From Paracoccaceae bacterium (GTDB taxonomy: Bacteria > Pseudomonadota > Alphaproteobacteria > Rhodobacterales > Rhodobacteraceae), in the NCBI GenBank assembly GCA_021741245.1, contig JAIOYF010000004.1:62001-126000 (forward strand): 64,000 nucleotides of DNA, read 5' to 3'. A program made the position numbers and the translations under genes. This document shows, in pieces, positions 1 through 64,000 of this stretch (positions are counted from its first letter, which is position 1; each line of letters begins with the position of its first letter). The notes below the pieces were generated by a model, which was given only the letters and a program-made list of their open reading frames with translations, was not told the origin of the DNA and ran no database searches.

Positions 1-1
1 T

Positions 2-121
2 CCCGACAAGGCGGAGGCCGCGATGCGCGCGCATATCAGAAAAAGTCGCTCCGCCGTGGCCGAACTTATGGCCGCTGAGGCGGATGCACAGATGAAAGAC
101 GCAAGTCAGACCGCGTCGTGA
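2..121 (+). CDS. C-terminal end of a GntR/FCD-type transcriptional regulator (partial)
   Basis: Only the last 39 codons and the TGA are inside the window; the gene enters from the left edge. The visible residues (DKAEAAMRAHIRKSRSAVAE) resemble the last helix of FCD-domain regulators of the FadR/VanR type, which often ends with an AxxxHIxxSR pattern. Its stop overlaps the GTG start of the next gene as GTGA, so the two are probably co-transcribed. A local regulator of the flanking catabolic genes is the simplest role, and a candidate site lies at 2418-2436. The DNA-binding part is not visible, so the family call is tentative. Confidence 0.55.
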   Translation, partial: PDKAEAAMRAHIRKSRSAVAELMAAEADAQMKDASQTAS

Positions 122-1044
122 CACAGAATTTGGTGGAGAATACAATGACGGAAGCAGGACTTCGCGGGGGAACGGTGGCCATGCGTCGCATTGCCCTGCG
201 CGCAGCGCTGGAGCAGCGCGCGGCGCTTCTGGCTCCGGGGGCGGCGAATGCGCTGACCGCCCGGATCATCGAGGATTGCGGTTTTGAGGTCTGCTATGTC
301 ACAGGTGCGGGCATCGCCAATACGCTTCTTGGGGTGCCCGATGTCGGCCTTGTCACGATGACCGAGCTTGCCGGGACCGTCGAGGCGATTTCGGAAATCT
401 GCTCTTTGCCATTGGTCGTTGATATCGACACCGGCTTTGGCAATGCGGTCAACACCTATCGCACGGTGCGGGTGCTGGAACGTGCGGGGGCCGCGGCCTT
501 GCAGATCGAAGATCAGGTTTTCCCTAAGAAATGCGGGCACTTCGCGGGCAAGGCTGTGATTCCGGTTGAGGAGATGACCGCCAAGATCCGGGCGGCGGTG
601 GATGCGCGCACCGATCCGAACCTTTTGATCATCGGTCGCACCGATGCGGCGGCGGTGGATGGGTTTTCCGCGGCCCTTGACCGCGCCGAAGCCTTTATCG
701 AGGCGGGTGCCGATGTGACCTTTGTTGAGGCACCGCGAACGGAAGCCGAACTTGCGATGATCCCGGCGCGGCTTTCGGTGCCGCAGCTTGCCAATATGGT
801 CGTAGGGGGCAAGACACCGCTGTTGCCGCAGGCGCAACTGGCCGAGATGGGGTTTTCCCTGGTCCTTTACGCCAATGCGCCCTTGCAGGCGGCGATGCGG
901 GCCATGCATGACGTTTTGTCAGCCCTGCACCGCGATGGCGGCTTGGGCGCTGTGGTTGACCGTCTTGCCGGGTTTGAAGAACGCCAGCGGCTGGTCGCCA
1001 AGCATGACTACGATGCGCTTGAGGATCGTTACCGAACCTCTTGA
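118..1044 (+). CDS. isocitrate lyase / PEP mutase superfamily enzyme (oxaloacetate decarboxylase or methylisocitrate lyase-like)
   Basis: A 308-residue alpha/beta barrel protein. The diagnostic superfamily motif is KKCGH near residue 140, preceded by VVDIDTGFGNA (Mg-binding Asp pair) and followed by IIGRTDA and FVEAPRTEAE. These match the PrpB / carboxyphosphonoenolpyruvate phosphonomutase group, which cleaves or rearranges C-C or C-P bonds of 2-oxo or branched dicarboxylic acids. The substrate cannot be read from the sequence. The GTG start at 118 overlaps the regulator stop; an internal ATG at 145 is an alternative. The 3' end overlaps the convergent MmgE/PrpD gene by 16 bases. With that gene and the racemase it suggests breakdown of a small branched or dicarboxylic acid. 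Confidence 0.85.
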   Translation: MTQNLVENTMTEAGLRGGTVAMRRIALRAALEQRAALLAPGAANALTARIIEDCGFEVCYVTGAGIANTLLGVPDVGLVTMTELAGTVEAISEICSLPLVVDIDTGFGNAVNTYRTVRVLERAGAAALQIEDQVFPKKCGHFAGKAVIPVEEMTAKIRAAVDARTDPNLLIIGRTDAAAVDGFSAALDRAEAFIEAGADVTFVEAPRTEAELAMIPARLSVPQLANMVVGGKTPLLPQAQLAEMGFSLVLYANAPLQAAMRAMHDVLSALHRDGGLGAVVDRLAGFEERQRLVAKHDYDALEDRYRTS

Positions 1045-2381
1045 CCCGCCATCGAAATCTGGTCTTGCAAGGCGCGCGCATCGGGTGCGTCGGCAAGCGC
1101 CAGCGTCGCATCCCAGATCGCTTCGGCCCGGCTTGCCGCCCAAACACGGGTGGCAAGCGACAGGAATTTGGCGCGGATTTCAGGGACTGGATAGGGATCG
1201 GCCCAGTCGCCCCGGTTGGTCTGCGTCTCGGCCATCGCGCGCGTTCCATCGGCATAAATCACCGTCACCCGTGCCGGACGCTTGTGCGGAAGTGCGGCGG
1301 TCATCGCCTTGTCTTCGCGCAGCACGACCTTGGCCGCCAGCGCGCGGATCACGGGGTTTGCAAGGTTGGGTGCCGTGAAACTGCCAACCTCGGTCGAGCC
1401 ATTGACCAAGGCCGTTGCCACCGCGAAAGGGACCGAGAACTTTGCCGCCAGCGTATTGCGGGGGGTGGCATCGTCCAGTTCCACGGCCAGCGAATAAGTT
1501 TCCACCTCGATCCGCGCAATCTGGGCGGGGTCGGGGGCCCCATCGCGGGCCACGATCATGGCCAGCGCGTCCAGCGTGGCATGGTTGTAGCGGCAGCAAG
1601 AGTGCATCTTGAAATAGTTGCGCGACACCTCCCACCGGTCGCCCAAGCCTTCGACCATGGCCCCCGTATCGAACCGGTCTGACACGACCTTGCCAAAGAC
1701 TTGGCCCACGCCATCGTGATCGCCCTCGAACCCGGCGGTCAAAAGATCATGCGTCGTCAGGCCCATTTGCCCGCTGATCCCGGCATAGGCGTTGCGCACC
1801 GTCCCCCCCTCCAGCATCGTGCGGCGCGAGGTGGCAAGGCAAAAGCTGGCCGCAATGTTCATCGCATGGCGCATCCCCGCCGCATCCCGCCCGGCAAGCC
1901 GCGCCACCGCCACGGCAGCGGCCACTGTGCCCCATGTGCCATGCGGGTGCATCGCGGGGCGCAATTGTGTGGCAATGCCGATGCGGGCACCAACCTCATA
2001 GCCGATGGCAATCGCGCTCAGCAGATCGCGGCCCGAAACCTCCATGCCCCCGGCAAAGGCAAGGGCCGCGGGAACCGTGTGCATGCCGGGATGGCCTTTG
2101 CAAAACTGGTTGCCTTCATCCATCTCAAGCACGGTGCCTGCGGTGCCGTTCAGAAACGCCGCTCGCGCCGGATCGGCACGAAGGGCGGTGCCAATCACCA
2201 CGGCAGTTCCCTGCGCGCCTGCGCTCAGGCGCTGCATTTCCGGCTCTGCGGCACCCCCCGCGATGGCGCCAAGGCAATCGGCAAGGATCAGCGCGGTGCG
2301 GTCGATCACCTCGGGCGGCAAGGCTGCTGACGGCGTGTTGGCTGCGAACTCTGCCACCTGATCAAGATAGTCCATCATCAT
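1029..2381 (-). CDS. MmgE/PrpD family protein (2-methylcitrate dehydratase-like)
   Basis: About 450 residues, the usual length for the MmgE/PrpD family, which dehydrates or isomerises hydroxy-dicarboxylates such as 2-methylcitrate. Family-typical stretches include LADCLGAIAGG near the N-terminus, the helical segment with HPHGTWGTVAAA, and FKMHSCCRYNHATLDA. The frame extends further upstream. The ATG at 2381 is preferred because an AAGG ribosome site lies just ahead of it, while the longer N-terminus is not family-like. It is transcribed divergently from the racemase-like gene and ends inside the 3' end of the PEP-mutase-like gene. Exact substrate unknown. Confidence 0.85.
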   Translation of the reverse strand: MMMDYLDQVAEFAANTPSAALPPEVIDRTALILADCLGAIAGGAAEPEMQRLSAGAQGTAVVIGTALRADPARAAFLNGTAGTVLEMDEGNQFCKGHPGMHTVPAALAFAGGMEVSGRDLLSAIAIGYEVGARIGIATQLRPAMHPHGTWGTVAAAVAVARLAGRDAAGMRHAMNIAASFCLATSRRTMLEGGTVRNAYAGISGQMGLTTHDLLTAGFEGDHDGVGQVFGKVVSDRFDTGAMVEGLGDRWEVSRNYFKMHSCCRYNHATLDALAMIVARDGAPDPAQIARIEVETYSLAVELDDATPRNTLAAKFSVPFAVATALVNGSTEVGSFTAPNLANPVIRALAAKVVLREDKAMTAALPHKRPARVTVIYADGTRAMAETQTNRGDWADPYPVPEIRAKFLSLATRVWAASRAEAIWDATLALADAPDARALQDQISMAGQEVR

Positions 2382-2417
2382 ATCCCTGCCTTGCATCTGC
2401 GCCGTATCGTATGCTTT

Positions 2418-2436
2418 GTTGTCAACTGTCGACAAC
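2418..2436. promoter_or_regulatory. candidate GntR/FCD operator in divergent promoter
   Basis: A 6-base perfect inverted repeat GTTGTC-N7-GACAAC sits in the 79-base gap between two divergent genes. The embedded CTGTCGACAA matches nine of ten positions of the TNGTNNACNA pattern bound by FCD-type GntR proteins. The truncated regulator at the left edge is a plausible binder. No experimental basis. Confidence 0.4.
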
Positions 2437-2460
2437 CCCTCTCGACCAAGGAGTCCGCCT

Positions 2461-3225
2461 ATGAAACGTGTCCTCGTGATTGTTCCCTTTCCAATGTCCG
2501 AGGAGAACCGTGACCAGCGGCGGGCGCAGTTGACAGCCGTCGAACTTGGCCCCGGCATCATGTTCGAATTTGAATCGGTGCGCGCCGCACCGCGCAACTA
2601 TGTCAGCGCCGCTGATATGGCCCTTGCTGAAATCGGGGTGCTGGAGGCGGGGCTGTCGGCTCAGGCGCGCGGCTATGATGCCGTGTGCATCGACACGATG
2701 AGCGACAGTGGCGTGGCCGCCCTGCGCTCGGCGCTGAACATTCCGGTGATCGGGCCGGGGCGGGCCTCGGTCCTGACGGCGATGATGCTGGGCAACCGGT
2801 TTTCCATCCTCGCTATGTGGCCGCATTGGAAGCATCTTTATACCAAGACGCTGACCGATCTGGGTCTTTCGAATCACTGTGCCTCGATCCGATGGATTGA
2901 TGCAACGCCCGACAATCAGGCGCTGATGGCGGGAAAGGAGGAGGATATCTTTCCCGCTCTGGAGGCGATGGCGCGGCGCTGTATCACCGAAGATGGGGCA
3001 GAGGTGATCCTGTTGGGCTCCACCACCATGCATCAGGCCCACGCCTATCTTGCCGCGCGCCTGCCGGTTCCGGTCGTCAACCCTGGCCCGCTGACCTATA
3101 AACTGGCCGAGGCGATGCTGGGGCTGGGCCTGACCCACAGCCGCGCGGCCTATCCCACATCGCTTGCGCCCAAGGATGACGTGATCCACGCCATGCTGGA
3201 GGCCGCGGCGAAGATCCCGCATTAA
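2461..3225 (+). CDS. Asp/Glu/hydantoin racemase family protein
   Basis: 254 residues starting MKRVLVIVPFPMS, with AAGGAG 8 bases ahead of the ATG. The fold family (Asp/Glu racemase, hydantoin racemase, maleate isomerase) is recognised from its two-cysteine framework; here the positions read AVCIDTMSDSG in the first half and VILLGSTTMHQAH in the second. The first-half motif normally reads CxxDxG or CNTxS, and the second-half cysteine appears replaced by Ser/Thr. A classical two-base racemase mechanism is therefore doubtful, and an isomerase, decarboxylase or binding role is possible. Divergent from the MmgE/PrpD gene and probably co-regulated with it. Confidence 0.75.
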   Translation: MKRVLVIVPFPMSEENRDQRRAQLTAVELGPGIMFEFESVRAAPRNYVSAADMALAEIGVLEAGLSAQARGYDAVCIDTMSDSGVAALRSALNIPVIGPGRASVLTAMMLGNRFSILAMWPHWKHLYTKTLTDLGLSNHCASIRWIDATPDNQALMAGKEEDIFPALEAMARRCITEDGAEVILLGSTTMHQAHAYLAARLPVPVVNPGPLTYKLAEAMLGLGLTHSRAAYPTSLAPKDDVIHAMLEAAAKIPH

Positions 3226-3273
3226 AGGGCAATCGGGTCCCCGGTTTAGGCAGTGCAGGGCCAGACGGGCCAA

Positions 3274-3303
3274 GGGCCGTTCCGATCGCGATGATCGCGG
3301 CCC
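3274..3303. terminator. candidate bidirectional hairpin terminator
   Basis: Between the convergent racemase-like gene and ugpC there is a nested inverted repeat: GGGCCG pairs with CGGCCC, and inside it CGATC pairs with GATCG around a five-base loop. There is no uridine run, so factor-independent termination is uncertain. Confidence 0.4.
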
Positions 3304-3316
3304 GGACCACGCACCA

Positions 3317-4423
3317 TCACGCCATGGCGCTGACTTGGGCCGTTTGCCGGGTTGTGGCCAAGCGTAGACCGGACGTTCCATCAAAGATATGGACCGCGTC
3401 AGGTGCAAAGGTCAGGCCGACCACCTCGCCCTCAATCATCGGGCGCTTCTCGGGCGAGGTGAGGCTGAGGGGAATATCCTCAAGCTTCAGGTGATAGACC
3501 CGGCCAGAGCCAAGTTCTTCGGCAAAATCAAACCGGGCTTTCAGCATGGCCCGCTCTGCCGGGGCAAAGGTCAGCTTTTCCGGGCGCAGACCGATCTGCA
3601 CCAACTGGCCCGCCCCCGCGCGGGCAGCCCCCGACAGATCAAGGCTTTGCCCATCATCAAGCACGACCCTGTTTTGATCCGGACCAATGCGACCGGGCAG
3701 GAAATTCATCGCAGGGCTGCCGATAAAGCCAGCAACATAGATCGAGGCAGGGCGGTCATAAATCTCTTCGGGCGTGCCGATCTGTTCAATCGTGCCCTTG
3801 TTCATGATCACCAGACGGTCTGCCAGCGTCATGCCCTCATGCTGATCATGGGTCACAAAGACACTGGTTGCGCCAACCGTGTTGTGGATACGGCGGATCT
3901 CATGGCGCATCTGCACCCGCAACTTGGCGTCAAGGTTCGACAAAGGCTCGTCAAACAAGAACACCTTTGGCTCGCGGATGATGGCGCGGGCCATGGCCAC
4001 CCGCTGGCGCTGCCCACCCGAAAGCTGTCCGGGTTTGCGGTCCAGAAACTCAGTCAGGCCAACCGATTTGGCGGTGACCTCGATCTTTGCCAGTCGCTCG
4101 GCCTTGGGCATGCCCGACACTTTCAGCGCATAGCCGATGTTTTCCGCCACGCTCATATGGGGGTAAAGCGCATAGTTCTGGAACACCATGGCACAGCCCC
4201 GCTCTCGCGGTTCCAGCGCATTGACCACCTTTCCACCAATCGCGATGTCCCCCGAGGTGATCTCTTCCAGCCCCGCAATCATGCGCAGCAGCGTGGATTT
4301 CCCACACCCCGAAGGCCCAAGGATCACGACGAATTCGCCATTGTGGATATCAAGGCTGACCCCATCCATGATGGTGGTCTTGCCATAGGTTTTGCCAACC
4401 TTGCGGATGTTGATCTCGGCCAT
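3317..4423 (-). CDS. ugpC: ABC importer ATP-binding protein, glycerol-3-phosphate/glycerophosphodiester type
   Basis: 368 residues of the MalK/UgpC subfamily. Visible elements are Walker [10 protein letters not shown]-loop [13 protein letters not shown], signature LSGGQRQR, Walker [13 protein letters not shown], the switch His in [10 protein letters not shown], then a C-terminal OB-type regulatory domain ([10 protein letters not shown] onward). The frame can start at GTG 4435, overlapping the ugpE stop, but the ATG at 4423 has GAGG at proper spacing and is preferred. Last gene of the ugpBAEC set. By family it powers uptake of sn-glycerol-3-phosphate or glycerophosphodiesters; the adjacent phosphodiesterase supports a phosphodiester substrate. 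Confidence 0.85.
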
Positions 4424-4431
4424 TTTGTGCC

Positions 4432-5364
4432 TCACTTGTCGGTGTTGATCAGGCCGCGCACGAACCAGCGCTGCATGAAGATGACGATGGCGATCGGGGG
4501 CAGCATCACAATCAAGGTGCCTGCCATCGCATAGTGCCAGTTGGGCGTGCCACCGCCCGTGGTCAGCGCATCGGGCACAAGGTCCGACAGTTGCACCACG
4601 ACCATGCCGTAATTTGCACGGTCAGTGATGACCAGCAGCGGCCAGAGGTATTGGTTCCACGCATAGACGAACATGATCGTGGCAAGGGCTGCGATATTGG
4701 TTTTTGACAGCGGGATCAGCACATCCCACAAGAACCGCAGCGGCCCCGCGCCGTCCATCCGTGCGGCCTCGACCAATTCATCCGGGATGGTCAGAAAGAA
4801 CTGACGGTACAGGAAGGTGCCCGTGGCCGTCGCCACCAAAGGCAAGATCAGTCCGGTGTATGAGTTGAGCAGGTTCCACTCCAACGCAATCTCAATCCCC
4901 GACAGCCATGTGATAAGCGAGGTCAGTCCCGTTACATCCAGCAAGACCTGAAAGGGCTGCAAGGCATTTGCCGCCACCGCATAGGTCGGGACGATCCGCA
5001 CCTCCAGCGGCAGCATGAGGGTGATGAAGATCAGCCAAAAGATCAGCATCCGCCCGCGATAGTTAAAGAACACAAGGCTAAAGGCAGTGATGCAGGCCAG
5101 CGTGATCTTGCCCACCACGACCCCTACAGAGACGATCAGGGTGTTGACGAATTTTGGCCCGAAATCAGACTCTTGCCATGCGGCCTTTACGTTGATCCAG
5201 AACTGATCGCCGGGCAAAAGTTCAATCGGGGCCGAGTTGACGGCCTGTAGCGTATGGGTGGCGGCGACAAAGGCCAGCCAGATCGGGAACAAGATCACCA
5301 GCAATCCGCTCAGCAAGATCACATGTGACAGGATATTCAGCAGGGGCGTGCGTTCGATCATCAT
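4432..5364 (-). CDS. ugpE: ABC importer permease, UgpE type
   Basis: 310 residues with six predicted membrane spans. The cytoplasmic EAA loop reads [20 protein letters not shown], which couples to UgpC. N-terminal span [19 protein letters not shown]. It lies between ugpA and ugpC with only a few bases on either side, so it is translated from the same message. Sequence features fit UgpE of the carbohydrate-importer (CUT1) class that moves glycerol-3-phosphate or its diesters across the inner membrane. Confidence 0.82.
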
Positions 5365-5370
5365 GTCACC

Positions 5371-6252
5371 TCAGGTGTAATGCACGCGCCGCTCGACATA
5401 GCGGAACTGAACAAAGGTCAGCGCCATGACAAGCAGCATCAAGATGATGGATTGGGCGGCGGCCCCCGAATAGTCGAACCCGCGAAAGCCATCGGCGTAG
5501 ATCTTGTAGACCATCAGATCTGTTGCCCGGAACGGCCCGCCACCCGTCAGCGTGTCAACGATGCCAAAGCTGTCGGTAAAGCTGTCAGTGATGTTGATGA
5601 CCAGCAGGAAAAAGATGGTGGGGGTCAGTAGCGGCAATTGCAGATCCCAGATACGTCGCAAAGGACGCGCGCCATCCATGGCGGCGGCTTCGGTCAGGCT
5701 ACGGGGGATGGATTGCAGCGCGGCCAGAAAAAAGATGAAGCTATAGGCCACTTGCTTCCATGCGCCGGCGATGACGACCGTCAGCACCGCTTGGGCGGCG
5801 GATTGGGTGGGGTCCCACAGGCCCGGTGCCACGGTGTTCACATAAGACAAGATGCCCGCGTTGGGGTTGAACACGAACCGAAAGGCAAGGCCAACCGCCG
5901 GGGCCGCAATGGCATAGGGCCAGATCAGCGCCACGCGGTAGGCCTTGTAGCCTGCCAATTGCCGATCCACAAACACCGCCAGCGTCATGGCCATGACCAT
6001 CGCGAGGGCCGTCGTGCCAAGGGCATAGATCACCGAAACCCGGACAGAGGCCCAGTAGTAAGGATCAGACAGTACATTGCGGAAATTCTCGAACCCGACC
6101 CAAGTGTTGCCGCCGCCCCAAGGCTGTTCCAGCGTAAAGGCCCAATAGACCGCCTGCGCCGAGGGCCAGTAAAAGAACACGAAAATGATCAAAAGCTGCG
6201 GGGCCAACAGGGCCATCGCAACCCAACTGAACTTGAAATAGGCGCGGCGCAT
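5371..6252 (-). CDS. ugpA: ABC importer permease, UgpA type
   Basis: 293 residues, matching UgpA length when translation starts at the ATG at 6252, which has GGAGG upstream. A longer in-frame extension exists but is low complexity and not family-like. First span WVAMALLAPQLLIIFVFFYW; EAA loop EAAAMDGARPLRRIWDLQLP. Partner of UgpE in the heterodimeric channel. A GC-rich stem-loop separates it from ugpB, consistent with more binding protein than permease being made. Confidence 0.85.
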   Translation of the reverse strand: MRRAYFKFSWVAMALLAPQLLIIFVFFYWPSAQAVYWAFTLEQPWGGGNTWVGFENFRNVLSDPYYWASVRVSVIYALGTTALAMVMAMTLAVFVDRQLAGYKAYRVALIWPYAIAAPAVGLAFRFVFNPNAGILSYVNTVAPGLWDPTQSAAQAVLTVVIAGAWKQVAYSFIFFLAALQSIPRSLTEAAAMDGARPLRRIWDLQLPLLTPTIFFLLVINITDSFTDSFGIVDTLTGGGPFRATDLMVYKIYADGFRGFDYSGAAAQSIILMLLVMALTFVQFRYVERRVHYT

Positions 6253-6275
6253 GGGCGACCTCCGGCAAGGGGAAA

Positions 6276-6300
6276 GGGCGCGGCAATCGCTGCCGCGCCC
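6276..6300 (-). promoter_or_regulatory. intercistronic stem-loop between ugpB and ugpA
   Basis: Perfect 10-base arms (GGGCGCGGCA / TGCCGCGCCC) around a five-base loop, 10 bases after the ugpB stop. Such hairpins after binding-protein genes usually stabilise the upstream message and reduce read-through. Confidence 0.6.
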
Positions 6301-6310
6301 CGGTATTGGC

Positions 6311-7636
6311 TTATGGGAAAGACTTGCCAGCGTAGGTTTTGGCAAAACGCTTGAGGTTGTCGTTGCCACGCGCCACGGCAGTATCCAGCGCCTCTTTCAT
6401 GGTTTTCTGACCGGCAAGGGCGGCTTCAACCTCGGCCTGCCATTCGGCACGGATCTGGATAAAGCTGCCCAGACGGATGCCGCGGGTCAGCGGGCCCGGC
6501 TCGGTAAAGGTCAGCGATTTCAGCGCGATGTCACGGTTGACATAGGGCTGGTTGTTGTAAAAGCCTTTTGCCAACAGGGCGTCATAGCCGGTCTTGGTGA
6601 CGGGGATATAGCCCGTGTTCGACACCCAGAATTCTTCCGACTCCGGGGTGGCGAGGAAGGCCAGATAGTTTGCAGCGGCCTTGTATTCTTCGGCCGATTT
6701 GCCCGACAGAACCCAAAGCGACGCACCACCCACAACGGTATTGTGACGCGCACTTCCCTCATAGACCGGGATCATCTGCACATCCCAAGCAAAGGCGGGT
6801 TCCAATTTGTGAACGGTGTTGTGGTCCGCAATGGACGAGAAGAAGACCGAGCATTCGCCTTCAATAAAGCTGTCACGCGCAGACTTGCCCGATTGGGCGG
6901 TGCGGATCAGGGCAGAGCCTTCGCCGATCCAGCGCTGGATGTTTTCCATATGGGTCAGGTGCAGCGTGGTGTTGAACAGCAATTCGCTGTCCAGACCGTT
7001 GTAGCCGTTATCATTGGTGGCAACCGGAATGTTATGCGCCATCGAGAACTGCTCAAGGTCAATCCAGGTGGAGGGCGCATAGGCAAGACCGCAGTCTTGA
7101 CCCGAGGCTTTGAGGGCCTTGAACGCGGCCTCCATGCCTTCCCAGGTCAGCGGCGCTTCGCTGATACCGGCTTTGGCGAATTGGTCTTTGTTGTAGTAAT
7201 AGACCGGGGTCGAAGAGTTGAACGGCATCGAGAAAAAGTCGCCGTTTGACGCCGAGTAATAGTTGGCGATGCCGGGGAAATAATTCGCCCAGTCGATGGT
7301 CAGACCCGCGTCTTCCATCAGTTTCTTGACCGGATAGAACTCGCCCGACAGCATCAGGTCAGCCGTGCCCGCATCGAAGGACTGCACGATTGTGGGGTGC
7401 TTGCCTGCGCGGAATGCAGCGATGGTGTTCTGCACGGCCTTTTCATAGCCGTCCTGTCCCACGCACACAGCCTCATACTGGTCTTGGCTGGCGTTAAAGC
7501 GGTTGCAGGTTTCGGCCACGACCTTGCCCAGATCGCCTGTCAGGCCATACCAATATTCGAATTGGATCTTTTCAGCCGAGGCAGCCCCGGCAGATGCCAG
7601 AAGGGCCAGCGCAGCACTTGCAAGTTTGGTGTTCAT
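6311..7636 (-). CDS. ugpB: periplasmic substrate-binding protein, UgpB type
   Basis: 441 residues from the ATG at 7636 (GGAG upstream). A Sec signal peptide (MNTKLASAALALLASAGAASA) is followed by IQFEYWYGLTGDLGKVV, the opening of UgpB-like family 1 binding proteins. By homology it captures sn-glycerol-3-phosphate or glycerophosphocholine-like diesters in the periplasm for UgpAEC. First gene of its own unit: an upstream terminator at 7775-7801 and an AT-rich leader with a weak Pho-box-like repeat separate it from the metallophosphoesterase gene. Confidence 0.85.
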   Translation of the reverse strand: MNTKLASAALALLASAGAASAEKIQFEYWYGLTGDLGKVVAETCNRFNASQDQYEAVCVGQDGYEKAVQNTIAAFRAGKHPTIVQSFDAGTADLMLSGEFYPVKKLMEDAGLTIDWANYFPGIANYYSASNGDFFSMPFNSSTPVYYYNKDQFAKAGISEAPLTWEGMEAAFKALKASGQDCGLAYAPSTWIDLEQFSMAHNIPVATNDNGYNGLDSELLFNTTLHLTHMENIQRWIGEGSALIRTAQSGKSARDSFIEGECSVFFSSIADHNTVHKLEPAFAWDVQMIPVYEGSARHNTVVGGASLWVLSGKSAEEYKAAANYLAFLATPESEEFWVSNTGYIPVTKTGYDALLAKGFYNNQPYVNRDIALKSLTFTEPGPLTRGIRLGSFIQIRAEWQAEVEAALAGQKTMKEALDTAVARGNDNLKRFAKTYAGKSFP

Positions 7637-7702
7637 CTTCCCAGTCTCCGTCATTGGGTTCTGCCGCTTGGAAGACCACGGCACGGGGTCGGCATGACAG
7701 GA

Positions 7703-7724
7703 TTCGGTGACGTGATCTTGACTG
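7703..7724 (-). promoter_or_regulatory. weak Pho-box-like direct repeat upstream of ugpB
   Basis: On the minus strand two units, CAGTCAA and ACGTCAC, lie 11 bases apart, the spacing of PhoB direct repeats (consensus CTGTCAT). Each unit matches only about five of seven positions. Location upstream of a phosphorus-scavenging operon makes it plausible. Confidence 0.3.
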
Positions 7725-7774
7725 ATTTGTAAATTTTTAATAACGATATCAGTTACTTAAGATAAATCAGGAAA

Positions 7775-7801
7775 GCCCCGAAAAGGAAACCTCTTCGGGG
7801 C
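7775..7801 (-). terminator. hairpin terminator after the metallophosphoesterase gene
   Basis: On the minus strand a 12-base stem (GCCCCGAAGAGG with CCTTTTCGGGGC, one G-T pair) closes a TTT loop and is followed by TTTCC. It lies 24 bases past the stop of the metallophosphoesterase gene and ahead of the AT-rich ugpB promoter, so it probably ends the phnC-to-phosphoesterase message. Confidence 0.75.
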
Positions 7802-7824
7802 AGGGTCACTGGGGACAGGGGCGG

Positions 7825-8634
7825 TCAACCGTGGTTGAACAAACCGTCGGCAAGGGTCAGGTGACGCTCCAGATAGTCGTGGAAATGCACCACAACCCCG
7901 TCATCATCGGCCAAAACGACCGCCATCTGTGCGGGGCCCTCAAGGCGGGCTTGCGCGCCCGCTATTCCCGGCACATGGGGGCTGACGGAATAGTGGCTGC
8001 CCGCCAGTGTGGTCATCGGCAATCCGCGCCAGAAGCCAACCGTTGGCAAGTGAACATGCCCTGCGATCACCATACGAATATCGGCATGGCGGTTCAGCAG
8101 ATCGGCGAAGCCTTCTGCGTCTTCCAAGGCGATGGCGTCCACAGGCAGCGACAGCCGATTGGCGTGGTGATGCATCACTACGATCACGGGTTTATCATCT
8201 GCCTCATCCAACACGGCGGCCAGCCAATCGCGCCTCCCTTGGCACAGGCGCCCACCAACAAGACCCGGCTCTGAGGTGTCAAGCAAGATCACCCGATAGC
8301 CCCCGGCATCTATGACCTTTGACACCCGGCCCGCCGGATCATCATGCGCAGGCCCCCAGACCGACAGAAACGTGTCCCGGTCATCATGATTGCCCAAGGT
8401 GATGTGATAAGGCAGCTGAAGGGCGGCAAGGTGGCTTTGGAGCACCTCATAGGCCGCAGTCTGCCCCCGATCTGCCAGATCGCCAGCGATCAAGACGAAA
8501 TCGGCATTGGCATGGTCGCGGTTGATCGCCTCGATCCCCGCTGCAAGCCGCGCGCCCGTGTCCAGACCGTTGACGACGCTGCCTGCCGGGCCAAGGTGCA
8601 GATCCGACAGGACCACGAATTTCAGGCCGCTCAT
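7825..8634 (-). CDS. metallophosphoesterase (cyclic/glycerophospho-diesterase-like, GpdQ/CpdA group)
   Basis: 269 residues with the full calcineurin-like metal site in order: SDLHLG, GDLADRG, GNHDD, MHHHAN and GHVHLP. This arrangement is that of class III cyclic nucleotide phosphodiesterases and glycerophosphodiesterase GpdQ. Its ATG overlaps the preceding stop as ATGA, so it belongs to the phn transport operon. No phnP (cyclic ribose phosphate phosphodiesterase) is present in the window, so this enzyme could substitute for it, or it could hydrolyse diesters imported by the neighbouring Ugp system. Both are inferences. Confidence 0.8.
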   Translation of the reverse strand: MSGLKFVVLSDLHLGPAGSVVNGLDTGARLAAGIEAINRDHANADFVLIAGDLADRGQTAAYEVLQSHLAALQLPYHITLGNHDDRDTFLSVWGPAHDDPAGRVSKVIDAGGYRVILLDTSEPGLVGGRLCQGRRDWLAAVLDEADDKPVIVVMHHHANRLSLPVDAIALEDAEGFADLLNRHADIRMVIAGHVHLPTVGFWRGLPMTTLAGSHYSVSPHVPGIAGAQARLEGPAQMAVVLADDDGVVVHFHDYLERHLTLADGLFNHG

Positions 8635-9446
8635 TGCGCAAGGCCCAGAGAGCGGAGGTAATTGGCTGAGGGGATCACGCCAGCCTTGTCGCGCAACTCG
8701 ATGATCAGGCGCGGGTTTGCCGTGATGGCCCCAAGCGCCGCGAAAACCGACTCCCAGCGGATATTGCCATGACCCACCTGCCAGTGCCGGTCAGCATAGC
8801 CATCGGTGTCTTGCAGATGCACATGCCCCAACCGTTCGCCTGCGGCACGGATGTAGAAATCCACGGGCGGCGCGCCGGTTGATCCATGCGCGTAATTGGC
8901 GTGGCCCGTGTCTACCGACAACGCCAGTGCCTTCCAGCCAAGGGCCGCGCACAGCGTTGCGCGTTCGGCTGGGTCCTTGTCTTCGATGTTTTCCAGAACA
9001 AAGGTCACACCCATCCCATCTGCACGGGTCAGGGCGCCCTCCAGCGTGTCCCGCATTGCCTCTTGCATCCGCGCAGTATCCGAGGGGTAGAGGCCGCGAT
9101 GATTGTAACCCCAAGTGGTCAGGGGGGAGTGGATGACCACCATCGAAGCATCCAGCGCCGCGCAGACATCCAGCGCCTGATCCATCCGCTTGCGCACCAC
9201 GGCGCGCACATCGGGATCATAGCTGGCAAGCGAAAGGCCCCAGAACGGCCCGTGAATGCCAAGACGGCCTTCATGGCCATCCAGCAGGCGCTTGGCCTCT
9301 TGCGCGCGCGGGTGCCAATCGCCGTTCAGAACTTCGGCATCCACAAAGGATTGCAGTTCCAGATCGCGCGGCAGGGCGCGCAGCCAATCCGCATGGGCGG
9401 GCAGGTCTTCGATGGTCAGGGCAGCACCAAGAACAGGCAGGGACAT
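8631..9446 (-). CDS. sugar phosphate isomerase/epimerase-like TIM barrel protein
   Basis: 271 residues of the xylose-isomerase-like (AP endonuclease 2) barrel fold. Recognisable metal-site segments are LGIHGPFWG, MVVIHSPL, FVLENIEDKD, LSVDTGHANYAHG, LGHVHLQDTDG and LIIELRDK. The ATG at 9446 is chosen for its distance to GGAG; a GTG at 9455 is possible. It lies between the acetyltransferase and the metallophosphoesterase in one operon. Handling of a sugar phosphate or ribose intermediate of the phosphonate route is plausible. The reaction is unknown. Confidence 0.75.
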   Translation of the reverse strand: MSLPVLGAALTIEDLPAHADWLRALPRDLELQSFVDAEVLNGDWHPRAQEAKRLLDGHEGRLGIHGPFWGLSLASYDPDVRAVVRKRMDQALDVCAALDASMVVIHSPLTTWGYNHRGLYPSDTARMQEAMRDTLEGALTRADGMGVTFVLENIEDKDPAERATLCAALGWKALALSVDTGHANYAHGSTGAPPVDFYIRAAGERLGHVHLQDTDGYADRHWQVGHGNIRWESVFAALGAITANPRLIIELRDKAGVIPSANYLRSLGLAQ

Positions 9447-9467
9447 GATTGTCACAACTCCAAAGGG

Positions 9468-10076
9468 TTAGCGGTATTTGTTGATAAAGGCATCGATGGG
9501 CAGGGCGCGGATATCGGGCAATGCGGTCTTCAGCCGGGCATGATCCCAATCCCACCACGCGATCTGTTGCAGCGCCGTGGCCTGCGGTGGGGCAAAGCGC
9601 CATTTGAGGTGCCGGGCAGGCACGCCACCGACAATTTCATAGGGGGCAACATCCTTTGACACGACCGCCCCGGCGCCGATCACGGCCCCGGTGCCAACGG
9701 TGACCCCGGCAAGGATCGTCACCCCGTGACCGATCCAGACATCATGGCCGATGGTGACCCAGTGATCGCGGCGCCATTGGAAGAAATCGGCGTCATCCTC
9801 GCCCAAGCCAAATTGCGCGGCGCGATAGGTAAAGTGGTGCTGACTGGCCCGCCATGTTGCGTGGTTGCCGGGGTTGATGCGCACGCCTTCGGCGATGGAG
9901 CAGAACTTGCCGATGGTCGACCAGACCACATTGCCGCCCTTGACGATATAGGAGTAGTCGCCAAATTCGACCTCTCGCATCGTCACATGCGCCATGACTT
10001 CGGTCCATTTGCCAAGCGTGCAATCGACCAGCACGGCGGTTTCATGGATGTTCGGCGCTTCGGTCAGCCGTTTCAT
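9468..10076 (-). CDS. hexapeptide-repeat acetyltransferase of phosphonate operons (TIGR03308-like)
   Basis: 202 residues, a left-handed beta-helix acyltransferase with hexapeptide repeats ([21 protein letters not shown], then [13 protein letters not shown] and [19 protein letters not shown]) and the xenobiotic acetyltransferase ending [13 protein letters not shown]. This subfamily is repeatedly found next to C-P lyase genes and may acetylate aminophosphonates, as the unrelated PhnO does. The ATG at 10076 overlaps the phnE2 stop as ATGA. Confidence 0.82.
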
Positions 10077-10930
10077 CGTGCGCCCTCCCACGTGCCGATA
10101 AAGCGGCTGCGGATCTGGGCCGAGAGCCAGTCGATGATATAGACCATCGCGATGATCAAAAAGATGATCGACCATGCCTCATCCCAGCGATAGGCCCCGA
10201 TCCGGTCGGCCAGCAAAAACCCGATCCCGCCCGCGCCGACGATGCCCAGAATGGTTCCCGAGCGAACATTGGATTCGAAGTTGTACAGTGTGATCGACAA
10301 CAAGACAGGCCAGACCTGCGGCATCAGGCCAACCCGGATCGCCTGCACACGGCTGCCACCGCTGGCGACGACCCCTTCGATCGGTTTGGTCGAGGTGTTC
10401 TCGATCGCCTCGGCATAAAGCTTGGCCAGAACGCCGACCTCGCCCACGGCGATGGCCAGCACGCCGGGCAGGGGGCCAAGGCCAAAGGCCCGGATAAACA
10501 CCAAGGCAAGGATCAGCGTTTCCAGCGCACGGATCATGTCAAAACCGCGCCGCACGCCAAAGCGCAAAAAGGGCAGTCGGTTGATGTTCTTGGCCCCAAG
10601 GAACGACAGCGGAAAGGCAAAGATAGCCCCCAAGAGCGTGCCCAGAAAGGCCATCGACAGCGTCTCGCCCAAGCCCTTGGCGATATCGGCAATCTCATCC
10701 CATTCGGTCCAGACCTTGGGCGGGAACATAAAGCCCAAGACCCGGCCCAAACGCTCTGACCCGTTCCAGATGCGCAGGGGCGAGAAATCAAAGGCGTAAA
10801 GGCACCACGCCACCAACAACACAAACCCGGTCCAAAGAACCGCACGGCGCAGCCGCACCTCTGGGGCAGGGCGAAAGGCCAGCGGCATCTGGGCGCGATA
10901 GCGGGCAAGATCGTGGTCCGAAACGCTCAT
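10073..10930 (-). CDS. phnE: phosphonate ABC importer permease, second copy
   Basis: 285 residues. PhnE hallmark loop near [20 protein letters not shown] and the strongly conserved [18 protein letters not shown]-terminal span [18 protein letters not shown]. It overlaps the upstream phnE1 (ATGA) and the downstream acetyltransferase (ATGA). Two tandem PhnE proteins probably form a heterodimeric channel with PhnC, a common arrangement in Rhodobacterales. Confidence 0.9.
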
Positions 10931-11829
10931 GCCGTTTTCTCCATCCCGATAATGCGGTGGCGCAGCTTTTCCGACAGCCAGTCGATCACCATGACCGTCA
11001 CAAGGATGATCAGGAACAGGGCTGACAGGTCGGTATATTCCTGAAGCGAAATCGCGGTGCGCAGCTCTTGCCCCAATCCCCCCGCGCCGACATAGCCGAT
11101 GATCGAGGATGACCGGACATTGATCTCAAAGCGCAGGAGGGTGTAGCTGATGATATTGGGAATGACTTGCGGCAGCGCACCCCAGCGCATTTGATCGGCC
11201 CATGATCCGCCTGCCGATTTCACCCCCTCAACGGGCCGCATGTCGATGTTTTCATTGGCTTCGGAGTAAAGCTTGCCCAAGGATCCCATGGAATGGATCG
11301 CGATGGCCAGCACCCCGGCCATCGGCCCCACGCCAAAGGAAAACACGAAAATCAGCGCAAAGACCAATTCGGGCACGGTGCGCGAAATCTCCAGCACCCG
11401 ACGGGTCAGCCATAAGATCACGGGCGAGGGGGAAAGGTTGCGCGCGGCCGGGAAGGACAGGATCAACCCGCCAATCACCCCGAACACGGTCGCCAAAAAG
11501 CCGATCAGGACGGTTTCAAGCAAAAGCCATGCCCAGATCTTCCAGCGCCAGAACCATTCGGCAAAGTCCGACCCAAGGCTTTCTGCGCGCAGAACGGGCA
11601 GGGTCTTTTCCAGATATTCGCCCAAGCGCGGCAAACCTGCCGCCAGAACCCAAGCCTCGGCCCGCGAACCATCCGCCAGCGTCACCTGTGTCACGCGGAA
11701 AAACCCCGAAAGCTCTGCCGTGGCCCATGTCAGCGCTGCCAGCACCAGCGCCACGATCCAAAAGCTTAGGCGTTGCCGTCTGCGGTGCAGGGCAAAGTCA
11801 GGGTTGAAATCGGCAGTTGTATAGGCCAT
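10927..11829 (-). CDS. phnE: phosphonate ABC importer permease, first copy
   Basis: 300 residues from the ATG at 11829. A GTG at 11871 would lie inside the intercistronic stem-loop and is less likely. Conserved PhnE loop GSLGKLYSEANENIDMRPVEGV and NVRSSSIIGYVGAGGLGQEL. It follows phnD and overlaps phnE2 by four bases. The N-terminal periplasmic domain between spans 1 and 2 is longer than in PhnE2. Confidence 0.9.
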   Translation of the reverse strand: MAYTTADFNPDFALHRRRQRLSFWIVALVLAALTWATAELSGFFRVTQVTLADGSRAEAWVLAAGLPRLGEYLEKTLPVLRAESLGSDFAEWFWRWKIWAWLLLETVLIGFLATVFGVIGGLILSFPAARNLSPSPVILWLTRRVLEISRTVPELVFALIFVFSFGVGPMAGVLAIAIHSMGSLGKLYSEANENIDMRPVEGVKSAGGSWADQMRWGALPQVIPNIISYTLLRFEINVRSSSIIGYVGAGGLGQELRTAISLQEYTDLSALFLIILVTVMVIDWLSEKLRHRIIGMEKTA

Positions 11830-11846
11830 CTGGTCCCGCCAAGAAA

Positions 11847-11876
11847 AAGGGGCGGTGCTTTGCTGCACCACCCCTT
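11847..11876 (-). promoter_or_regulatory. intercistronic stem-loop between phnD and phnE1
   Basis: 12-base arms (AAGGGGCGGTGC and GCACCACCCCTT, one mismatch) around a six-base loop, between the phnD stop and the phnE1 start. Expected to protect phnD message and lower permease expression, as seen also at 6276-6300 and 44912-44933. Confidence 0.6.
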
Positions 11877-11887
11877 GCTGTTTCAGA

Positions 11888-12790
11888 TCACGAACGGCGC
11901 TGCTTTTTCAGCCAGTCGCGCATGTCGATGATCCACTGATAGCGGTCGTGGTTGACCTCGACATAGCCTTTCTGGGTGGAGTTCTCGGCCCCCGACATTT
12001 CGGTAAAGGCGACCGGATCGGCGGTTGGCACGTTCATCACGGCGGCCTTCATCTCATCCATCAATCCCTGTGGCAGGTTCTTGCGGGCCGTGAAGGGGCC
12101 AGAGGTGATTTCGGGCGAGGTCCAGATCCAGCACACCTCGCCTGCGTTGATCATGCCCTTGGTGACCATCCGCTGCGGAATGCCGTTCTTTTCGTTGTTG
12201 ATATAGGTGGCTGCAGCATCGAACTGGCCGTTGACCACACCGGCCACGCCCGCCTCATGGCTGCCCGAAAACGGGATGGCACCGAAAAAGGTCGAGGGCT
12301 CATAGCCTTGCTGCACAAGGTTATAGAGCGGCACGGCATATCCGCTGGTGGAATCCGGGTCGGCAAAGGCAAGGGTCTTGCCCTTCAGATCGTCCACCGA
12401 TTTGTAACCACTGTCACAGCGCACCGCGATGATCGAGAAATACCCCGTGGAGTCGTCGTCCTGAATCGAGGTCAGCAGCGGCACCACATTGCCTTCGGAT
12501 GCCGTGTAGGCCGCCGCATAGGCCGATGAGCCAAGGAAAGCGAATTCGATCTGGTTGGCGGCAAGGGCCTGAATCACGCCATCATAGTTTCCGGCGGTGA
12601 AAATCTCGACATCCACGCCCAGTGTCTTTTCCAGATATTGCTCAAACGGGGTATAGCGCGCGATACGGTCGCCTTCATTCTCGCCCGACAAGATGCCAAA
12701 GCGCACGATTTTATAGTCACTCTTCCAATCCTGCGCAAAGGCAGGAAGGGCGGCAAGCGCGATCAGAGCCGTGGTTGCAAACAGACGCAT
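11888..12790 (-). CDS. phnD: phosphonate ABC importer periplasmic binding protein
   Basis: 300 residues with a Sec signal peptide (MRLFATTALIALAALPAFAQ). PhnD signatures are IVRFGILSGENEGDRIARYTPFEQYLEKTLG and the phosphonate-contact loop DPDSTSGYAVP. A GGGAG site precedes the ATG. It binds phosphonates or organophosphorus compounds in the periplasm and delivers them to the two PhnE permeases. Second gene after phnC. Confidence 0.9.
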   Translation of the reverse strand: MRLFATTALIALAALPAFAQDWKSDYKIVRFGILSGENEGDRIARYTPFEQYLEKTLGVDVEIFTAGNYDGVIQALAANQIEFAFLGSSAYAAAYTASEGNVVPLLTSIQDDDSTGYFSIIAVRCDSGYKSVDDLKGKTLAFADPDSTSGYAVPLYNLVQQGYEPSTFFGAIPFSGSHEAGVAGVVNGQFDAAATYINNEKNGIPQRMVTKGMINAGEVCWIWTSPEITSGPFTARKNLPQGLMDEMKAAVMNVPTADPVAFTEMSGAENSTQKGYVEVNHDRYQWIIDMRDWLKKQRRS

Positions 12791-12813
12791 GGGGAAACTC
12801 CCTTTGGTTGAGG

Positions 12814-13620
12814 TCACGCCGAAACCTTGATCCGCGCTGCGGTCGAGGTGACGGCTTCCGAAAATTCTTGCAGCCCTTCGCTGCCATAGATGTCGCGCAC
12901 GACATCGTCGGTCAGTTGGCGGGGCACGCCGTCGAAATAGACCCGGCCCGCGCGCATCGCGATGATCCGGTGGCAATAGGCCCGCGCGGTATCAAGGGTG
13001 TGAAGGTTGACCAGAACGGTCAGCCCATCCTCGCGGTTGATGGTCTTCAACGCCTCCATCACCCGCGTGGCATTGCCCGGATCAAGGCTGGCAATCGGCT
13101 CATCGGCCAACATGATGCGCGGCCGCTGCACCAAGGCGCGGGCAATGGCCACACGCTGTTGCTGCCCGCCCGAAAGGGTGCCCGCCTTTTGCAGGGCTTG
13201 CGGCAGCAGATCCAGCCGCTCCAAGGCACGCAGCGCCTCAGCCCGCTCCGTCTCGGAAAAGCGCATGGCCATGGACGACAAGAACCCATGGTCGGCCAAG
13301 CGGCCCACCAGAACGTTAGACAGAACATCCAGCCGCTCGACCAGATTGAACTGCTGAAAGATCATCGCGCAATCGCGCCGCCATTCACGCAAGGCGCGGC
13401 CCCGCAACCCCGTGATCTCGCGCCCGCCATAGGTGACCTTGCCCGCCGAAGGGTCGATCAGCCGGTTGATCAGCCGCAAAAGTGTGGACTTGCCCGCGCC
13501 GGACCGCCCGATGACCCCAACGAACTGGCCAGGGGCGATATCCAATGTCACACGGTCAACGGCCTTGGTTTCCCCAAAGCGCCGCGACAGATCGGAAAGG
13601 GTAAGAGTGCTTTGTTCCAT
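12814..13620 (-). CDS. phnC: phosphonate ABC importer ATP-binding protein
   Basis: 268 residues. Walker A GRSGAGKS, signature LSGGQQQR, Walker [14 protein letters not shown], and the PhnC-typical switch region [15 protein letters not shown]. First gene of the operon that continues through phnD, two phnE, the acetyltransferase, the TIM-barrel protein and the phosphoesterase. No strong Shine-Dalgarno is visible before the ATG at 13620. A PhnF-type palindrome lies 37 bases upstream. Confidence 0.9.
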
Positions 13621-13656
13621 GCCCGGCAGACTGGAGGGCTTGCGTAACCTGACCGC

Positions 13657-13670
13657 GTCATCCGAATGAA
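13657..13670. promoter_or_regulatory. candidate PhnF operator upstream of phnC
   Basis: GTCATCCGAATGAA, differing at two positions from the perfect palindrome at the phnF start (22217-22230). Positioned for control of phnC on the minus strand. Confidence 0.5.
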
Positions 13671-13769
13671 TTTTCCGTCTCAGCTTTGCGACGGATTTCG
13701 GCGTGACTTTCGTCAAGCCGCAACAAAACTGTCACCCAAAGGTAGTGCCATCGTCATTCCGGGGCGGTA

Positions 13770-13783
13770 GTCATTCGGATGAC
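13770..13783. promoter_or_regulatory. candidate PhnF operator between phnC and phnM1
   Basis: GTCATTCGGATGAC, one base away from the site at the phnF start; with flanks the arms extend to AGTCAT/ATGACT. A GTCATTCC half-site lies 17 bases to the left at 13753. It could serve the rightward phnM1 promoter or both divergent units. Confidence 0.6.
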
Positions 13784-13858
13784 TGATGTTGATAGGTCGC
13801 CCCTGAAGGGGACCAATGGGCCGCATTGGGCAGGCCCCTGCGGGATGGAGCACGCCAC

Positions 13859-15100
13859 ATGAACGCCATGAACCCAAACCCCGACGCAGTCATGATTGAC
13901 GGTGCGCGGGTCGTGCTTGGGGACCGCTTTGAACATGTCTCCTTGCGGATCGAAGGGGGCCTGATCACCGGGATTGAGACCGCCGCCGATGGGGCAACGC
14001 GCGTTGATGCGCGCGGCATGGTGCTTGCGCCTGCGATGATCGACATCCATGGCGATGCGTTTGAGCGCCAGTTGATGCCACGCCCCGGCGTCATGCTGCC
14101 GATGGAGGCGGCGCTGTTGGAAACAGATCGGCAACTGGCGGCGAATGGCATCGCCACAGCCTATCACGCCCTCACTCTCAGTTGGGAGCCGGGCTTGCGG
14201 TCGGTGCAAACCGGGTGGGAGATGTTCGAGGCCCTGACCCGCCTTGCCCCGCGCCTGACAGTCGAAAACCGTCTGCAACTGCGGTGGGAGACGTTTTGCT
14301 TTGAGGCGCTGCCGCTGATCGAGGCGTCTTTGGCAGGCCCCCTGATGCCGTCGATTGCGTTCAATGACCACACCTCCATGGCTGTGCTGCATCCGGGCAC
14401 GCCCCTGCAATCGCGGCCCTTTGATCATGATCCGGCTTTTCCCGTGGTGGATATGGACAGCGCGGCCTTTGCCGAAAAAATGGACGCAAGGGCCAAACGG
14501 TCGCATATGAGCGCAGGCGCGTTTGTCGATCTGATGAAGGTGATGTGGTCACGCAGGGCCAACGTTCAGCCTGTGATCGCCGATGTTGCCGCCAAGGGAC
14601 GTGCCGCAGGTGCGCCGATGCTCAGCCATGATGACAGCCAGCCCGAAACGCGCAGCTTTTACCGCGATCACGGCGCGCGGATATCGGAGTTTCCGATGAA
14701 CCTGCCCACGGCACAGGCGGCACGGGATGCGGGGGACTGGATCATCTTTGGCGCGCCCAATGCCGCGCGGGGGGGCAGTCATCTTGGCAGCCCCGGTGCG
14801 GCGGATATGATCCGGCTGGGGCTGTGCGATATTCTGGCCTCGGACTACTACTATCCGGCCATGCTTGCGGCGATTGCGCGGTTGCAGGCCGATGGTGTGG
14901 GCACGTTGCCCGATCTGTGGCGGCTGGTGGCTGACACCCCGGCCAAGGCGCTGAACCTGCACGATCGTGGGCGCATTGCACCGGGGATGCGGGCGGATCT
15001 TGTCTTGATCGATTGGCCCGAGGGCGGAACGCCCGCGCCGCGCGCCACATGGGTTGGGGGCAAGCCAGCCTATCGCGCCATGGCCCTTGGACAGGGATGA
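13859..15100 (+). CDS. phnM: PhnM-family amidohydrolase, first paralogue
   Basis: 413 residues with the amidohydrolase metal motif DIHGD, then PRPGVMLPMEAAL, SFNDHTS-like AFNDHTS, LSHDD, the PhnM loop FGAPNAARGGSHLG and DILASDYYYP. PhnM removes pyrophosphate from ribose-1-phosphonate 5-triphosphate. This copy stands apart from the main operon, divergent from phnC, and is paired with a methyltransferase gene. It is diverged from the copy at 15881-17050 over most of its length, so it may act on a different intermediate. Start at 13859 chosen from a GGAG at suitable spacing. Confidence 0.8.
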   Translation: MNAMNPNPDAVMIDGARVVLGDRFEHVSLRIEGGLITGIETAADGATRVDARGMVLAPAMIDIHGDAFERQLMPRPGVMLPMEAALLETDRQLAANGIATAYHALTLSWEPGLRSVQTGWEMFEALTRLAPRLTVENRLQLRWETFCFEALPLIEASLAGPLMPSIAFNDHTSMAVLHPGTPLQSRPFDHDPAFPVVDMDSAAFAEKMDARAKRSHMSAGAFVDLMKVMWSRRANVQPVIADVAAKGRAAGAPMLSHDDSQPETRSFYRDHGARISEFPMNLPTAQAARDAGDWIIFGAPNAARGGSHLGSPGAADMIRLGLCDILASDYYYPAMLAAIARLQADGVGTLPDLWRLVADTPAKALNLHDRGRIAPGMRADLVLIDWPEGGTPAPRATWVGGKPAYRAMALGQG

Positions 15101-15876
15101 TGCGCGAGGATGCCGAACGCTTTGACGGATTGGCCGAGGCTTACGCCGCCTTTCGTCCCGGCTATCCCGCGGCGGCCTTTCGCGACATATCGGCCAATGT
15201 GACCTCGCCTTTGCGGCGGGCGCTTGATCTGGGGGCGGGGCCGGGCAATTCCACCCTGTCGCTGCGCGAGGCCTTGGGGCCGGAATGGACCATCGCCGCA
15301 GTCGAGCCGGGGCGCGATATGCGCCGTGTGCTGGCGCGGCGTCTTGGGGGACAGAATGGCGTGATGATCCTTGACGCCTGCGTTGAGGCCTTGCCCCTGC
15401 CAACAGGTTTTGCATCGCTGGCAACGCTCTGCACCGCGTGGCATTGGGTGAACCCGATCCAAACGATGGCCGAGATGGCCCGCGTGATCGCCCCCGGTGG
15501 GGTGTTTGTGGTGCTGCGCAACGGACGCTTGCCCCATCCGGTGCTGGATGCCTTCACCGCCTATTTTGCAACGCTCAATCCGCAGGGCGAGGACCATGCC
15601 CGCCGTGAGGCCCGCAAACTGCCGGGACTGGATTTTCTGGCCGCCCAACCCGGCTTTGCCGATCCCAGTGCCGCGTCTTGGCCGTGGCAGAACGAGATGG
15701 AGTGTCAGGCGCTGATCGACCTGTGGCTAACCCGCGCCACCGCGTGGGAGGTGGTGCGCCGCGTGGGCCTGACCCGTGTCTTGGGCGACCTGCGCGCCCT
15801 GTGCGCCCAGCACATGCCAAAGGGCCAAGTGACCCTGCACTGGGAAACACAAGCGCAATGGGTGCGCCGGACCTGA
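15097..15876 (+). CDS. class I SAM-dependent methyltransferase
   Basis: 259 residues. Motif I is LDLGAGPGNSTL, followed by the acidic loop AAVEPGRDM and the methyltransferase-11-type segment TLCTAWHWVNP. The ATG overlaps the phnM1 stop as ATGA. Closest in style to small-molecule methyltransferases of the Tam/UbiE kind. A role in the phosphonate pathway is inferred only from translational coupling to phnM1 under a PhnF-type site. It ends five bases from the convergent phnM2 stop. Confidence 0.8.
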   Translation: MMREDAERFDGLAEAYAAFRPGYPAAAFRDISANVTSPLRRALDLGAGPGNSTLSLREALGPEWTIAAVEPGRDMRRVLARRLGGQNGVMILDACVEALPLPTGFASLATLCTAWHWVNPIQTMAEMARVIAPGGVFVVLRNGRLPHPVLDAFTAYFATLNPQGEDHARREARKLPGLDFLAAQPGFADPSAASWPWQNEMECQALIDLWLTRATAWEVVRRVGLTRVLGDLRALCAQHMPKGQVTLHWETQAQWVRRT

Positions 15877-15880
15877 TCCC

Positions 15881-17050
15881 TCAGGCCGCCGCTGACAAGA
15901 TCACCGATCCATCCGAAAAGATCTTGCGCCCGCCCCGGATGGTGGCGCGCACATGGCCGATCCCTGCATCATCGGCCACGATCAGATCGGCCCGCATTCC
16001 CGGCGCGATGCTGCCCCTGTCGGTCAACCCCAAGGCCCGCGCGGGGTTAGCCGACGCCAACCGCGCCGCCCCCGCCAAACCGCCCGGATCGGCCTTGGCC
16101 AATTCCAGCACGGCTGGCAAGATGGCCGAAGGGTGATAGTCCGAGGCAAGGATATCAAGCAATCCCGCCGCATGGGCCTGACGCGCCGACAGGTTGCCGG
16201 AATAGCTTTGCCCGCGCAGCGCATTCGGGGCCCCCATGGCGGTGGCAAGGCCGCGCGCCTGCGCCTCGGCGGCCGCTTCCAGTGTTACAGGGAATTCGCT
16301 GATATCTGCGCCAAGGCTTTGCATCAGCGCGACTTTTTCCACCGTGTCATCATCGTGGCTGGCCAGCCTGACGCCATGCGCATGGCACAGGCTGGTGATC
16401 GCGGCAATCGTGGCCATCAGATCGCCACCATCGGTTTTCTTGACCTCAATCCGGCGCTGCACTTCGGCGCGGGCCTCATCCTCGCTCAACTTGTTGTTCT
16501 TGGCCACGGTCTGGATATGCCGCTCCAGATCGCGATACTGCCCTTGGCCGGGGGTGTGATCGGTCAGCGAGACCAGATCGACAGTGCCTTCGCGGATCAA
16601 CTCTTCGACCACGGACAGGGCATCGGGAAAGGTGATTTCAAACCGCGCATGAACCCGGTGATCAATGTTCAACCGTGCACGCATCTCCTTTAACCCACGC
16701 AGCATCGCCTTGGTGTGGTCATAGCTGCGCATGTGGCCGTAGGCGCTGCCGGGGTGAAAGCTGACGGCGGCATAGGCGGTGGTGATGCCCGCGACGACCA
16801 GCCTGCGGTCCAGATCGCGCAGACCCAGTTCCATCGGCATGCGCACATTTGGGCGGGGTTCCACCTCACGCTCGACCATATCGCCATGCATATCCACAAA
16901 GCCGGGCATCAAGAGCAGGCCCTCGCCGTGCAGCGCCGCGCCCGGCACTGGATGATCGGCCACCTCGGCAATCAGGCCATTCTCAATCCTGACCGATCCA
17001 CGCGAAAGCACATGATCGGCCAAGACCACGCGGAAATCAGAGAGCCACAT
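15881..17050 (-). CDS. phnM: ribose 1-phosphonate 5-triphosphate diphosphatase, second PhnM paralogue
   Basis: 389 residues, about the length of E. coli PhnM. Signatures are GFVDMHGDMVEREVEPRPNV, the SLTDHTPGQGQ loop, LASHDDDT, ISEFPVT, MGAPNALRGQSYSGN and LDILASDYHPS. It overlaps phnL by 14 bases and is the last gene of the phnFGHIJKLM operon, making it the canonical PhnM of this cluster. Converts the triphosphate intermediate to the 5-phosphate plus pyrophosphate by family knowledge. Confidence 0.88.
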   Translation of the reverse strand: MWLSDFRVVLADHVLSRGSVRIENGLIAEVADHPVPGAALHGEGLLLMPGFVDMHGDMVEREVEPRPNVRMPMELGLRDLDRRLVVAGITTAYAAVSFHPGSAYGHMRSYDHTKAMLRGLKEMRARLNIDHRVHARFEITFPDALSVVEELIREGTVDLVSLTDHTPGQGQYRDLERHIQTVAKNNKLSEDEARAEVQRRIEVKKTDGGDLMATIAAITSLCHAHGVRLASHDDDTVEKVALMQSLGADISEFPVTLEAAAEAQARGLATAMGAPNALRGQSYSGNLSARQAHAAGLLDILASDYHPSAILPAVLELAKADPGGLAGAARLASANPARALGLTDRGSIAPGMRADLIVADDAGIGHVRATIRGGRKIFSDGSVILSAAA

Positions 17051-17759
17051 TTTCTACCTCTTTTGCCGTCAACAAAATGTTGCGGTCCACCATGGCCGCC
17101 ACATCGCCGGGGTGGTGAAACACCCCGATCATGGCGACACCTGCCGCCTTTAACTCGGCCAACCGCGCCACCAGTGCCGCCCGCGCACCTGCGTCAAGCG
17201 AGGCTGTGGGTTCGTCCAGCAGCAACAGGCGTGGCGGTTGGATCAGGGCGCGGGCAAGGTTTACCTTTTGCTGCTCGCCCCCTGAAAAGCTGGTGGGATA
17301 GGCCCGCCAAAGGTCACGCTTGACGCCAAAGGCGGACAACCAGCGCCGGGCCTCTTCCAGCGCGTCGATCTGGGCCACCCCGGCCTTGCGCAGCGGTTCG
17401 GCCACGATTTCTTCGGCGGGCACACGGGGGCGGGCGATCAGGAACTGGGTGACAAAGCCCATGTCACGCCGCCGCAGAACCGCGATATCCACATCGGCCG
17501 CGCGGGCAAGATCGATCCGCCCCGCGTCATGGGTGAACCAGACATGGCCCGCCTCGGGCAAATAACTGCGCCAGATGGTGCGCAGCAAGGTGGATTTGCC
17601 CACGCCATTGGGGCCTTTGAGCAGCAAAAACTCGCCCGCGTTCAGGGTAAAGGAAACCCCCTCGAACGCATGCAGGCTTTGGCCCAGATGGTGCATGCGA
17701 AAGCTTTTCGACAGGCCCTCAACGCGCAGCACTTGCGTCCCGGTGTCAGAGTTTGGCAT
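17037..17759 (-). CDS. phnL: C-P lyase accessory ABC-type protein PhnL
   Basis: 240 residues. ABC domain with Walker A GPNGVGKS, signature FSGGEQQK, Walker B LLLLDEPTASLD and the PhnL-specific FVTQFLIARPRVPAEEIV. The switch-like end reads IGVFHHPGDV. AGGAG precedes the ATG at 17759, which lies 14 bases inside phnK. In E. coli PhnL and PhnK bind the C-P lyase core rather than a membrane channel, acting in turnover of the complex. Confidence 0.88.
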   Translation of the reverse strand: MPNSDTGTQVLRVEGLSKSFRMHHLGQSLHAFEGVSFTLNAGEFLLLKGPNGVGKSTLLRTIWRSYLPEAGHVWFTHDAGRIDLARAADVDIAVLRRRDMGFVTQFLIARPRVPAEEIVAEPLRKAGVAQIDALEEARRWLSAFGVKRDLWRAYPTSFSGGEQQKVNLARALIQPPRLLLLDEPTASLDAGARAALVARLAELKAAGVAMIGVFHHPGDVAAMVDRNILLTAKEVENVAL

Positions 17760-18546
17760 GGACAAGCTCCTGCGTGTAGGGGTGTTGGGGGTCTTGGAAC
17801 ACCTGATCGACCAAGCCTTCCTCGACCACACGGCCATGGCGCATCACCATCACCCGGTCGGCCATGGTGCGGATCACGCCAAGATCATGGCTGACGATCA
17901 CCATGGTGATGGCGCGGTCCCGCTGCAGGCGTTTGAGGGTATCAAGCACCAAGGCCTGCACGCTGACATCCAACCCCGTTGTGGGTTCGTCCAACAAGAG
18001 CAGTGCCGGTTCCAGCGCAATCGCCTTGGCCAGTTGCACCCGCTGCTGCATCCCGCCCGACAACTGCCTTGGCGGGTCGTCCATGCGGGTCAGCGGGAAT
18101 TCGGATGCCTCCAGCGCGCCCTTGGCCTTGGCCCGCAGGGTGGCAAAACTGCGCTCCCCCGCGATCAACAAACGTTCGGCCACGTTGCCCGAGGAGGAAT
18201 GGCCCATCAACAGCCCAAGATGCGGGTTTTGATACACGATCCCGATCCGCCGCGCGCACAGCTGGCGGCGGGCGAAACGGTCAAGATCAAACAGATTGCC
18301 GGGCGTTTCGGGAAGGGCAAGGTGATAGGTGCCCGTATCGGGGGTATCTTCAAGGTTCATCATGCGCAAAAGCGTAGATTTGCCAGAGCCGCTTTCGCCG
18401 ACGATCCCCAGAACCTCTCCCGGCCAGACGGTGGCCGCCACATCCTCAAGTGCCACGACAGCGCCAAAGCGGCGGCTGATGCCCGACATCGTCAGCAAGG
18501 GCGCGCCCGTAACCAGTTGCGGGGCCAGTCGTTCCATCACGGTCAT
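17746..18546 (-). CDS. phnK: C-P lyase accessory ABC-type protein PhnK
   Basis: 266 residues with Walker A GESGSGKS, signature LSGGMQQR, Walker B LLLLDEPTTGLDVSVQ and the PhnK-typical IVYQNPHLGLLMGHSSSGNVAER. The ATG overlaps the phnJ stop as ATGA. PhnK docks on PhnJ in known complexes. It is intact although the PhnJ here lacks the cluster cysteines, which argues that the complex still assembles. Confidence 0.9.
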   Translation of the reverse strand: MTVMERLAPQLVTGAPLLTMSGISRRFGAVVALEDVAATVWPGEVLGIVGESGSGKSTLLRMMNLEDTPDTGTYHLALPETPGNLFDLDRFARRQLCARRIGIVYQNPHLGLLMGHSSSGNVAERLLIAGERSFATLRAKAKGALEASEFPLTRMDDPPRQLSGGMQQRVQLAKAIALEPALLLLDEPTTGLDVSVQALVLDTLKRLQRDRAITMVIVSHDLGVIRTMADRVMVMRHGRVVEEGLVDQVFQDPQHPYTQELVHAKL

Positions 18547-19457
18547 GGCCGGAGCTCCCCGTTTTCATACCACATCGGGCCTATCTTGGTGGCCTCACCT
18601 TCGGCCTGCCGGATCGCCTTGATGCCAAGGTTGCTGTCGGATGCCTCAAACACCGACCCGCCGCTGTCTTGCGGGATTTCGTTCATGAACACCCCCGACA
18701 GGCCCGAGCGGTGGCAGGTCAGGCCCGCGTGATCTTCGACCTGATAGGGCACGTCGGAAAACACCAAGGGTTCAACCCGTGTAAAGGGCGGCACGGCATA
18801 AAGCCGCTTTTCGCGCCCGGCAGACAGCAGAGTCAGGTGGTGGGCCATGTGCAGCTTGGGCACATCCCAGCGCGGGATGGGTGACGGCGTCATCACATGC
18901 CGCCCGTTCACAAGGCTGGGGTAGGCCGCGCCTTGCACGATGCGGCCAGATCGGACCATTTGTTCGTAAAGCACCAACCACAGCCGCCCGTAATCGGCAT
19001 CGGCATGCATCTGGCGCGCAATGCTCATATTGGGTTGCACCGGGCGCAAGGGTTCGGGGTTTGGCACTTGCAGAACCAACACCTGATCGTCGCGCAGGCG
19101 TTCCTCGGGGATGCGGTGGCGGCTTTGCAGAATTGTGGCCTCTAGCGTATCCCAAGTCTCCGCCGCGCCTGACACACGCGACAAGAACCGCCGGATGGAG
19201 GCTGCATTGACGCTGTCATCGGCGCCTTGGTCGATGACCTTGACGACGGACGCGGGCTTGATCAGCGTCAGCGTGACCTGAAGGCCCCCGGTGCCCCAGC
19301 CGCGCGCAATCGGCACCTCGCGGCTGGCATAGGGCATCTGGCAGCCGGGCACGGCAATGGCCTTGATGATCTTGCGCCGCATCTCACGCTTGGCCGAAGC
19401 ATCGAGAAACCCGTAAGACATCGCGGCCCATGGCCGGGTAAGCGTGGCAAGGGTCAT
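18543..19457 (-). CDS. phnJ: PhnJ homologue lacking the iron-sulfur and thiyl-radical cysteines
   Basis: 304 residues versus 281 in E. coli. Collinear with PhnJ throughout: MRRKIIKAIAVPG, GWGTGGLQVTLTLI, VIDQGADDSVNAASIRRF, QSRHRIPEE, VPNPEPLR, MTPSPIPRWD and GREKRLYAVPPFTRVE. In E. coli, C241, C244 and C266 hold the 4Fe-4S cluster that splits SAM, C272 carries the thiyl radical and G32 the glycyl radical (from memory of the literature). Here G38 is kept. Of the cysteines only C248 (first position) remains; the others read S251, A272 and G278. The C-terminal tail is longer (IKAIRQAEG to WYENGELRP). ATGA overlaps join it to phnI and phnK, and the frame is clean. Radical SAM chemistry looks impossible. 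Confidence 0.9.
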   Translation of the reverse strand: MTLATLTRPWAAMSYGFLDASAKREMRRKIIKAIAVPGCQMPYASREVPIARGWGTGGLQVTLTLIKPASVVKVIDQGADDSVNAASIRRFLSRVSGAAETWDTLEATILQSRHRIPEERLRDDQVLVLQVPNPEPLRPVQPNMSIARQMHADADYGRLWLVLYEQMVRSGRIVQGAAYPSLVNGRHVMTPSPIPRWDVPKLHMAHHLTLLSAGREKRLYAVPPFTRVEPLVFSDVPYQVEDHAGLTCHRSGLSGVFMNEIPQDSGGSVFEASDSNLGIKAIRQAEGEATKIGPMWYENGELRP

Positions 19458-20512
19458 GCGGGCACCTCTTCTGTGGCCGGTTGCGCGGCCTTTGCCCCGC
19501 GCAGGGCATCCAGCGACGATTGAAAGGTGACGTAATGGGGCAGCTTGAAATGGATGCAAAAGCCCGACGCCTCCACCGGTTCGGTGTGGTAAAGGACGAA
19601 CTCTTCTTCCACCGCTGATCCCTTTTCCGCACCCGGCGCGTTCAAATCCAGCGTGGCCCCGGCGATCACCTTGACCTCATTCCAACCAAAGGTTGCGCAA
19701 AAGCCAAGCTCCAACAGCCCCGATTTGCCCTTGGACGTGACCTCGGCCTGACTGACCTTGACCCGTCCTGCCGAGAAACTGGCCCCCGAGGGGTGGCGCA
19801 CCATCACTTCGGCCTCGGCCAATCGCAATTCGTTCACCGTGGGGTGGGCATTGCCATAGCCACGCATGGCGGCATAGCCAAGTGCCAGAACTCCGCCCGT
19901 ATCGGCGCGGGCCAGTGATTGCAGGGTATGCGCGCGCGCCGCCGGAAACAGCAGCGGCTCGCGCGTGACATCGGGAATGTCATCGGGGGCTATGGGCGCG
20001 CTGGGCCTGTCGGCCACCAGACCTTCGGCCTTTTGCCATGCGGCAAGGCTGGGCTGATGGGCCGGGGCTGGGTGGGCGGCGGGATCAACCGGGGGCGGGG
20101 TAAAGGGCGTGCCCTCTAGCACCTCGGTCGCAAGCAGGCGGTGGGCATAATCCAGCGTAGGCCCAAGGATTTGCCCGCCGGGAATATCCTTGAAGGCCGC
20201 CGAGATGCGGCGATGGGTGAACAACTCTTCCAAACGCACCGGGGCCGCGATGGCGATGCGCGGTTGTGTTGTCCGCCATGCGCGCAACAGCAAGACCGCC
20301 TCATAAAGATCGCCCCCCGACTGCGCGAGGGCAAGCGCAGCCAGATCCGGGTCGTAAAGCGAGGCCTCGCCCATCACCCGATCCACCAGCAAGGGCAGGG
20401 CATGGCGCAGACCTGCCACCCTATCGGCGGTGATCTGCCCCATTTCCTGCCGATACAGCCGTTCAGCCTGTTCTATGGCGCGCTCTCCGCCCCGCGTTGC
20501 AACATAGGCCAT
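19454..20512 (-). CDS. phnI: C-P lyase core subunit PhnI, diverged
   Basis: 352 residues. N-terminal half matches PhnI well: YVATRGGERAIEQAE, LVDRVMGEASL, RRISAAFKDIPGGQILGPTLDYAHRLL and GYAAMRGYGNAHP. The zinc-binding pair HFKLPH (H321, H326) is kept, matching H328/H333 of E. coli. The usual FGxxERKAMxMALVD block is replaced by FGWNEVKVIAGATLD. PhnI with G, H and L attaches the phosphonate to ribose triphosphate. Start ATG 20512 shares one base with the phnH stop; a TTG three bases upstream is unlikely. Confidence 0.88.
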   Translation of the reverse strand: MAYVATRGGERAIEQAERLYRQEMGQITADRVAGLRHALPLLVDRVMGEASLYDPDLAALALAQSGGDLYEAVLLLRAWRTTQPRIAIAAPVRLEELFTHRRISAAFKDIPGGQILGPTLDYAHRLLATEVLEGTPFTPPPVDPAAHPAPAHQPSLAAWQKAEGLVADRPSAPIAPDDIPDVTREPLLFPAARAHTLQSLARADTGGVLALGYAAMRGYGNAHPTVNELRLAEAEVMVRHPSGASFSAGRVKVSQAEVTSKGKSGLLELGFCATFGWNEVKVIAGATLDLNAPGAEKGSAVEEEFVLYHTEPVEASGFCIHFKLPHYVTFQSSLDALRGAKAAQPATEEVPA

Positions 20513-21045
20513 CAAAGCACCTTTACTGTGGTGGAGCGGGGCAGGCCCATGACGCGTCGCCCATCGACAAAGGCGATCTCGATCCCTTCGGGGTATCGGC
20601 AGCGGGCCGCGCGGGCGGCAAGGAAGCCGTCGGGCAGCCCGCCAATGCGCACATCGCAGGTGCCGTCAACGCCGGGGCCAGAAAGGCGCAAAGCCGGACC
20701 TTGCCCAAGTCGGGCAGGCAGCACCAAGGTTGCGCCCTGATCAGGGTAAAGTGCCGATCCGCCGGGCAGGGCCGTCAGAACCGCAAGCGCACGGTCGGCA
20801 GAAAGGCAAAAGGCGTGGTCAGCCAATGATGCCGAAACCAAGGTCGCCCCGGTTGTGGCCACAAGGCGCGCCAAGGCGGGATCATCCACCATGACCTTGC
20901 ATTCACGGTCCACGAGGGCAAGGATCAGATCAGACAGACCTTCGGGCAGATCATGGATGGTGCCGGGGCGGGCCATGGCCCACATCAGCGCCTCAAAGGT
21001 GGCCGTATCGCGCTGGTCTTCGACAGTTGGCAGGGGTGCTGACAT
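20512..21045 (-). CDS. phnH: C-P lyase core subunit PhnH
   Basis: 177 residues, close to the 194 of E. coli PhnH. Typical opening TFEALMWAMARPGTIHDLPEG and closing YPEGIEIAFVDGRRVMGLPRST. Structural subunit of the PhnGHIJ core. Translationally coupled to phnG (ATGA) and to phnI (TGATG). Confidence 0.88.
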   Translation of the reverse strand: MSAPLPTVEDQRDTATFEALMWAMARPGTIHDLPEGLSDLILALVDRECKVMVDDPALARLVATTGATLVSASLADHAFCLSADRALAVLTALPGGSALYPDQGATLVLPARLGQGPALRLSGPGVDGTCDVRIGGLPDGFLAARAARCRYPEGIEIAFVDGRRVMGLPRSTTVKVL

Positions 21046-21473
21046 CAGAATGTCTCCATCTCGACCCGCGTGGCCTCTATCTGGCGCAGGCGGGCCTCGT
21101 CTTCAGCGTGCTGGATGCTGGCCTCTTGCGCGATGAACTCCAGCACCGTCGCATGACCCTGCGCCCTTGCCGCATCCAGCACCGCCATCGCCATGGCGCG
21201 TTCCAGATCGCGGCCAGTGATCATGCCATAGCCCTCAACATCGCCCGCACGGAGATGCGCCTCGGCGACCAAGACCTCGCCAAGGAAAAAGTCGGTGCCC
21301 TGAACCGTGTCGCGCAGGGGCAGCATCACCAACCCCGTGCGCGAGGTGACCACCTCAATAGTGCCAAGCGTGGGCAAAACCGCCTCGGCCACGGCCTTGA
21401 TCCGCGCGGCGTCTGCGCGGGCCAGTATGGTCAACAGGGGGCCGTGGTTTTCGGAATGGCGTCGGTCAAACAT
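21045..21473 (-). CDS. phnG: C-P lyase core subunit PhnG
   Basis: 142 residues from the ATG at 21473, with AAGGGG upstream. Family features are the TGLVMLPLRDTVQGTDFFLGEVL strand region, AHLRAGDVEGYGMITGRDLERA and the C-terminal IEATRVEMETF (E. coli VNASRVDFFTM). Core subunit with PhnH, I and J. The start lies eight bases inside phnF. Confidence 0.88.
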   Translation of the reverse strand: MFDRRHSENHGPLLTILARADAARIKAVAEAVLPTLGTIEVVTSRTGLVMLPLRDTVQGTDFFLGEVLVAEAHLRAGDVEGYGMITGRDLERAMAMAVLDAARAQGHATVLEFIAQEASIQHAEDEARLRQIEATRVEMETF

Positions 21474-22221
21474 CGCTTGCCCCTTCGTCCAAGGTATCAA
21501 TGGTAAAGCGTACACGGTCGGCGGACCACACGGCCTCGGAATGGCCAATTACCCGGCCATCGGGGGTGACATCGGTTTTTGTCACCACCAAAACGGGCTG
21601 ATCAGGGTGCTGCATCAACAGCTTTGCCTCCTCCTGTTCGGGACGACGGGCAAAAATCTCGGTCCGTTTGCGGAAATAATCGCTGATGCCTTGGGCGCTA
21701 TAAACCTCGGTCACCGACAGCCCGCTTTGGCGTTGGGCGATCAGGTCGGGGAACAGATCTGCGCAATGCCATGACAGGCCAAGGTTCACCGCCACCCCAT
21801 CTGCCAGACCTCGGCGCAGCAGGCGATGGACCAAGGCCCCTTGTGCCAGCCCCATCGTCTTTGCCACACGGTCAGGTGCGGGCAGTGTTTCGGCCATCAG
21901 ATGCTCGCCCGATGGCGTCAGCCCCTGATCCAACAGGTTCTGGCGAAACCGTGTGCGACGCCCGATGGCATAACGGATCATCGGCGCACTTTCGACAAAG
22001 GTGCCGCGCCCCTGAACCACCCGCAACTTGCCCTCAATCGCAAGGGCTTGCATGGCACGCCGGACAGAATGACGGCCCGCCTCGAACCTGACGCAGAGTT
22101 CGGTTTCCGTGGGAAGCTGTGTGCCCGGCATCAACTGACCTTCGGCAATTTCGGCGGCGATGCCGTCGCGGATGATCTTCCAGTTTTCGCGCCCCACGAT
22201 GCGGCCTTTCGCCTGAGTCAT
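21466..22221 (-). CDS. phnF: GntR/HutC-family regulator of the phn operon
   Basis: 251 residues. N-terminal winged helix (IRDGIAAEIAEGQLMPGTQLPTETELCVRFEAGRHSVRRAMQALAIEGKLRVVQGRGTF) and a C-terminal UTRA ligand domain, as in PhnF of other phn operons. The ATG at 22221 is inside a perfect 14-base palindrome and has no visible Shine-Dalgarno, pointing to a leaderless or very short-leader message and direct autoregulation. Longer in-frame extension lacks a start with a ribosome site. Confidence 0.85.
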   Translation of the reverse strand: MTQAKGRIVGRENWKIIRDGIAAEIAEGQLMPGTQLPTETELCVRFEAGRHSVRRAMQALAIEGKLRVVQGRGTFVESAPMIRYAIGRRTRFRQNLLDQGLTPSGEHLMAETLPAPDRVAKTMGLAQGALVHRLLRRGLADGVAVNLGLSWHCADLFPDLIAQRQSGLSVTEVYSAQGISDYFRKRTEIFARRPEQEEAKLLMQHPDQPVLVVTKTDVTPDGRVIGHSEAVWSADRVRFTIDTLDEGASDV

Positions 22222-22230
22222 TCGAATGAC
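22217..22230. promoter_or_regulatory. PhnF operator overlapping the phnF start codon
   Basis: Perfect palindrome GTCATTCGAATGAC that contains the phnF ATG on the minus strand. Near copies at 13657 and 13770 lie before phnC and phnM1. The shared palindrome makes PhnF the likely ligand. Confidence 0.65.
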
Positions 22231-22288
22231 CTGACTATGGCGGGCGCACGCGACAACTTCGTGACTCCCACCCGAAACTTCCATGACG

Positions 22289-22654
22289 CTACTGCAACCG
22301 TTTGCGAAGGCGGTCGGTCAGCCATTCCATGCCAAGGGCAAGGGCGAAGATGGCCAGAATGATCGTGCTGGTATCGCGATACTGAAAGAGGTCAAAGGCG
22401 ACCTTGAGTTCCTCACCGATCCCGCCCGCACCCACCAGCCCAAGCACGACCGAAGAGCGCACAGCCTTTTCCAGCGCAAAGACGCTGGTGGTGATCAGGC
22501 TGGGCATGGCATCGGGCAAGATCGCCCCCAACAGCACGGAAAACCGACCCGCGCCAATGGCTTGCAGCGCCTCTTGCGGCTCTTTGTCTGCATCCTCGAA
22601 CGCCTCGGCGAAGAAGCGACCGCCAAAGCCGACCGTATCGACAAGGATCGTCAT
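22289..22654 (-). pseudogene. truncated PhnE-like permease (C-terminal half)
   Basis: An open frame of about 121 codons covers only the second half of a PhnE permease: the FFAEAFEDADKEPQEALQAIGAGR loop, then VRSSVVLGLVGAGGIGEEL and the last span ending EWLTDRL. The first three spans are absent, and the sequence further upstream has no PhnE similarity. It is not a copy of either intact phnE at 10073-11829, so it is the remnant of a third permease. It lies upstream of phnF in the same orientation. Confidence 0.75.
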
Positions 22655-23033
22655 CGTGGCTGTAACGGCACGCCGCCCGACGCCCCATCGATCAGCTTTG
22701 GCGACCCTGGAGCGGCTTGCGCCATTGAGGCAAAGATCACAACAAGGCCCAACCATCAGCACCAAGCCGATGTATGAAAGTCCGGCAATGCGGTGGGGCC
22801 GGTCTGGCTTGGACGGTATCGAGCAGATTCCGTTCGCAGTGCTTTATCTTCATCGCCCATCAAAACCGGGGTCAAACAGCCAGGTCCTTCGAAGGATGCG
22901 CCGGAGAAACTCTTGTTAAAATGCGATGATCGCTGTGTGACGCACTGCAAAGTGGCCCATCGTGTTGATGACATCCAAGACCAAAAGGGGCGGGCCTTGG
23001 ATGTCAATGTCGGGTGGACCCGTTGCCTTGGCC
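22655..23033. other. non-coding or degraded region
   Basis: About 380 bases with no convincing gene on either strand; possible short frames have no family resemblance or ribosome site. It holds the lost 5' part of the truncated phnE and a 10-base inverted repeat at 22970-23005. The left part may be decayed mobile or phn sequence, but no insertion-sequence ends were recognised. Confidence 0.5.
22970..23005 (-). terminator. inverted repeat after the sorbosone-dehydrogenase-like gene
   Basis: Perfect 10-base arms GACATCCAAG and CTTGGATGTC with a 16-base spacer, 29 bases beyond the minus-strand stop at 23034. No uridine run follows. Terminator or message-stabilising hairpin. Confidence 0.4.
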
Positions 23034-24323
23034 TCAGGCCCCGGTCACGCGCCAGATCACGTCGCCCACATCGTCCGCCATCAAAAGCGACCTCTTGTCC
23101 GGGCCAATCTTGACGCCAACCGGGCGACCGTAGGAGACCTTTTCATCTTCGGACAAGAAGCCCCACAAGATATCACGCGGCGGGCCGGAGGGGCGGCCAT
23201 TCGTGAAGGGCACAAAGATCAGCTTGTATCCACTGAGTGTTGAGCGGTTCCACGATCCGTGCTGGCCGATCACCATGCCATCGGGAAATCCGGGCAGCGT
23301 GCCTTCGGGCATCCAGCACAGGCCAAGCGAGGCAGTATGGCCGCCAAGCGCATAGTCGGGGGTGATGGCACGGGCAACAAGGGCCGCATCTTGCGGCACG
23401 CGGTCATCCACCGTCTTGCCCCAATAGCAATAGGGCCAGCCATAAAAGCCGCCGTCCTGAACCGAGGTCAGATAATCGGGCGGCGTCTCATCGCCCAGAC
23501 CGTCACGCTCGTTCACAACAGTCCACAGTGTTTGGGTCTGGGGTTCCCACGCGGTTCCCACCGCATTGCGCAGACCCGAGGCAAAGATCCGGGCCTTGCC
23601 GGTGGCAAGGTCAAGCTCCCAGATCGCGGCGCGGCCTTCCTCGGCCTCCATCCCTTCGTCGCCGATATTGCTCAGCGATCCGACGCCCGCATAGATCTTT
23701 GTCTTGTCAGGGGAGGCGATCAGGCTGCGCGTCCAATGGCCACCCGGTTTGAAATCCACCAGCTTTCGGCCCGGCCCCGTCAGGCGCACGGCTCCATCCT
23801 CATAGGGAAAGGCCACGATCCCGTCCGTGTTGCCGACATAAAATGTACCATCCGCCAAGGCCATGCCAAAGGGCTGGTTCTGGTTTTCCACGAAAACTTC
23901 GCGGATCTCGGCCACACCATCGCCATCGGCGTCGCGCCACAGCGTGATGCGGTTTGCACTGACACCAAGCGCGCGGGCGCGGCGCAGTGTGGCTTGCATG
24001 GCGCGGTCCATCAGGCTTTTGGGCGGGTCGGATTTCATCAGCGCTTCGGCCACCAGAACGTCGCCATTGGGCAGCACTTCGATCCAGCGCGGATGCAGCA
24101 GGTCGGTCGCAAAGGCGTTGACCTTAAGCCCCGCTGCGGCAAAGGGAACCTGACCCGGTGCCCAGCCTTTCGCGGTTGGCATCTTGAGCGTCATGATGCC
24201 TTGCTTTTTCGCCTCGGGGATCGTCGGTGTTGTGCCCACAGCCTGTGTCGCGGGTGCCCCCATGCGACGTAACAATACCATAGTGCCACCGACAATTGCG
24301 GTCGCGCGTGCCATAAAGTCCAT
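23034..24323 (-). CDS. PQQ-dependent sugar dehydrogenase-like protein (L-sorbosone dehydrogenase family)
   Basis: 429 residues with an N-terminal hydrophobic segment (ATAIVGGTMVLL) and a six-bladed beta-propeller of the soluble glucose/sorbosone dehydrogenase type: LLHPRWIEVLPNGDVLVAEA, RITLWRDADGDGVAE, NQPFGMAL, GGHWTRSLI, GLRNAVGTAWEP, WTVVNERDGLGDETPPDYLTSV, GWPYCYWG and GQHGSWNRS. The His/Arg/Asn set matches PQQ and Ca binding in that family. Probable periplasmic or membrane-anchored aldose/aldehyde oxidation. GAGG precedes the ATG. Divergent from the ABC importer at 24605. Confidence 0.8.
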   Translation of the reverse strand: MDFMARATAIVGGTMVLLRRMGAPATQAVGTTPTIPEAKKQGIMTLKMPTAKGWAPGQVPFAAAGLKVNAFATDLLHPRWIEVLPNGDVLVAEALMKSDPPKSLMDRAMQATLRRARALGVSANRITLWRDADGDGVAEIREVFVENQNQPFGMALADGTFYVGNTDGIVAFPYEDGAVRLTGPGRKLVDFKPGGHWTRSLIASPDKTKIYAGVGSLSNIGDEGMEAEEGRAAIWELDLATGKARIFASGLRNAVGTAWEPQTQTLWTVVNERDGLGDETPPDYLTSVQDGGFYGWPYCYWGKTVDDRVPQDAALVARAITPDYALGGHTASLGLCWMPEGTLPGFPDGMVIGQHGSWNRSTLSGYKLIFVPFTNGRPSGPPRDILWGFLSEDEKVSYGRPVGVKIGPDKRSLLMADDVGDVIWRVTGA

Positions 24324-24435
24324 ATTCTGCCTCGATGATTTTCAGCCACCAGTCTAGCGCAGCGCTCCTGCCGATTAAACATGGAAATCGGACCGTCGGA
24401 GTGCGGCCTTCATCCCGTCACAAGCAATTGTAACT

Positions 24436-24459
24436 ATTGATCCTCTCTATGGGATCAAT
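24436..24459. promoter_or_regulatory. inverted repeat upstream of the ABC importer operon
   Basis: Perfect 8-base arms ATTGATCC / GGATCAAT separated by 8 bases, in the 281-base gap between the sorbosone-dehydrogenase-like gene and the permease gene. Regulator operator or leader hairpin; no binder identified. Confidence 0.4.
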
Positions 24460-24604
24460 CGATTTTCCATGGGGACTTTGGACCATCTGGAAGCTAAGTT
24501 GGCAAAAGACCGTTTGCCAAAGATTCGAACCAAACCAAGGTACTGCGAACAGCCCGTGGCCGTTGGTTTGGCAGGCCTTTCAAGGGGGAAAGACAGTTCT
24601 TGCG

Positions 24605-25345
24605 ATGATCCTTGTGTTTCGCCTTGGGTTTTTGGCGTTCTTGTTGCTTTTGTGGGCGCTTGCGGCGCAGCAGATGGGCGGCAATGTCGTGCCCAGCCCA
24701 AAGGCGACCTATCTGGCCGCAGGGCGGATGCTGGGCGAAGGGCGCCTGATCCGTGCCTTGGGCGATAGCCTGACCGTTTTCCTCAGCGGGTATGCGCTTG
24801 CGATTGCCGTGGGGGTGCCTATGGGCATCTTGATGGGCGGGTTTCGCGTGTTGGGCAAAACGCTGGAGGTTTATGTCTATGCCTTGGCTGCAACGCCGCG
24901 GGTTGCCTTTATTCCGCTGATCATCGTGATGCTTGGCCTTGGGGTCGAGGCAAAGATGTTCATCGTGTTTCTGGGCGCGCTGATGCCGGTCTTGATCAAC
25001 ACCTATGCCGGAGTTTTGGCTGCGGATGATGAGTTGATTGAGATGGCGCAATCGGTCGGGGCGGGCCGCATGCGGGTGTTTCGACGGATCGTCCTGCCCG
25101 GTGCGGTGCCGTTTGTGATCGTGGGCATGCGACTTGGGGCGACCATCGGCCTGATCAACACGGTGGTGGCCGAGCTTTATACATCGGTAAAGGGCTTGGG
25201 CGGGTTGCTGGCGATTTATGGCAATACTTTCCGGATGGCAGAGTATTTTGTCGTGGTGCTGATGCTTTCGCTGATCGGTGTCGTGGTTACTGAAAGCCTT
25301 AGATATTTGGAGCAGCGCGCATCGCGATGGCGTATAGTGAAATGA
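24605..25345 (+). CDS. ABC importer permease, NitT/TauT/SsuC-like
   Basis: 246 residues from the ATG at 24605, the usual size for this class. The reading frame continues upstream to 24437, but that part is not protein-like. Six spans; EAA-type loop EMAQSVGAGRMRVFRRIVLPGAVPFVIVGMRLG. First gene of a permease, binding protein, ATPase operon. No good ribosome site is visible, so the start is uncertain. Substrate class may be sulfonates, nitrate, pyrimidine or thiamine-like compounds. Confidence 0.8.
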   Translation: MILVFRLGFLAFLLLLWALAAQQMGGNVVPSPKATYLAAGRMLGEGRLIRALGDSLTVFLSGYALAIAVGVPMGILMGGFRVLGKTLEVYVYALAATPRVAFIPLIIVMLGLGVEAKMFIVFLGALMPVLINTYAGVLAADDELIEMAQSVGAGRMRVFRRIVLPGAVPFVIVGMRLGATIGLINTVVAELYTSVKGLGGLLAIYGNTFRMAEYFVVVLMLSLIGVVVTESLRYLEQRASRWRIVK

Positions 25346-25407
25346 CAAGACCGGTCAGCGGTCGAACCCCGGACAATTCATAGCGTCCCCTTGGGAGGAG
25401 TGACCAA

Positions 25408-26430
25408 ATGAGATTTTCAGCGGCCCTTGTGATCGTGGCGGGTGTTTCGGCTGCTTTTTCTGCGCCGACTCCTACATTGGCGGAACCCTTCCGCCTGATC
25501 GTGACCCATCTGGAGCCACCCTTGGTGCCAAATTCGGTCATGGATCTGGCGCTGGAGCTGGGCTATTTCGCCCGTGAGGGGGTCGAGGTTGAATTGATCC
25601 GGGTTGAACAGACCCCGCTTGCCGCTGCTGCCTTGCTGGCGGGGGAGGGCGACATGGCCAATATTGGGGTGGATGCCGTCTTGCAGTTGCAGGTGCAGGG
25701 CACGACGACGCTCAAGGCCGTTACTTCGCCCAACAAGTCCTTGCCGTTCTTGATCGCCACCAAGGACAGCATCGCCACGCCCGGCGACCTTGTCGGCCAC
25801 AGCTTCGGTGTCGGTCGGATCGGCAGTCTGGACTACGCGCTGAGCAATCGTGTGCTGGCCTCGGCTGGGGTTGCGATGGATGGGCTTGAGGTGGTCACTT
25901 TGGGCCAACCCAACATTCGGGCGCAATCCTTGGCGGCTGGTCAGGTTGATGCAACCACGATGTCCATCGGCACATGGTTGTCCCTGCCTGACAAAAGCGG
26001 ATTGCATGTGCTGATTGCCCCCGATGCCTATTATGCGGCCGCCCCCGTGGTCAACAAGGTCAATGTGGTGCCCGAAGCGGTGCTGGTAGAACGCCGGGAC
26101 GAGGTTGTTGCCGTTGTCCGGGCGCTTACCAAGATCTCACGTGATTTCAACCAAGACCCAAGCGCATGGTCTGCTGCGATGGCCCCCTTTGCCACCCAGA
26201 TGTCTGCCGAAGCCCTGTCCGGCCTTGGCCAAAGCTTTGCTGGCGGGTGGAGCGTCAATGGCGGTCTGAACCGGGCGGAACTGCAATATACCCAAGATTG
26301 GGTTCTTGCCACCGATGATTTCAAAGGGGCGGCCCTCATCAGCCTTGACGCTTGGGTCGATTTCTCGATTGTTGATCAGGTGCTGGCAGAGATTGGCGTG
26401 GATCAGGGGTCGGATGCACCGCTCAGATGA
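25408..26430 (+). CDS. ABC importer substrate-binding protein, NitT/TauT/NMT1-like
   Basis: 340 residues. Sec signal peptide MRFSAALVIVAGVSAAFSAP followed by the NMT1/SsuA-type fold: ALELGYFAREGVEVELIRVEQTPLAAAALLAGEGDMANIGVDAVLQL and LVGHSFGVGRIGSLDYALS. A GGGAGGAG ribosome site precedes the ATG. Presents an unidentified small ligand to the flanking permease and ATPase. Confidence 0.85.
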   Translation: MRFSAALVIVAGVSAAFSAPTPTLAEPFRLIVTHLEPPLVPNSVMDLALELGYFAREGVEVELIRVEQTPLAAAALLAGEGDMANIGVDAVLQLQVQGTTTLKAVTSPNKSLPFLIATKDSIATPGDLVGHSFGVGRIGSLDYALSNRVLASAGVAMDGLEVVTLGQPNIRAQSLAAGQVDATTMSIGTWLSLPDKSGLHVLIAPDAYYAAAPVVNKVNVVPEAVLVERRDEVVAVVRALTKISRDFNQDPSAWSAAMAPFATQMSAEALSGLGQSFAGGWSVNGGLNRAELQYTQDWVLATDDFKGAALISLDAWVDFSIVDQVLAEIGVDQGSDAPLR

Positions 26431-27289
26431 CGGGCCAGATGGAAGGCCAGTGTCTGTGACAGGCGGGCGGAATCCAGAGGCGGGCATTGTGTTTGATGCA
26501 GTCGGCAAGTCCTTTGCCGCAACACGGGGCGCCACCCCGATCTCGGCGATAAAGGACGTGTCGCTGACCATCGGGGCCGAGCAGTTCGTGGCCGTCCTTG
26601 GCCCGTCCGGGTGTGGCAAGACCACGCTTTTGCGGCTGGCCGATGGGCTGATCCAACCAGACGCAGGGTCGATCCGGATTTTTGGCAACCCCCCGCAACC
26701 CGGCCCCGATATCGGGTTTGTGTTTCAGTCTTTTCGTCTGATCCCATGGGCGACGGTCGCGCAGAATGTCGAGTTTGGTTTGATGGACCTTGATCTGACC
26801 AAGGCCGAGCGGGCCGACCGCGTCGCGCAGAATATTGACCTTGTCGGCCTGTCGCGCGCGGCGGATGCCTACCCGGCCACCTTGTCGGGCGGTATGCGCC
26901 AAAGGGTGGCGCTTGCGCGTGCGCTGGCCCCAGATCCAAGGGTTTTGTTGATGGACGAACCCTTTGCCAGCATCGACGCCCAAACCCGTGAATTGATGCA
27001 AGGTGAGTTGATGCGGATCTGGGCACAGCGCAAATCTACGGTGATGTTTGTCACCCACAGTGTGGATGAGGCAATCTTGCTGGCCGATCAGATTGTGCTT
27101 CTTGCCCCCCGGCCCGGACGGGTCGTGGAGGTGGTAAATGTCGACCTTGAGCGCCCACGCTGGACGTTTGATGCCCGCGCCGAACCCCGATTTATGGAGC
27201 TGCGTCGCCATTTGGCAGAGCAGATGCGAAAGCTGGTTTTGGCCGATCCATCCTCGGAATTCTTCGGACGCGACTTCGTGCCTCACTGA
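26414..27289 (+). CDS. ABC importer ATP-binding protein, NitT/TauT/SsuB-like
   Basis: 291 residues from the ATG at 26414 (AGGGG upstream, overlapping the binding-protein gene by 17 bases); a GTG at 26456 after GGAAGG is an alternative. Walker A GPSGCGKTT, Q-loop FVFQSFRLIPWAT, signature LSGGMRQR, Walker B VLLMDEPFASID, switch VTHSVDEA. Completes the importer begun at 24605. Confidence 0.85.
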   Translation: MHRSDDGPDGRPVSVTGGRNPEAGIVFDAVGKSFAATRGATPISAIKDVSLTIGAEQFVAVLGPSGCGKTTLLRLADGLIQPDAGSIRIFGNPPQPGPDIGFVFQSFRLIPWATVAQNVEFGLMDLDLTKAERADRVAQNIDLVGLSRAADAYPATLSGGMRQRVALARALAPDPRVLLMDEPFASIDAQTRELMQGELMRIWAQRKSTVMFVTHSVDEAILLADQIVLLAPRPGRVVEVVNVDLERPRWTFDARAEPRFMELRRHLAEQMRKLVLADPSSEFFGRDFVPH

Positions 27290-27382
27290 GGCTGATCCGG
27301 ATCGCAAGAAAGAGGGATATCCCCAGTAAAATAAGATGCATGGCTGCAAAAATGACTCTTGCAATCAGCTTCTGCTTCGGTT

Positions 27383-27392
27383 GACCTATAGG
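27383..27392. promoter_or_regulatory. short palindrome upstream of the cytochrome c gene
   Basis: ACCTATAGGT, a perfect 10-base palindrome flanked by TG and TCA, 80 bases before the cytochrome start. Possible regulator site; could be chance. Confidence 0.25.
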
Positions 27393-27471
27393 TTCATTCA
27401 CCTTTTCGCTTCTGCCAGAAATGCACTTTGAATTGGCCCCGTGGGCGACAGGTTTGAGACAGGAGGACATC

Positions 27472-27990
27472 ATGAAGCCTACCATTTCGCGCCTTTCCGC
27501 AAGTCTTGCCTTGGCCGTCGGGATTGTGGCCACGACTTGGCCGATCCCTTCAGCATCATCCCCCGCACATGAAAGGTTGATGTCCCAAAACCCTGCCAGT
27601 GTACCGCAAGCGCCAGATCGTCTTCACCTTGCACAGGCCACGACTGCGGCGGAACGGCCAGCATCCTTTACAAGCGAGCAGGCGGATCGTGGAAAGAAAA
27701 AATATGACAGCGAATGCGCGGACTGCCACGGAAAAGACCTCAAGGGCGGGATGAACGGCGGGGCCTCGTTGCGCAGTGTGACCTTTACCCAGAATTTCGG
27801 CGAAGGGGCGCCCGCGTCGGCCTTGTATCTTTACCTGAGCACCCTGATGCCGCCAAATTCGCCGGGGCGCTATTCCCCCGAAACCTATGCCGATGTGATG
27901 GCCTATATCCTGAAACGGAACGGCTACAAGGAAGGTGCAGCTTTGCCATCGGATGTCGAGGCATTGCAAAATCTGGTCATCCAGAAATGA
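27472..27990 (+). CDS. periplasmic c-type cytochrome (class I)
   Basis: 172 residues. Signal peptide, a Pro/Ala-rich linker to about residue 65, then one heme c domain: CADCH at 82-86 and LSTLMPPNSPG supplying the likely axial Met. AGGAGG precedes the ATG. Placed next to quinoprotein genes, it could accept electrons from a PQQ dehydrogenase. Followed at 50 bases by the site-2-protease-like gene on the same strand. Confidence 0.85.
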   Translation: MKPTISRLSASLALAVGIVATTWPIPSASSPAHERLMSQNPASVPQAPDRLHLAQATTAAERPASFTSEQADRGKKKYDSECADCHGKDLKGGMNGGASLRSVTFTQNFGEGAPASALYLYLSTLMPPNSPGRYSPETYADVMAYILKRNGYKEGAALPSDVEALQNLVIQK

Positions 27991-28039
27991 TCGTCTACAG
28001 GCGCGGGGCAGGGGGCGGGCCTTTGGCCCGGCCCTGAGG

Positions 28040-28648
28040 ATGGGCCTGTCGGATATCACGCTTCAACTCATCGCCTTTCGGGTGCTGTCTCTTTTGATCC
28101 TTGCGGCAGTGCAAGGCGGCATTGTCGCCGGGGTTGCAGTTCTGTTGGGGGACAAGGGCCCCGGTTATGATGGCCGTCTTTCCCTTTGGCCCAGCCGCCA
28201 TATCGATGTGCCGGGTGCGGCTTGTTTGGTCTTGTTCGGTCTGGGGTGGTCAAGGCCCGTGGCCGTTGATGCCCAGCAGTTTCGCGGCGGTGTGGGCGCG
28301 GTGATTGTGGTCATCTTGGCAGGTTTCATCGGCCTTTTGGCCATGGCCGCATTGCTGAACGGGTTGATTTTACCGGCCCTGACGATGTTGCCGCTGACTG
28401 CCGGGCTTGGGGTGGCTGCGTTCTTGCGGGCCGCAAGCAGCCTTGCGATCTGGTGTGCGCTGTTGTCCCTGATCCCGATCCCGCCCTTGACCGGGGGGCT
28501 GCTTTGGCGCGCGTTTGGCATCGCCATTCCCCAGCGGGCACAGTGGCTTTTGGCGGCGGTTCTTTGCGTGGGCGTGGCAACGGGCGTGGTGCGTCAGGCG
28601 CTTGGCCCGGCCTATGCCATGGTGGCGATGATCATCATTGGGGACTGA
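28040..28648 (+). CDS. site-2-protease (M50)-like membrane protein without catalytic residues
   Basis: 202 residues, about six hydrophobic spans. The framework is that of soluble-domain-free M50 proteases: VAVLLGDKGPGYDGRLSLWPSRHIDVPG, GLGWSRPVAVDAQQFRGG, and near the end SLIPIPPLTGG. In active members the span before LGD carries HExxH and the last motif reads NLLPIPPLDG. Here the three HExxH positions are Q25, G26 and V29, Asn is S143 and the metal Asp is T151. All zinc ligands are gone while the frame remains open, so it is a pseudoenzyme rather than a pseudogene. The ribosome site is poor. Co-directional with the cytochrome c gene. Confidence 0.7.
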   Translation: MGLSDITLQLIAFRVLSLLILAAVQGGIVAGVAVLLGDKGPGYDGRLSLWPSRHIDVPGAACLVLFGLGWSRPVAVDAQQFRGGVGAVIVVILAGFIGLLAMAALLNGLILPALTMLPLTAGLGVAAFLRAASSLAIWCALLSLIPIPPLTGGLLWRAFGIAIPQRAQWLLAAVLCVGVATGVVRQALGPAYAMVAMIIIGD

Positions 28649-28663
28649 GAAAAGCCCGATCTG

Positions 28664-29482
28664 TCAAAGCGCAGGGGCCGTGCCGCCTTGCCCCCAAGCG
28701 GCCACGCCGTAGCTTTGCAAAATGGCGGCCAGGGTGCCATCTGACTGAAGTCGCAAAAACGCCTCATCCACCTTGCGCTTGAGGGTCAGGTCACCCTTCC
28801 AAAGGCCAAAGACCAGATTGTAACGGGTCAACTCATCGGGCAGGGGGGCGGTCGACCAGCCATTCTGGGCCGCAATCCCGCCCGCCATCAATGCCTCTGT
28901 CACACCGGCATCCAGCGTGCCGCCCACAATGCCATCAACCAACGCCTGACTGTTGGGCACAACCCGGACTTTGACACGATGGCTGCCAAGGTATTTCGAC
29001 AAATCAATTCGGTTCAACCCCGAGATCGCCGTCAGCGCCCCGATGGTCAGACCGTCAATCTGCGCCAAAGGCTTTGGCGCGATGATGGCCCAGCCGCTGA
29101 CAGCATAGGGCGGGCCGGTATCAAGGAACGACCGGGTCATCAGCGAATCCACCACACCCCCCGCCAGCACTTGGCAATTGGCGCGCGTGATGGCCCAATT
29201 GCGCGGGTTGAAGTCGCGGCCAATGGCATCGTTGTGGGTGATCTGCAGATCAACCCCGATCTGGCCCGCCAGCGCGGTCAGGATTTCGATATCGACCCCC
29301 GGCTTTGCCGGATCACCCGTTACCAAGGGCGGATAGGTCGTGGGAACGCAGGCTTTCAACGTGCCAATCTTGCGGATTTCGGACAGCGAGGTATCGGGCG
29401 GAAGCAGCCCCACCATCAGCAACAGGCCGATGATAAGGGCGAAACCGCCGAACTCTTGTATCAGATGGCGCAGACGGTCCAC
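28664..29482 (-). CDS. amino-acid-type periplasmic binding protein of a PQQ-dehydrogenase ABC set
   Basis: 272 residues. An N-terminal anchor or signal (FGGFALIIGLLLMVGLLPP) precedes a family 3 solute-binding fold: GTLKACVPTTYPPLV, VDIEILTALAGQIGVDLQI, then the second lobe IDGLTIGALTAISGLN. The start is GTG with AAGGGG directly adjacent, an unusually short spacing. Last gene of the operon running from the quinoprotein. Similar proteins occur with PQQ alcohol dehydrogenases; their ligand is not known. Confidence 0.7.
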   Translation of the reverse strand: MDRLRHLIQEFGGFALIIGLLLMVGLLPPDTSLSEIRKIGTLKACVPTTYPPLVTGDPAKPGVDIEILTALAGQIGVDLQITHNDAIGRDFNPRNWAITRANCQVLAGGVVDSLMTRSFLDTGPPYAVSGWAIIAPKPLAQIDGLTIGALTAISGLNRIDLSKYLGSHRVKVRVVPNSQALVDGIVGGTLDAGVTEALMAGGIAAQNGWSTAPLPDELTRYNLVFGLWKGDLTLKRKVDEAFLRLQSDGTLAAILQSYGVAAWGQGGTAPAL

Positions 29483-29485
29483 CCC

Positions 29486-30319
29486 TTAGACCCGGCGAAA
29501 TTCGTAGAGCGCCAGCGCGAACAGGGCCACGCCGGACACCGCCATGATCACAATGCCAAGGCGCGGGTCAAACTGGTTGAAGCCGATCAGCGCCCCCCGC
29601 AGGGCATCAACCGCATAAGTCAGGGGGTTCCACTCCACCACCGTCACCAACCAATCAGGGTAGACGACACGCGTCTGCGCCCGGCTGAGCGAAGGGTCGA
29701 GCGGAAAGACGGAGCTGGAGGTGAAATAAAGCGGCAAGATCACCGCATTGGAAAACACGCCAAAGCCCTGAAAGCTGCGGATATGATTGGCGATCACCAC
29801 CCCAAGCGAGGTCAGCGCAAAGGCCAGCATCGACATCAGACCCAAGGCCTCCAGCACCTTTGGCCATGTCAGGCCAACATCGGCAAACTTTGCCAAAAGA
29901 AGCACAAGGCAGCCATGCAGCACCGCGACCGTGGCCCCCCCCAGCACCTTGCCCAAAAGGATCGTCCCGCGTGACAGCGGCGAGACGAGAACCTCACGCA
30001 AAAACCCGAACTCGCGGTCCCAGATCACCGACACCGCCGATTGCACCGAGGTGAACAGAATGTTCAGCGCGATCACCGCCGGAAAGATGAACTGAAGATA
30101 GGTAAAGGGCACAACAAAGGTGGCTTTGCCATAGACCTCGCCCCGGAAATAAGGGTTCAGGCCGATGCCGAGGATCACCACCCAAAGGATCGGGCGGCTG
30201 ACACCGCCGATCAGCTGGCCCCGGTCGCGAAAGGCGCGTTTCACCTCGCGCAGCCACAGCCCGTACAGCCCGCCAAGCTGCACCATCAGCATTGAACGCT
30301 CGGTCACCGCCGCTGTCAT
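29486..30319 (-). CDS. ABC-2 type permease of a PQQ-alcohol-dehydrogenase-linked transporter
   Basis: 277 residues, six spans, ABC-2 fold with SVIWDREFGFLREVLVSPLSR and the closing NPLTYAVDALRGALIG. Overlaps the ATPase gene by ATGA. ABC-2 permeases are usually exporters; here it is joined to two periplasmic binding-protein genes, an unusual mix conserved in PQQ-dehydrogenase neighbourhoods. Cargo unknown. Confidence 0.8.
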   Translation of the reverse strand: MTAAVTERSMLMVQLGGLYGLWLREVKRAFRDRGQLIGGVSRPILWVVILGIGLNPYFRGEVYGKATFVVPFTYLQFIFPAVIALNILFTSVQSAVSVIWDREFGFLREVLVSPLSRGTILLGKVLGGATVAVLHGCLVLLLAKFADVGLTWPKVLEALGLMSMLAFALTSLGVVIANHIRSFQGFGVFSNAVILPLYFTSSSVFPLDPSLSRAQTRVVYPDWLVTVVEWNPLTYAVDALRGALIGFNQFDPRLGIVIMAVSGVALFALALYEFRRV

Positions 30320-31305
30320 CTTGTATGTTCCCCGCCCATTTTTCCAAACGCTTTGGTCTGTTCACGCGCGCCTGCGGCTTTGTCGCGGATCTCGCGGCCT
30401 GTCAGGGTCAGGAAAACTGATTCAAGGCTTGGCACCTCGATCGACAGGGCCCGGATGCGCGCGCCGTTTTCGGCCAGAAAACTTTCCGAAAACGCATCAT
30501 CCGAGGTCAGGATGATTTCACCCTTGTCCGCCTTTGTCAGCCGCGCGACATAACGGGCGGCGATGCCATCGTAGTCGGCTTGGGTCTTTGGCACGATGCG
30601 CAAAAGCTGTTGGCCATAGTGGCGTTTCAGCGCCTCTGGCGCGCCATCGGCCAGAACTTTGCCATGGTCAATGATGCAGACCTTGTCGCAGGCCTCCACC
30701 TCTTCGATGTAATGGGTGGTCACCAGAACCGTGATCGCCCGCTCGGCCTGCAAACGGCGGATGTAGTGCCAGATGCGGTCCCGCGTCTGCGCGTCAAGCC
30801 CGACGGTCGGCTCATCCAGCAACAAAATCTCGCTGTCATGGATCAGGGCGCGGGCAATCTCCAACCGTCGTTTCATGCCCGACGACAGGGTCCGCGCCAC
30901 CTTGTCGGCCCAATCGGTCAGTTCGACCAAGGCCAGCAATTCCTCGATCCGTTGCCGCCGCACGCGGGCGGGCACGCCAAAGACCAGCCCATGCAGATCA
31001 AGATTTTCCCGCACCGTCAGACGGTCATCAAGGCTGGGTTCCTGAAACACGATCCCAAGGCGGCGCCGCGCCTGCAACGGTTGGCGCAAGACATCGAACC
31101 CGGCAACGAAAGCCTGCCCGGACTCGGGTCGCATCAAGGTGCACAGGATATGCATCAGCGTGGTCTTGCCCGCGCCATTGGGCCCCAGCAGGGCAAAAAG
31201 CGCATTTTGCGGAACGGTCAGGCTGACCGCGTCAAGGGCCAGCGTCCGACCATATCGTTTCGAGACACCCTCAATCCTTATCGCATCGCTTTGCGGCGTG
31301 GTCAT
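30316..31305 (-). CDS. ABC transporter ATP-binding protein of the PQQ-alcohol-dehydrogenase-linked set
   Basis: 329 residues. Walker A GPNGAGKTT, signature LSSGMKRR (Ser in place of the usual second Gly), Walker B ILLLDEPTVGLD, switch VTTHYIEE, plus a C-terminal DrrA-like extension. Couples with the ABC-2 permease. ATGA overlaps on both sides show tight translational coupling to the binding-protein gene upstream and the permease downstream. Confidence 0.83.
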   Translation of the reverse strand: MTTPQSDAIRIEGVSKRYGRTLALDAVSLTVPQNALFALLGPNGAGKTTLMHILCTLMRPESGQAFVAGFDVLRQPLQARRRLGIVFQEPSLDDRLTVRENLDLHGLVFGVPARVRRQRIEELLALVELTDWADKVARTLSSGMKRRLEIARALIHDSEILLLDEPTVGLDAQTRDRIWHYIRRLQAERAITVLVTTHYIEEVEACDKVCIIDHGKVLADGAPEALKRHYGQQLLRIVPKTQADYDGIAARYVARLTKADKGEIILTSDDAFSESFLAENGARIRALSIEVPSLESVFLTLTGREIRDKAAGAREQTKAFGKMGGEHTR

Positions 31306-32174
31306 TGGGCGGCTGCCTCGCCCGCTACGGCTGGAAAGCCGAAGTCGTCCAAAATCCCTTGGATCGTGCCATCTGCCACAAGCGCATCAATCGCCTCATC
31401 CACCGCTGTGCGCAAAAAGGTCTGGTCAGACAGCAAAAGCGCCCCAACACCAAGCGCGGTTGGTGGCAGGGGGGCGGGATCAATCACGTGAAACCCGGCA
31501 TAGGCGGGATCCTTGCGCTGTTTGGCCCAGAGGCTTGGGGCCCAGACAAGGGCGACATCCGCCGTGCCGTTCAGAACGGACTCAAGGCTCAGGTCATTGG
31601 AGCCCATGGGGTAAGTGGGCCAGCGGCTCTCGCGTGGTAAAGCGGTCAGGTATGACACCAGACGCAGATGCGCCGAGGTTCCCATCGTCGCCGCAATTGG
31701 ACGGGTGGCCGCAACATCGGACAGGGCGTTCAAGGCGGGGTCCGTGGCGACAAAGACGTAATTCGCCTCGTAATAGGGGCGCGTCAGTGTCACCCAGTTG
31801 GGCAGGCCACCGGGGATCAGTTTGAACCCCATGTGAACATCACAATGTTCCAGCATGATGGCATAAATGCGGGTGATATCTTCGGTGACGATGCTGCTTT
31901 CGACCACATAGCGATTGGGCTCCAGCAAAAGCGCGCCAGCAACCGCATCGGCGATGGCTGCGGCAACCTCCCAATCGGCATCGCGCGTGTCGACGCAATA
32001 GCGCAGCTGCGAGACATCAAGCCTGCGGCCAATATTCCACTGGCCCGGCGCATAGGGGATGTCAAAGAATTCTGGTTCCTGGGCTGCCAGTGGGCGTGGG
32101 CCAGCGGGGCAAAAGGCCAGCGTCAGGGCCAAAACCAGTCCCGCCAGACGCGGAAACACGAAAGTCACGGGCAC
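31302..32174 (-). CDS. quinoprotein dehydrogenase-associated periplasmic binding protein (TIGR03871-like)
   Basis: 290 residues from a GTG at 32174, preferred because GAGG lies seven bases upstream; an in-frame TTG at 32189 has none. Signal peptide, then LRYCVDTRDADWEV and VVESSIVTEDITRIYAIMLEHCDVHMGF, typical of the XoxJ-like proteins found beside PQQ dehydrogenases. Such proteins have been proposed to activate or chaperone the quinoprotein rather than feed a transporter. Lies 80 bases after the quinoprotein gene. Confidence 0.75.
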   Translation of the reverse strand: MPVTFVFPRLAGLVLALTLAFCPAGPRPLAAQEPEFFDIPYAPGQWNIGRRLDVSQLRYCVDTRDADWEVAAAIADAVAGALLLEPNRYVVESSIVTEDITRIYAIMLEHCDVHMGFKLIPGGLPNWVTLTRPYYEANYVFVATDPALNALSDVAATRPIAATMGTSAHLRLVSYLTALPRESRWPTYPMGSNDLSLESVLNGTADVALVWAPSLWAKQRKDPAYAGFHVIDPAPLPPTALGVGALLLSDQTFLRTAVDEAIDALVADGTIQGILDDFGFPAVAGEAAAQ

Positions 32175-32254
32175 GTTCTGACCTCGCAAAGTCGCCCGGG
32201 CGGACTGAAATGGTCCAGTTCGCCCGGGCAGGGTTTCGCAATATGCCTATCCGA

Positions 32255-34003
32255 TCAATCGGGAAGCGCGAAGACGTAGAGTGTCGCCGGGTTGTTTGGC
32301 GGCAGCTTTATTTCCGGGGTCAACGACTGCAGGCGGCCAAGGCCCGAGGCCCAGTTTGCCACGATGGCAATGTACTGCTTTCCCCCAGCCGAATAGCTGA
32401 CCGGGAAGGATTCAAGTGAGTTGCTCAGGCTGCCACTGGTCCACAGCACAGCGCCGGTTTCATCGTCAAACGCCATGAACTTGCGATCAAGCGTTCCCAC
32501 GAACACCACACCGCCTGCTGTGGGCAGGGTGGAGCTGGTGACCGGGGCGTGTTGGCGATACATCCAGCTGTCGGTCTGGTCGGTCAGCTTGATGGCGCGG
32601 ACCTGACCAATGTTGCCATCGCTTTCCGGTGTTGGCACCCGCGCGAATGTGGCGCGGCCGCCGCTTACGTAAATCTCACCCGGATCAAGCGGTTGTGGGG
32701 TTGTGTTTGAGCAAAACTCCACCGTTGGCATATACAGGGTCTGGGTGCGCGGGCTATAGGCCGTGGCCTGCCAAGCCCGTCCGCCCGGATCTGCAGGGCA
32801 GTTGAACGTGGTCTGGCCGATGTGCGGAATGACCTCGGGGTTGATGGTCTTTTCGCCGGTCTTTTGGTCAATCGACAGCACCACGTTTTGTGGCACGGTC
32901 TCTTTGGCCCAAAGCCATTCGCCCGTGGTCCGGTCTATGGCCTCGATGATGCCGATCTTGCCACTGGTCACCACCATCTTGCGGTCCTGACCGTTGAACG
33001 GCAGGTCGATCAGCAAACGCTCATAGACATAGTCAAGGTCAAGCGAGTCATTGGGCAGATACTGGTGATACCATTTCAACTCGCCGGTCTTGACGTCAAT
33101 GGCGAGGGTGGAGTCGGTATAAAGCGCATTGTTGGTTACATTCGGGTCCGAGCTTTTTGGCAACAAGCCGCTGATCTCGGCGATCCACGGATAGGGCTGG
33201 CCTACACCCGCAAAGATCAGCTTTTGATCGGGGTCATAGGATCCCGCGATCCATGCCGATGCGCCATGGCGGCTTTCCAGAGGGATGCCGTTCCAGCTGT
33301 TGCCTTCGGGCGTGTCGCCCCGTGCGATCGTGTGCACACGCCAGATTTCCGCACCGGTGTTCACATCATGGCCGGTGAAAAAGCAACCGCCGGGCTGGGC
33401 ATTGCTGCACCCGGTCGTGCCTTGAACAATCACACCATTGGCGATGATCGAGCCGCTGGAAAAGGCAAAGCCTTGGTCCTTGTTGACCACTTGCTGATCC
33501 CAGACCAACTGGCCGGTCTTGGTATCCAGCGCGATCAGGTGGCCATCGCGGGTCGAGACGATCAGCTTGTCTTCATAGATCGACTTGGACCGCACGCCAT
33601 TGGGGCTGACATCGTCGGGCAATTCGTGCTGATATTCCCAGATCAACTCACCCGTGGCCCCGTTCAGGGCCTGAATAAGGTGGGTGGAGTTCTGGATATA
33701 AATGACCCCGTCATGAACCAGCGGGGTTTCTTGTGTCCGGCCACCGGGCGTCATGCCCCAAGCCCAAGCCAGTTGAAGGTCTCCGACGTTTTCCTTGTTG
33801 ATCTGGTCAAGCGGGCTGTAGCCCCAGCCGTTGTAAGTGCGGCGCCACATCAACCAATCACCATCAGGCGGGTTAAGAAGCATTTCATCGGTAACAGGCG
33901 TTACTTTGTCGATCACGCTGTCTTGCGCCATCGCATAAGAAGAGCACACGCCGAAAGCGAGTGCCGACAACATAAATAGGCTCTTCATTCCAGGCATTTT
34001 CAT
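32255..34003 (-). CDS. PQQ-dependent alcohol dehydrogenase-like quinoprotein (beta-propeller)
   Basis: 582 residues with a signal peptide (MKSLFMLSALAFGVCSSYAMAQ) and tryptophan-docking repeats (TGELIWEYQ, TGQLVWDQ, TGAEIWRV, TGELKWYH, TGAVLWTS). No C-terminal heme, so type I. Catalytic Asp303 is kept in STLAIDVKTG. The usual metal ligands are altered: the GGE region is GTTGCS, the GTGNP Asn is Gln269 (GVGQP), and the extra Asp of lanthanide enzymes is Lys305. The adjacent-cysteine pair of methanol dehydrogenase is absent. C199 and C207 may form a disulfide. Alcohol oxidation is the family role; metal and substrate are open. GGGAGGAG precedes the ATG. Confidence 0.82.
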   Translation of the reverse strand: MKMPGMKSLFMLSALAFGVCSSYAMAQDSVIDKVTPVTDEMLLNPPDGDWLMWRRTYNGWGYSPLDQINKENVGDLQLAWAWGMTPGGRTQETPLVHDGVIYIQNSTHLIQALNGATGELIWEYQHELPDDVSPNGVRSKSIYEDKLIVSTRDGHLIALDTKTGQLVWDQQVVNKDQGFAFSSGSIIANGVIVQGTTGCSNAQPGGCFFTGHDVNTGAEIWRVHTIARGDTPEGNSWNGIPLESRHGASAWIAGSYDPDQKLIFAGVGQPYPWIAEISGLLPKSSDPNVTNNALYTDSTLAIDVKTGELKWYHQYLPNDSLDLDYVYERLLIDLPFNGQDRKMVVTSGKIGIIEAIDRTTGEWLWAKETVPQNVVLSIDQKTGEKTINPEVIPHIGQTTFNCPADPGGRAWQATAYSPRTQTLYMPTVEFCSNTTPQPLDPGEIYVSGGRATFARVPTPESDGNIGQVRAIKLTDQTDSWMYRQHAPVTSSTLPTAGGVVFVGTLDRKFMAFDDETGAVLWTSGSLSNSLESFPVSYSAGGKQYIAIVANWASGLGRLQSLTPEIKLPPNNPATLYVFALPD

Positions 34004-34018
34004 GTTTCTCCTCCCTTG

Positions 34019-34039
34019 GCCGAAACGCCATGTTTCGGC
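34019..34039 (-). promoter_or_regulatory. leader hairpin directly before the quinoprotein ribosome site
   Basis: Perfect 8-base arms GCCGAAAC / GTTTCGGC with a five-base loop, ending a few bases before GGGAGGAG of the quinoprotein gene. May influence translation or message stability. Confidence 0.5.
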
Positions 34040-34060
34040 TCGACTGGAGCGCGATCAATT

Positions 34061-34088
34061 TGATTATTCGCAAAACGCTAGGCGTCAA
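34061..34088 (-). promoter_or_regulatory. possible promoter of the quinoprotein operon
   Basis: On the minus strand TTGACG (34088-34083) and TAATCA (34066-34061) are 16 bases apart. The -10 match is weak. Confidence 0.3.
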
Positions 34089-34475
34089 ATCGTCACACCA
34101 GTTCCAAGAATTTTGATGCTACGCCCCAGTATTTTATGAGTCAAAGACAAAAGATTTGGGTTGAAGGCGAGAAGGAGGCCCGCTCTGTGCGACGTCTTTA
34201 TTATGTTTGAAACCGCTAAGTTCACCCTGATGCGCTTTGATTCGCAACAAACGGAAAAGCGACACTCATTCAAAGTGTTGCGGCATTTTTCTAGTGTTAT
34301 TTCGAAAGGTGTGGCCGACACTTTTATAGATTTTTATAATTGCGTCTATTTGCAATCAGAGGCAGAGATTCAGGCTGGTTTTGGCGCAAAATAACATTGG
34401 TTGGGAACTGGTCAGAGATTATGCAGTCACGTGTGTTTCACGATCTGGACGCCAGAATCACCGCGCCCTGGGATG

Positions 34476-35180
34476 CTACTTTTCGCTCTGCTCGATGACG
34501 TCCCGAAGGCCCTCAAGCGTGGTGGTGTAGTGGTCGGCAAGCAGCGTGCAGGCAAGGGTGGCATTGCGTTCAATCGCGGCGTCCAAAAGGGCCTGATGTT
34601 CTGCGGCGGCGCCTTCGCGGCGCAAAAGGCTGGGGTGCACATTCATCGACAGGTTACGATAGCGCACTGCCTGATCCATCATCGAGGAACAGAACCCCAA
34701 CAGCCAGCTGGAGCCGCAGCGGTCCAGCAAAAGCATATGGAACTCTTTGTGACGAGCCTCCCACTCCTCAGAACTTTCGGGGCCGGACTGCAGCGGCATG
34801 CGGCGCTGCGTGCGGGCAAGGCGATGAAAGCTAAGGACAAGCTGCTCTTCCCAAGCCTCATCAGCATTCTTGATCGATTCCGCCAGCGCCTTCGTTTCCA
34901 GCCAGATGCGGGTCTTTACCAATTCCTCAAGGTCTGTGATCGAAAGGGTCGCCACAAAGAACCCGCGTTGGCTTTTGCGTTCGACCAAGCCTTCGGACGA
35001 CAGTCGGTTCAACGCCTCGCGGATCGGTGCGATGCCAATGCCGTAGCGGTCCGAGATTGCCTCAATCTGAAGCTTGTCTCCCGGAAACAACTCACCATTC
35101 AGAATATCGCGACGGATGCTTTCATGCGCCCGCTCCGACAGGTTTTTTCCATCGCTCAGGCCTTTGTCCGAAACATTCAT
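34476..35180 (-). CDS. GntR-family regulator, FCD subgroup
   Basis: 234 residues. Winged helix IRRDILNGELFPGDKLQIEAISDRYGIGIAPIREALNRLSSEGLVERKSQRGFFVA, then an all-helical FCD domain with its metal-site pattern (TRIWLETKAL, HKEFHMLLL, EHQALLDAA). It is the last gene of the importer operon, its ATG overlapping the permease stop (ATGA). It probably controls the importer and the divergent catabolic operon at 38136. Confidence 0.87.
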   Translation of the reverse strand: MNVSDKGLSDGKNLSERAHESIRRDILNGELFPGDKLQIEAISDRYGIGIAPIREALNRLSSEGLVERKSQRGFFVATLSITDLEELVKTRIWLETKALAESIKNADEAWEEQLVLSFHRLARTQRRMPLQSGPESSEEWEARHKEFHMLLLDRCGSSWLLGFCSSMMDQAVRYRNLSMNVHPSLLRREGAAAEHQALLDAAIERNATLACTLLADHYTTTLEGLRDVIEQSEK

Positions 35181-36031
35181 CAGCCCACCCCGCCCGGCCT
35201 CTCCGATTTGTTCCAGAACACAAAGCGGCGCTGGACCCAGACGACCGTGAAATAGAGCAATAAGCCCAGAAGAGACAAGTACAGGATCAGGGCAAACACG
35301 CGCGGTGTGTCCATTTGACTGGCCGATTGGCGGATCAACGCGCCAAAACCCTTGCCGCCGCCCAGAAATTCGCCCGTGATCGCGCCTGCCATCACACCCA
35401 CGGCTGCGATTTTCAGGCCCGTAAAGATATGGGGCAGGCCAGTCGGAAGCTTTAGCCGCACCAATGTTTGCAGCCGCGTTGCCCCCATCGCTTTGAACAG
35501 CATCCGTTCATTTTCTGACGCGGCATAAAGCCCCGCCGCGGTCGAGACGACGATGGGAAAGGTGGCGATAAAGGCCGCAAGGGCGACTTTCGACGCGATA
35601 TCAAACCCAAGCCACGCGATGAACAGCGGGGCAAAGGCCACCTTTGGCATGGTGTCGATCGCCACAAGATAAGGCATCACCGCGCGTTCGCCGAATTTCG
35701 TTTCCCCCACCAGAACGCCAAGGGAAAACCCGATGGTTGTTGCGATCAAAAAGCCCCAGAACACGGTCTTGGTGGTGGTCCACAGCGCGACAAGCATATA
35801 CTCGCCGCCGATCAGATTTTTGCCGACAAAGATCAGATCGAAAAACGTCTCTCCCGGTGAAGGCAAGATGATGGGCGAAACCCAAGCCATCCGCGCGGTG
35901 GCCAGATCCCAGATCGCCACCACAATGACAAACAACCCAAGCATCGCCACCCAACGCGGGATGCGGTCGATCAGGGCCTCATGTTCAACCCAGACTGTGT
36001 CTTCCTTCTGGGTGTCAGGTGCATCGGTCAT
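35180..36031 (-). CDS. ABC importer permease, NitT/TauT-like
   Basis: 283 residues, six spans, with loop LFKAMGATRLQTLVRLKLPTGLPHIFTGLKIA typical of SsuC/TauC/ThiX-type permeases. ATGA overlaps with the ATPase gene upstream and the regulator gene downstream. The first 30 residues form a cytoplasmic acidic tail. Confidence 0.85.
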   Translation of the reverse strand: MTDAPDTQKEDTVWVEHEALIDRIPRWVAMLGLFVIVVAIWDLATARMAWVSPIILPSPGETFFDLIFVGKNLIGGEYMLVALWTTTKTVFWGFLIATTIGFSLGVLVGETKFGERAVMPYLVAIDTMPKVAFAPLFIAWLGFDIASKVALAAFIATFPIVVSTAAGLYAASENERMLFKAMGATRLQTLVRLKLPTGLPHIFTGLKIAAVGVMAGAITGEFLGGGKGFGALIRQSASQMDTPRVFALILYLSLLGLLLYFTVVWVQRRFVFWNKSERPGGVG

Positions 36032-36843
36032 ACAAAGGCCTCCTTGCCCAGCAGGTCACGGATATGTCCGACAATCTCGCCAAAACGGGTGGTATTGATC
36101 ATTTCAAGCGTGCGGGGGCGGGGCAGGTCGATCACGATCTCTTCGACGATCCGGCCCGGACGGGGCTTCATCACCAAGATGCGGTCCGACAAGATCACGG
36201 CCTCGGCCAAAGAGTGCGTCACGAGAAACGCGGTGGCATTGCGTTCGGCGCAGATGCGCTGCAATTCCATGTTCATGAAATCACGCGTCAATTCGTCCAG
36301 TGCCGAAAACGGCTCATCCAGCAACAAGACGGCGGGATCTGAAATCAGCATCCGGCAGATCGAGGCCCGTTGCGCCATACCGCCCGACAACTCCCCCGGA
36401 TAGACCGTGGCGAAATCGCCCAAGCCCACCAGTTGCAACAAATCCATCGCGCGGGGGCGGGCGGCTTGTGCAGCGGCACGCCCCTCACGAATCTCGATCG
36501 GCAGAAGGATGTTTTCCACCGTGGTTTTCCAGGGCAACAGCGTGGCTTGCTGGAACATCATCCCGATATCGACACGCGGGCCGGTCACTGGCTTTCCTTC
36601 AAGCACCACGCGGCCTTTGGTGGGCGGCAAGAGCCCCGACATGATCTTGAGCAGCGTCGACTTTCCGCAGCCAGACGAGCCGACGACCGACACAAACTCG
36701 CCCTTGTGCAGGGTCAGGTTCACATCGGTCAGCGCAATCAGGCGGTTGCGGGCATAGGTTTTCGACAGCCGCTCGATTTCATAGACCGGCCGCCGTTCGG
36801 CAACCGGGCTTGGGGTCAGGGGACGGGGCTCCGCCATGCTCAT
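36028..36843 (-). CDS. ABC importer ATP-binding protein, NitT/TauT-like
   Basis: 271 residues. Walker A GSSGCGKS, Q-loop MMFQQATLLPWKT, signature LSGGMAQR, Walker B VLLLDEPFSALDE, switch VTHSLAEA. The signature to D-loop region fits the SsuB/TauB class. Couples the binding protein at 36843 to the permease at 35180. Confidence 0.87.
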   Translation of the reverse strand: MSMAEPRPLTPSPVAERRPVYEIERLSKTYARNRLIALTDVNLTLHKGEFVSVVGSSGCGKSTLLKIMSGLLPPTKGRVVLEGKPVTGPRVDIGMMFQQATLLPWKTTVENILLPIEIREGRAAAQAARPRAMDLLQLVGLGDFATVYPGELSGGMAQRASICRMLISDPAVLLLDEPFSALDELTRDFMNMELQRICAERNATAFLVTHSLAEAVILSDRILVMKPRPGRIVEEIVIDLPRPRTLEMINTTRFGEIVGHIRDLLGKEAFV

Positions 36844-37874
36844 CAGGCGTTCCAGCCTGCCACGAACTCATTGGAATAGACGGCAGACAGATCAGGCAGC
36901 GGTGCCGCCAAGGCACCCGAGGCCACGGCGCTGTCATGGATCTTTTGCCAATGCTCTGGCGGCTGATAGCCATGACCGTTGCTGATAAAGGCATCCGTCG
37001 GCGTCATCCGGTTGAGCACCCCATCATAAAGCGAGGCCGCATAGTCCTGCTCGCCTTCTTGTGGGTTGCCAGCCGCGCAATGGGCCAAGGCCTTTTCCTT
37101 GTTCGCAGGATCGGCGGCAAAGCGGGTGCCCATGACCAGCGCGCGGCCGAACTTGGGCGCAAGCTCTGGCATCGCGGCCATCTGGCTTTCCAACATGGCG
37201 ATACCATTGCCAAAAAAGCCAAGATAGGCGTCAGGCGTGATCTCGCGCAGGTTCAAACCGCGGGCGGCCAGAATGGCCGCATCCGAAACCGCACCGGCAT
37301 AAGATCCCACATCATCGCGCAAGAAGGCCACTGCCGCCGTGCCGCCATCGCCCACGGGCAAGAAGCTGTAGTCGGTGCCTTCTGCCATCCCAAGGTCCGT
37401 CATGATGGCTTTGCTGAAGGAAACCTCTGCCCCATCTGCCGTGCCGACACCGATCACTGTGCCTTTGAGGTCAGCCGGGGTTTGCGCCGCGCTGTCGGTT
37501 TTGACCAACAGTCCGAAAACCGATTTTGGATAAAGGTTATACAGGAATTTCACATCCACCCCACGCGATCTTGCGCCAAGGGTCGGCCCCGGTCCGGGCG
37601 CGCCGATATGGGCCTGCCCCGCCGACATTGCCTGCAGAACCGAAGACGATCCGTCAACGGCCTCAAGCCGAAGATCTAGGCCCTCTTGTGCAAAATAGCC
37701 TTCGCCCACAGCGACCCAATAGGGCAGCCATGTCAGGGCCGACGGGTTGGGAACGGCGAAGGTCACGGCGGTTTGCGCACGCACGATCGCGGGTGCCCCC
37801 ATCACAAAGCCGGCAGCCCCCCCTGCAGCCAGCACACCAAAGCCGCGTCGGGTCAGTCTGGTCTTGGTCGTCAT
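36843..37874 (-). CDS. ABC importer substrate-binding protein, NMT1/SsuA-like, Tat-exported
   Basis: 343 residues. Twin-arginine signal RLTRRGFGVLAAGGAAGFVMG, then NPSALTWLPYWVAVGEGYFAQEGLDLRLEAVDGSSSVLQAMSAGQAHIGAPGPGP, the ligand-site arrangement of NMT1-like proteins. GGGAGGAG precedes the ATG. First gene of the importer operon, reading away from the FAH gene. Ligand unknown; divergent neighbours suggest an acid or aromatic-derived compound. Confidence 0.85.
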   Translation of the reverse strand: MTTKTRLTRRGFGVLAAGGAAGFVMGAPAIVRAQTAVTFAVPNPSALTWLPYWVAVGEGYFAQEGLDLRLEAVDGSSSVLQAMSAGQAHIGAPGPGPTLGARSRGVDVKFLYNLYPKSVFGLLVKTDSAAQTPADLKGTVIGVGTADGAEVSFSKAIMTDLGMAEGTDYSFLPVGDGGTAAVAFLRDDVGSYAGAVSDAAILAARGLNLREITPDAYLGFFGNGIAMLESQMAAMPELAPKFGRALVMGTRFAADPANKEKALAHCAAGNPQEGEQDYAASLYDGVLNRMTPTDAFISNGHGYQPPEHWQKIHDSAVASGALAAPLPDLSAVYSNEFVAGWNA

Positions 37875-38135
37875 CCTGATTTCTCCTCCCTGTTTTTTGC
37901 GGGGACACCACGTTCAGAACGCGGAACGCGGCATGTCCTGATATGACGATATATGATTCTTGGCAAAAATCAAAAAAATATATAAAGTGATTGAAAGATG
38001 CATTTCGTATCTTGATCTGGGCGGCAATGCGCGAAACTCTGACGCGACCAAGACTCGTTTTATTGGTGCCTTGCCCCTGTGATCAGAACCCGACCGAACC
38101 CAGACAAGAAGCCACAGATAAGAAGGATGACGCCC

Positions 38136-38834
38136 ATGGCGGCCTATGCCGTGACAGCCCCGGACCAAGTATTGCTGGACATCACCGGATCGGATGAGAA
38201 ATTCCCGGTCCGACGGATTTATTGCATCGGCAAGAACTACCTTGCCCATATCCGGGAAATGAACGCCGATGAGCGCGATCCGCCGGTGATTTTCATGAAA
38301 CCGACGGATGCCATCGTCAAGAATGGCGGTGATATTCCCTATCCGGTCTTTACCACCAACTATCACTACGAATGTGAATTGGTCGTCGCGCTGAAATCGG
38401 GTGGCTACAACATCCCCGTGGATCAGGCCGAGGATCATATCTTTGGCTATGCCGTCGGCCTTGATATGACCCGACGCGACCATCAGGCCGAGGCGCTGGC
38501 CAAGGGCTTGCCGTGGGAGGTGACAAAGGGCTTTGACCAATCCGCGCCCGTTGGCCCCATCACCCCGGTGTCAGACTGTGGTATTCTCAAATCCGGGCAT
38601 GTGCGGTTTTCTGTGAACGGTCAGGTCAAGCAAGATGCCGATATCTCGCTGATGATCTGGAAGATCAACGAGATCATCTCAAAACTGTCTGAACAGCACA
38701 GGCTTATGCCCGGCGATATCATCATGACCGGCACGCCAGCGGGAGTTGGCGCTGTGGTCACGGGGGATGTGCTGGATTGCCATTTCGATGGGCTGCAGCC
38801 GATGCAGGTCAGGATCGGGGCAAAGGCGGCGTGA
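38136..38834 (+). CDS. fumarylacetoacetate hydrolase family protein (fumarylpyruvate hydrolase-like)
   Basis: 232 residues from the ATG at 38136, GAAGG upstream; ATG 38127 is possible. FAH fold with RIYCIGKNYLAHIREMN, the acidic metal ligands in HYECELVVAL, GYAVGLDMTRRD and the closing MTGTPAGVGAV. Small single-domain members of this size hydrolyse fumarylpyruvate or acylpyruvates, or decarboxylate oxaloacetate. First gene of a catabolic operon divergent from the importer. Confidence 0.85.
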   Translation: MAAYAVTAPDQVLLDITGSDEKFPVRRIYCIGKNYLAHIREMNADERDPPVIFMKPTDAIVKNGGDIPYPVFTTNYHYECELVVALKSGGYNIPVDQAEDHIFGYAVGLDMTRRDHQAEALAKGLPWEVTKGFDQSAPVGPITPVSDCGILKSGHVRFSVNGQVKQDADISLMIWKINEIISKLSEQHRLMPGDIIMTGTPAGVGAVVTGDVLDCHFDGLQPMQVRIGAKAA

Positions 38835-39433
38835 CGCCTGCACAGCGCCTTGTGACCCTTGGCACAGCCACCTTGGCCGAGGCTTGGCCCTCGGCCCGCG
38901 TGGTGGCAGCGCCGCTGCGTGGCCTGTCCCCCGGCATGGCGATGGCGGGCCCCGCGCGGACCTTGCGGTGCCAGCCGGGCGATAATCTGGCGCTGCATCT
39001 TGCCATCGCCGCTGCCCGTCCGGGAGAGGTGCTTCTGGTCGATTATGGCGAAAGCCTTGCCTCTGGTCCCTTTGGCGAGATCATGGCGATTGCTTGCCAG
39101 ATGCGGGGGATTGCAGGCTTGGTGATTGATGGCGCAGTGCGTGACAGTGCGCAGATCTCGGGCCTTGGTTTTCCCGTCTTTGCGCGGGGTCTGAACATCT
39201 GCGGCACGACCAAGCGAGATCGCGGCGCGCATGACATCACGCTGCGTCTTGGGGGCACCACGATTGCGTCCGGGGATATCGTCCTTGCCGACGCCGATGC
39301 CATTGTGGTGCTGCCAGCCGCTGATCTGGAGGCCGCCCTTGCTGCGGCCACGGCCCGCGCCGCGAAAGAAGCCACGATGATGGAGCGGTTGCGCGCAGGC
39401 GAAACCACCCTGTCGATCCTTGGATTGCAATAG
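38831..39433 (+). CDS. RraA-like / HMG-CHA aldolase family protein
   Basis: 200 residues beginning with GTG that overlaps the FAH stop (GTGA). Family features are PGDNLALHLAIAAARPGEVLLVDYGES, FGEIMAIACQMRGIAGLVIDGAVRDSAQI and FPVFARGLNICGTTKRDRG. The GxxxDGxxRD core binds divalent metal in class II pyruvate aldolases and oxaloacetate decarboxylases. Splitting a 4-hydroxy-4-methyl-2-oxo acid or decarboxylating an oxo-diacid is plausible. Confidence 0.8.
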   Translation: MTPAQRLVTLGTATLAEAWPSARVVAAPLRGLSPGMAMAGPARTLRCQPGDNLALHLAIAAARPGEVLLVDYGESLASGPFGEIMAIACQMRGIAGLVIDGAVRDSAQISGLGFPVFARGLNICGTTKRDRGAHDITLRLGGTTIASGDIVLADADAIVVLPAADLEAALAAATARAAKEATMMERLRAGETTLSILGLQ

Positions 39434-39442
39434 GAGAGTAGT

Positions 39443-40309
39443 ATGTCACAAACCATTGGAATTGCAGGAACGGGCCGTATGGGCACCGCCTTTGCCCGCC
39501 GCTTGATCGAGACGGGGCATCAGGTGTGGGTCTGGAACCGCAGCGCCGAAAAGACTGCCGCCGCGGTTGCTGCGGGGGCCACGGCAACCGATCTGGCCGG
39601 GCTTGCGGGATGTGAGGTGATCATAACCTCGCTGACCGGGCCGGACGGGGTTGCGGCTGTGCTGGATGGCTTGGTGGATGCTGGGATCGCGGGCAAGCTG
39701 GTGATCGAAATGTCCACCCTGCTGCCCGCCGATGCCGCCGCTTTTGCGGCCCGCGCCGATGCGGCAGGGGCCGCATTTGTGGATTGCCCCGTTGGCGGCA
39801 CGGTGGCCCCCGCGCTCAAAGGGCAGCTTTTGGGCATGGCGGGGGGCACCGAGGCCGCCTTTGCCCGCGCCCGCCCCGTGCTTGACCAGTTGTGCCGCAG
39901 GGTGGAGCATCTAGGTCCCGCAGGATCGGGCGCAAGGATGAAGCTTGCCGTGAACCTGCCGCTGGCGACCTATTGGCAAACACTGGGCGAAAGCCTTGCG
40001 CTGTTGCGCGGCGCAGGGATCGCGCCTGACATGGCAATCAGTCTGATGGCCGACAGTTCTGCCGGGCCGACCGTGCTCAAGAACCGTGCGCAGGTGGTGG
40101 TTGATACACTCAACGGCACCGATCAACCCGGCACGTTCGATATCGCCGGATTGGCCAAGGACCTTGACTTGGCCTTGGCACTGGCTGCGGCCCAAGGGAT
40201 CACGCTGCCGATGGCCCAAACGGCCCGTGCCCGCTATGCGGCGGCGCTGGAGGCAGGGCTGGCGCGCTTTGACGGCGCCAGCCTTGCGCGGTTGAGTGCC
40301 GGGGAATGA
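39443..40309 (+). CDS. NAD(P)-dependent 3-hydroxyisobutyrate/6-phosphogluconate dehydrogenase-like protein
   Basis: 288 residues. Rossmann motif GIAGTGRMGTAFA, VWVWNRSAEK for cofactor choice, substrate motif FVDCPVGGTVAPALKG and catalytic Lys in GSGARMKLAVN. AGGAG precedes the ATG. Beta-hydroxyacid dehydrogenase (HIBADH, tartronate semialdehyde reductase and relatives); substrate likely an intermediate of this operon. Confidence 0.82.
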   Translation: MSQTIGIAGTGRMGTAFARRLIETGHQVWVWNRSAEKTAAAVAAGATATDLAGLAGCEVIITSLTGPDGVAAVLDGLVDAGIAGKLVIEMSTLLPADAAAFAARADAAGAAFVDCPVGGTVAPALKGQLLGMAGGTEAAFARARPVLDQLCRRVEHLGPAGSGARMKLAVNLPLATYWQTLGESLALLRGAGIAPDMAISLMADSSAGPTVLKNRAQVVVDTLNGTDQPGTFDIAGLAKDLDLALALAAAQGITLPMAQTARARYAAALEAGLARFDGASLARLSAGE

Positions 40310-41136
40310 GCCTGCTTGACCCTGCCACGCTGCTGCCTCTGATTGGTGTGCTGGCCTTTGCAGGGGCGTTGATCGGGTTTCTGGCGGGGTTGTTCGGGAT
40401 CGGTGGTGGCGCGATTTCCGTGCCTGTGTTCTATGAGGTGTTCAAGGCGCTTGGACATTCCGCCGAGCTGGCCATGCCGATGGCCGTCGGCACCTCGCTT
40501 GCGGTGATCATCCCAACGTCAATCCAATCGTCGCGCGGCCATTTCAAGCGCGGCACGGTGGATATGGATATCTTGCGCCTGTGGGCGCTGCCCGTTTTGG
40601 TCGGGGTCATGTTCGGGGCGGCGATTGCACGCTTTGCCGATCCCGAGGTGTTCCAGATCGTGTTTGTCGCGGTGGCGGCGATCAATGCGGCCAAACTTTT
40701 GTCTGGCGGGGCGGGCTGGCGGTTGCGTGACAGCCTGCCCGCACGGGGGGCCTTGCGGGCCTATGGTGCAGGGGTGGGGCTGATTTCGGCCCTGATGGGC
40801 ATCGGTGGTGGTGCGGTGTCGAACCTTGTGCTGACCCTGCACAATGTGCCGATCCACCGGGCCGTATCGACCTCGGCCGGGGTTGGGGTGCTGATCGCGA
40901 TTCCGGGCACCCTTGGCTATATGATCGCAGGATGGGGTCGGGTGGATTTGCCGCCCGATGCCATCGGCTTTGTGTCCTTGGCAACCTTTGCGCTGACCAT
41001 TCCCACATCGCTTTTGACGACGCGGTTCGGGGTGCGTCTGGCGCATGGTCTGTCACGCCAAAATCTGGAACGGGCGTTTGGGGTGTTCTTGCTGGCGGTC
41101 TGCGTGCGTTTCATCTGGTTGATTGTCACGGGATAG
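40306..41136 (+). CDS. TSUP-family membrane transporter (TauE/SafE-like)
   Basis: 276 residues with about eight spans in two homologous halves, each carrying the TSUP signature (GLFGIGGGAISVP and ALMGIGGGAVSN). ATGA overlap with the dehydrogenase gene. Members export sulfite, sulfoacetate or other small organic anions. In this operon it could move the carbon skeleton or a sulfonate product. Confidence 0.85.
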   Translation: MSLLDPATLLPLIGVLAFAGALIGFLAGLFGIGGGAISVPVFYEVFKALGHSAELAMPMAVGTSLAVIIPTSIQSSRGHFKRGTVDMDILRLWALPVLVGVMFGAAIARFADPEVFQIVFVAVAAINAAKLLSGGAGWRLRDSLPARGALRAYGAGVGLISALMGIGGGAVSNLVLTLHNVPIHRAVSTSAGVGVLIAIPGTLGYMIAGWGRVDLPPDAIGFVSLATFALTIPTSLLTTRFGVRLAHGLSRQNLERAFGVFLLAVCVRFIWLIVTG

Positions 41137-41157
41137 GGAGGGCTTTGGTCTGGGCAG

Positions 41158-41200
41158 GGCCTTGTGTGTGCGCAAATCAAATGCGCGCAGGCGCAAGGCC
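41158..41200 (+). terminator. two-part hairpin after the TSUP transporter gene
   Basis: Outer arms GGCCTTG / CAAGGCC and inner arms TGTGCGC / GCGCGCA (one wobble) surround an AT-rich loop, 21 bases after the stop. No uridine run. Likely 3' end structure of the FAH-to-TSUP operon. Confidence 0.45.
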
Positions 41201-41563
41201 ATTGGCAAAGGGCTGCAACGGCAGATGCGATCCAATCGCGAATTGATGCAGTATGATTTTCTTGGTTTTGCATCGGCCTGCATTGGCCTTGCGCCGATCT
41301 TTTCAACACCGTTGCCGCATTTCTGGCCTAAATCCTTGAGGCCATTGGGGGAGGCTCGCTCAACTTGTCCCCAACACAATCGGTGCATTGACAGAATCAA
41401 CAGAAGGCACGTCGCATGGGCACCAATGCTACAATGGTTCAAACTATGACAGCCCTGTGTCGGGACCTAGCCAAGACAGACAGCGCCAGTGAGGGTGCGG
41501 CGCGGCTGAAATGTGCGGGCCACTGGGGTAACCTGCACTCTGACTGGTCTTGCAGCCCACTTT

Positions 41564-41589
41564 CTGAAGCACCGAACTGAAGTACCGAA
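41564..41589 (+). repeat. 13-base tandem direct repeat before the amidase gene
   Basis: CTGAAGCACCGAA followed immediately by CTGAAGTACCGAA, one mismatch, then CAGAAC. Ends 28 bases before the GTG start of the amidase gene. Possible activator or repressor site. Confidence 0.5.
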
Positions 41590-41617
41590 CAGAACTCTTT
41601 GATGGATGAGGTATGAC

Positions 41618-43273
41618 GTGACGCAGCCGGACATCACTTTGGAAATGATCGCTGCGGCAGAGCAGCTTGTGGGGGTCAGCTACAGCCCCGCTGAACGTCA
41701 GCAGATGCTGGACAACCTTGAGGGACAGATTGCCTCGGCCCTGTTGCGCAGGACCGTGCCTTTGGCCAATTCGGTGCCGATGGCGTTGCGGTTTGATCCG
41801 CGTTTGCCGGGCTTTGCAATGCCGCATGGGGCCGATGCGCTGCGTCTGACTCCTATCAGTCTCTCCTTACCCGAGGGGGCGGAGGACATCGCCTTTGCCC
41901 CGGTCAGCCATCTGGCGGCGTGGATCAAGAGCGGGGCATTGACCAGTCGCCGTTTGACGCAGATCTATCTGGACCGGATCGCCGCGATTGGGCCAAAGCT
42001 GGAGTGTTTTGCCTTTGTGACCGCCGATCTGGCACTGGCCGAGGCGGATGCCGCAGATGCCTTGACGCGGGCGGGGGTCAATCTTGGTCCGCTGCACGGC
42101 ATTCCTTATGGCGTGAAGGATCTGTTCGACACCAAGGGCATTGTGACCGGATGGGGGGCAGAGCCGTTTCAGCACCGGGTGCCGGATGCGGATGCCGCGA
42201 TTGTCACACGCCTGCGTGCAGCGGGCGCGGTGCTTTTGGGCAAAACGACGGTGGGGGCGCTTGCCTATAACGACATCTGGTATGGTGGGGTGACGCGCAA
42301 CCCGTGGAACCTGAACGAAGGCTCCAGCGGGTCTAGCGCGGGGTCGGCCAGTGCGACGGCGGCGGGCCTGTGCGCCTTTGCCATCGGGACAGAAACGCTT
42401 GGCTCCATCACCTCGCCCAGCCAGCGCTGCGGGACAACGGGCCTGCGCCCGACCTTTGGTCGCGTGAGCCGTGTGGGCTGCATGGCGCTGTGCAACAGTC
42501 TGGACAAGGTCGGGCCGATCTGTCGCGGCGTCGAGGATACGGCGATTGTGCTTGCGGCCCTGAACGGGGCCGATATGAACGACCGCTCTACCATCGCGGC
42601 ACCTTTCGTCTTTGATGCGGGGGCAAGTATTGCCGGGCTGACCCTTGGCTATCTGCCCGATGCGTTTGGTGACGGGGCCACGGCGGTCGACCATGCGGCC
42701 CTTGCCGCCGCGCGCGATCTGGGGATCAAAGTGGTCGAGGTCAGCTTGCCAGACCTGCCTTATGGTGCCTTGATGAACATCTTGTTTGCCGAGGCCGCGG
42801 CCAGTTTCGAGGACCTGACCCTGTCTGGGCTTGACGATACGCTGACATGGCAAGACGCCGCCGCATGGCCCAATGCGATGCGCAAGGCGCGGTTCTTGTC
42901 AGCGGTGGATCATGTGCAACTGGACCGCCTGCGCTATCTGGTGATGCAGGCCTTGGACGGGATTTTCACCCAATGCGATGTGCTGATCGGGCCGTTCATG
43001 ACCGGGCCGATGCTGATCGCCTCGAACTACACGGGTCATCCGTGCCTGCATTTTCGGGCGGGGTTTCAGGATCTGGGCACGCGCAGCCCGGCCTCTCTGG
43101 CCTCTGGCAAGCTGACCACGGGTGAGGCGGATGACGCGGGCCAGACCTTTACCGTGCCACAGGGCATCTCGCTTTGGGGTCGGTTGTTTGACGAGGGACC
43201 TATCTTGAACCTTGGAATGGCGCTGGAGGGCGCCCTTGCCGTGGCAGACCGCCGCCCCGGATTTCCAAGCTGA
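41618..43273 (+). CDS. amidase signature family hydrolase
   Basis: 551 residues from a GTG at 41618 (GAGG six bases upstream); an ATG at 41606 adds four residues. Ser-cisSer-Lys triad visible as GVKDLFD (Lys), GSSGSSAGSA and LGSITSPSQRCG (nucleophile Ser). The AspGlu-tRNA amidotransferase subunit is excluded by context and by the roughly 80-residue N-terminal extension. Hydrolyses an amide or ester bond in the cytoplasm, presumably of a compound brought in by the peptide importer downstream. Confidence 0.87.
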   Translation: MTQPDITLEMIAAAEQLVGVSYSPAERQQMLDNLEGQIASALLRRTVPLANSVPMALRFDPRLPGFAMPHGADALRLTPISLSLPEGAEDIAFAPVSHLAAWIKSGALTSRRLTQIYLDRIAAIGPKLECFAFVTADLALAEADAADALTRAGVNLGPLHGIPYGVKDLFDTKGIVTGWGAEPFQHRVPDADAAIVTRLRAAGAVLLGKTTVGALAYNDIWYGGVTRNPWNLNEGSSGSSAGSASATAAGLCAFAIGTETLGSITSPSQRCGTTGLRPTFGRVSRVGCMALCNSLDKVGPICRGVEDTAIVLAALNGADMNDRSTIAAPFVFDAGASIAGLTLGYLPDAFGDGATAVDHAALAAARDLGIKVVEVSLPDLPYGALMNILFAEAAASFEDLTLSGLDDTLTWQDAAAWPNAMRKARFLSAVDHVQLDRLRYLVMQALDGIFTQCDVLIGPFMTGPMLIASNYTGHPCLHFRAGFQDLGTRSPASLASGKLTTGEADDAGQTFTVPQGISLWGRLFDEGPILNLGMALEGALAVADRRPGFPS

Positions 43274-43354
43274 GCAGACAAGCCTGCCCGCAATCAATGC
43301 GGCGTTTTTCCAACAAGGGCCGCGCAACGGCCAGCCAACATGGAGAGTTCGGAA

Positions 43355-44902
43355 ATGAAACGCAGAGACTTTCTTCGCAATACCACCGCCGTTCTGGGAA
43401 GTGGGGTGTTCATGGGGGCAAGCCTGCCCTCGGCCCTGTTCGCTCAAGAGACGCCCGCAACCGGTGGCACCCTGATCTGGGGGCATTCGGAAACCACCCA
43501 GAATCTTGACATGCACCAGACCGGAACCGCGTCTTCGGGCCGTGTGTTGCAAAACATCCATTCATCGATTGTCACGGTCGACAAGGATCTGAACGTGATC
43601 CCGGGCCTGTGCGAAAGCTTTGAAGTGGCCCCTGATGGGCTGACCTATACCTTCAAGCTGCGGGCGGGCGTAAAGTTCCATAACGGAGCCACGATGACGG
43701 CGGCGGATGTGAAATACAGCTTTGAACGCTGCAAGGACCCTGCCACGGGGGCCGTGAACTTTGAGGTGTTCAATAACGTCGCTGCCGTTGAAACCCCCGA
43801 TGACCTGACCGTTGTAATCAAGATGAGTGCGGTGAACGCGCCCTTCTTGTCGCGGCTTGCAGAAAACGGTGCAGGCGTGGTGATGCCGGTGGACAGCGGC
43901 CCGACCCAAGGCACCAACCCGATGGGGGCGGGCCCGTTCAAATTCGTCAGCTACGAAGTTGGCACCGTGGTCAAGATGGCCCGGTTCGACGATTACTGGG
44001 AGGGCCCGTCCTATCTGGATGCTGTCGAGGCGCGCGAGATCACCGAACCCACCACCCGCCTGACCGGCTTGCGCACGGGCGAGTTGCACATGATCAACGA
44101 CATCCCGCTGGACCGCGTTGGCGAATTGCAGGCCGACGCGGGCCTGCAAGTGAAAACATGGTTCCCGCTGAACTTCGACTTCATCAACATGAACCACACG
44201 TTCGAGCCGTTCAAGGACAAGCGGGTGCGCGTGGCCTTTGACATGATCATCGACAAAGAGGCCCTGATGGAGGGGGCCTTGTGGGGGCAGGGCGCCACGA
44301 CAGCCTCGCCCAGCTTCCCCACTTCGGCGGCCTATAATCAGGGTCTAAAGCCACGCGCGCAAGATATCGAGGGGGCCAAGGCCATGCTGGCCGAGGCGGG
44401 CTATCCCGAAGGCAGCCTGAACATCGTGTTCAAGGCCACCACCAACTATCCCTATCACATTGAAACCGCGCAGATCCTTGTCGAGTGGTTCAAAATGGCA
44501 GGCGTCAATCTGACCATCGAGCAATTGACCTGGGCTGATTGGCTAAGCCAGTGCTGGGTCGATAAAGATTATCAGATGACGATGATGAACTTCTTCACGC
44601 TTTGGGAAAGCGATTTTCTGTATTTCAGCGTGTGGAACTCCACCGGGGCCTTCAACTATCGCGCCATCAATGACCCCATCATCGACGATCTGACCGCCAA
44701 GGCCCGCATCACGGTGGATGATGCCGAGCGCGCCAAGATCTATCAGGCCGTGCAACAACAGATCTGGGATGAAGCCCACGACATTGTGTTGTGGTTCCGC
44801 AATGGCACCATCGGGGCGCAGCCTGCGGTCATGGGGCTGGATACGGTCGTGCATCCAAATGGCTCCAACCTGAACTTCCACAAGGTTTGGCTCAAGGCCT
44901 GA
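43355..44902 (+). CDS. ABC importer substrate-binding protein, peptide/nickel (family 5) type
   Basis: 515 residues from ATG 43355 (GGAG upstream). Tat-like signal MKRRDFLRNTTAVLGSGVFMG. Family 5 landmarks: PGLCESFEVAPDGLTYTFKLRAGVKFHNGATMTAADVKYSFER, NPMGAGPFKFVSYE, DKRVRVAFDMIIDKEAL and the long C-terminal lobe. Sits between amidase and permease genes. Captures di- or oligopeptides or amide conjugates in the periplasm. Confidence 0.88.
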   Translation: MKRRDFLRNTTAVLGSGVFMGASLPSALFAQETPATGGTLIWGHSETTQNLDMHQTGTASSGRVLQNIHSSIVTVDKDLNVIPGLCESFEVAPDGLTYTFKLRAGVKFHNGATMTAADVKYSFERCKDPATGAVNFEVFNNVAAVETPDDLTVVIKMSAVNAPFLSRLAENGAGVVMPVDSGPTQGTNPMGAGPFKFVSYEVGTVVKMARFDDYWEGPSYLDAVEAREITEPTTRLTGLRTGELHMINDIPLDRVGELQADAGLQVKTWFPLNFDFINMNHTFEPFKDKRVRVAFDMIIDKEALMEGALWGQGATTASPSFPTSAAYNQGLKPRAQDIEGAKAMLAEAGYPEGSLNIVFKATTNYPYHIETAQILVEWFKMAGVNLTIEQLTWADWLSQCWVDKDYQMTMMNFFTLWESDFLYFSVWNSTGAFNYRAINDPIIDDLTAKARITVDDAERAKIYQAVQQQIWDEAHDIVLWFRNGTIGAQPAVMGLDTVVHPNGSNLNFHKVWLKA

Positions 44903-44911
44903 TGCTTTCTT

Positions 44912-44933
44912 GCGGGCCCTGTGCGGGGCCCGC
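44912..44933 (+). promoter_or_regulatory. intercistronic stem-loop after the binding-protein gene
   Basis: Perfect 8-base arms GCGGGCCC / GGGCCCGC with a six-base loop, 10 bases after the stop, before the first permease gene. Same arrangement as after phnD and ugpB in this window. Confidence 0.6.
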
Positions 44934-44957
44934 GTCCTTTCGCTTGGGGTGCTTCAC

Positions 44958-45899
44958 ATGGCCTATGTGCTGAACCGGCTTTTGTCGGTGATCTTGACGC
45001 TGTTCCTGATCACACTGGTCACCTTTGCCGTGACCAACATCCTGCCCGGCGACGTGGCGATGATGATCATGGGCACCCAATCCAACCCTGAGGCCTTGGC
45101 GGGGCTGCGCCAAAGCCTTGGCCTGAACGATCCTTTGCTGGTGCAATACGGCCATTGGGTCGGTGGCATGGTGACGGGCGATTGGGGCACATCGCTGATC
45201 TTCAAAAAGCCCATCATCGAATTGCTGGGGCAAAAGGCGCTGGCCTCGGCGATCATCGTGATCATGTCGATGACGATTGCCTTGGCCTTGGCGGTTCCCT
45301 TGGGCGTCTGGGCGGCTGTGCACCGCGACAAGTGGCAAGATACGGTCAGTTCTTCATCGGCCTTGATGGGGGTCAGCTTGCCCGATTTCTTTTGGGGCAT
45401 ATTGATGATCCTTGTCTTTGCCCGCTGGTTGGGGTGGTTCCCATCCTCGGGGTTTGTCGACCCATCGGTGGATTTCTGGGCCACCTTGCGCCACGCCTTT
45501 TTGCCCTCATTCGCGCTGGGCCTTGGTCTCATGGCGCATCTGACGCGGATGACCCGCTCCACCATGACGGGGATATTGTCGCAAGAGTTCATACGCGTGG
45601 CCCGCGCCAAGGGGCTTGCCGAGCGGACGGTGATCTGGCGCTATGCCTTGGCCAATGCCATTGGCCCCGTGATCACCATTGCAGGTTTGCAGATTGGCTA
45701 TCTGTTTGGCTCCATCATCGTGATGGAAAGCCTGTTTGGCTATACAGGAATGGGCTGGCTGACCTATCAGGCGCTGCTCAATCGCGACCTGCCGCTGATC
45801 CAATACACGGTCGTATTCATCGCCGCCGTTGTGATGCTGACCAATCTGGCGGTAGACCTTTTGTACGTCGTCATCGACCCGCGCATTCGGTTGGGCTAG
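44958..45899 (+). CDS. ABC importer permease, DppB type
   Basis: 313 residues. Opening YVLNRLLSVILTLFLITLVTFAVTNILPGD, then LRQSLGLNDPLLVQYGHWVGGMVTGDWGTS and the EAA loop QEFIRVARAKGLAERTVIWRYALANAIGPVI. First permease of a dipeptide/oligopeptide importer; three bases separate it from the second. Confidence 0.9.
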   Translation: MAYVLNRLLSVILTLFLITLVTFAVTNILPGDVAMMIMGTQSNPEALAGLRQSLGLNDPLLVQYGHWVGGMVTGDWGTSLIFKKPIIELLGQKALASAIIVIMSMTIALALAVPLGVWAAVHRDKWQDTVSSSSALMGVSLPDFFWGILMILVFARWLGWFPSSGFVDPSVDFWATLRHAFLPSFALGLGLMAHLTRMTRSTMTGILSQEFIRVARAKGLAERTVIWRYALANAIGPVITIAGLQIGYLFGSIIVMESLFGYTGMGWLTYQALLNRDLPLIQYTVVFIAAVVMLTNLAVDLLYVVIDPRIRLG

Positions 45900-45902
45900 G
45901 GC

Positions 45903-46718
45903 ATGAAGCGGTTCAAGACCACCAAGGGACTGATCGGGATTGTGCTGCTGTTGGTGATCCTTTTGGTCGCAATTCTGGGGCCTATGGTCATTCCGCCTGA
46001 TGCCGCCACAGCGATGGATATGCGCGCCCGTCGTGCCCCCCCCAGCCTGACCCATTTCTTTGGCACTGACCAATTGGGCCGCGACATGTTCTACCGCGTG
46101 ATCCTTGGCACGCGCACCTCACTGGAAATCGCCGTCTCGGCAGTTGTGATGAGCATTGTTCTGGGCCTGCCACTTGGCCTGATCTCGGGCTATTTAGGCG
46201 GCTTGATCGACAACGTGCTGATGCGTCTGGTCGATACGCTGCTGGCCTTTCCGGCCCTTTTGTTGGCGCTGACCATTTCTGCGGTGCTGGGGCCAAATAT
46301 CCAAAACACCATCATCGCCATCGGCGTGGCCTTTACCCCCTATCTTGCCCGGATCATAAGGGGTGAGGCGCTGCGGGTTGCCCAGATGCCCTATGTCGAG
46401 GCGGCACGGTCCTCCGGCACCACCGACATCATGATCATGTGGCGCCATGTGCTGCCCAACATCATGCCCGCCGTCATTGTGCAAAGCACGATCAGCCTTG
46501 CCTTTGCGATCTTGGCCGAGGCGGGGCTGTCGTTTCTGGGGCTGGGCACGCAACCCCCCGCCGCCAGTTGGGGGCTGATGATCCAAGCCTCACGCGATCA
46601 ATTGGACATCGCGCCATGGACCGCACTTGTGCCGGGGATGGCCGTGGCGCTGACGGTGCTGGGGCTGAACATGTTTGGCGATGTGCTGCGCGACATTCTG
46701 GACCCACGGGCAAAATGA
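45903..46718 (+). CDS. ABC importer permease, DppC type
   Basis: 271 residues. First span KGLIGIVLLLVILLVAILGP, FFGTDQLGRDMFYRVILGTRTSL and EAA loop MPYVEAARSSGTTDIMIMWRHVLPNIMP, all DppC-typical. Forms the channel with the DppB-like protein. Confidence 0.9.
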   Translation: MKRFKTTKGLIGIVLLLVILLVAILGPMVIPPDAATAMDMRARRAPPSLTHFFGTDQLGRDMFYRVILGTRTSLEIAVSAVVMSIVLGLPLGLISGYLGGLIDNVLMRLVDTLLAFPALLLALTISAVLGPNIQNTIIAIGVAFTPYLARIIRGEALRVAQMPYVEAARSSGTTDIMIMWRHVLPNIMPAVIVQSTISLAFAILAEAGLSFLGLGTQPPAASWGLMIQASRDQLDIAPWTALVPGMAVALTVLGLNMFGDVLRDILDPRAK

Positions 46719-46731
46719 AGGGATGGGCATC

Positions 46732-48549
46732 ATGAAAGACATCGTCACGGTCGATCATCTGCGCGTCGAATTTTCCACCGATGATGGCCCTGTGATCGGG
46801 GTCAAGGATGTGTCCTTTGCCATCGCGCCGGGTGAGACGCTGTGTGTCGTGGGCGAAAGCGGGTCGGGCAAATCCGTCACCTCGCTTTCCTTGATGCGCT
46901 TGGTCGAGTTTGGCGGCGGCACCATCACCAACGGGGCGCTGAACTTCGTGCGGATGGATGGCACCACCCTTGATGTGGCGGCCGCCTCGCCGCAGGTGAT
47001 GGGGGCTGTGCGCGGCAATGAGATCGGGATGATTTTTCAAGAACCGATGACGGCGCTGAACCCCGTCTTTACCATTGAGCGCCAGTTGACCGACGGCTTG
47101 ATGCTGCACAAGGGCCTGAGCCAAGAGGCGGCAACGGCGCGGGCGTTGGATCTGCTGAAAAGTGTGCGCATCCCGGAGCCTGAGCGGCGGCTGAAGCAAT
47201 ACCCGCATGAACTTTCCGGCGGCATGCGTCAGCGGGTGGTGATTGCCATTGCCATTGCCATGGCCTGCGAGCCGAAACTTCTGATCGCGGATGAGCCGAC
47301 AACGGCGCTGGATGTCACCATTCAGGCCGAGATTTTGGCCCTGATCAATCGGTTAAAGCGCGAAAACGGCATGGCCGTGTTGTTCATCACCCATGATATG
47401 GCTGTTGTGGCGCAGATGGCGGACCGTGTCGTGGTGATGCGCCATGGCAGCATTGTCGAGACAGGCACGGTCCAACAAATCTTTGAAAACCCGCAAGAGG
47501 ATTATACCAAGGCCCTGCTGGCGGCTGTGCCCAAGCTTGGCGAGATGAAGGGCAAAGCCGCCCCGGAACGGATGCGCCTGATCGGGGATGAGGCGGCGCG
47601 CGCGGCCCAAACCGCCCCCAAACCCCGCAAACCGCAGGTCTTGCTGCAGGTCAAGAACTTGACCACCCGCTTTCCGGTAAAGGGTGGCATCTTGCGCCGC
47701 ACAGTTGCGCAGGTGCATGCGGTCGAGGATGTCAGCTTTACCCTGAACGTGGGCGAAACCCTTGCCCTCGTTGGGGAATCTGGTTGCGGAAAGTCAAGTT
47801 GCGGCCGATCAATCCTGCGCCTGATTGAGCCCACAAGTGGCGAGGTCTGGATAGGTGGCCGCGATATCGGTGCGCTGAACCGCCAAGATCTGCGCCGCGC
47901 GCGCGCCGATATGCAGATGGTGTTCCAAGACCCCTTTGCCAGCCTGAACCCCTATCGGCGGCTTAAGGATCAGGTGGCCGAACCCATCCAGAATTTCGGT
48001 CTTGCCTCGGGCGCAGAGCTTCGGGACTGGGTCTTGCAGCTTTTTGACCGGGTGCGCCTGCCACGTGAGTTCATGAACCGCTTTCCGCATGAACTTTCCG
48101 GCGGGCAGCGGCAGCGCGTGGCCATTGCGCGCGCTTTGGCCGTGAACCCCAAGCTGATCGTGGCGGATGAGGCGGTGTCAGCCCTTGATGTCTCGGTGCA
48201 GGCGCAGGTGTTGAACCTGATGATGGAATTGCAAGAGGATCTGGGCCTGTCTTACCTGTTCATCAGTCATGACATGGCGGTGGTGGAACGTGTCGCGCAT
48301 CATGTGGGTGTGATGTATCTGGGCCGGATCGTTGAAATCGGCCCGCGTGGATCGGTGTTTGACAACCCAAGCCATCCTTATACCAAATCGCTGCTTTCGG
48401 CGGTGCCGATTGCCGACCCGTCCAAGCGCCGCTTTGCGGAGGATCTGGCCTTTAAACCGATCAGCTCGCCCATCTTTCCGCTGGACCATCGGCCCGCTCT
48501 GTCTGTTTATACCGAAGTTGCACCGGGGCATCACGTCCTGCAGGCCTGA
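46732..48549 (+). CDS. fused ABC importer ATPases, DppD-DppF (GsiA-like)
   Basis: 605 residues from the ATG at 46732; an upstream ATG at 46723 sits too close to the purine-rich site. Two complete nucleotide-binding domains: Walker A GESGSGKS and GESGCGKS, signatures LSGGMRQR and LSGGQRQR, Walker B LLIADEPTTALDV and LIVADEAVSALDV. In the second, the residue after Glu is Ala, a common variant. The joining linker carries the oligopeptide/dipeptide C-terminal domain. Energises the importer. Confidence 0.9.
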   Translation: MKDIVTVDHLRVEFSTDDGPVIGVKDVSFAIAPGETLCVVGESGSGKSVTSLSLMRLVEFGGGTITNGALNFVRMDGTTLDVAAASPQVMGAVRGNEIGMIFQEPMTALNPVFTIERQLTDGLMLHKGLSQEAATARALDLLKSVRIPEPERRLKQYPHELSGGMRQRVVIAIAIAMACEPKLLIADEPTTALDVTIQAEILALINRLKRENGMAVLFITHDMAVVAQMADRVVVMRHGSIVETGTVQQIFENPQEDYTKALLAAVPKLGEMKGKAAPERMRLIGDEAARAAQTAPKPRKPQVLLQVKNLTTRFPVKGGILRRTVAQVHAVEDVSFTLNVGETLALVGESGCGKSSCGRSILRLIEPTSGEVWIGGRDIGALNRQDLRRARADMQMVFQDPFASLNPYRRLKDQVAEPIQNFGLASGAELRDWVLQLFDRVRLPREFMNRFPHELSGGQRQRVAIARALAVNPKLIVADEAVSALDVSVQAQVLNLMMELQEDLGLSYLFISHDMAVVERVAHHVGVMYLGRIVEIGPRGSVFDNPSHPYTKSLLSAVPIADPSKRRFAEDLAFKPISSPIFPLDHRPALSVYTEVAPGHHVLQA

Positions 48550-48559
48550 AGGAGGAACC

Positions 48560-49732
48560 ATGCCGATCAAGAACCGTCTTTCCGAAATGCAGGCCGAAAT
48601 CACGGCCTGGCGGCGCGATCTGCACGAAAACCCGGAACTGATGTACGAGGTGCACCGCACCGCCGCCACCGTGGCCGAAAAGCTGCGCGAATTTGGCTGT
48701 GACGAGGTGGTGACGGGCATTGGCCGCACGGGTGTTGTGGGCGTGATCAAGGGCAAGACCGATACGCGCGGCCATGTCGTGGGCCTGCGCGCCGATATGG
48801 ACGCCTTGCCGATCTTTGAAGCGACGGGGCTGCCCTATGCCTCCAAGACCCCCGGAAAGATGCATGCCTGCGGGCATGACGGGCACACGGCCATGTTGCT
48901 GGGGGCCGCGAAGTATCTGGCCGAGACGCGCAATTTCGATGGTGCGGTTGCCGTGGTGTTTCAGCCCGCCGAAGAGGGCGGTGCCGGGGGCGAGGCGATG
49001 ATCAAGGACGGGCTGATCCCGCGCTTTCGCATCAAGGAAATCTACGGCATGCACAATTCCCCCGGCTTGCCGGTGGGGCATTTCTCGATCAAGTCCGGCC
49101 CGTTTTATGCCGCGACCGATAATTTCACGCTGCATCTTTCGGGAAAGGGCGGGCATGCGGCCTATCCGCATCGGGCGGTGGACACCACCGTGATGGCCAG
49201 CCAGATCGTGATGACCCTGCAAACCATCGTCTCGCGCAACACCGATCCGCTGGCATCGGTCGTGGTGTCGGTCACCTCCCTGCGCACGGAATCTGATGCA
49301 TGGAACGTGATCCCCGAGCGCGTGGAAATCCGGGGCACCGTGCGCACCTTTGACCCCGATCTGCGCAAGATGGCGGAAGAGCGGCTGAAAACCATCGTCA
49401 CCAGTACGGTTCAGGCCTTTGGCGGCAGCGTCGATCTGGTCTGGAGTCCCGGCTATCCGGCGATGGTCAATGCCGAGCGGGAAACGGCCTTCGCGGCCGA
49501 GGTCGCGGCCAAGATTTCGGGCCCCCTTGCTGTCAACAGCGATTGCCCGGCCATCATGGGCGGCGAGGATTTCGCCTATATGCTGGAGGCTTGCCCCGGT
49601 GCCTATATTCAGGTGGGCAATGGCAACACCGCCGAAGTGCACCATCCCGAATACAATTTCGATGATGAGGTGATCCCCTTCGGGGCCTCATACTGGGCGG
49701 AACTTGTCGAAACGCGGATGCCTGCGGCATGA
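48560..49732 (+). CDS. M20D amidohydrolase (hippurate hydrolase / N-acyl amino acid deacylase-like)
   Basis: 390 residues, AAGGAGG before the ATG. Metal-site motifs VVGLRADMDALPI, MHACGHDGHTAMLLGAA, VVFQPAEEGGAGG (Glu pair) and MGGEDFAYML, plus a dimerisation domain with GKGGHAAYPHRAVD. Cleaves acyl or aminoacyl amides. It follows the importer genes, so it likely processes the imported conjugate. Confidence 0.9.
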   Translation: MPIKNRLSEMQAEITAWRRDLHENPELMYEVHRTAATVAEKLREFGCDEVVTGIGRTGVVGVIKGKTDTRGHVVGLRADMDALPIFEATGLPYASKTPGKMHACGHDGHTAMLLGAAKYLAETRNFDGAVAVVFQPAEEGGAGGEAMIKDGLIPRFRIKEIYGMHNSPGLPVGHFSIKSGPFYAATDNFTLHLSGKGGHAAYPHRAVDTTVMASQIVMTLQTIVSRNTDPLASVVVSVTSLRTESDAWNVIPERVEIRGTVRTFDPDLRKMAEERLKTIVTSTVQAFGGSVDLVWSPGYPAMVNAERETAFAAEVAAKISGPLAVNSDCPAIMGGEDFAYMLEACPGAYIQVGNGNTAEVHHPEYNFDDEVIPFGASYWAELVETRMPAA

Positions 49733-49743
49733 AAGGACACAGC

Positions 49744-51108
49744 GTGAACTGGTCAGACTATCTGGACGCCAACCAATCCCGTTTTGTGGATGAACTCCTC
49801 GATTTCGTGCGTATCCCTTCGGTTTCGGCGTCTGACGCGCATGTGGCGGATGTTGTTGCGGCGGGAAATTGGGTGGTGGCGCGGCTGCTGTCTGCGGGCA
49901 TGGAAAACGTCCGCATGATGCCGACCGAGGGGCATCCGGTGGTCTACGGCGATTGGCTGCACGCAGGGCCGGGCAAGCCCACCATTTTGATCTATGGTCA
50001 TTTTGATGTGCAACCCGCCGAACCCTTTGATCTGTGGCAAACCCCGCCCTTTGCGCCCGAAGTGCGCGATGGCAAGGTCTGGGGCAGAGGGGCCTCGGAT
50101 GACAAGGGCGGCATGCTGATCCCGATCCTGTCGATCGAGGCGATGCTGAAAACCACGGGCCGCCTGCCCGTCAATGTGAAGGTGTTCTTTGAGGGGCAAG
50201 AGGAAATCGGCTCTCCCCATCTGCCGCCCTTTATCAAGGCCAATGGCGCGCTCTTAAAGGCAGATATGATTTTTTCCGCCGATGGCAGCCAATGGGGGGA
50301 GGATCAGCCCAATCTGATCACGGGGCTAAAGGGTCTTGTTGCGGCGCAAATCACCGTCACCGGGGCAAAGGGCGATCAACATTCGGGCCAACAGGGTGGC
50401 GGCATTGCCAATCCCATTCAGGGGCTGTCGCATATCATCGCCTCGATGAAAGGGCTGGATGGCAAGATCGCGGTTGCGGGGTTTTATGACGATGTGATCG
50501 ACCTGACGATTGAGGATCGCGCCGCCATTGCCCGTGTGCCCTTTGACGAGGCGCAGTATATCGCGGACCTTGGGGTGCCGGATGTCTTTGGCGAAGAGGG
50601 GTATTCCACGCGTGAGCGTCTGTGGGCGCGCCCGACGCTGGAGATGAACGGCATCTGGGGCGGCTGGCAGGGCAATGGGATAAAGACCGTGCTGCCCGCA
50701 CAGGCCTTTGCCAAGATCACCTGCCGCCTTGTCGCAAACCAGCGCCCGGATGACATTTTCGCCCTTCTAAAATCCCATATCGAGGGCCATTGCCCAAGGG
50801 GTCTGCGGTTGCAGGTGGACAGGCTGGCTGGCAGCGCCGATCCGTTCCTTGTGCCACCGGGCCATAATTCCAGCAGCGCCGCCGCCGAGGTTCTGACCGA
50901 GGTGTACGGCAAGGCCCCCTATATCACCCGCACGGGCGGCTCTATCCCTGTGATGACCATGCTTTTGAACGAACTGGGCGTTCATGCCACTGTTTTTGCC
51001 TTTGGCATGAACGACGAAAACCTGCACGCCCCGAACGAATTCTTCCGGCTTTCAAACTTTCGAACCGGGCAGACCGCCTATTGCAAGCTGTTGGAGCGGT
51101 TGGGGTAA
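49744..51108 (+). CDS. M20 family dipeptidase
   Basis: 454 residues from a GTG at 49744 with AAAGGA six bases upstream; an ATG at 49729 overlapping the previous stop (ATGA) is the alternative. M20A/F-type motifs are YGHFDVQPAEP, WGRGASDDKGGML, FEGQEEIGSPH, SADGSQW, DQHSGQQGG and MNDENLHAPNEFF. Carnosinase/PepV-like dipeptidases of this size are cytosolic dizinc enzymes. Last gene of the amidase-importer-peptidase operon. Confidence 0.88.
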   Translation: MNWSDYLDANQSRFVDELLDFVRIPSVSASDAHVADVVAAGNWVVARLLSAGMENVRMMPTEGHPVVYGDWLHAGPGKPTILIYGHFDVQPAEPFDLWQTPPFAPEVRDGKVWGRGASDDKGGMLIPILSIEAMLKTTGRLPVNVKVFFEGQEEIGSPHLPPFIKANGALLKADMIFSADGSQWGEDQPNLITGLKGLVAAQITVTGAKGDQHSGQQGGGIANPIQGLSHIIASMKGLDGKIAVAGFYDDVIDLTIEDRAAIARVPFDEAQYIADLGVPDVFGEEGYSTRERLWARPTLEMNGIWGGWQGNGIKTVLPAQAFAKITCRLVANQRPDDIFALLKSHIEGHCPRGLRLQVDRLAGSADPFLVPPGHNSSSAAAEVLTEVYGKAPYITRTGGSIPVMTMLLNELGVHATVFAFGMNDENLHAPNEFFRLSNFRTGQTAYCKLLERLG

Positions 51109-51126
51109 CAGGCGTTGTGGCTTATC

Positions 51127-51163
51127 CCATCCCTCGGGCGCATTTTCCGCGCCAGAGGGATGG
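51127..51163 (+). terminator. strong hairpin terminator after the dipeptidase gene
   Basis: CCATCCCTC pairs with GAGGGATGG and, inside, GGCGC with GCGCC around a seven-base loop; TTT follows. Located 18 bases after the stop and before the convergent cytochrome gene. Confidence 0.75.
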
Positions 51164-51193
51164 TTTCACACGTGCAGGCGCAAGGAAAAGCCC

Positions 51194-52441
51194 CTATTTG
51201 GCGGTCAAGGCTGCCGACAGGTCGGCGTCTGTCCATGCTGGCTTTGTGCTGAACCGCTGCCGCACGTAACGTGCCAGCGCGGCAAGGTCCTCTTCGCCCA
51301 GCAAGGGAAAGCCGGGCATGGGTTTGACGAAATAGGCGCTTTCGGACGGAACAACGCCTTCAGTCACCACATGGTAAAGGTTCGCAGGCGTCGGCAGATT
51401 GACTGCGCTGCTTAGACCAAGGGGCACCATATCGGTGCCGTCCCGGTGGCAATTCTGGCAACTTTTCTCAAAAACCGCTTGGCCGGCGGCAAAACCCGGC
51501 GCCTCCGCGTTTGCATCCGCACTGGCGGCAAAGCTGCGAGCGGCCTCTGCAGCCGCAGGATCGCGTGCGGATTGCAGCGACAAGACATAGTCGGCAAGGG
51601 CGGTCGTATCCTCTTCGGGCAAGGCCGCTGTGTGGCGCTGTACATCCTGCATGGGGCCCGAAGCGATGCCATGGTCGGCATCCCAACCATCGTAGAAATA
51701 GTTCAGCAGCGCCTCTTGCGTCCACGGAACGGGCGCGGGGGAGGAGGCGTTCAGCGCCGGGGCATACCACCCCTCGACCACAGCCCCGGCATAGGGCCTG
51801 GCCGCATCTCGCGCGCCAAAGCGGTTGCGTGGCGTGTGGCAGGCGGCGCAATGGCCCAAACCTTCGGCCAGATACGCGCCCCGGTTCCATGCCTCATCCC
51901 GCGCCGGATCGGGCGCAAACGGGCCTTGGCACAGGTAAAGCAGGTTCCACCCGGCCATGGCCCGCCGGATATTGAAGGGGAAGGGCAGGGCGTCAGGCTG
52001 TGCCGGTTTCGCCACGGCAGGGCGCGACATCAGAAAGGCGTAGATTGCGGCAAGATCGGCGTCAGAGGTGTTGGTAAAGCTGTCATAGGGAAAGGCGGGA
52101 TAAAGCAGGTGCCCATCCCGGCTGATGCCTTGACGCATCGCGCGGGTGAAAGCCACCTCGGACCAAGTGCCGATGCCGGTGTCTGGATCGGGCGTGATGT
52201 TGGTGGAATGGATCGTGCCAAAAGGGGTGGGCAAGCCAATGCCGCCGGAGAGGTCTTGCCCATGGCAGCTTTCGCAACCGCCAAAGGTGGCAAGGACCTC
52301 GCCCCTTGCCACCAAGGCCGCGTCAAACGATGCCGCGTTTAGCGGCGCTATGGGTGCGATCGCCCCGGCCCGCCCGGCCCAAACCCATGCGCCCCCTGTC
52401 GCCAGTGCGGCCAGCAGAATTCCCGATAGTACCAATCGCAT
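51194..52441 (-). CDS. triheme c-type cytochrome, alcohol-dehydrogenase cytochrome-subunit-like
   Basis: 415 residues. An uncleaved or signal hydrophobic N-terminus (MRLVLSGILLAALATGGAW) precedes three heme c domains: CESCH at 56-60, CAACH at 198-202 and CQNCH at 328-332. The first domain has GIGLPTPFGTIHSTNITPDPDTGIG, as in membrane-bound dehydrogenase cytochrome subunits. Likely electron acceptor of the divergent molybdenum hydroxylase, passing electrons to the respiratory chain. Confidence 0.87.
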   Translation of the reverse strand: MRLVLSGILLAALATGGAWVWAGRAGAIAPIAPLNAASFDAALVARGEVLATFGGCESCHGQDLSGGIGLPTPFGTIHSTNITPDPDTGIGTWSEVAFTRAMRQGISRDGHLLYPAFPYDSFTNTSDADLAAIYAFLMSRPAVAKPAQPDALPFPFNIRRAMAGWNLLYLCQGPFAPDPARDEAWNRGAYLAEGLGHCAACHTPRNRFGARDAARPYAGAVVEGWYAPALNASSPAPVPWTQEALLNYFYDGWDADHGIASGPMQDVQRHTAALPEEDTTALADYVLSLQSARDPAAAEAARSFAASADANAEAPGFAAGQAVFEKSCQNCHRDGTDMVPLGLSSAVNLPTPANLYHVVTEGVVPSESAYFVKPMPGFPLLGEEDLAALARYVRQRFSTKPAWTDADLSAALTAK

Positions 52442-52446
52442 CCGGC

Positions 52447-52698
52447 CTAGGCTCCCTTGTTCACACTGCTTTGCTCGGGCACTGCGATGGGTGCGCGCGT
52501 GCGCCAATCCCACGTCCGCACGGCTGCCCCGGATTGGGCGATGATCCAGATATCACTGGGGGCATTGCAAAAACTGTCGACGCCAAACCGCGCCCAATGG
52601 GCCATCTGCGCCTCAGCCGCGGTCAGATCATCAAACACTTCGCGTGCAACCTCGCCCTCCCATTCGGGCGATCTGAGGTAAGCCACAAGAAGATACAT
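52447..52698 (-). CDS. small conserved-looking hypothetical protein
   Basis: 83 residues from the ATG at 52698 (AGGG about 12 bases upstream). Sequence MYLLVAYLRSPEWEGEVAREVF, one cysteine, no signal peptide or clear membrane span, rich in Trp (four near the middle and end). It ends five bases before the cytochrome start, so the two are co-transcribed. No family recognised. Confidence 0.5.
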   Translation of the reverse strand: MYLLVAYLRSPEWEGEVAREVFDDLTAAEAQMAHWARFGVDSFCNAPSDIWIIAQSGAAVRTWDWRTRAPIAVPEQSSVNKGA

Positions 52699-52733
52699 TG
52701 CCGCGACCACCCTTTCCAGAAACGCAAATCCTT

Positions 52734-52751
52734 ATTTATAGATCTATAAAT
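52734..52751. promoter_or_regulatory. 18-base perfect palindrome in divergent promoter
   Basis: ATTTATAGATCTATAAAT, an AT-rich island in GC-rich DNA, between the divergent small-protein/cytochrome operon and the iorAB genes. Best explained as operator of a dimeric regulator not encoded nearby. Confidence 0.6.
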
Positions 52752-52892
52752 TAGCTTGCGCGACTCAGCGAGTGGGAGTCAAGCTGTTCTCACCAAGGTG
52801 AAGAATGGGGCCGCCTGACAGTGACCTTGGTGAATTTCTAAGCACTCTGTAAACCGGCAATAGCATATTCAACGGCGGCCTTACCAAGAATG

Positions 52893-52906
52893 CATCCCGC
52901 GGGATG
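52893..52906 (+). promoter_or_regulatory. palindrome just before the iorA ribosome site
   Basis: CATCCCGCGGGATG, a perfect 14-base palindrome seven bases ahead of the GGGGAGG site of the iorA-like gene. DNA operator or small leader hairpin. Confidence 0.45.
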
Positions 52907-52924
52907 TGGAGGGGAGGACTTACC

Positions 52925-53380
52925 TTGATTACCTTCAATTTGAACGGAACGGACGTCTCTGTGGACGCGCCAAACGGGGCGACGCTGCTGTCGGTTTTGA
53001 CCAACCAGCTTGACGCGAATGGTCAGAAATTTGGCTGCGGCAAGGCCCAGTGCGGGGCATGCTCGGTCATGGTCGATGGCGAGCGTGTCATCTCTTGCCA
53101 GACGACGGCGGCATCGGCGGCGGGTCGCTCGGTCACCACGCTGGAAGGTCTGCGCGAGGATGGCAAGGCCAGCAAGTTGCAGCAGGCCTTCATCGACGAA
53201 CAGGCCGCGCAATGTGGCTATTGCCTGTCGGGCATGATCGTCACGGCCCAAGCCTTGCTGGATGTGAACCCCAAACCCACAGAATCGGATGTGCGGGCGG
53301 CGCTGAATGGCAACCTGTGCCGCTGCGGCACGCATAACCGGATCGTGCGCGCTGTGTTGCGCGCGGCAGAGGAGGCCTGA
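52925..53380 (+). CDS. iorA: molybdenum hydroxylase [2Fe-2S] subunit, isoquinoline 1-oxidoreductase alpha type
   Basis: 151 residues from a TTG at 52925, chosen because GGGGAGG lies at ideal distance and the length matches IorA; an in-frame ATG at 52904 falls inside a palindrome and lacks a ribosome site. Plant-type cluster C38, C43, C46, C58 and second cluster C96, C99, C131, C133. Passes electrons from the molybdenum subunit to the cytochrome. Substrate may be an N-heterocycle or aldehyde. Confidence 0.85.
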   Translation: MITFNLNGTDVSVDAPNGATLLSVLTNQLDANGQKFGCGKAQCGACSVMVDGERVISCQTTAASAAGRSVTTLEGLREDGKASKLQQAFIDEQAAQCGYCLSGMIVTAQALLDVNPKPTESDVRAALNGNLCRCGTHNRIVRAVLRAAEEA

Positions 53381-53383
53381 GCC

Positions 53384-55600
53384 ATGAATTCATCCCTAGT
53401 AATGGGCCGCAGAGGATTTCTGGCGGCAACTGGCTTCCTCGCCCTCAGCTTTGCCGTGCCACATGGTGCGTTTGCTGCGGGCGATTCCAAACTTCCCAGC
53501 GATCTTGAAAAGAACCCGATGCTCAATTCGTGGATTCGGATCAATTCAGATGGCACGGTGACCCTGCTGATCGGCAAGGTGGAACTTGGGCAGGGTGCGG
53601 TGACCATGGCTGCGCAATGCTGCGCAGATGAGTTGATGATTGATATCAATCGTCTGAACGTCATTTCCGGTGATACCCGCGTTTGCCCCGACGAAGGCAC
53701 CACGGCGGGCTCGCAATCTGCGCCCTATTGCGCGCCAGCAGTGCAGCAGGCCTCGGCCGATGTGCGCCTTATGCTGACGAAGATGGCGGCGGAAAAACTT
53801 GGGGCCAAGATCGAGGACCTTGTGGTCGAGGATGGCATGATTTCGGCACCCGGCGGGGCCCATGTCACCTATTGGGAACTGGTGACAGGCGACGAGTTGA
53901 ATGTGGCCGCGACGGGTGAGGGGCACCTCATCGACCCGATGAAATATCGTTATATGGGCAAGTCCGTCATCCGGCTTGATATTCCGGCAAAGATGACGGG
54001 CGACAAGGTCTTTATCCAAGAGACCAACCCCGAAGGCGTGAAATACGGAGCGGTTGCCCGCCCGCCAACCTATAAGGCGACGCTGGTCAAGGCGGATATC
54101 GACCGGATCAGCGCCATGCCGGGGGTGCTGAAGGTTGTGCAGAATGGCTCTTTCCTTGGCGTCATTGCCGACCATCAAGATCAGGCATGGGCGGCAGCGG
54201 TTGCCCTTGAAACCACGTCAGAGTGGAAGGTGGAAAGTGTACTGCCCACCTCGGACGGGATTTTTGATTGGCTGAAAACCACGCCAAGTGAGGTGACCGA
54301 ATGGGTCAACACACCCCGTGTGGGCGGCGGTGATGCGGCAAAGGTGATCGAAAACGAATACATGCGCCCCTATCACATGCATGGATCCATCGGCACCTCG
54401 GCGGCGATTGCCCAAATGGGGGCAGATGGGGTGATGACCATCCACACCGCCAGCCAAAGCGTGTTCTCGACCGCCACGGCAATCCAGAAGATGCTGGGGC
54501 TGGAAGAGGGCAAGGTGCAATGCGTTCACACCCAAGGCTCGGGCTGCTATGGCCACAACAATGCCGACGACGCCTCGGCCGATGCCGCCCTTCTGGCGGC
54601 CGCCATGCCGGGCACGCCGATCAAGCTGCAATACACGCGCGAGCAAGAACACGCGTGGGAACCCTATGGCTCGGCCATGGTGATGCAGACCAAGGCGGGT
54701 GTGGATGCGGATGGCAACATCCTTGACTGGAACATGGAAATCTATTCGACCCCGCATGGCACGCGCCCCGGCGGCAATCCCGGCAACCTGCTGTCGGCGC
54801 GCTATCTTGAGACGCCGTTTGAAATGCCAACGCCCAAGGATGGCGGTGCGCCGAACTATGCGGCAACTCGCAATGGCATCCCGGCCTATACCTTCCCCGG
54901 CACCCGTGTGGCCACGCATTACATCACGGAAATGCCGTTGCGGGTCTCATCGACACGCGGTCTTGGGGCCTATGCCAACGTGTTTGCCATTGAATCCTTC
55001 ATGGATGAACTGGCGCGCAATGCAGGCGCGGACCCGGTGGAATACCGGTTGCGCTACCTTGAGGATCCGCGCGCCCGTGACGTGCTGACCAAATGCGCCG
55101 AGACCTTTGGCTGGGACACATGGGAGGCACGGCCCGGTTTTGGTCGCGGCATTGCCTTTGCCCGCTACAAGAACCTTGCGGCCTATACGGCGGTCGCGGT
55201 TGAGGTGCAGGTGACCGCGCGCAACGGACGTGTGCGTGTGGTGCGGGCGGTTGCGGCCAATGACAGCGGCCAGATGATCAACCCCGATGGCATCACCAAC
55301 CAAATCGAGGGCGGATTGATCCAATCGCTGAGTTGGACGCTCAAGGAAGAGGTGAAGTTCGACGATACCAAGGTTTTGTCGCGCGATTGGGCCAGCTATC
55401 CGATCATCACCTTTAACGAGGTGCCGCCCGTCACCGTGGCCCTGATCGACCGCCCCGGAGAGCCGTTCCTTGGCACCGGGGAATCGTCGCAGGGTCCAAC
55501 CTCTGCCGCCGTGGGCAATGCCGTGTTTGACGCCGTGGGGGCGCGGGTCACCCGCTTGCCGATGACGCCAGACCGGGTCAAGGCCGCGATGAAGGCCTGA
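53384..55600 (+). CDS. iorB: molybdenum hydroxylase large subunit, isoquinoline 1-oxidoreductase beta type
   Basis: 738 residues. Tat signal MGRRGFLAATGFLALSFAV directs export of the folded molybdopterin-cytosine protein. Xanthine dehydrogenase superfamily motifs: GKVELGQGAVTMAAQ, TTAGSQSAPY, HMHGSIGTSAAIAQ, STRGLGAYANVFAIESFMDELA and the catalytic Glu in GTGESSQGPTSAAVGNA. Four bases after iorA. With the triheme cytochrome it forms a periplasmic hydroxylase of the IorAB/aldehyde dehydrogenase kind. Confidence 0.87.
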   Translation: MNSSLVMGRRGFLAATGFLALSFAVPHGAFAAGDSKLPSDLEKNPMLNSWIRINSDGTVTLLIGKVELGQGAVTMAAQCCADELMIDINRLNVISGDTRVCPDEGTTAGSQSAPYCAPAVQQASADVRLMLTKMAAEKLGAKIEDLVVEDGMISAPGGAHVTYWELVTGDELNVAATGEGHLIDPMKYRYMGKSVIRLDIPAKMTGDKVFIQETNPEGVKYGAVARPPTYKATLVKADIDRISAMPGVLKVVQNGSFLGVIADHQDQAWAAAVALETTSEWKVESVLPTSDGIFDWLKTTPSEVTEWVNTPRVGGGDAAKVIENEYMRPYHMHGSIGTSAAIAQMGADGVMTIHTASQSVFSTATAIQKMLGLEEGKVQCVHTQGSGCYGHNNADDASADAALLAAAMPGTPIKLQYTREQEHAWEPYGSAMVMQTKAGVDADGNILDWNMEIYSTPHGTRPGGNPGNLLSARYLETPFEMPTPKDGGAPNYAATRNGIPAYTFPGTRVATHYITEMPLRVSSTRGLGAYANVFAIESFMDELARNAGADPVEYRLRYLEDPRARDVLTKCAETFGWDTWEARPGFGRGIAFARYKNLAAYTAVAVEVQVTARNGRVRVVRAVAANDSGQMINPDGITNQIEGGLIQSLSWTLKEEVKFDDTKVLSRDWASYPIITFNEVPPVTVALIDRPGEPFLGTGESSQGPTSAAVGNAVFDAVGARVTRLPMTPDRVKAAMKA

Positions 55601-55606
55601 ATGATC

Positions 55607-55634
55607 TTGCGGGGCCGAACGGTCGGCCCCGCAA
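55607..55634. terminator. bidirectional hairpin between iorB and dmeF
   Basis: Perfect 12-base arms TTGCGGGGCCGA / TCGGCCCCGCAA with an ACGG loop, between convergent genes. No uridine run, but the stem is very stable. Confidence 0.65.
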
Positions 55635-55654
55635 ACCCCGCTTTTGCGATTGGG

Positions 55655-56623
55655 TCAGGCTTGCTGAACCTCAATCGTCACATGTGACAGTTCGTGGATA
55701 TGCTGCAGACGCGCCCGATAGGCGGCTGGCTGTTCCGGGTGCTGGGATTTCAGGGCAATGATTGCCCCGTGGTGGCCGGGCCCAAGTTGCCAGATGTGCA
55801 GGTCTATGATGCTGTCGCCCTCACGCGCCAAGGCCTCGGTGATTTCCTCGGGCAGCTCCTCATCTTGCGGGACGTAGTCGACCAGCACCGCCCCCGCCTG
55901 TTTCAGCAGGCCCCAAGACCAATGCGCAATCACTGCGGCGCCAAGGATGCCAATGGCCGGATCAAGCCAAAGCCAGCCATACATCCGCCCCGCCAAAAGG
56001 GCTGCAATTGCAAGCACCGAGGTCAAGGCATCTGCCATGACATGCAGATAGGCCGCGCGCAGATTGTTGTCGGTGGCCGCATGGTGGTGATGCCCGTGAT
56101 CATGGCTGTGCCCGTGACCGTGCCCATGGCTGTGACCGTGGCCATCGTGAAGCAAGGCCGCGCAGGCAAGGTTGACCACCAAGCCGATGACGGCCACGAT
56201 TGTGGCCTGACCAAAGTCGATGTTGACCGGGTTGCTCAGGCGCAAAAAGCTTTCCCACCCGATCAGCAAGGCCACGATGCCCAGCACAACCGCACTGGCA
56301 AACCCCGCCAGATCGCCGAACTTGCCGGTGCCAAAGCTGAAACGCGGGTTCTGGGCGTTCTTTCGGGCATAGGCATAGGATAGCGCCGCGATCATCAAGG
56401 CTGCGGCATGGGTGGACATGTGCCACCCATCGGCGACCAAGGCCATGGAGCCGTAAATCGTGCCCGCCGTGATCTCGATCACCATCATCACTGTTGTGAT
56501 GCCGATCACGGCCCATGTGCGGCGGGCATTTCGATCGTGATCTTTGCCAAGGAAAACATGCCCATGCGGGCCATCCATCACGCCAAGATGGGCGGTTTCG
56601 GGGGCTGGGTGGTGATCGTGCAT
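55655..56623 (-). CDS. dmeF: cation diffusion facilitator, Co/Ni efflux DmeF type
   Basis: 322 residues from the ATG at 56623 (AGGA upstream). CDF features: metal-site motif in span 2 (VADGWHMSTHAAAL) and span 5 (HVMADALTSVLAI), a His/Gly-rich loop after span 4 (HDGHGHSHGHGHG and onward) and a C-terminal cytoplasmic domain. The N-terminus also carries several His. HxxxH in place of HxxxD in span 2 is characteristic of DmeF-like Co/Ni exporters. Downstream of its repressor gene dmeR. Confidence 0.87.
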   Translation of the reverse strand: MHDHHPAPETAHLGVMDGPHGHVFLGKDHDRNARRTWAVIGITTVMMVIEITAGTIYGSMALVADGWHMSTHAAALMIAALSYAYARKNAQNPRFSFGTGKFGDLAGFASAVVLGIVALLIGWESFLRLSNPVNIDFGQATIVAVIGLVVNLACAALLHDGHGHSHGHGHGHSHDHGHHHHAATDNNLRAAYLHVMADALTSVLAIAALLAGRMYGWLWLDPAIGILGAAVIAHWSWGLLKQAGAVLVDYVPQDEELPEEITEALAREGDSIIDLHIWQLGPGHHGAIIALKSQHPEQPAAYRARLQHIHELSHVTIEVQQA

Positions 56624-56631
56624 GTGACGTC

Positions 56632-56904
56632 CTATTTCAGGTAAGTGCGCAGGGCTTGTGCCAGATCGTCGGTGCCTTTGCGCCGGGTATCGGGGTCTGC
56701 TTCGTCGCGGATGTGATGGTTGAGGTGGTCTTCGATCAACTCTGCCGTAAGCCCGTTCATGGCCCCCCGGATCGAGGCCACCAGATGCAGGATTTTCCCA
56801 CATTCGGCATCGTTCTCAACCGCACGTTCCACGGCCTCGATCTGCCCCTTTAGCCGACGGACACGGGCCAGAAGTTTGGTTCTGTCTGAAGCGAGATGTG
56901 ACAT
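56632..56904 (-). CDS. dmeR: CsoR/RcnR-family nickel/cobalt-responsive repressor
   Basis: 90 residues, all-helical. The Ni/Co ligand set of RcnR is fully present: His3, Cys35, His60 and His64; the copper CsoR pattern (C-H-C) is not. AGGA precedes the ATG. Eight bases separate it from dmeF. Predicted to release the operator at 56921-56933 when cytosolic Ni or Co rises, switching on DmeF. Confidence 0.87.
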   Translation of the reverse strand: MSHLASDRTKLLARVRRLKGQIEAVERAVENDAECGKILHLVASIRGAMNGLTAELIEDHLNHHIRDEADPDTRRKGTDDLAQALRTYLK

Positions 56905-56920
56905 GAGGGATTCCTATAGA

Positions 56921-56933
56921 TATAGGGGGTATA
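56921..56933. promoter_or_regulatory. DmeR (RcnR-type) operator
   Basis: TATA-GGGGG-TATA: a G-tract flanked by inverted AT arms, the operator layout of RcnR/CsoR proteins, 17 bases upstream of the dmeR start and in an AT-rich promoter. Confidence 0.65.
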
Positions 56934-56982
56934 GTTATAGTGACCCGCGCGCTTTATCAACCAGTGACCTCGCCAAGCCACT

Positions 56983-58962
<1,980 letters not shown>

Positions 58963-58966
<4 letters not shown>

Positions 58967-59244
58967 GCACGCCAGATGAAAAAGACCCGCTGGTGCGTGA
59001 AGTGCGCCAAGAACAGGCAAGGCGGGCCGCGTGGCTGCGCGAAGGCGACGAGTCCGTCGGTCGGCGGTTGGCACAGATCGGCGTTCTTGGCTGGATCATC
59101 GTGACACCGATGCTGGGCGGGATCTTTGCCGGTCGTTGGCTGGATGCCCGGTATGACACCGGGCTGTTCTGGACCGCGCCCTTGTTGATGGTCGGTCTTG
59201 GGCTTGGGGGGTGGTTTGCATGGCGATGGATGGGCAGCAGATGA
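58963..59244 (+). CDS. atpQ: N-ATPase AtpQ, AtpI-like two-span membrane protein
   Basis: 93 residues: an acidic/basic N-terminal cytoplasmic segment, then two spans (LGWIIVTPMLGGIFAGRWLDA and FWTAPLLMVGLGLGGWFAW) with the AtpI-like GRWLD. ATGA overlap. AtpQ may help assemble the c-ring or carry Mg or Na; named from operon position and size. Confidence 0.82.
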
Positions 59245-59519
59245 CCGAAGCGTTGATCTTGATTGGCTGGCTTACAGGCGGCGTTGGGCTGGGCCTGATC
59301 TATTTCCGCCTTGTGCGGCACAGTGCCGAGGTGATGCTTTCAGGGCGGCGCGCTGGGCCGTTGATCGGGCTTGCGCTGGTGTTGCTTCGGATGGCGGGCT
59401 TGGGCGGGATCTTGATCATTGCCGCGATGCAAGGGGCCATGCCGCTTTTGCTTGCAAGCCTAGGCCTGCTGATCGGGCGCTTTGTGGTCATGCGGGCCGC
59501 AGGGGGCGGGGCAATCTGA
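59241..59519 (+). CDS. atpR: N-ATPase AtpR membrane protein
   Basis: 92 residues, three hydrophobic spans (LILIGWLTGGVGLGLIYF, GPLIGLALVLLRMAGLGGIL, ALLLASLGLLIGRFVV-like end) with conserved Arg residues inside membrane segments, as described for AtpR. ATGA overlap with atpQ and TGATG junction with atpB. Specific to N-ATPase operons. Confidence 0.8.
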   Translation: MTEALILIGWLTGGVGLGLIYFRLVRHSAEVMLSGRRAGPLIGLALVLLRMAGLGGILIIAAMQGAMPLLLASLGLLIGRFVVMRAAGGGAI

Positions 59520-60199
59520 TGGACAATCCGCTGCAAACACTGCCCCTGTTCCAACTGGGGCCGGTGCCCATCATGCCTGCCGTTGTGGTGACATGGGCCA
59601 TCATGCTGGTGATCGTGGGTCTGGCGATCCTTTTGACCCATCGCCTGTCGGTGGTGCCGGGTCCCGTGCAGGCGGCGGCCGAACTGCTGGTCACGGCGGT
59701 TGATGCGCAAATTCGCGACGTCACCGGGGCGGAACCTGCACCCTATCGCGCCTTTGTCGGAACCTTGTTCTTGTTCATCCTTGTCGCGAACTGGTCGTCG
59801 TTGATCCCCGGCATCACCCCCCCGACAGCCACATTGGAGACACCGGCAGCCCTCGCCGCACTGGTGTTTGTGTCGATCATCTGGTTTGGCGTCAAAGGCG
59901 CAGGTGTGGGTGGCTTTTTGCGCGGCTTTGCCCTGCCCAATCCGGCGATGATCCCGCTCAACATCCTTGAAAGCTTTACCCGCATCTTTTCGATGTTCGT
60001 CCGCCTGTTTGGCAATGTGATGAGCGGGGCGTTTGTGATCGCTATCGTCGGATCATTGGCGGCACTTTTGGTGCCGATCCCTTTGATGGTGCTCGACCTG
60101 CTGACAGGGGCCGTGCAGGCCTACATCTTTGCCATTCTGGCAATGGTGTTCATTTCTTCGGCCGTCAAAAAAGGCGCCCCCGAAAACAAGGAGACCTGA
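59519..60199 (+). CDS. atpB: N-type ATP synthase subunit a
   Basis: 226 residues. The essential stator arginine lies in FSMFVRLFGNVMSGAF, and the final spans read VPIPLMVLDLLTGAVQAYIFAILAMVFISSAV. Forms the ion half-channels against the c-ring. The ATG shares one base with the atpR stop. Confidence 0.9.
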   Translation: MDNPLQTLPLFQLGPVPIMPAVVVTWAIMLVIVGLAILLTHRLSVVPGPVQAAAELLVTAVDAQIRDVTGAEPAPYRAFVGTLFLFILVANWSSLIPGITPPTATLETPAALAALVFVSIIWFGVKGAGVGGFLRGFALPNPAMIPLNILESFTRIFSMFVRLFGNVMSGAFVIAIVGSLAALLVPIPLMVLDLLTGAVQAYIFAILAMVFISSAVKKGAPENKET

Positions 60200-60445
60200 A
60201 TGGACTATATAAAGATCGTCAGCATCATCTGCGCGGCCCTTGCGGTCTCTTTCGGCTCGATCGGTCCGGCGCTTGCCGAAGGCCGCGCCGTGGCCGCCGC
60301 GATGGAGGCCATCGCCCGCCAACCCGAGGCCGCCAATACCATCTCGCGCACCTTGTTCGTCGGTCTTGCGATGATCGAGACGACGGCGATCTACTGCCTT
60401 GTGATCGCGCTGTTGTTGTTGTTTGCCAATCCGATGCTGACATGA
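60200..60445 (+). CDS. atpE: N-type ATP synthase subunit c with Na+-type ligand set
   Basis: 81 residues, two helices joined by RQPEA. Aligning with the Ilyobacter Na+ c-subunit (recalled sequence, offset five): E27 takes the place of Gln32, E60 of Glu65, T61 of Ser66 and Y65 of Tyr70, with P23 for Pro28. This is the pattern of Na+-binding c-rings with Glu instead of Gln in helix 1. Predicts Na+ (possibly H+) coupling. Confidence 0.9.
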
Positions 60446-61218
60446 GCTTTGACTATTGGACCTTGGGCTTTCAGGCCGTCAATGTCCTTGTCCTGATCTG
60501 GCTGTTGCATCGGTTTTTCTGGAAACCAGTGTCGGGGATGATCGCGCAGCGGCAAACCAACGCTGCCAGTCTGCTGTTGGAGGCCGAGGCAACCCGCGCA
60601 AAGGCAGAGGCCGCCTTGGCCAAGGTTGCAGCCACACGCGACGGGTTGGCATCGGAACGCGAGGCGATGCTTGCCGCAGCACAGGCCGAGGCGAAGGCCA
60701 CGCGCGCGACCCTGTTGGAAGAGACGCGGGCCGAGGTGGATACGCTGAACGACGCCGCCAAGGCTGCCAGACTGCGGGCGGCAAAGACGCTCAAGGAAAC
60801 CGCCGTCGAGGATGCCCAAGGGTTGGCGGTGACCATCGCGAGCCAGCTTGCCGCGCGGCTGACGGGTGAGGCTGTCGAGGCGGCCTTTCTGGGGTGGCTG
60901 GAACAGGGCATTGCCGATCTTTCGGCGGACGAGCGGGATGCATTGGGTAAGGGGTCCAGCCTTGACCTTGTCTGCGCCACTGACCCCGATGAGGCAGCAC
61001 AAGAGCGTATCAAGAGCGTGGTTGCCAAGGCCCTTGGCGCGGAACCGGAGCTGCGCTTTCGCACCGATCCCAGCCTGATCGCGGGGTTTGAGGTGCATAG
61101 CCCACATTTCAGCCTGCGCAACTCCTGGTCAGCCGACCTTGCCCGTCTGTCGCAGGCCCTTGCCGACAGTCGCAAAGACTTGCCCCCGCCAGATGAGACA
61201 CAGACCGATGCCGCATGA
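60442..61218 (+). CDS. atpF: N-type ATP synthase subunit b with delta-like C-terminal extension
   Basis: 258 residues, longer than a usual b subunit. One N-terminal span ([20 protein letters not shown]), a long Ala/Glu-rich coiled coil to about residue 150, then a C-terminal part ([17 protein letters not shown]...) that resembles the end of subunit delta. No separate delta gene is present, as is normal for N-ATPases. ATGA overlap with atpE. Confidence 0.88.
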
Positions 61219-62722
61219 CGCCAATTGGATGAAACTGGCCCAAGACCGGGTGATGGCCACGGCCTTGGGTCCACATGCGGACCATCGGGGCCGGGTGGAA
61301 GAGATCGGTGACGGGGTCGCGATGATTTCGGGCCTGCCCGATGTGCGGCTGGATGAATTGTTGCGCTTTGACGGGGGGCAATTCGGCTTTGCCCAAGTGC
61401 TGGAGCCGGACAGGATCGGCTGCGTGCTGCTGGATGCCGCGCAGGCGCTGCAGGCAGGCGACGCCGTGCATGGCACGGGCGAAGTGGTGCGGGTGCCGGT
61501 GGGAGAGGGGCTGCTGGGCCGGATCGTCGATCCGCTGGGCCGCCCCATGGATGGCAAGGGGCCGATCCTGTCGACCGCCACCATGCCGATTGAGCGCGAC
61601 GCCCCCGGCATTGTTGATCGTGATCTGGTGACAGAACCCGTGCAGACCGGGATTCTAGTGGTGGATACACTGTTTGCGCTGGGCCGTGGACAGCGTGAGT
61701 TGATCATTGGCGATCCGGCAACCGGCAAGACCACACTCGCCATCGACACGATCATCGCGCAAAAGGACAGCGACATGATCTGTGTCTATGTGGCGGTGGG
61801 GCAGAAAACCTCGGCTGTGCGCCGCGCCGTGGATGCCTTGCAAAGCTTTGCCGCCTTTGACCGCTGCATCGTGGTGGTGGCAGGGTCTGCCACGGCACCG
61901 GGTTTGCAATGGATCGCACCCTATGCCGGGATGTCGATGGCCGAGTATTTCCGTGACCGTGGTCAGCACGCGCTGATCGTGATTGATGATCTGAGCAAAC
62001 ACGCAGCGACCCATCGCGAGATTGCCCTGCTGACCCGCCAATCCCCGGGACGCGAGGCCTATCCGGGGGATGTGTTCTACGTCCACGCCCGTTTGTTGGA
62101 ACGCGCAGCCAAGCTGTCACAAGCGGAGGGGGGCGGCTCCTTGACCGCCCTGCCCATTGCCCAGACCGAGGCGGGAAACCTGTCAGCCTATATCCCTACA
62201 AATCTGATTTCGATCACCGATGGGCAGATCGTTCTGGATGCCAAGCTGTTCAATGAGGGGCAGAAACCGGCGGTTGATGTGGGTGTTTCGGTTAGCCGCG
62301 TTGGGGGCAAGACGCAGGCCCCGGCCTTGCGCGAGGCCGCGAAATCCCTGCGGCTGGATTATGCGCAGTTTCTGGAGATCGAGTCCTTTACCCGCTTTGG
62401 CGGCAGTGTGGAGCCGCGCGTGCAGGCCCAATTGATCCGTGGACAAAGGCTGCGCGCCATTTTGCGTCAGCGCCAGCATATGCCGATGCGTCTGGCGGAT
62501 GAGGTTGGCTTGGTTCTGGCGGTGCAGGCGGGGTTGCTTGATCACCTGACGCCGGACCAAATGGCCACATTCCGCGCGGCATTGCCCGAGGCGCTGAGGC
62601 GCGGGGCCAGCGACGCGCTGGGCCGTCTGAACAGTTCCGACAAATTGAGCGATGACGACAGGGCCTTGCTGCTTGCTGTGGTCCAAAAGCTTGCGCAAAC
62701 TGCGGAGCCATCCGATGGCTGA
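61208..62722 (+). CDS. atpA: N-type ATP synthase subunit alpha
   Basis: 504 residues from the ATG at 61208, 11 bases inside atpF. Alpha-specific signatures: [50 protein letters not shown] and GVSVSRVGG with the arginine finger. The non-catalytic P-loop reads GDPATGKT instead of GDRQTGKT (P170, A171). Confidence 0.92.
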
Positions 62723-63566
62723 GGCGAACCTTGGCAGCCGGATCGAGGGGATCCGGCAATTGGGCAGCGTGGTGCGCGCGATGACCGGAATCGCGGGTGC
62801 GCGGGCGCGCATGGCGCTTGGTCAGATTGCGGCCGTTGACAGCTTTGCCGAGACGCTGCGCGCGGCGTGGCAACAGGTGACGGCGACCCTGCCCGAAGAC
62901 GATGATGCCCCAGCGATGCGCCCGGCCCTGATCGTGTTTTGCGCCGAACAGGGTTTTGTTGGCGCATTTTCCGAACGGGTGTTGGACACCTTGGGTGATA
63001 TCGCAGAGGTCGATGTGTTCTTGATCGGCAGCAGGGGGGCGACAATCGCGCTTCAGCGCGGGATTACCCCCATCGGGTCCACCGCATTGCCCTCGCGTTC
63101 GGCAAGTTTGCCCAAATTTGCCGATCAGGTCTTGGGCCGGGTCTATGCCGCAAACCCTTTACGGGCGGTGGATGTGGTCTATCCAAACTGGCACGACAAT
63201 CAGGTTGTCGTGATCCGCCGGGTGCTTTCCCCTATCAAGGCTGACAAGGGATCGGCCCCCCATCCGCCACCGCCGCTGACCAATCTTGCCCCTGCCAAAC
63301 TTCTGGTGTCCCTTGGGCGTGACCTTGTCCACGCCGATCTGACCCGTGCTGCATTGCATGCCTTTGTGGCCGAGAATGAGGCCCGGATGCTCGCCATGTC
63401 CAACGCCTCACGTCAGATTGATGAGGAACTTGCAGCCTTGGAGGCGATTGCGCGCAGGGACCGGCAAGAGGCGATTACCGCCGAGATCATCGAGATTTCG
63501 TCGGGGGCAAGATCCAGCAAAGAGCAAGATCCCGCGCATCTTGCGGCCCGCACACGCGGGCGCTGA
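62715..63566 (+). CDS. atpG: N-type ATP synthase subunit gamma
   Basis: 283 residues, overlapping atpA by eight bases. N- and C-terminal helices ([25 protein letters not shown] and [19 protein letters not shown]) form the rotor coiled coil; the Rossmann-like middle contains [16 protein letters not shown]. Shaft subunit and last gene of the operon. A GC-rich 6-base stem (63546-63561) lies at its very end. Confidence 0.88.
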
Positions 63567-63757
63567 TCTATGCTAGCAAGGCCCGGCCCCAAGGCGACTA
63601 TGGTGCAAAAGTAGCCTGCCTGCCTTCCAGACATTTGGATACGCCACCCCGGATTTTCGGAGGCGATGGCTTGGCGCGTGGTCTTTCACCTTTTGGACCG
63701 CTCCTTTGTGACGTCAGTTGTTTCCCCTCAAACCGCCCTTGCCCGAAAGGAACCGCC

Positions 63758-63952
63758 ATGAACTGGGATCAGATCGAGACCAAATGGACTGCTATGACCC
63801 GCCGTGTGCGCCCGGATTGGCCAACAGGGGGGCAGCGTGCTGCCCATAGAACCCAAGACGTTCCCGTTCCCCTCGTCGGTGCGGCGTCGGCTGAAATGCC
63901 CGCGAGCATTGATGGCGCGGCCTTGTCACTCGCCACCGTTGGGGAAGAATGA
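63758..63952 (+). CDS. small protein with CsbD-like N-terminus
   Basis: 64 residues, AAAGGA before the ATG. MNWDQIETKWTAMTRRVR resembles the opening of CsbD-like stress proteins (MNWDxxEGxWKQ...). The rest is unlike the family. A run of six G near 63826 separates the similar from the dissimilar part, so a frame change is possible. Stop overlaps the next start as ATGA. Confidence 0.5.
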   Translation: MNWDQIETKWTAMTRRVRPDWPTGGQRAAHRTQDVPVPLVGAASAEMPASIDGAALSLATVGEE

Positions 63953-64000
63953 GCAAACTCAACACGATGAAGGGCGGATGGCGTGACCGCGTTCGGCGCG
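63949..64000 (+). CDS. start of an unidentified gene cut by the window edge
   Basis: Only 17 codons (MSKLNTMKGGWRDRVRR) are visible. The ATG overlaps the preceding stop and follows GGGGAAGA. No family can be assigned. Confidence 0.45.
   Translation, partial: MSKLNTMKGGWRDRVRR

Follow-up and report, generated by a model that had tools for sequence, protein, structure and literature searches.

The window (the whole 64,000-nt stretch of Paracoccaceae DNA analysed here) carries a phn operon whose PhnJ protein has lost three of the four cysteines of the iron-sulfur cluster and thiyl radical motif, and PhnJ proteins of many other genomes share this kind of loss while retaining the residues of the Zn site. 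We tentatively read the Cys-less PhnGHIJKLM systems as complexes in which a reaction independent of radicals would yield 5-phosphoribosyl 1,2-cyclic phosphate (PRcP), the radical module having been lost and the Zn site that PhnJ shares with PhnI having been kept. In broader terms, such systems may degrade other phosphorus compounds or work by a novel route, and action on another P-containing bond, as suggested in a first-pass annotation of this DNA, is possible.

The phnJ gene lies at 18543..19457 on the minus strand, which is open there for 304 amino acids, while the plus strand of the same interval is broken by stops. Its product belongs to the PhnJ family: Pfam PF06007 matches residues 13-277 with 382.7 bits (cut-off 25). 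The full-length alignment to E. coli PhnJ that the first-pass annotation described is recovered as well, with residues 13-276 of the window protein aligning with the PhnJ chain of 4XB6 with few gaps. In this alignment, E. coli G32 corresponds to G38, C241 to C248, C244 to S251, C266 to A272, and C272, the thiyl site in the known PhnJ chemistry, to G278. The annotation's central claim, that the equivalents of C244, C266 and C272 are missing and the radical glycine is kept, is confirmed both by this mapping and by direct reading of the codons, which are found on the minus strand at 18714..18716 (C248, the single motif cysteine kept), 18705..18707 (S251, for a cluster ligand), 18642..18644 (A272, likewise for a cluster ligand), 18624..18626 (G278, for the proposed thiyl radical residue) and 19344..19346 (G38, the apparent glycyl radical site). 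The CX2CX21CX5C motif near the C terminus, which is described as the cluster and thiyl motif of PhnJ (PMC4389238), is absent. The whole protein contains just two cysteines, C39 and C248, so its own chain cannot supply three ligands to a cluster. The longer tail that had also been pointed out proves to be specific to the clade, with W296, Y297 and G300 invariant in 24/24 members. In a predicted model of the window protein (mean pLDDT 71; weak at residues 45-54 and 132-158), the C-terminal domain is ordered, and residues 10-284 can be superposed on E. coli PhnJ.

The gene is part of a series on the minus strand that consists of phnF, G, H, I, J, K, L and M, followed by phnC, D, E1, E2 and a hexapeptide-repeat transferase. 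The GntR/UTRA regulator phnF (21466..22284; TIGR02325, 181.7 bits, above cut-off) is followed by phnG (ORF limits 21045..21548, with a true start that may be downstream; PF06754, and TIGR03293 at 88.4 bits, just below the cut-off of 89), phnH (20512..21045; PF05845, and TIGR03292 at 103.1 bits, above cut-off) and phnI (19454..20515), which keeps the equivalents of the E. coli Zn ligands H219, H328 and H333. Beyond phnJ, phnK (17746..18546) and phnL (ORF limits 17037..17837) have TIGR02323 (226.7 bits, below the cut-off of 302.85) and TIGR02324 (231.8 bits, below the cut-off of 256.3) as their best NCBIfam matches, and phnM (15881..17050) exceeds the cut-offs of both NF011988 (529.7 bits) and TIGR02318 (431 bits). 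The transport genes are phnC (12814..13716; TIGR02315, 316.5 bits, above cut-off), phnD (ORF limits 11888..12976, with the match beginning at residue 67; TIGR03431, 282.2 bits, and PF12974) and the permease genes phnE1 (10927..11871) and phnE2 (10073..10930), which belong to one permease family (F01) and have the same place in relatives, that of phnE1 being after phnD. The transferase, of a type found in phn operons, is encoded at 9468..10175 (TIGR03308, 280.7 bits, above cut-off). The operon had been called otherwise intact. This is true of phnFGHIJKLM and phnCDE1E2, whereas phnN and DUF1045 lie outside it; in the host, both are elsewhere in the genome, adjoining a normal phnJ copy. What remains of a truncated phnE lies upstream of phnF in the window, and a Ugp-like importer and a SpdA-like phosphoesterase are encoded downstream of phnE2; Thermus plasmids carry gene types similar to the latter two. 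In the 59 stretches around Cys-less genes, some of which reach contig ends, the partners are PhnI (59/59), PhnK (59/59), PhnL (57/59) and PhnM (53/59).

PhnJ matches are present in 202 of the 394 genomes of the host's family, and 24 of these, including the host, have the window type. The other 23 proteins are 76-88% identical to the window protein, and the next best match is at 55%. In 24/24 the first cysteine is kept, the second is S or T, the third is A, L, V or I, and the fourth is G or A, so that all carry replacements of the same kind; this contradicts chance as the cause, as well as the assembly error at codons 251, 272 or 278 that the annotation had named as grounds for refutation. Among the matches listed in a species scan (one genome per species, best 80 loci) and a plasmid scan (60 of 215 records among the matches listed, with at most seven stretches read), the window type occurs in Hyphomicrobiales (Devosia, Rhizobium, Mesorhizobium, Phyllobacterium, Nitratireductor and one Hoeflea MAG), in Anaerolineae MAGs, in one Bacteroidetes MAG, and on Thermus thermophilus plasmids including pVV8 of HB8. 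Relatives are also found on plasmids. Six of the 249 genomes in the class of one Anaerolineae member (G416) have a PhnJ match, and 6/6 are Cys-less. PhnJ is present in 47 of the 200 genomes of the Solibacillus family (Planococcaceae). Thirty loci were read, of which 21 are without C244 and C272 (18 CTCM, 1 CTCL and 2 CTTM at the four motif positions) and nine have all four cysteines (CCCC), as do two further loci read, these figures covering only the loci read from the 47 genomes. Isolated Cys-less cases are found in Anaerolineaceae (L128) and Erysipelotrichaceae (L132, whose family has four other matches, all CCCC). Going by these sequences, the loss of cysteines is not specific to Rhodobacterales and seems to recur.

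The host itself has a normal CCCC phnJ at positions 258522-259337 of the same contig (C18:258522-259337), approximately 177 kb from the window copy, and the one other genome of its genus in the sample (G135) has a single PhnJ, also CCCC. Altogether, 40 alphaproteobacterial genomes including the host have both copies, the second one being CCCC in 39 and, in the remaining genome, divided between the ends of two contigs; within the host's family, a second copy is present in 21 of the 24 genomes (20 CCCC and the split one). A second, normal phnJ was another of the findings that the annotation had named as refuting. Such a copy does exist, but it is not enough to dismiss the variant, since the Cys-less form is the only PhnJ in other genomes. 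It is the sole PhnJ match in 3/24 carriers of the host's family, in 12/32 genomes of a further set, and in 21 Planococcaceae, two of which are also in the set of 32; these counts include drafts and MAGs, in some of which a copy could be missing.

Trees built without the C-terminal domain place the alphaproteobacterial, Anaerolineae and Thermus proteins in one clade (support 89 and 99), apart from Planococcaceae, and the starred branches in these trees require at least two changes. By the AU test, a single Cys-less clade is not rejected for PhnJ (p = 0.197), and with PhnI the result is close to rejection (p = 0.051). The Planococcaceae proteins probably represent a second origin of Cys-less PhnJ; two origins are favoured by this evidence, though unproven.

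For the comparison of residues we used 80 Cys-less and 87 CCCC loci (167 loci that amount to 163 distinct rows, with one Cys-less genome present twice as L023 and L076). Since CCCC was the criterion by which the loci were sorted, the cysteine columns are no test, and the real test is whether other columns hold. None of the 80 Cys-less loci has C244 or C272, and 61/80 are without C266; the residue in place of C244 is S or T throughout; C241 is kept in 79/80, the exception being one clade member (L089) that has Asp. Outside the motif, PhnJ G32, G47, G49, T50, R107, H108 and Q124 are kept in 80/80. For PhnI, H219 is kept in 73/73 and H328 and H333 in 72/72 of the loci with letters at these positions, some genomes being counted twice. 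In E. coli, PhnJ R107, H108, Q124 and loop 47-50 and PhnI H328 and H333 contact PRcP or Zn, H108 touching the cyclic phosphate of PRcP, and in the open state PhnI H219 also binds the Zn, according to PMC9947105. At the level of residues, the Zn site therefore appears to be intact in the Cys-less systems (PhnI ligands in 72/72; PhnJ R107, H108 and Q124 in 80/80), and in the window H108 corresponds to H114 (codon at 19116..19118, minus strand). The same source places the cluster site approximately 30 Å from the radical glycine and PRcP at a second, Zn-binding site; this PRcP was modelled in a complex expressed without phosphonate, and its authors allow for a possible side reaction (PMC9947105). 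The radical glycine G32 is located away from the Zn site, unlike most of the other kept residues. Apart from the lost cysteines, none of the columns with at least 95% constancy in the CCCC proteins shifts to a different majority residue in Planococcaceae, and in the alphaproteobacterial set several near-constant PhnJ columns are changed (e.g., G206 to S in 96%).

Judged from substitution ratios, Cys-less PhnJ is under purifying selection. The median dN/dS is 0.165 for the alphaproteobacterial Cys-less set (152 usable of 253 pairs), and for Planococcaceae it is 0.044 for Cys-less (16 usable of 153 pairs) and 0.053 for CCCC proteins (7 usable of 36). For the C-terminal domain, the median pN/pS values are 0.362 (alphaproteobacterial), 0.188 (Planococcaceae Cys-less) and 0.323 (Planococcaceae CCCC), and in the alphaproteobacterial set the constraint on this domain is weaker than that on the protein as a whole. 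The idea put forward in the first-pass annotation of a selected variant complex gains from these results, namely the conservation across the clade, the median dN/dS of its members, and the conserved partners and Zn-site residues.

Genes for PRcP handling, or candidates for this role, accompany the Cys-less operons of some lineages. The 13 Cys-less Planococcaceae operons read have one order (phnF, G, H, I, J, K, M, L, PHP protein, phnD, C, E, E), with the PHP protein in 13/13. The one member of this protein group that was scored has the PRcP diphosphodiesterase NF041661 as its best NCBIfam match (298.7 bits, under the cut-off of 500). Among seven CCCC Planococcaceae operons, five have the same families (one with a terminal PHP gene and an extra gene), one has no gene called as phnF, and the seventh is rearranged. 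Because Cys-less and CCCC operons share the same genes here, there is no pointer to a new substrate in Planococcaceae. L128 also has the PHP gene, as does L132, where it is cut by a contig end and only part is present; a PHP query gave no match in L085-L089 or the Thermus loci. PhnP occurs in 0/59 Cys-less stretches, and in five searched genomes of the clade outside the alphaproteobacteria (Anaerolineae, Bacteroidetes and others) phnN was not found, nor were the tested PRcP enzymes found beside the operon.

In alphaproteobacteria, phnN and DUF1045 are beside 6/48 and 5/48 Cys-less operons, respectively, versus 21/24 and 17/24 normal operons. The distribution of phnN differs between genomes with and without a normal copy: it accompanies the Cys-less operon in 4/5 genomes without a normal phnJ and in 1/40 with both (p = 1.6e-4). 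These counts were assembled by hand from approximately 10 kb on each side of the Cys-less operon where the contig allows, with G390 and G407, which are one genome, merged. A sixth sole-copy genome (G335), whose contig is 8.3 kb and for which no phnN was found, was set aside; entered as a miss, it gives p = 4e-4. Short contigs, such as those of G216 and G139, can hide neighbours of this kind. The sole-copy genomes with phnN beside the operon are G074, G297, G400 and G408 (in G414 it is on another contig), and the two-copy genome is G410. The nearness of phnN in G400 weighs less, because that genome has three phnN genes. The association of phnN with sole-copy Cys-less operons fits a product that still needs PRcP salvage.

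Other neighbours were considered as clues to the substrate. In a first count that lacked a matched control, a sugar-type (CUT1/Ugp-like) importer was found in 12/59 Cys-less versus 0/54 CCCC stretches (p = 3e-4); against a matched control, made up of CCCC loci from 24 alphaproteobacterial genomes in which a Cys-less operon is present as well, the signal is gone (10/48 versus 4/24, p = 0.76), and for this reason the importer was dropped as evidence. Read gene by gene, two Rhizobium-type loci (L083 and L084) have a sugar-type importer directly upstream of phnG. Three further differences from the matched control are unproven trends: a phosphoesterase (7/48 versus 0/24, p = 0.087; uncontrolled p = 0.003), a TIM-barrel protein (14/48 versus 2/24, p = 0.07; uncontrolled p = 0.0005) and a second phnM (13/48 versus 2/24, p = 0.074; uncontrolled p = 0.002). 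PhnD and PhnE are near 35/48 and 36/48 Cys-less alphaproteobacterial operons, and near 19/24 and 20/24 matched CCCC controls. Two cysteines were considered as relocated ligands, and neither is a general replacement. In PhnI, 53/55 of the alphaproteobacterial-type clade have a conserved cysteine at the equivalent of E. coli 326, two positions ahead of the Zn ligand H328, but the two Thermus loci are without it and 5/58 CCCC operons have it. PhnJ C39, which corresponds to E. coli position 33, is frequent in Rhodobacterales and Devosia, but members from Rhizobium, Anaerolineae and Thermus have Tyr there, apart from Cys in L079 and His in L117.

The radical-independent reaction that we tentatively propose would proceed in the following way. 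PhnI, with G, H and L, would still join a phosphorus compound to the ribose of ATP, and PhnM would trim the triphosphate. At the Zn/His108 site, the ribosyl 2-OH would then attack the phosphorus and expel the leaving group, so that PRcP would be released without a radical. The leaving group might be an alkoxide, an amine or a stabilised carbanion, none of which would need a radical, and suitable substrates would be those whose leaving group is better than an alkyl anion. PRcP would enter the normal salvage, by way of PhnN and DUF1045 or a PRcP diphosphodiesterase. We infer PRcP formation because PRcP-handling genes and Zn-site residues are retained; as several lineages keep the PRcP genes, the product would seem to be unchanged, so that the question becomes which bond is broken, or how. 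Several observations count against this proposal. G32 is kept in 80/80 loci with no obvious need for it in a purely hydrolytic enzyme, and in two-copy genomes the PRcP enzymes could serve the normal copy only. The five searched clade genomes outside the alphaproteobacteria yielded neither phnN nor a tested PRcP enzyme beside the operon, the Planococcaceae operons give no hint of a new substrate, and the alphaproteobacterial C-terminal domain evolves faster than the remainder of the protein (median pN/pS 0.362, although CCCC Planococcaceae reach 0.323). The main rival, favoured by the retained glycine together with C241, is a persisting true C-P cleavage of alkylphosphonates, in which C241 (with G32) would bear a radical made elsewhere, or cleavage would be heterolytic at the Zn site. 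PhnD and PhnE being as frequent near Cys-less alphaproteobacterial operons as near CCCC controls would agree with this, as would the Cys-less Planococcaceae operons holding the genes of their CCCC relatives. We nevertheless consider it doubtful, given that the thiyl residue C272 is lost in 80/80, that L089 has Asp for C241, and that no radical-SAM activase was noticed among the conserved neighbours, many of which are unannotated. A more specific version, in which the C-P bond is broken at the PhnI/PhnJ Zn site with C241 and without Fe-S or SAM, ribosyl phosphonate being converted to PRcP and C244 and C272 having been dropped more than once, appears to us rather unlikely.

The Cys-less operon could also supply the front end only, that is, ribosyl transfer by PhnI and trimming by PhnM, with the product passed to the normal PhnJ, stored or detoxified, and the Cys-less PhnJ having a structural role. 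Such a division of labour would suit the 40 alphaproteobacterial genomes with both copies, the conserved Zn ligands of PhnI and the frequency of PhnM (53/59 stretches), but it is hard to reconcile with genomes in which the Cys-less form is the sole copy (3/24, 12/32 and 21 Planococcaceae) and with the PRcP-handling genes kept by Planococcaceae and 4/5 readable sole-copy alphaproteobacterial genomes, and we regard it as improbable. That the genes are decaying, relaxed C-P lyase paralogues retained by chance is very improbable: low dN/dS values in both groups (0.165 and 0.044), Zn-site residues identical in 80/80 loci and loss of the same two positions in separate lineages outweigh the phnE remnant of the window, the plasmid-borne relatives and the weaker constraint on the alphaproteobacterial C-terminal domain. 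An error of assembly or base calling at the three codons, or a misaligned C terminus, has practically no probability, as the same state is found in many separate assemblies from several phyla, and both the gap-poor E. coli alignment and the structural superposition extend through the C-terminal region.

If C-P bonds are indeed cleaved at the Zn site without the radical machinery, this would be a second, perhaps oxygen-tolerant, C-P lyase chemistry. The Cys-less complexes amount to a natural subtraction experiment, in which the cluster is gone, the Zn site is kept, and the protein, under purifying selection, is the sole copy in several lineages; assaying such a complex would separate the role of the Zn site from that of the radical. 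Counts of phnJ are used to track C-P lyase and the release of methane from phosphonate (PMC6852614 and PMC8774927). Such counts may include Cys-less genes, in that the Cys-less gene of the window matches PF06007 strongly and the public records of three alphaproteobacterial plasmids and two Thermus records label Cys-less proteins as C-P lyase PhnJ. In the host's family, 24 of the 202 PhnJ-positive genomes have the Cys-less form, three of them as the only form found. We found no description of a Cys-less PhnJ in our searches of the open-licence literature.

Compared with E. coli PhnJ in the PhnGHIJKL structures (PDB 4XB6 and 7Z15-7Z19), the window PhnJ differs by the replacement of C244, C266 and C272 and by its longer tail, and the PhnI of the window clade differs from that of E. 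coli at near-invariant residues that are changed in most members (e.g., K65A, E252Q, Y273F and M287A/G). In the host's own genome, the normal phn operon consists of the same gene families as the window operon; its PhnJ is CCCC, approximately 47% identical to the window copy, and has phnN and DUF1045 alongside. Two C-P lyase operons per genome, as in the host, are reported for Pseudomonas stutzeri (White and Metcalf 2004, a paper whose title names phosphonates, phosphite and hypophosphite). The Cys-less PhnJ of Planococcaceae (G424, G545, G540 and others) resembles that of the window in the loss of C244 and C272 and in the retention of C241 and the Zn-site residues, but differs in that C266 is kept in 19/21 and in that it is present as a single copy. 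At the other positions that are near-invariant in canonical PhnJ it shows no change, and the same is true of its PhnI where compared.

Phn operons whose PhnJ lacks the equivalents of E. coli C244 and C272 (Cys-less), like that of the window, are also carried on plasmids. Those of Haematobacter, Nitratireductor and Mesorhizobium (loci L145, L146 and L147) each bear such an operon, and this location, together with transposase genes nearby in two of the three, suggests horizontal spread of the Cys-less operon. Two Thermus thermophilus plasmids, HB8 pVV8 and pTthSNM1-1b (L143 and L144), each have one as well; in both, the phn transporter genes are preceded by a gene for a LacI-type regulator, and the annotation of the stretch shows no phnF.

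In the Rhizobium-type loci L083 and L084, a sugar-type importer, accompanied in L084 by a pfkB kinase, lies immediately upstream of phnG, and there is no match to PhnD or PhnE in these stretches; weaker matches point to the same arrangement in L078 and L081. In the window, a 5'-truncated phnE-like permease remnant (22289-22765, minus strand) adjoins phnF on its upstream side, with approximately 31-34% identity to the C-terminal parts of phnE1 and phnE2; reading the frames as far as 23040 revealed no start part. Downstream of the window's phn transporter genes (3317-9455, minus strand) are genes for a CbiR-like TIM-barrel protein (45 bits), an SpdA-like metallophosphoesterase (202 bits with a 2',3'-cyclic nucleotide phosphodiesterase model), both below the respective model's cut-off, and a Ugp-like importer.

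Within the window cluster, the opposite (plus) strand encodes a second PhnM-like protein (PhnM2; 13826-15100) and a SAM-dependent methyltransferase (15013-15876). Close PhnM2 genes turn up repeatedly in the vicinity of Cys-less operons (13 of 48 loci); of the 24 control loci, which have all four PhnJ motif cysteines (CCCC), 2 have one nearby (p = 0.074).

The furthest cysteine loss among the PhnJ loci seen is that of L089, from an Anaerolineae MAG (match 10001-10894), in which all four are replaced, by D, T, I and I. In PhnI, the alpha-type clade (the Cys-less set that includes Rhodobacterales and Hyphomicrobiales) has a cysteine at E. coli position 326, two residues ahead of the Zn ligand H328, in 53 of 55 cases, and the same cysteine occurs in 5 of 58 CCCC operons.
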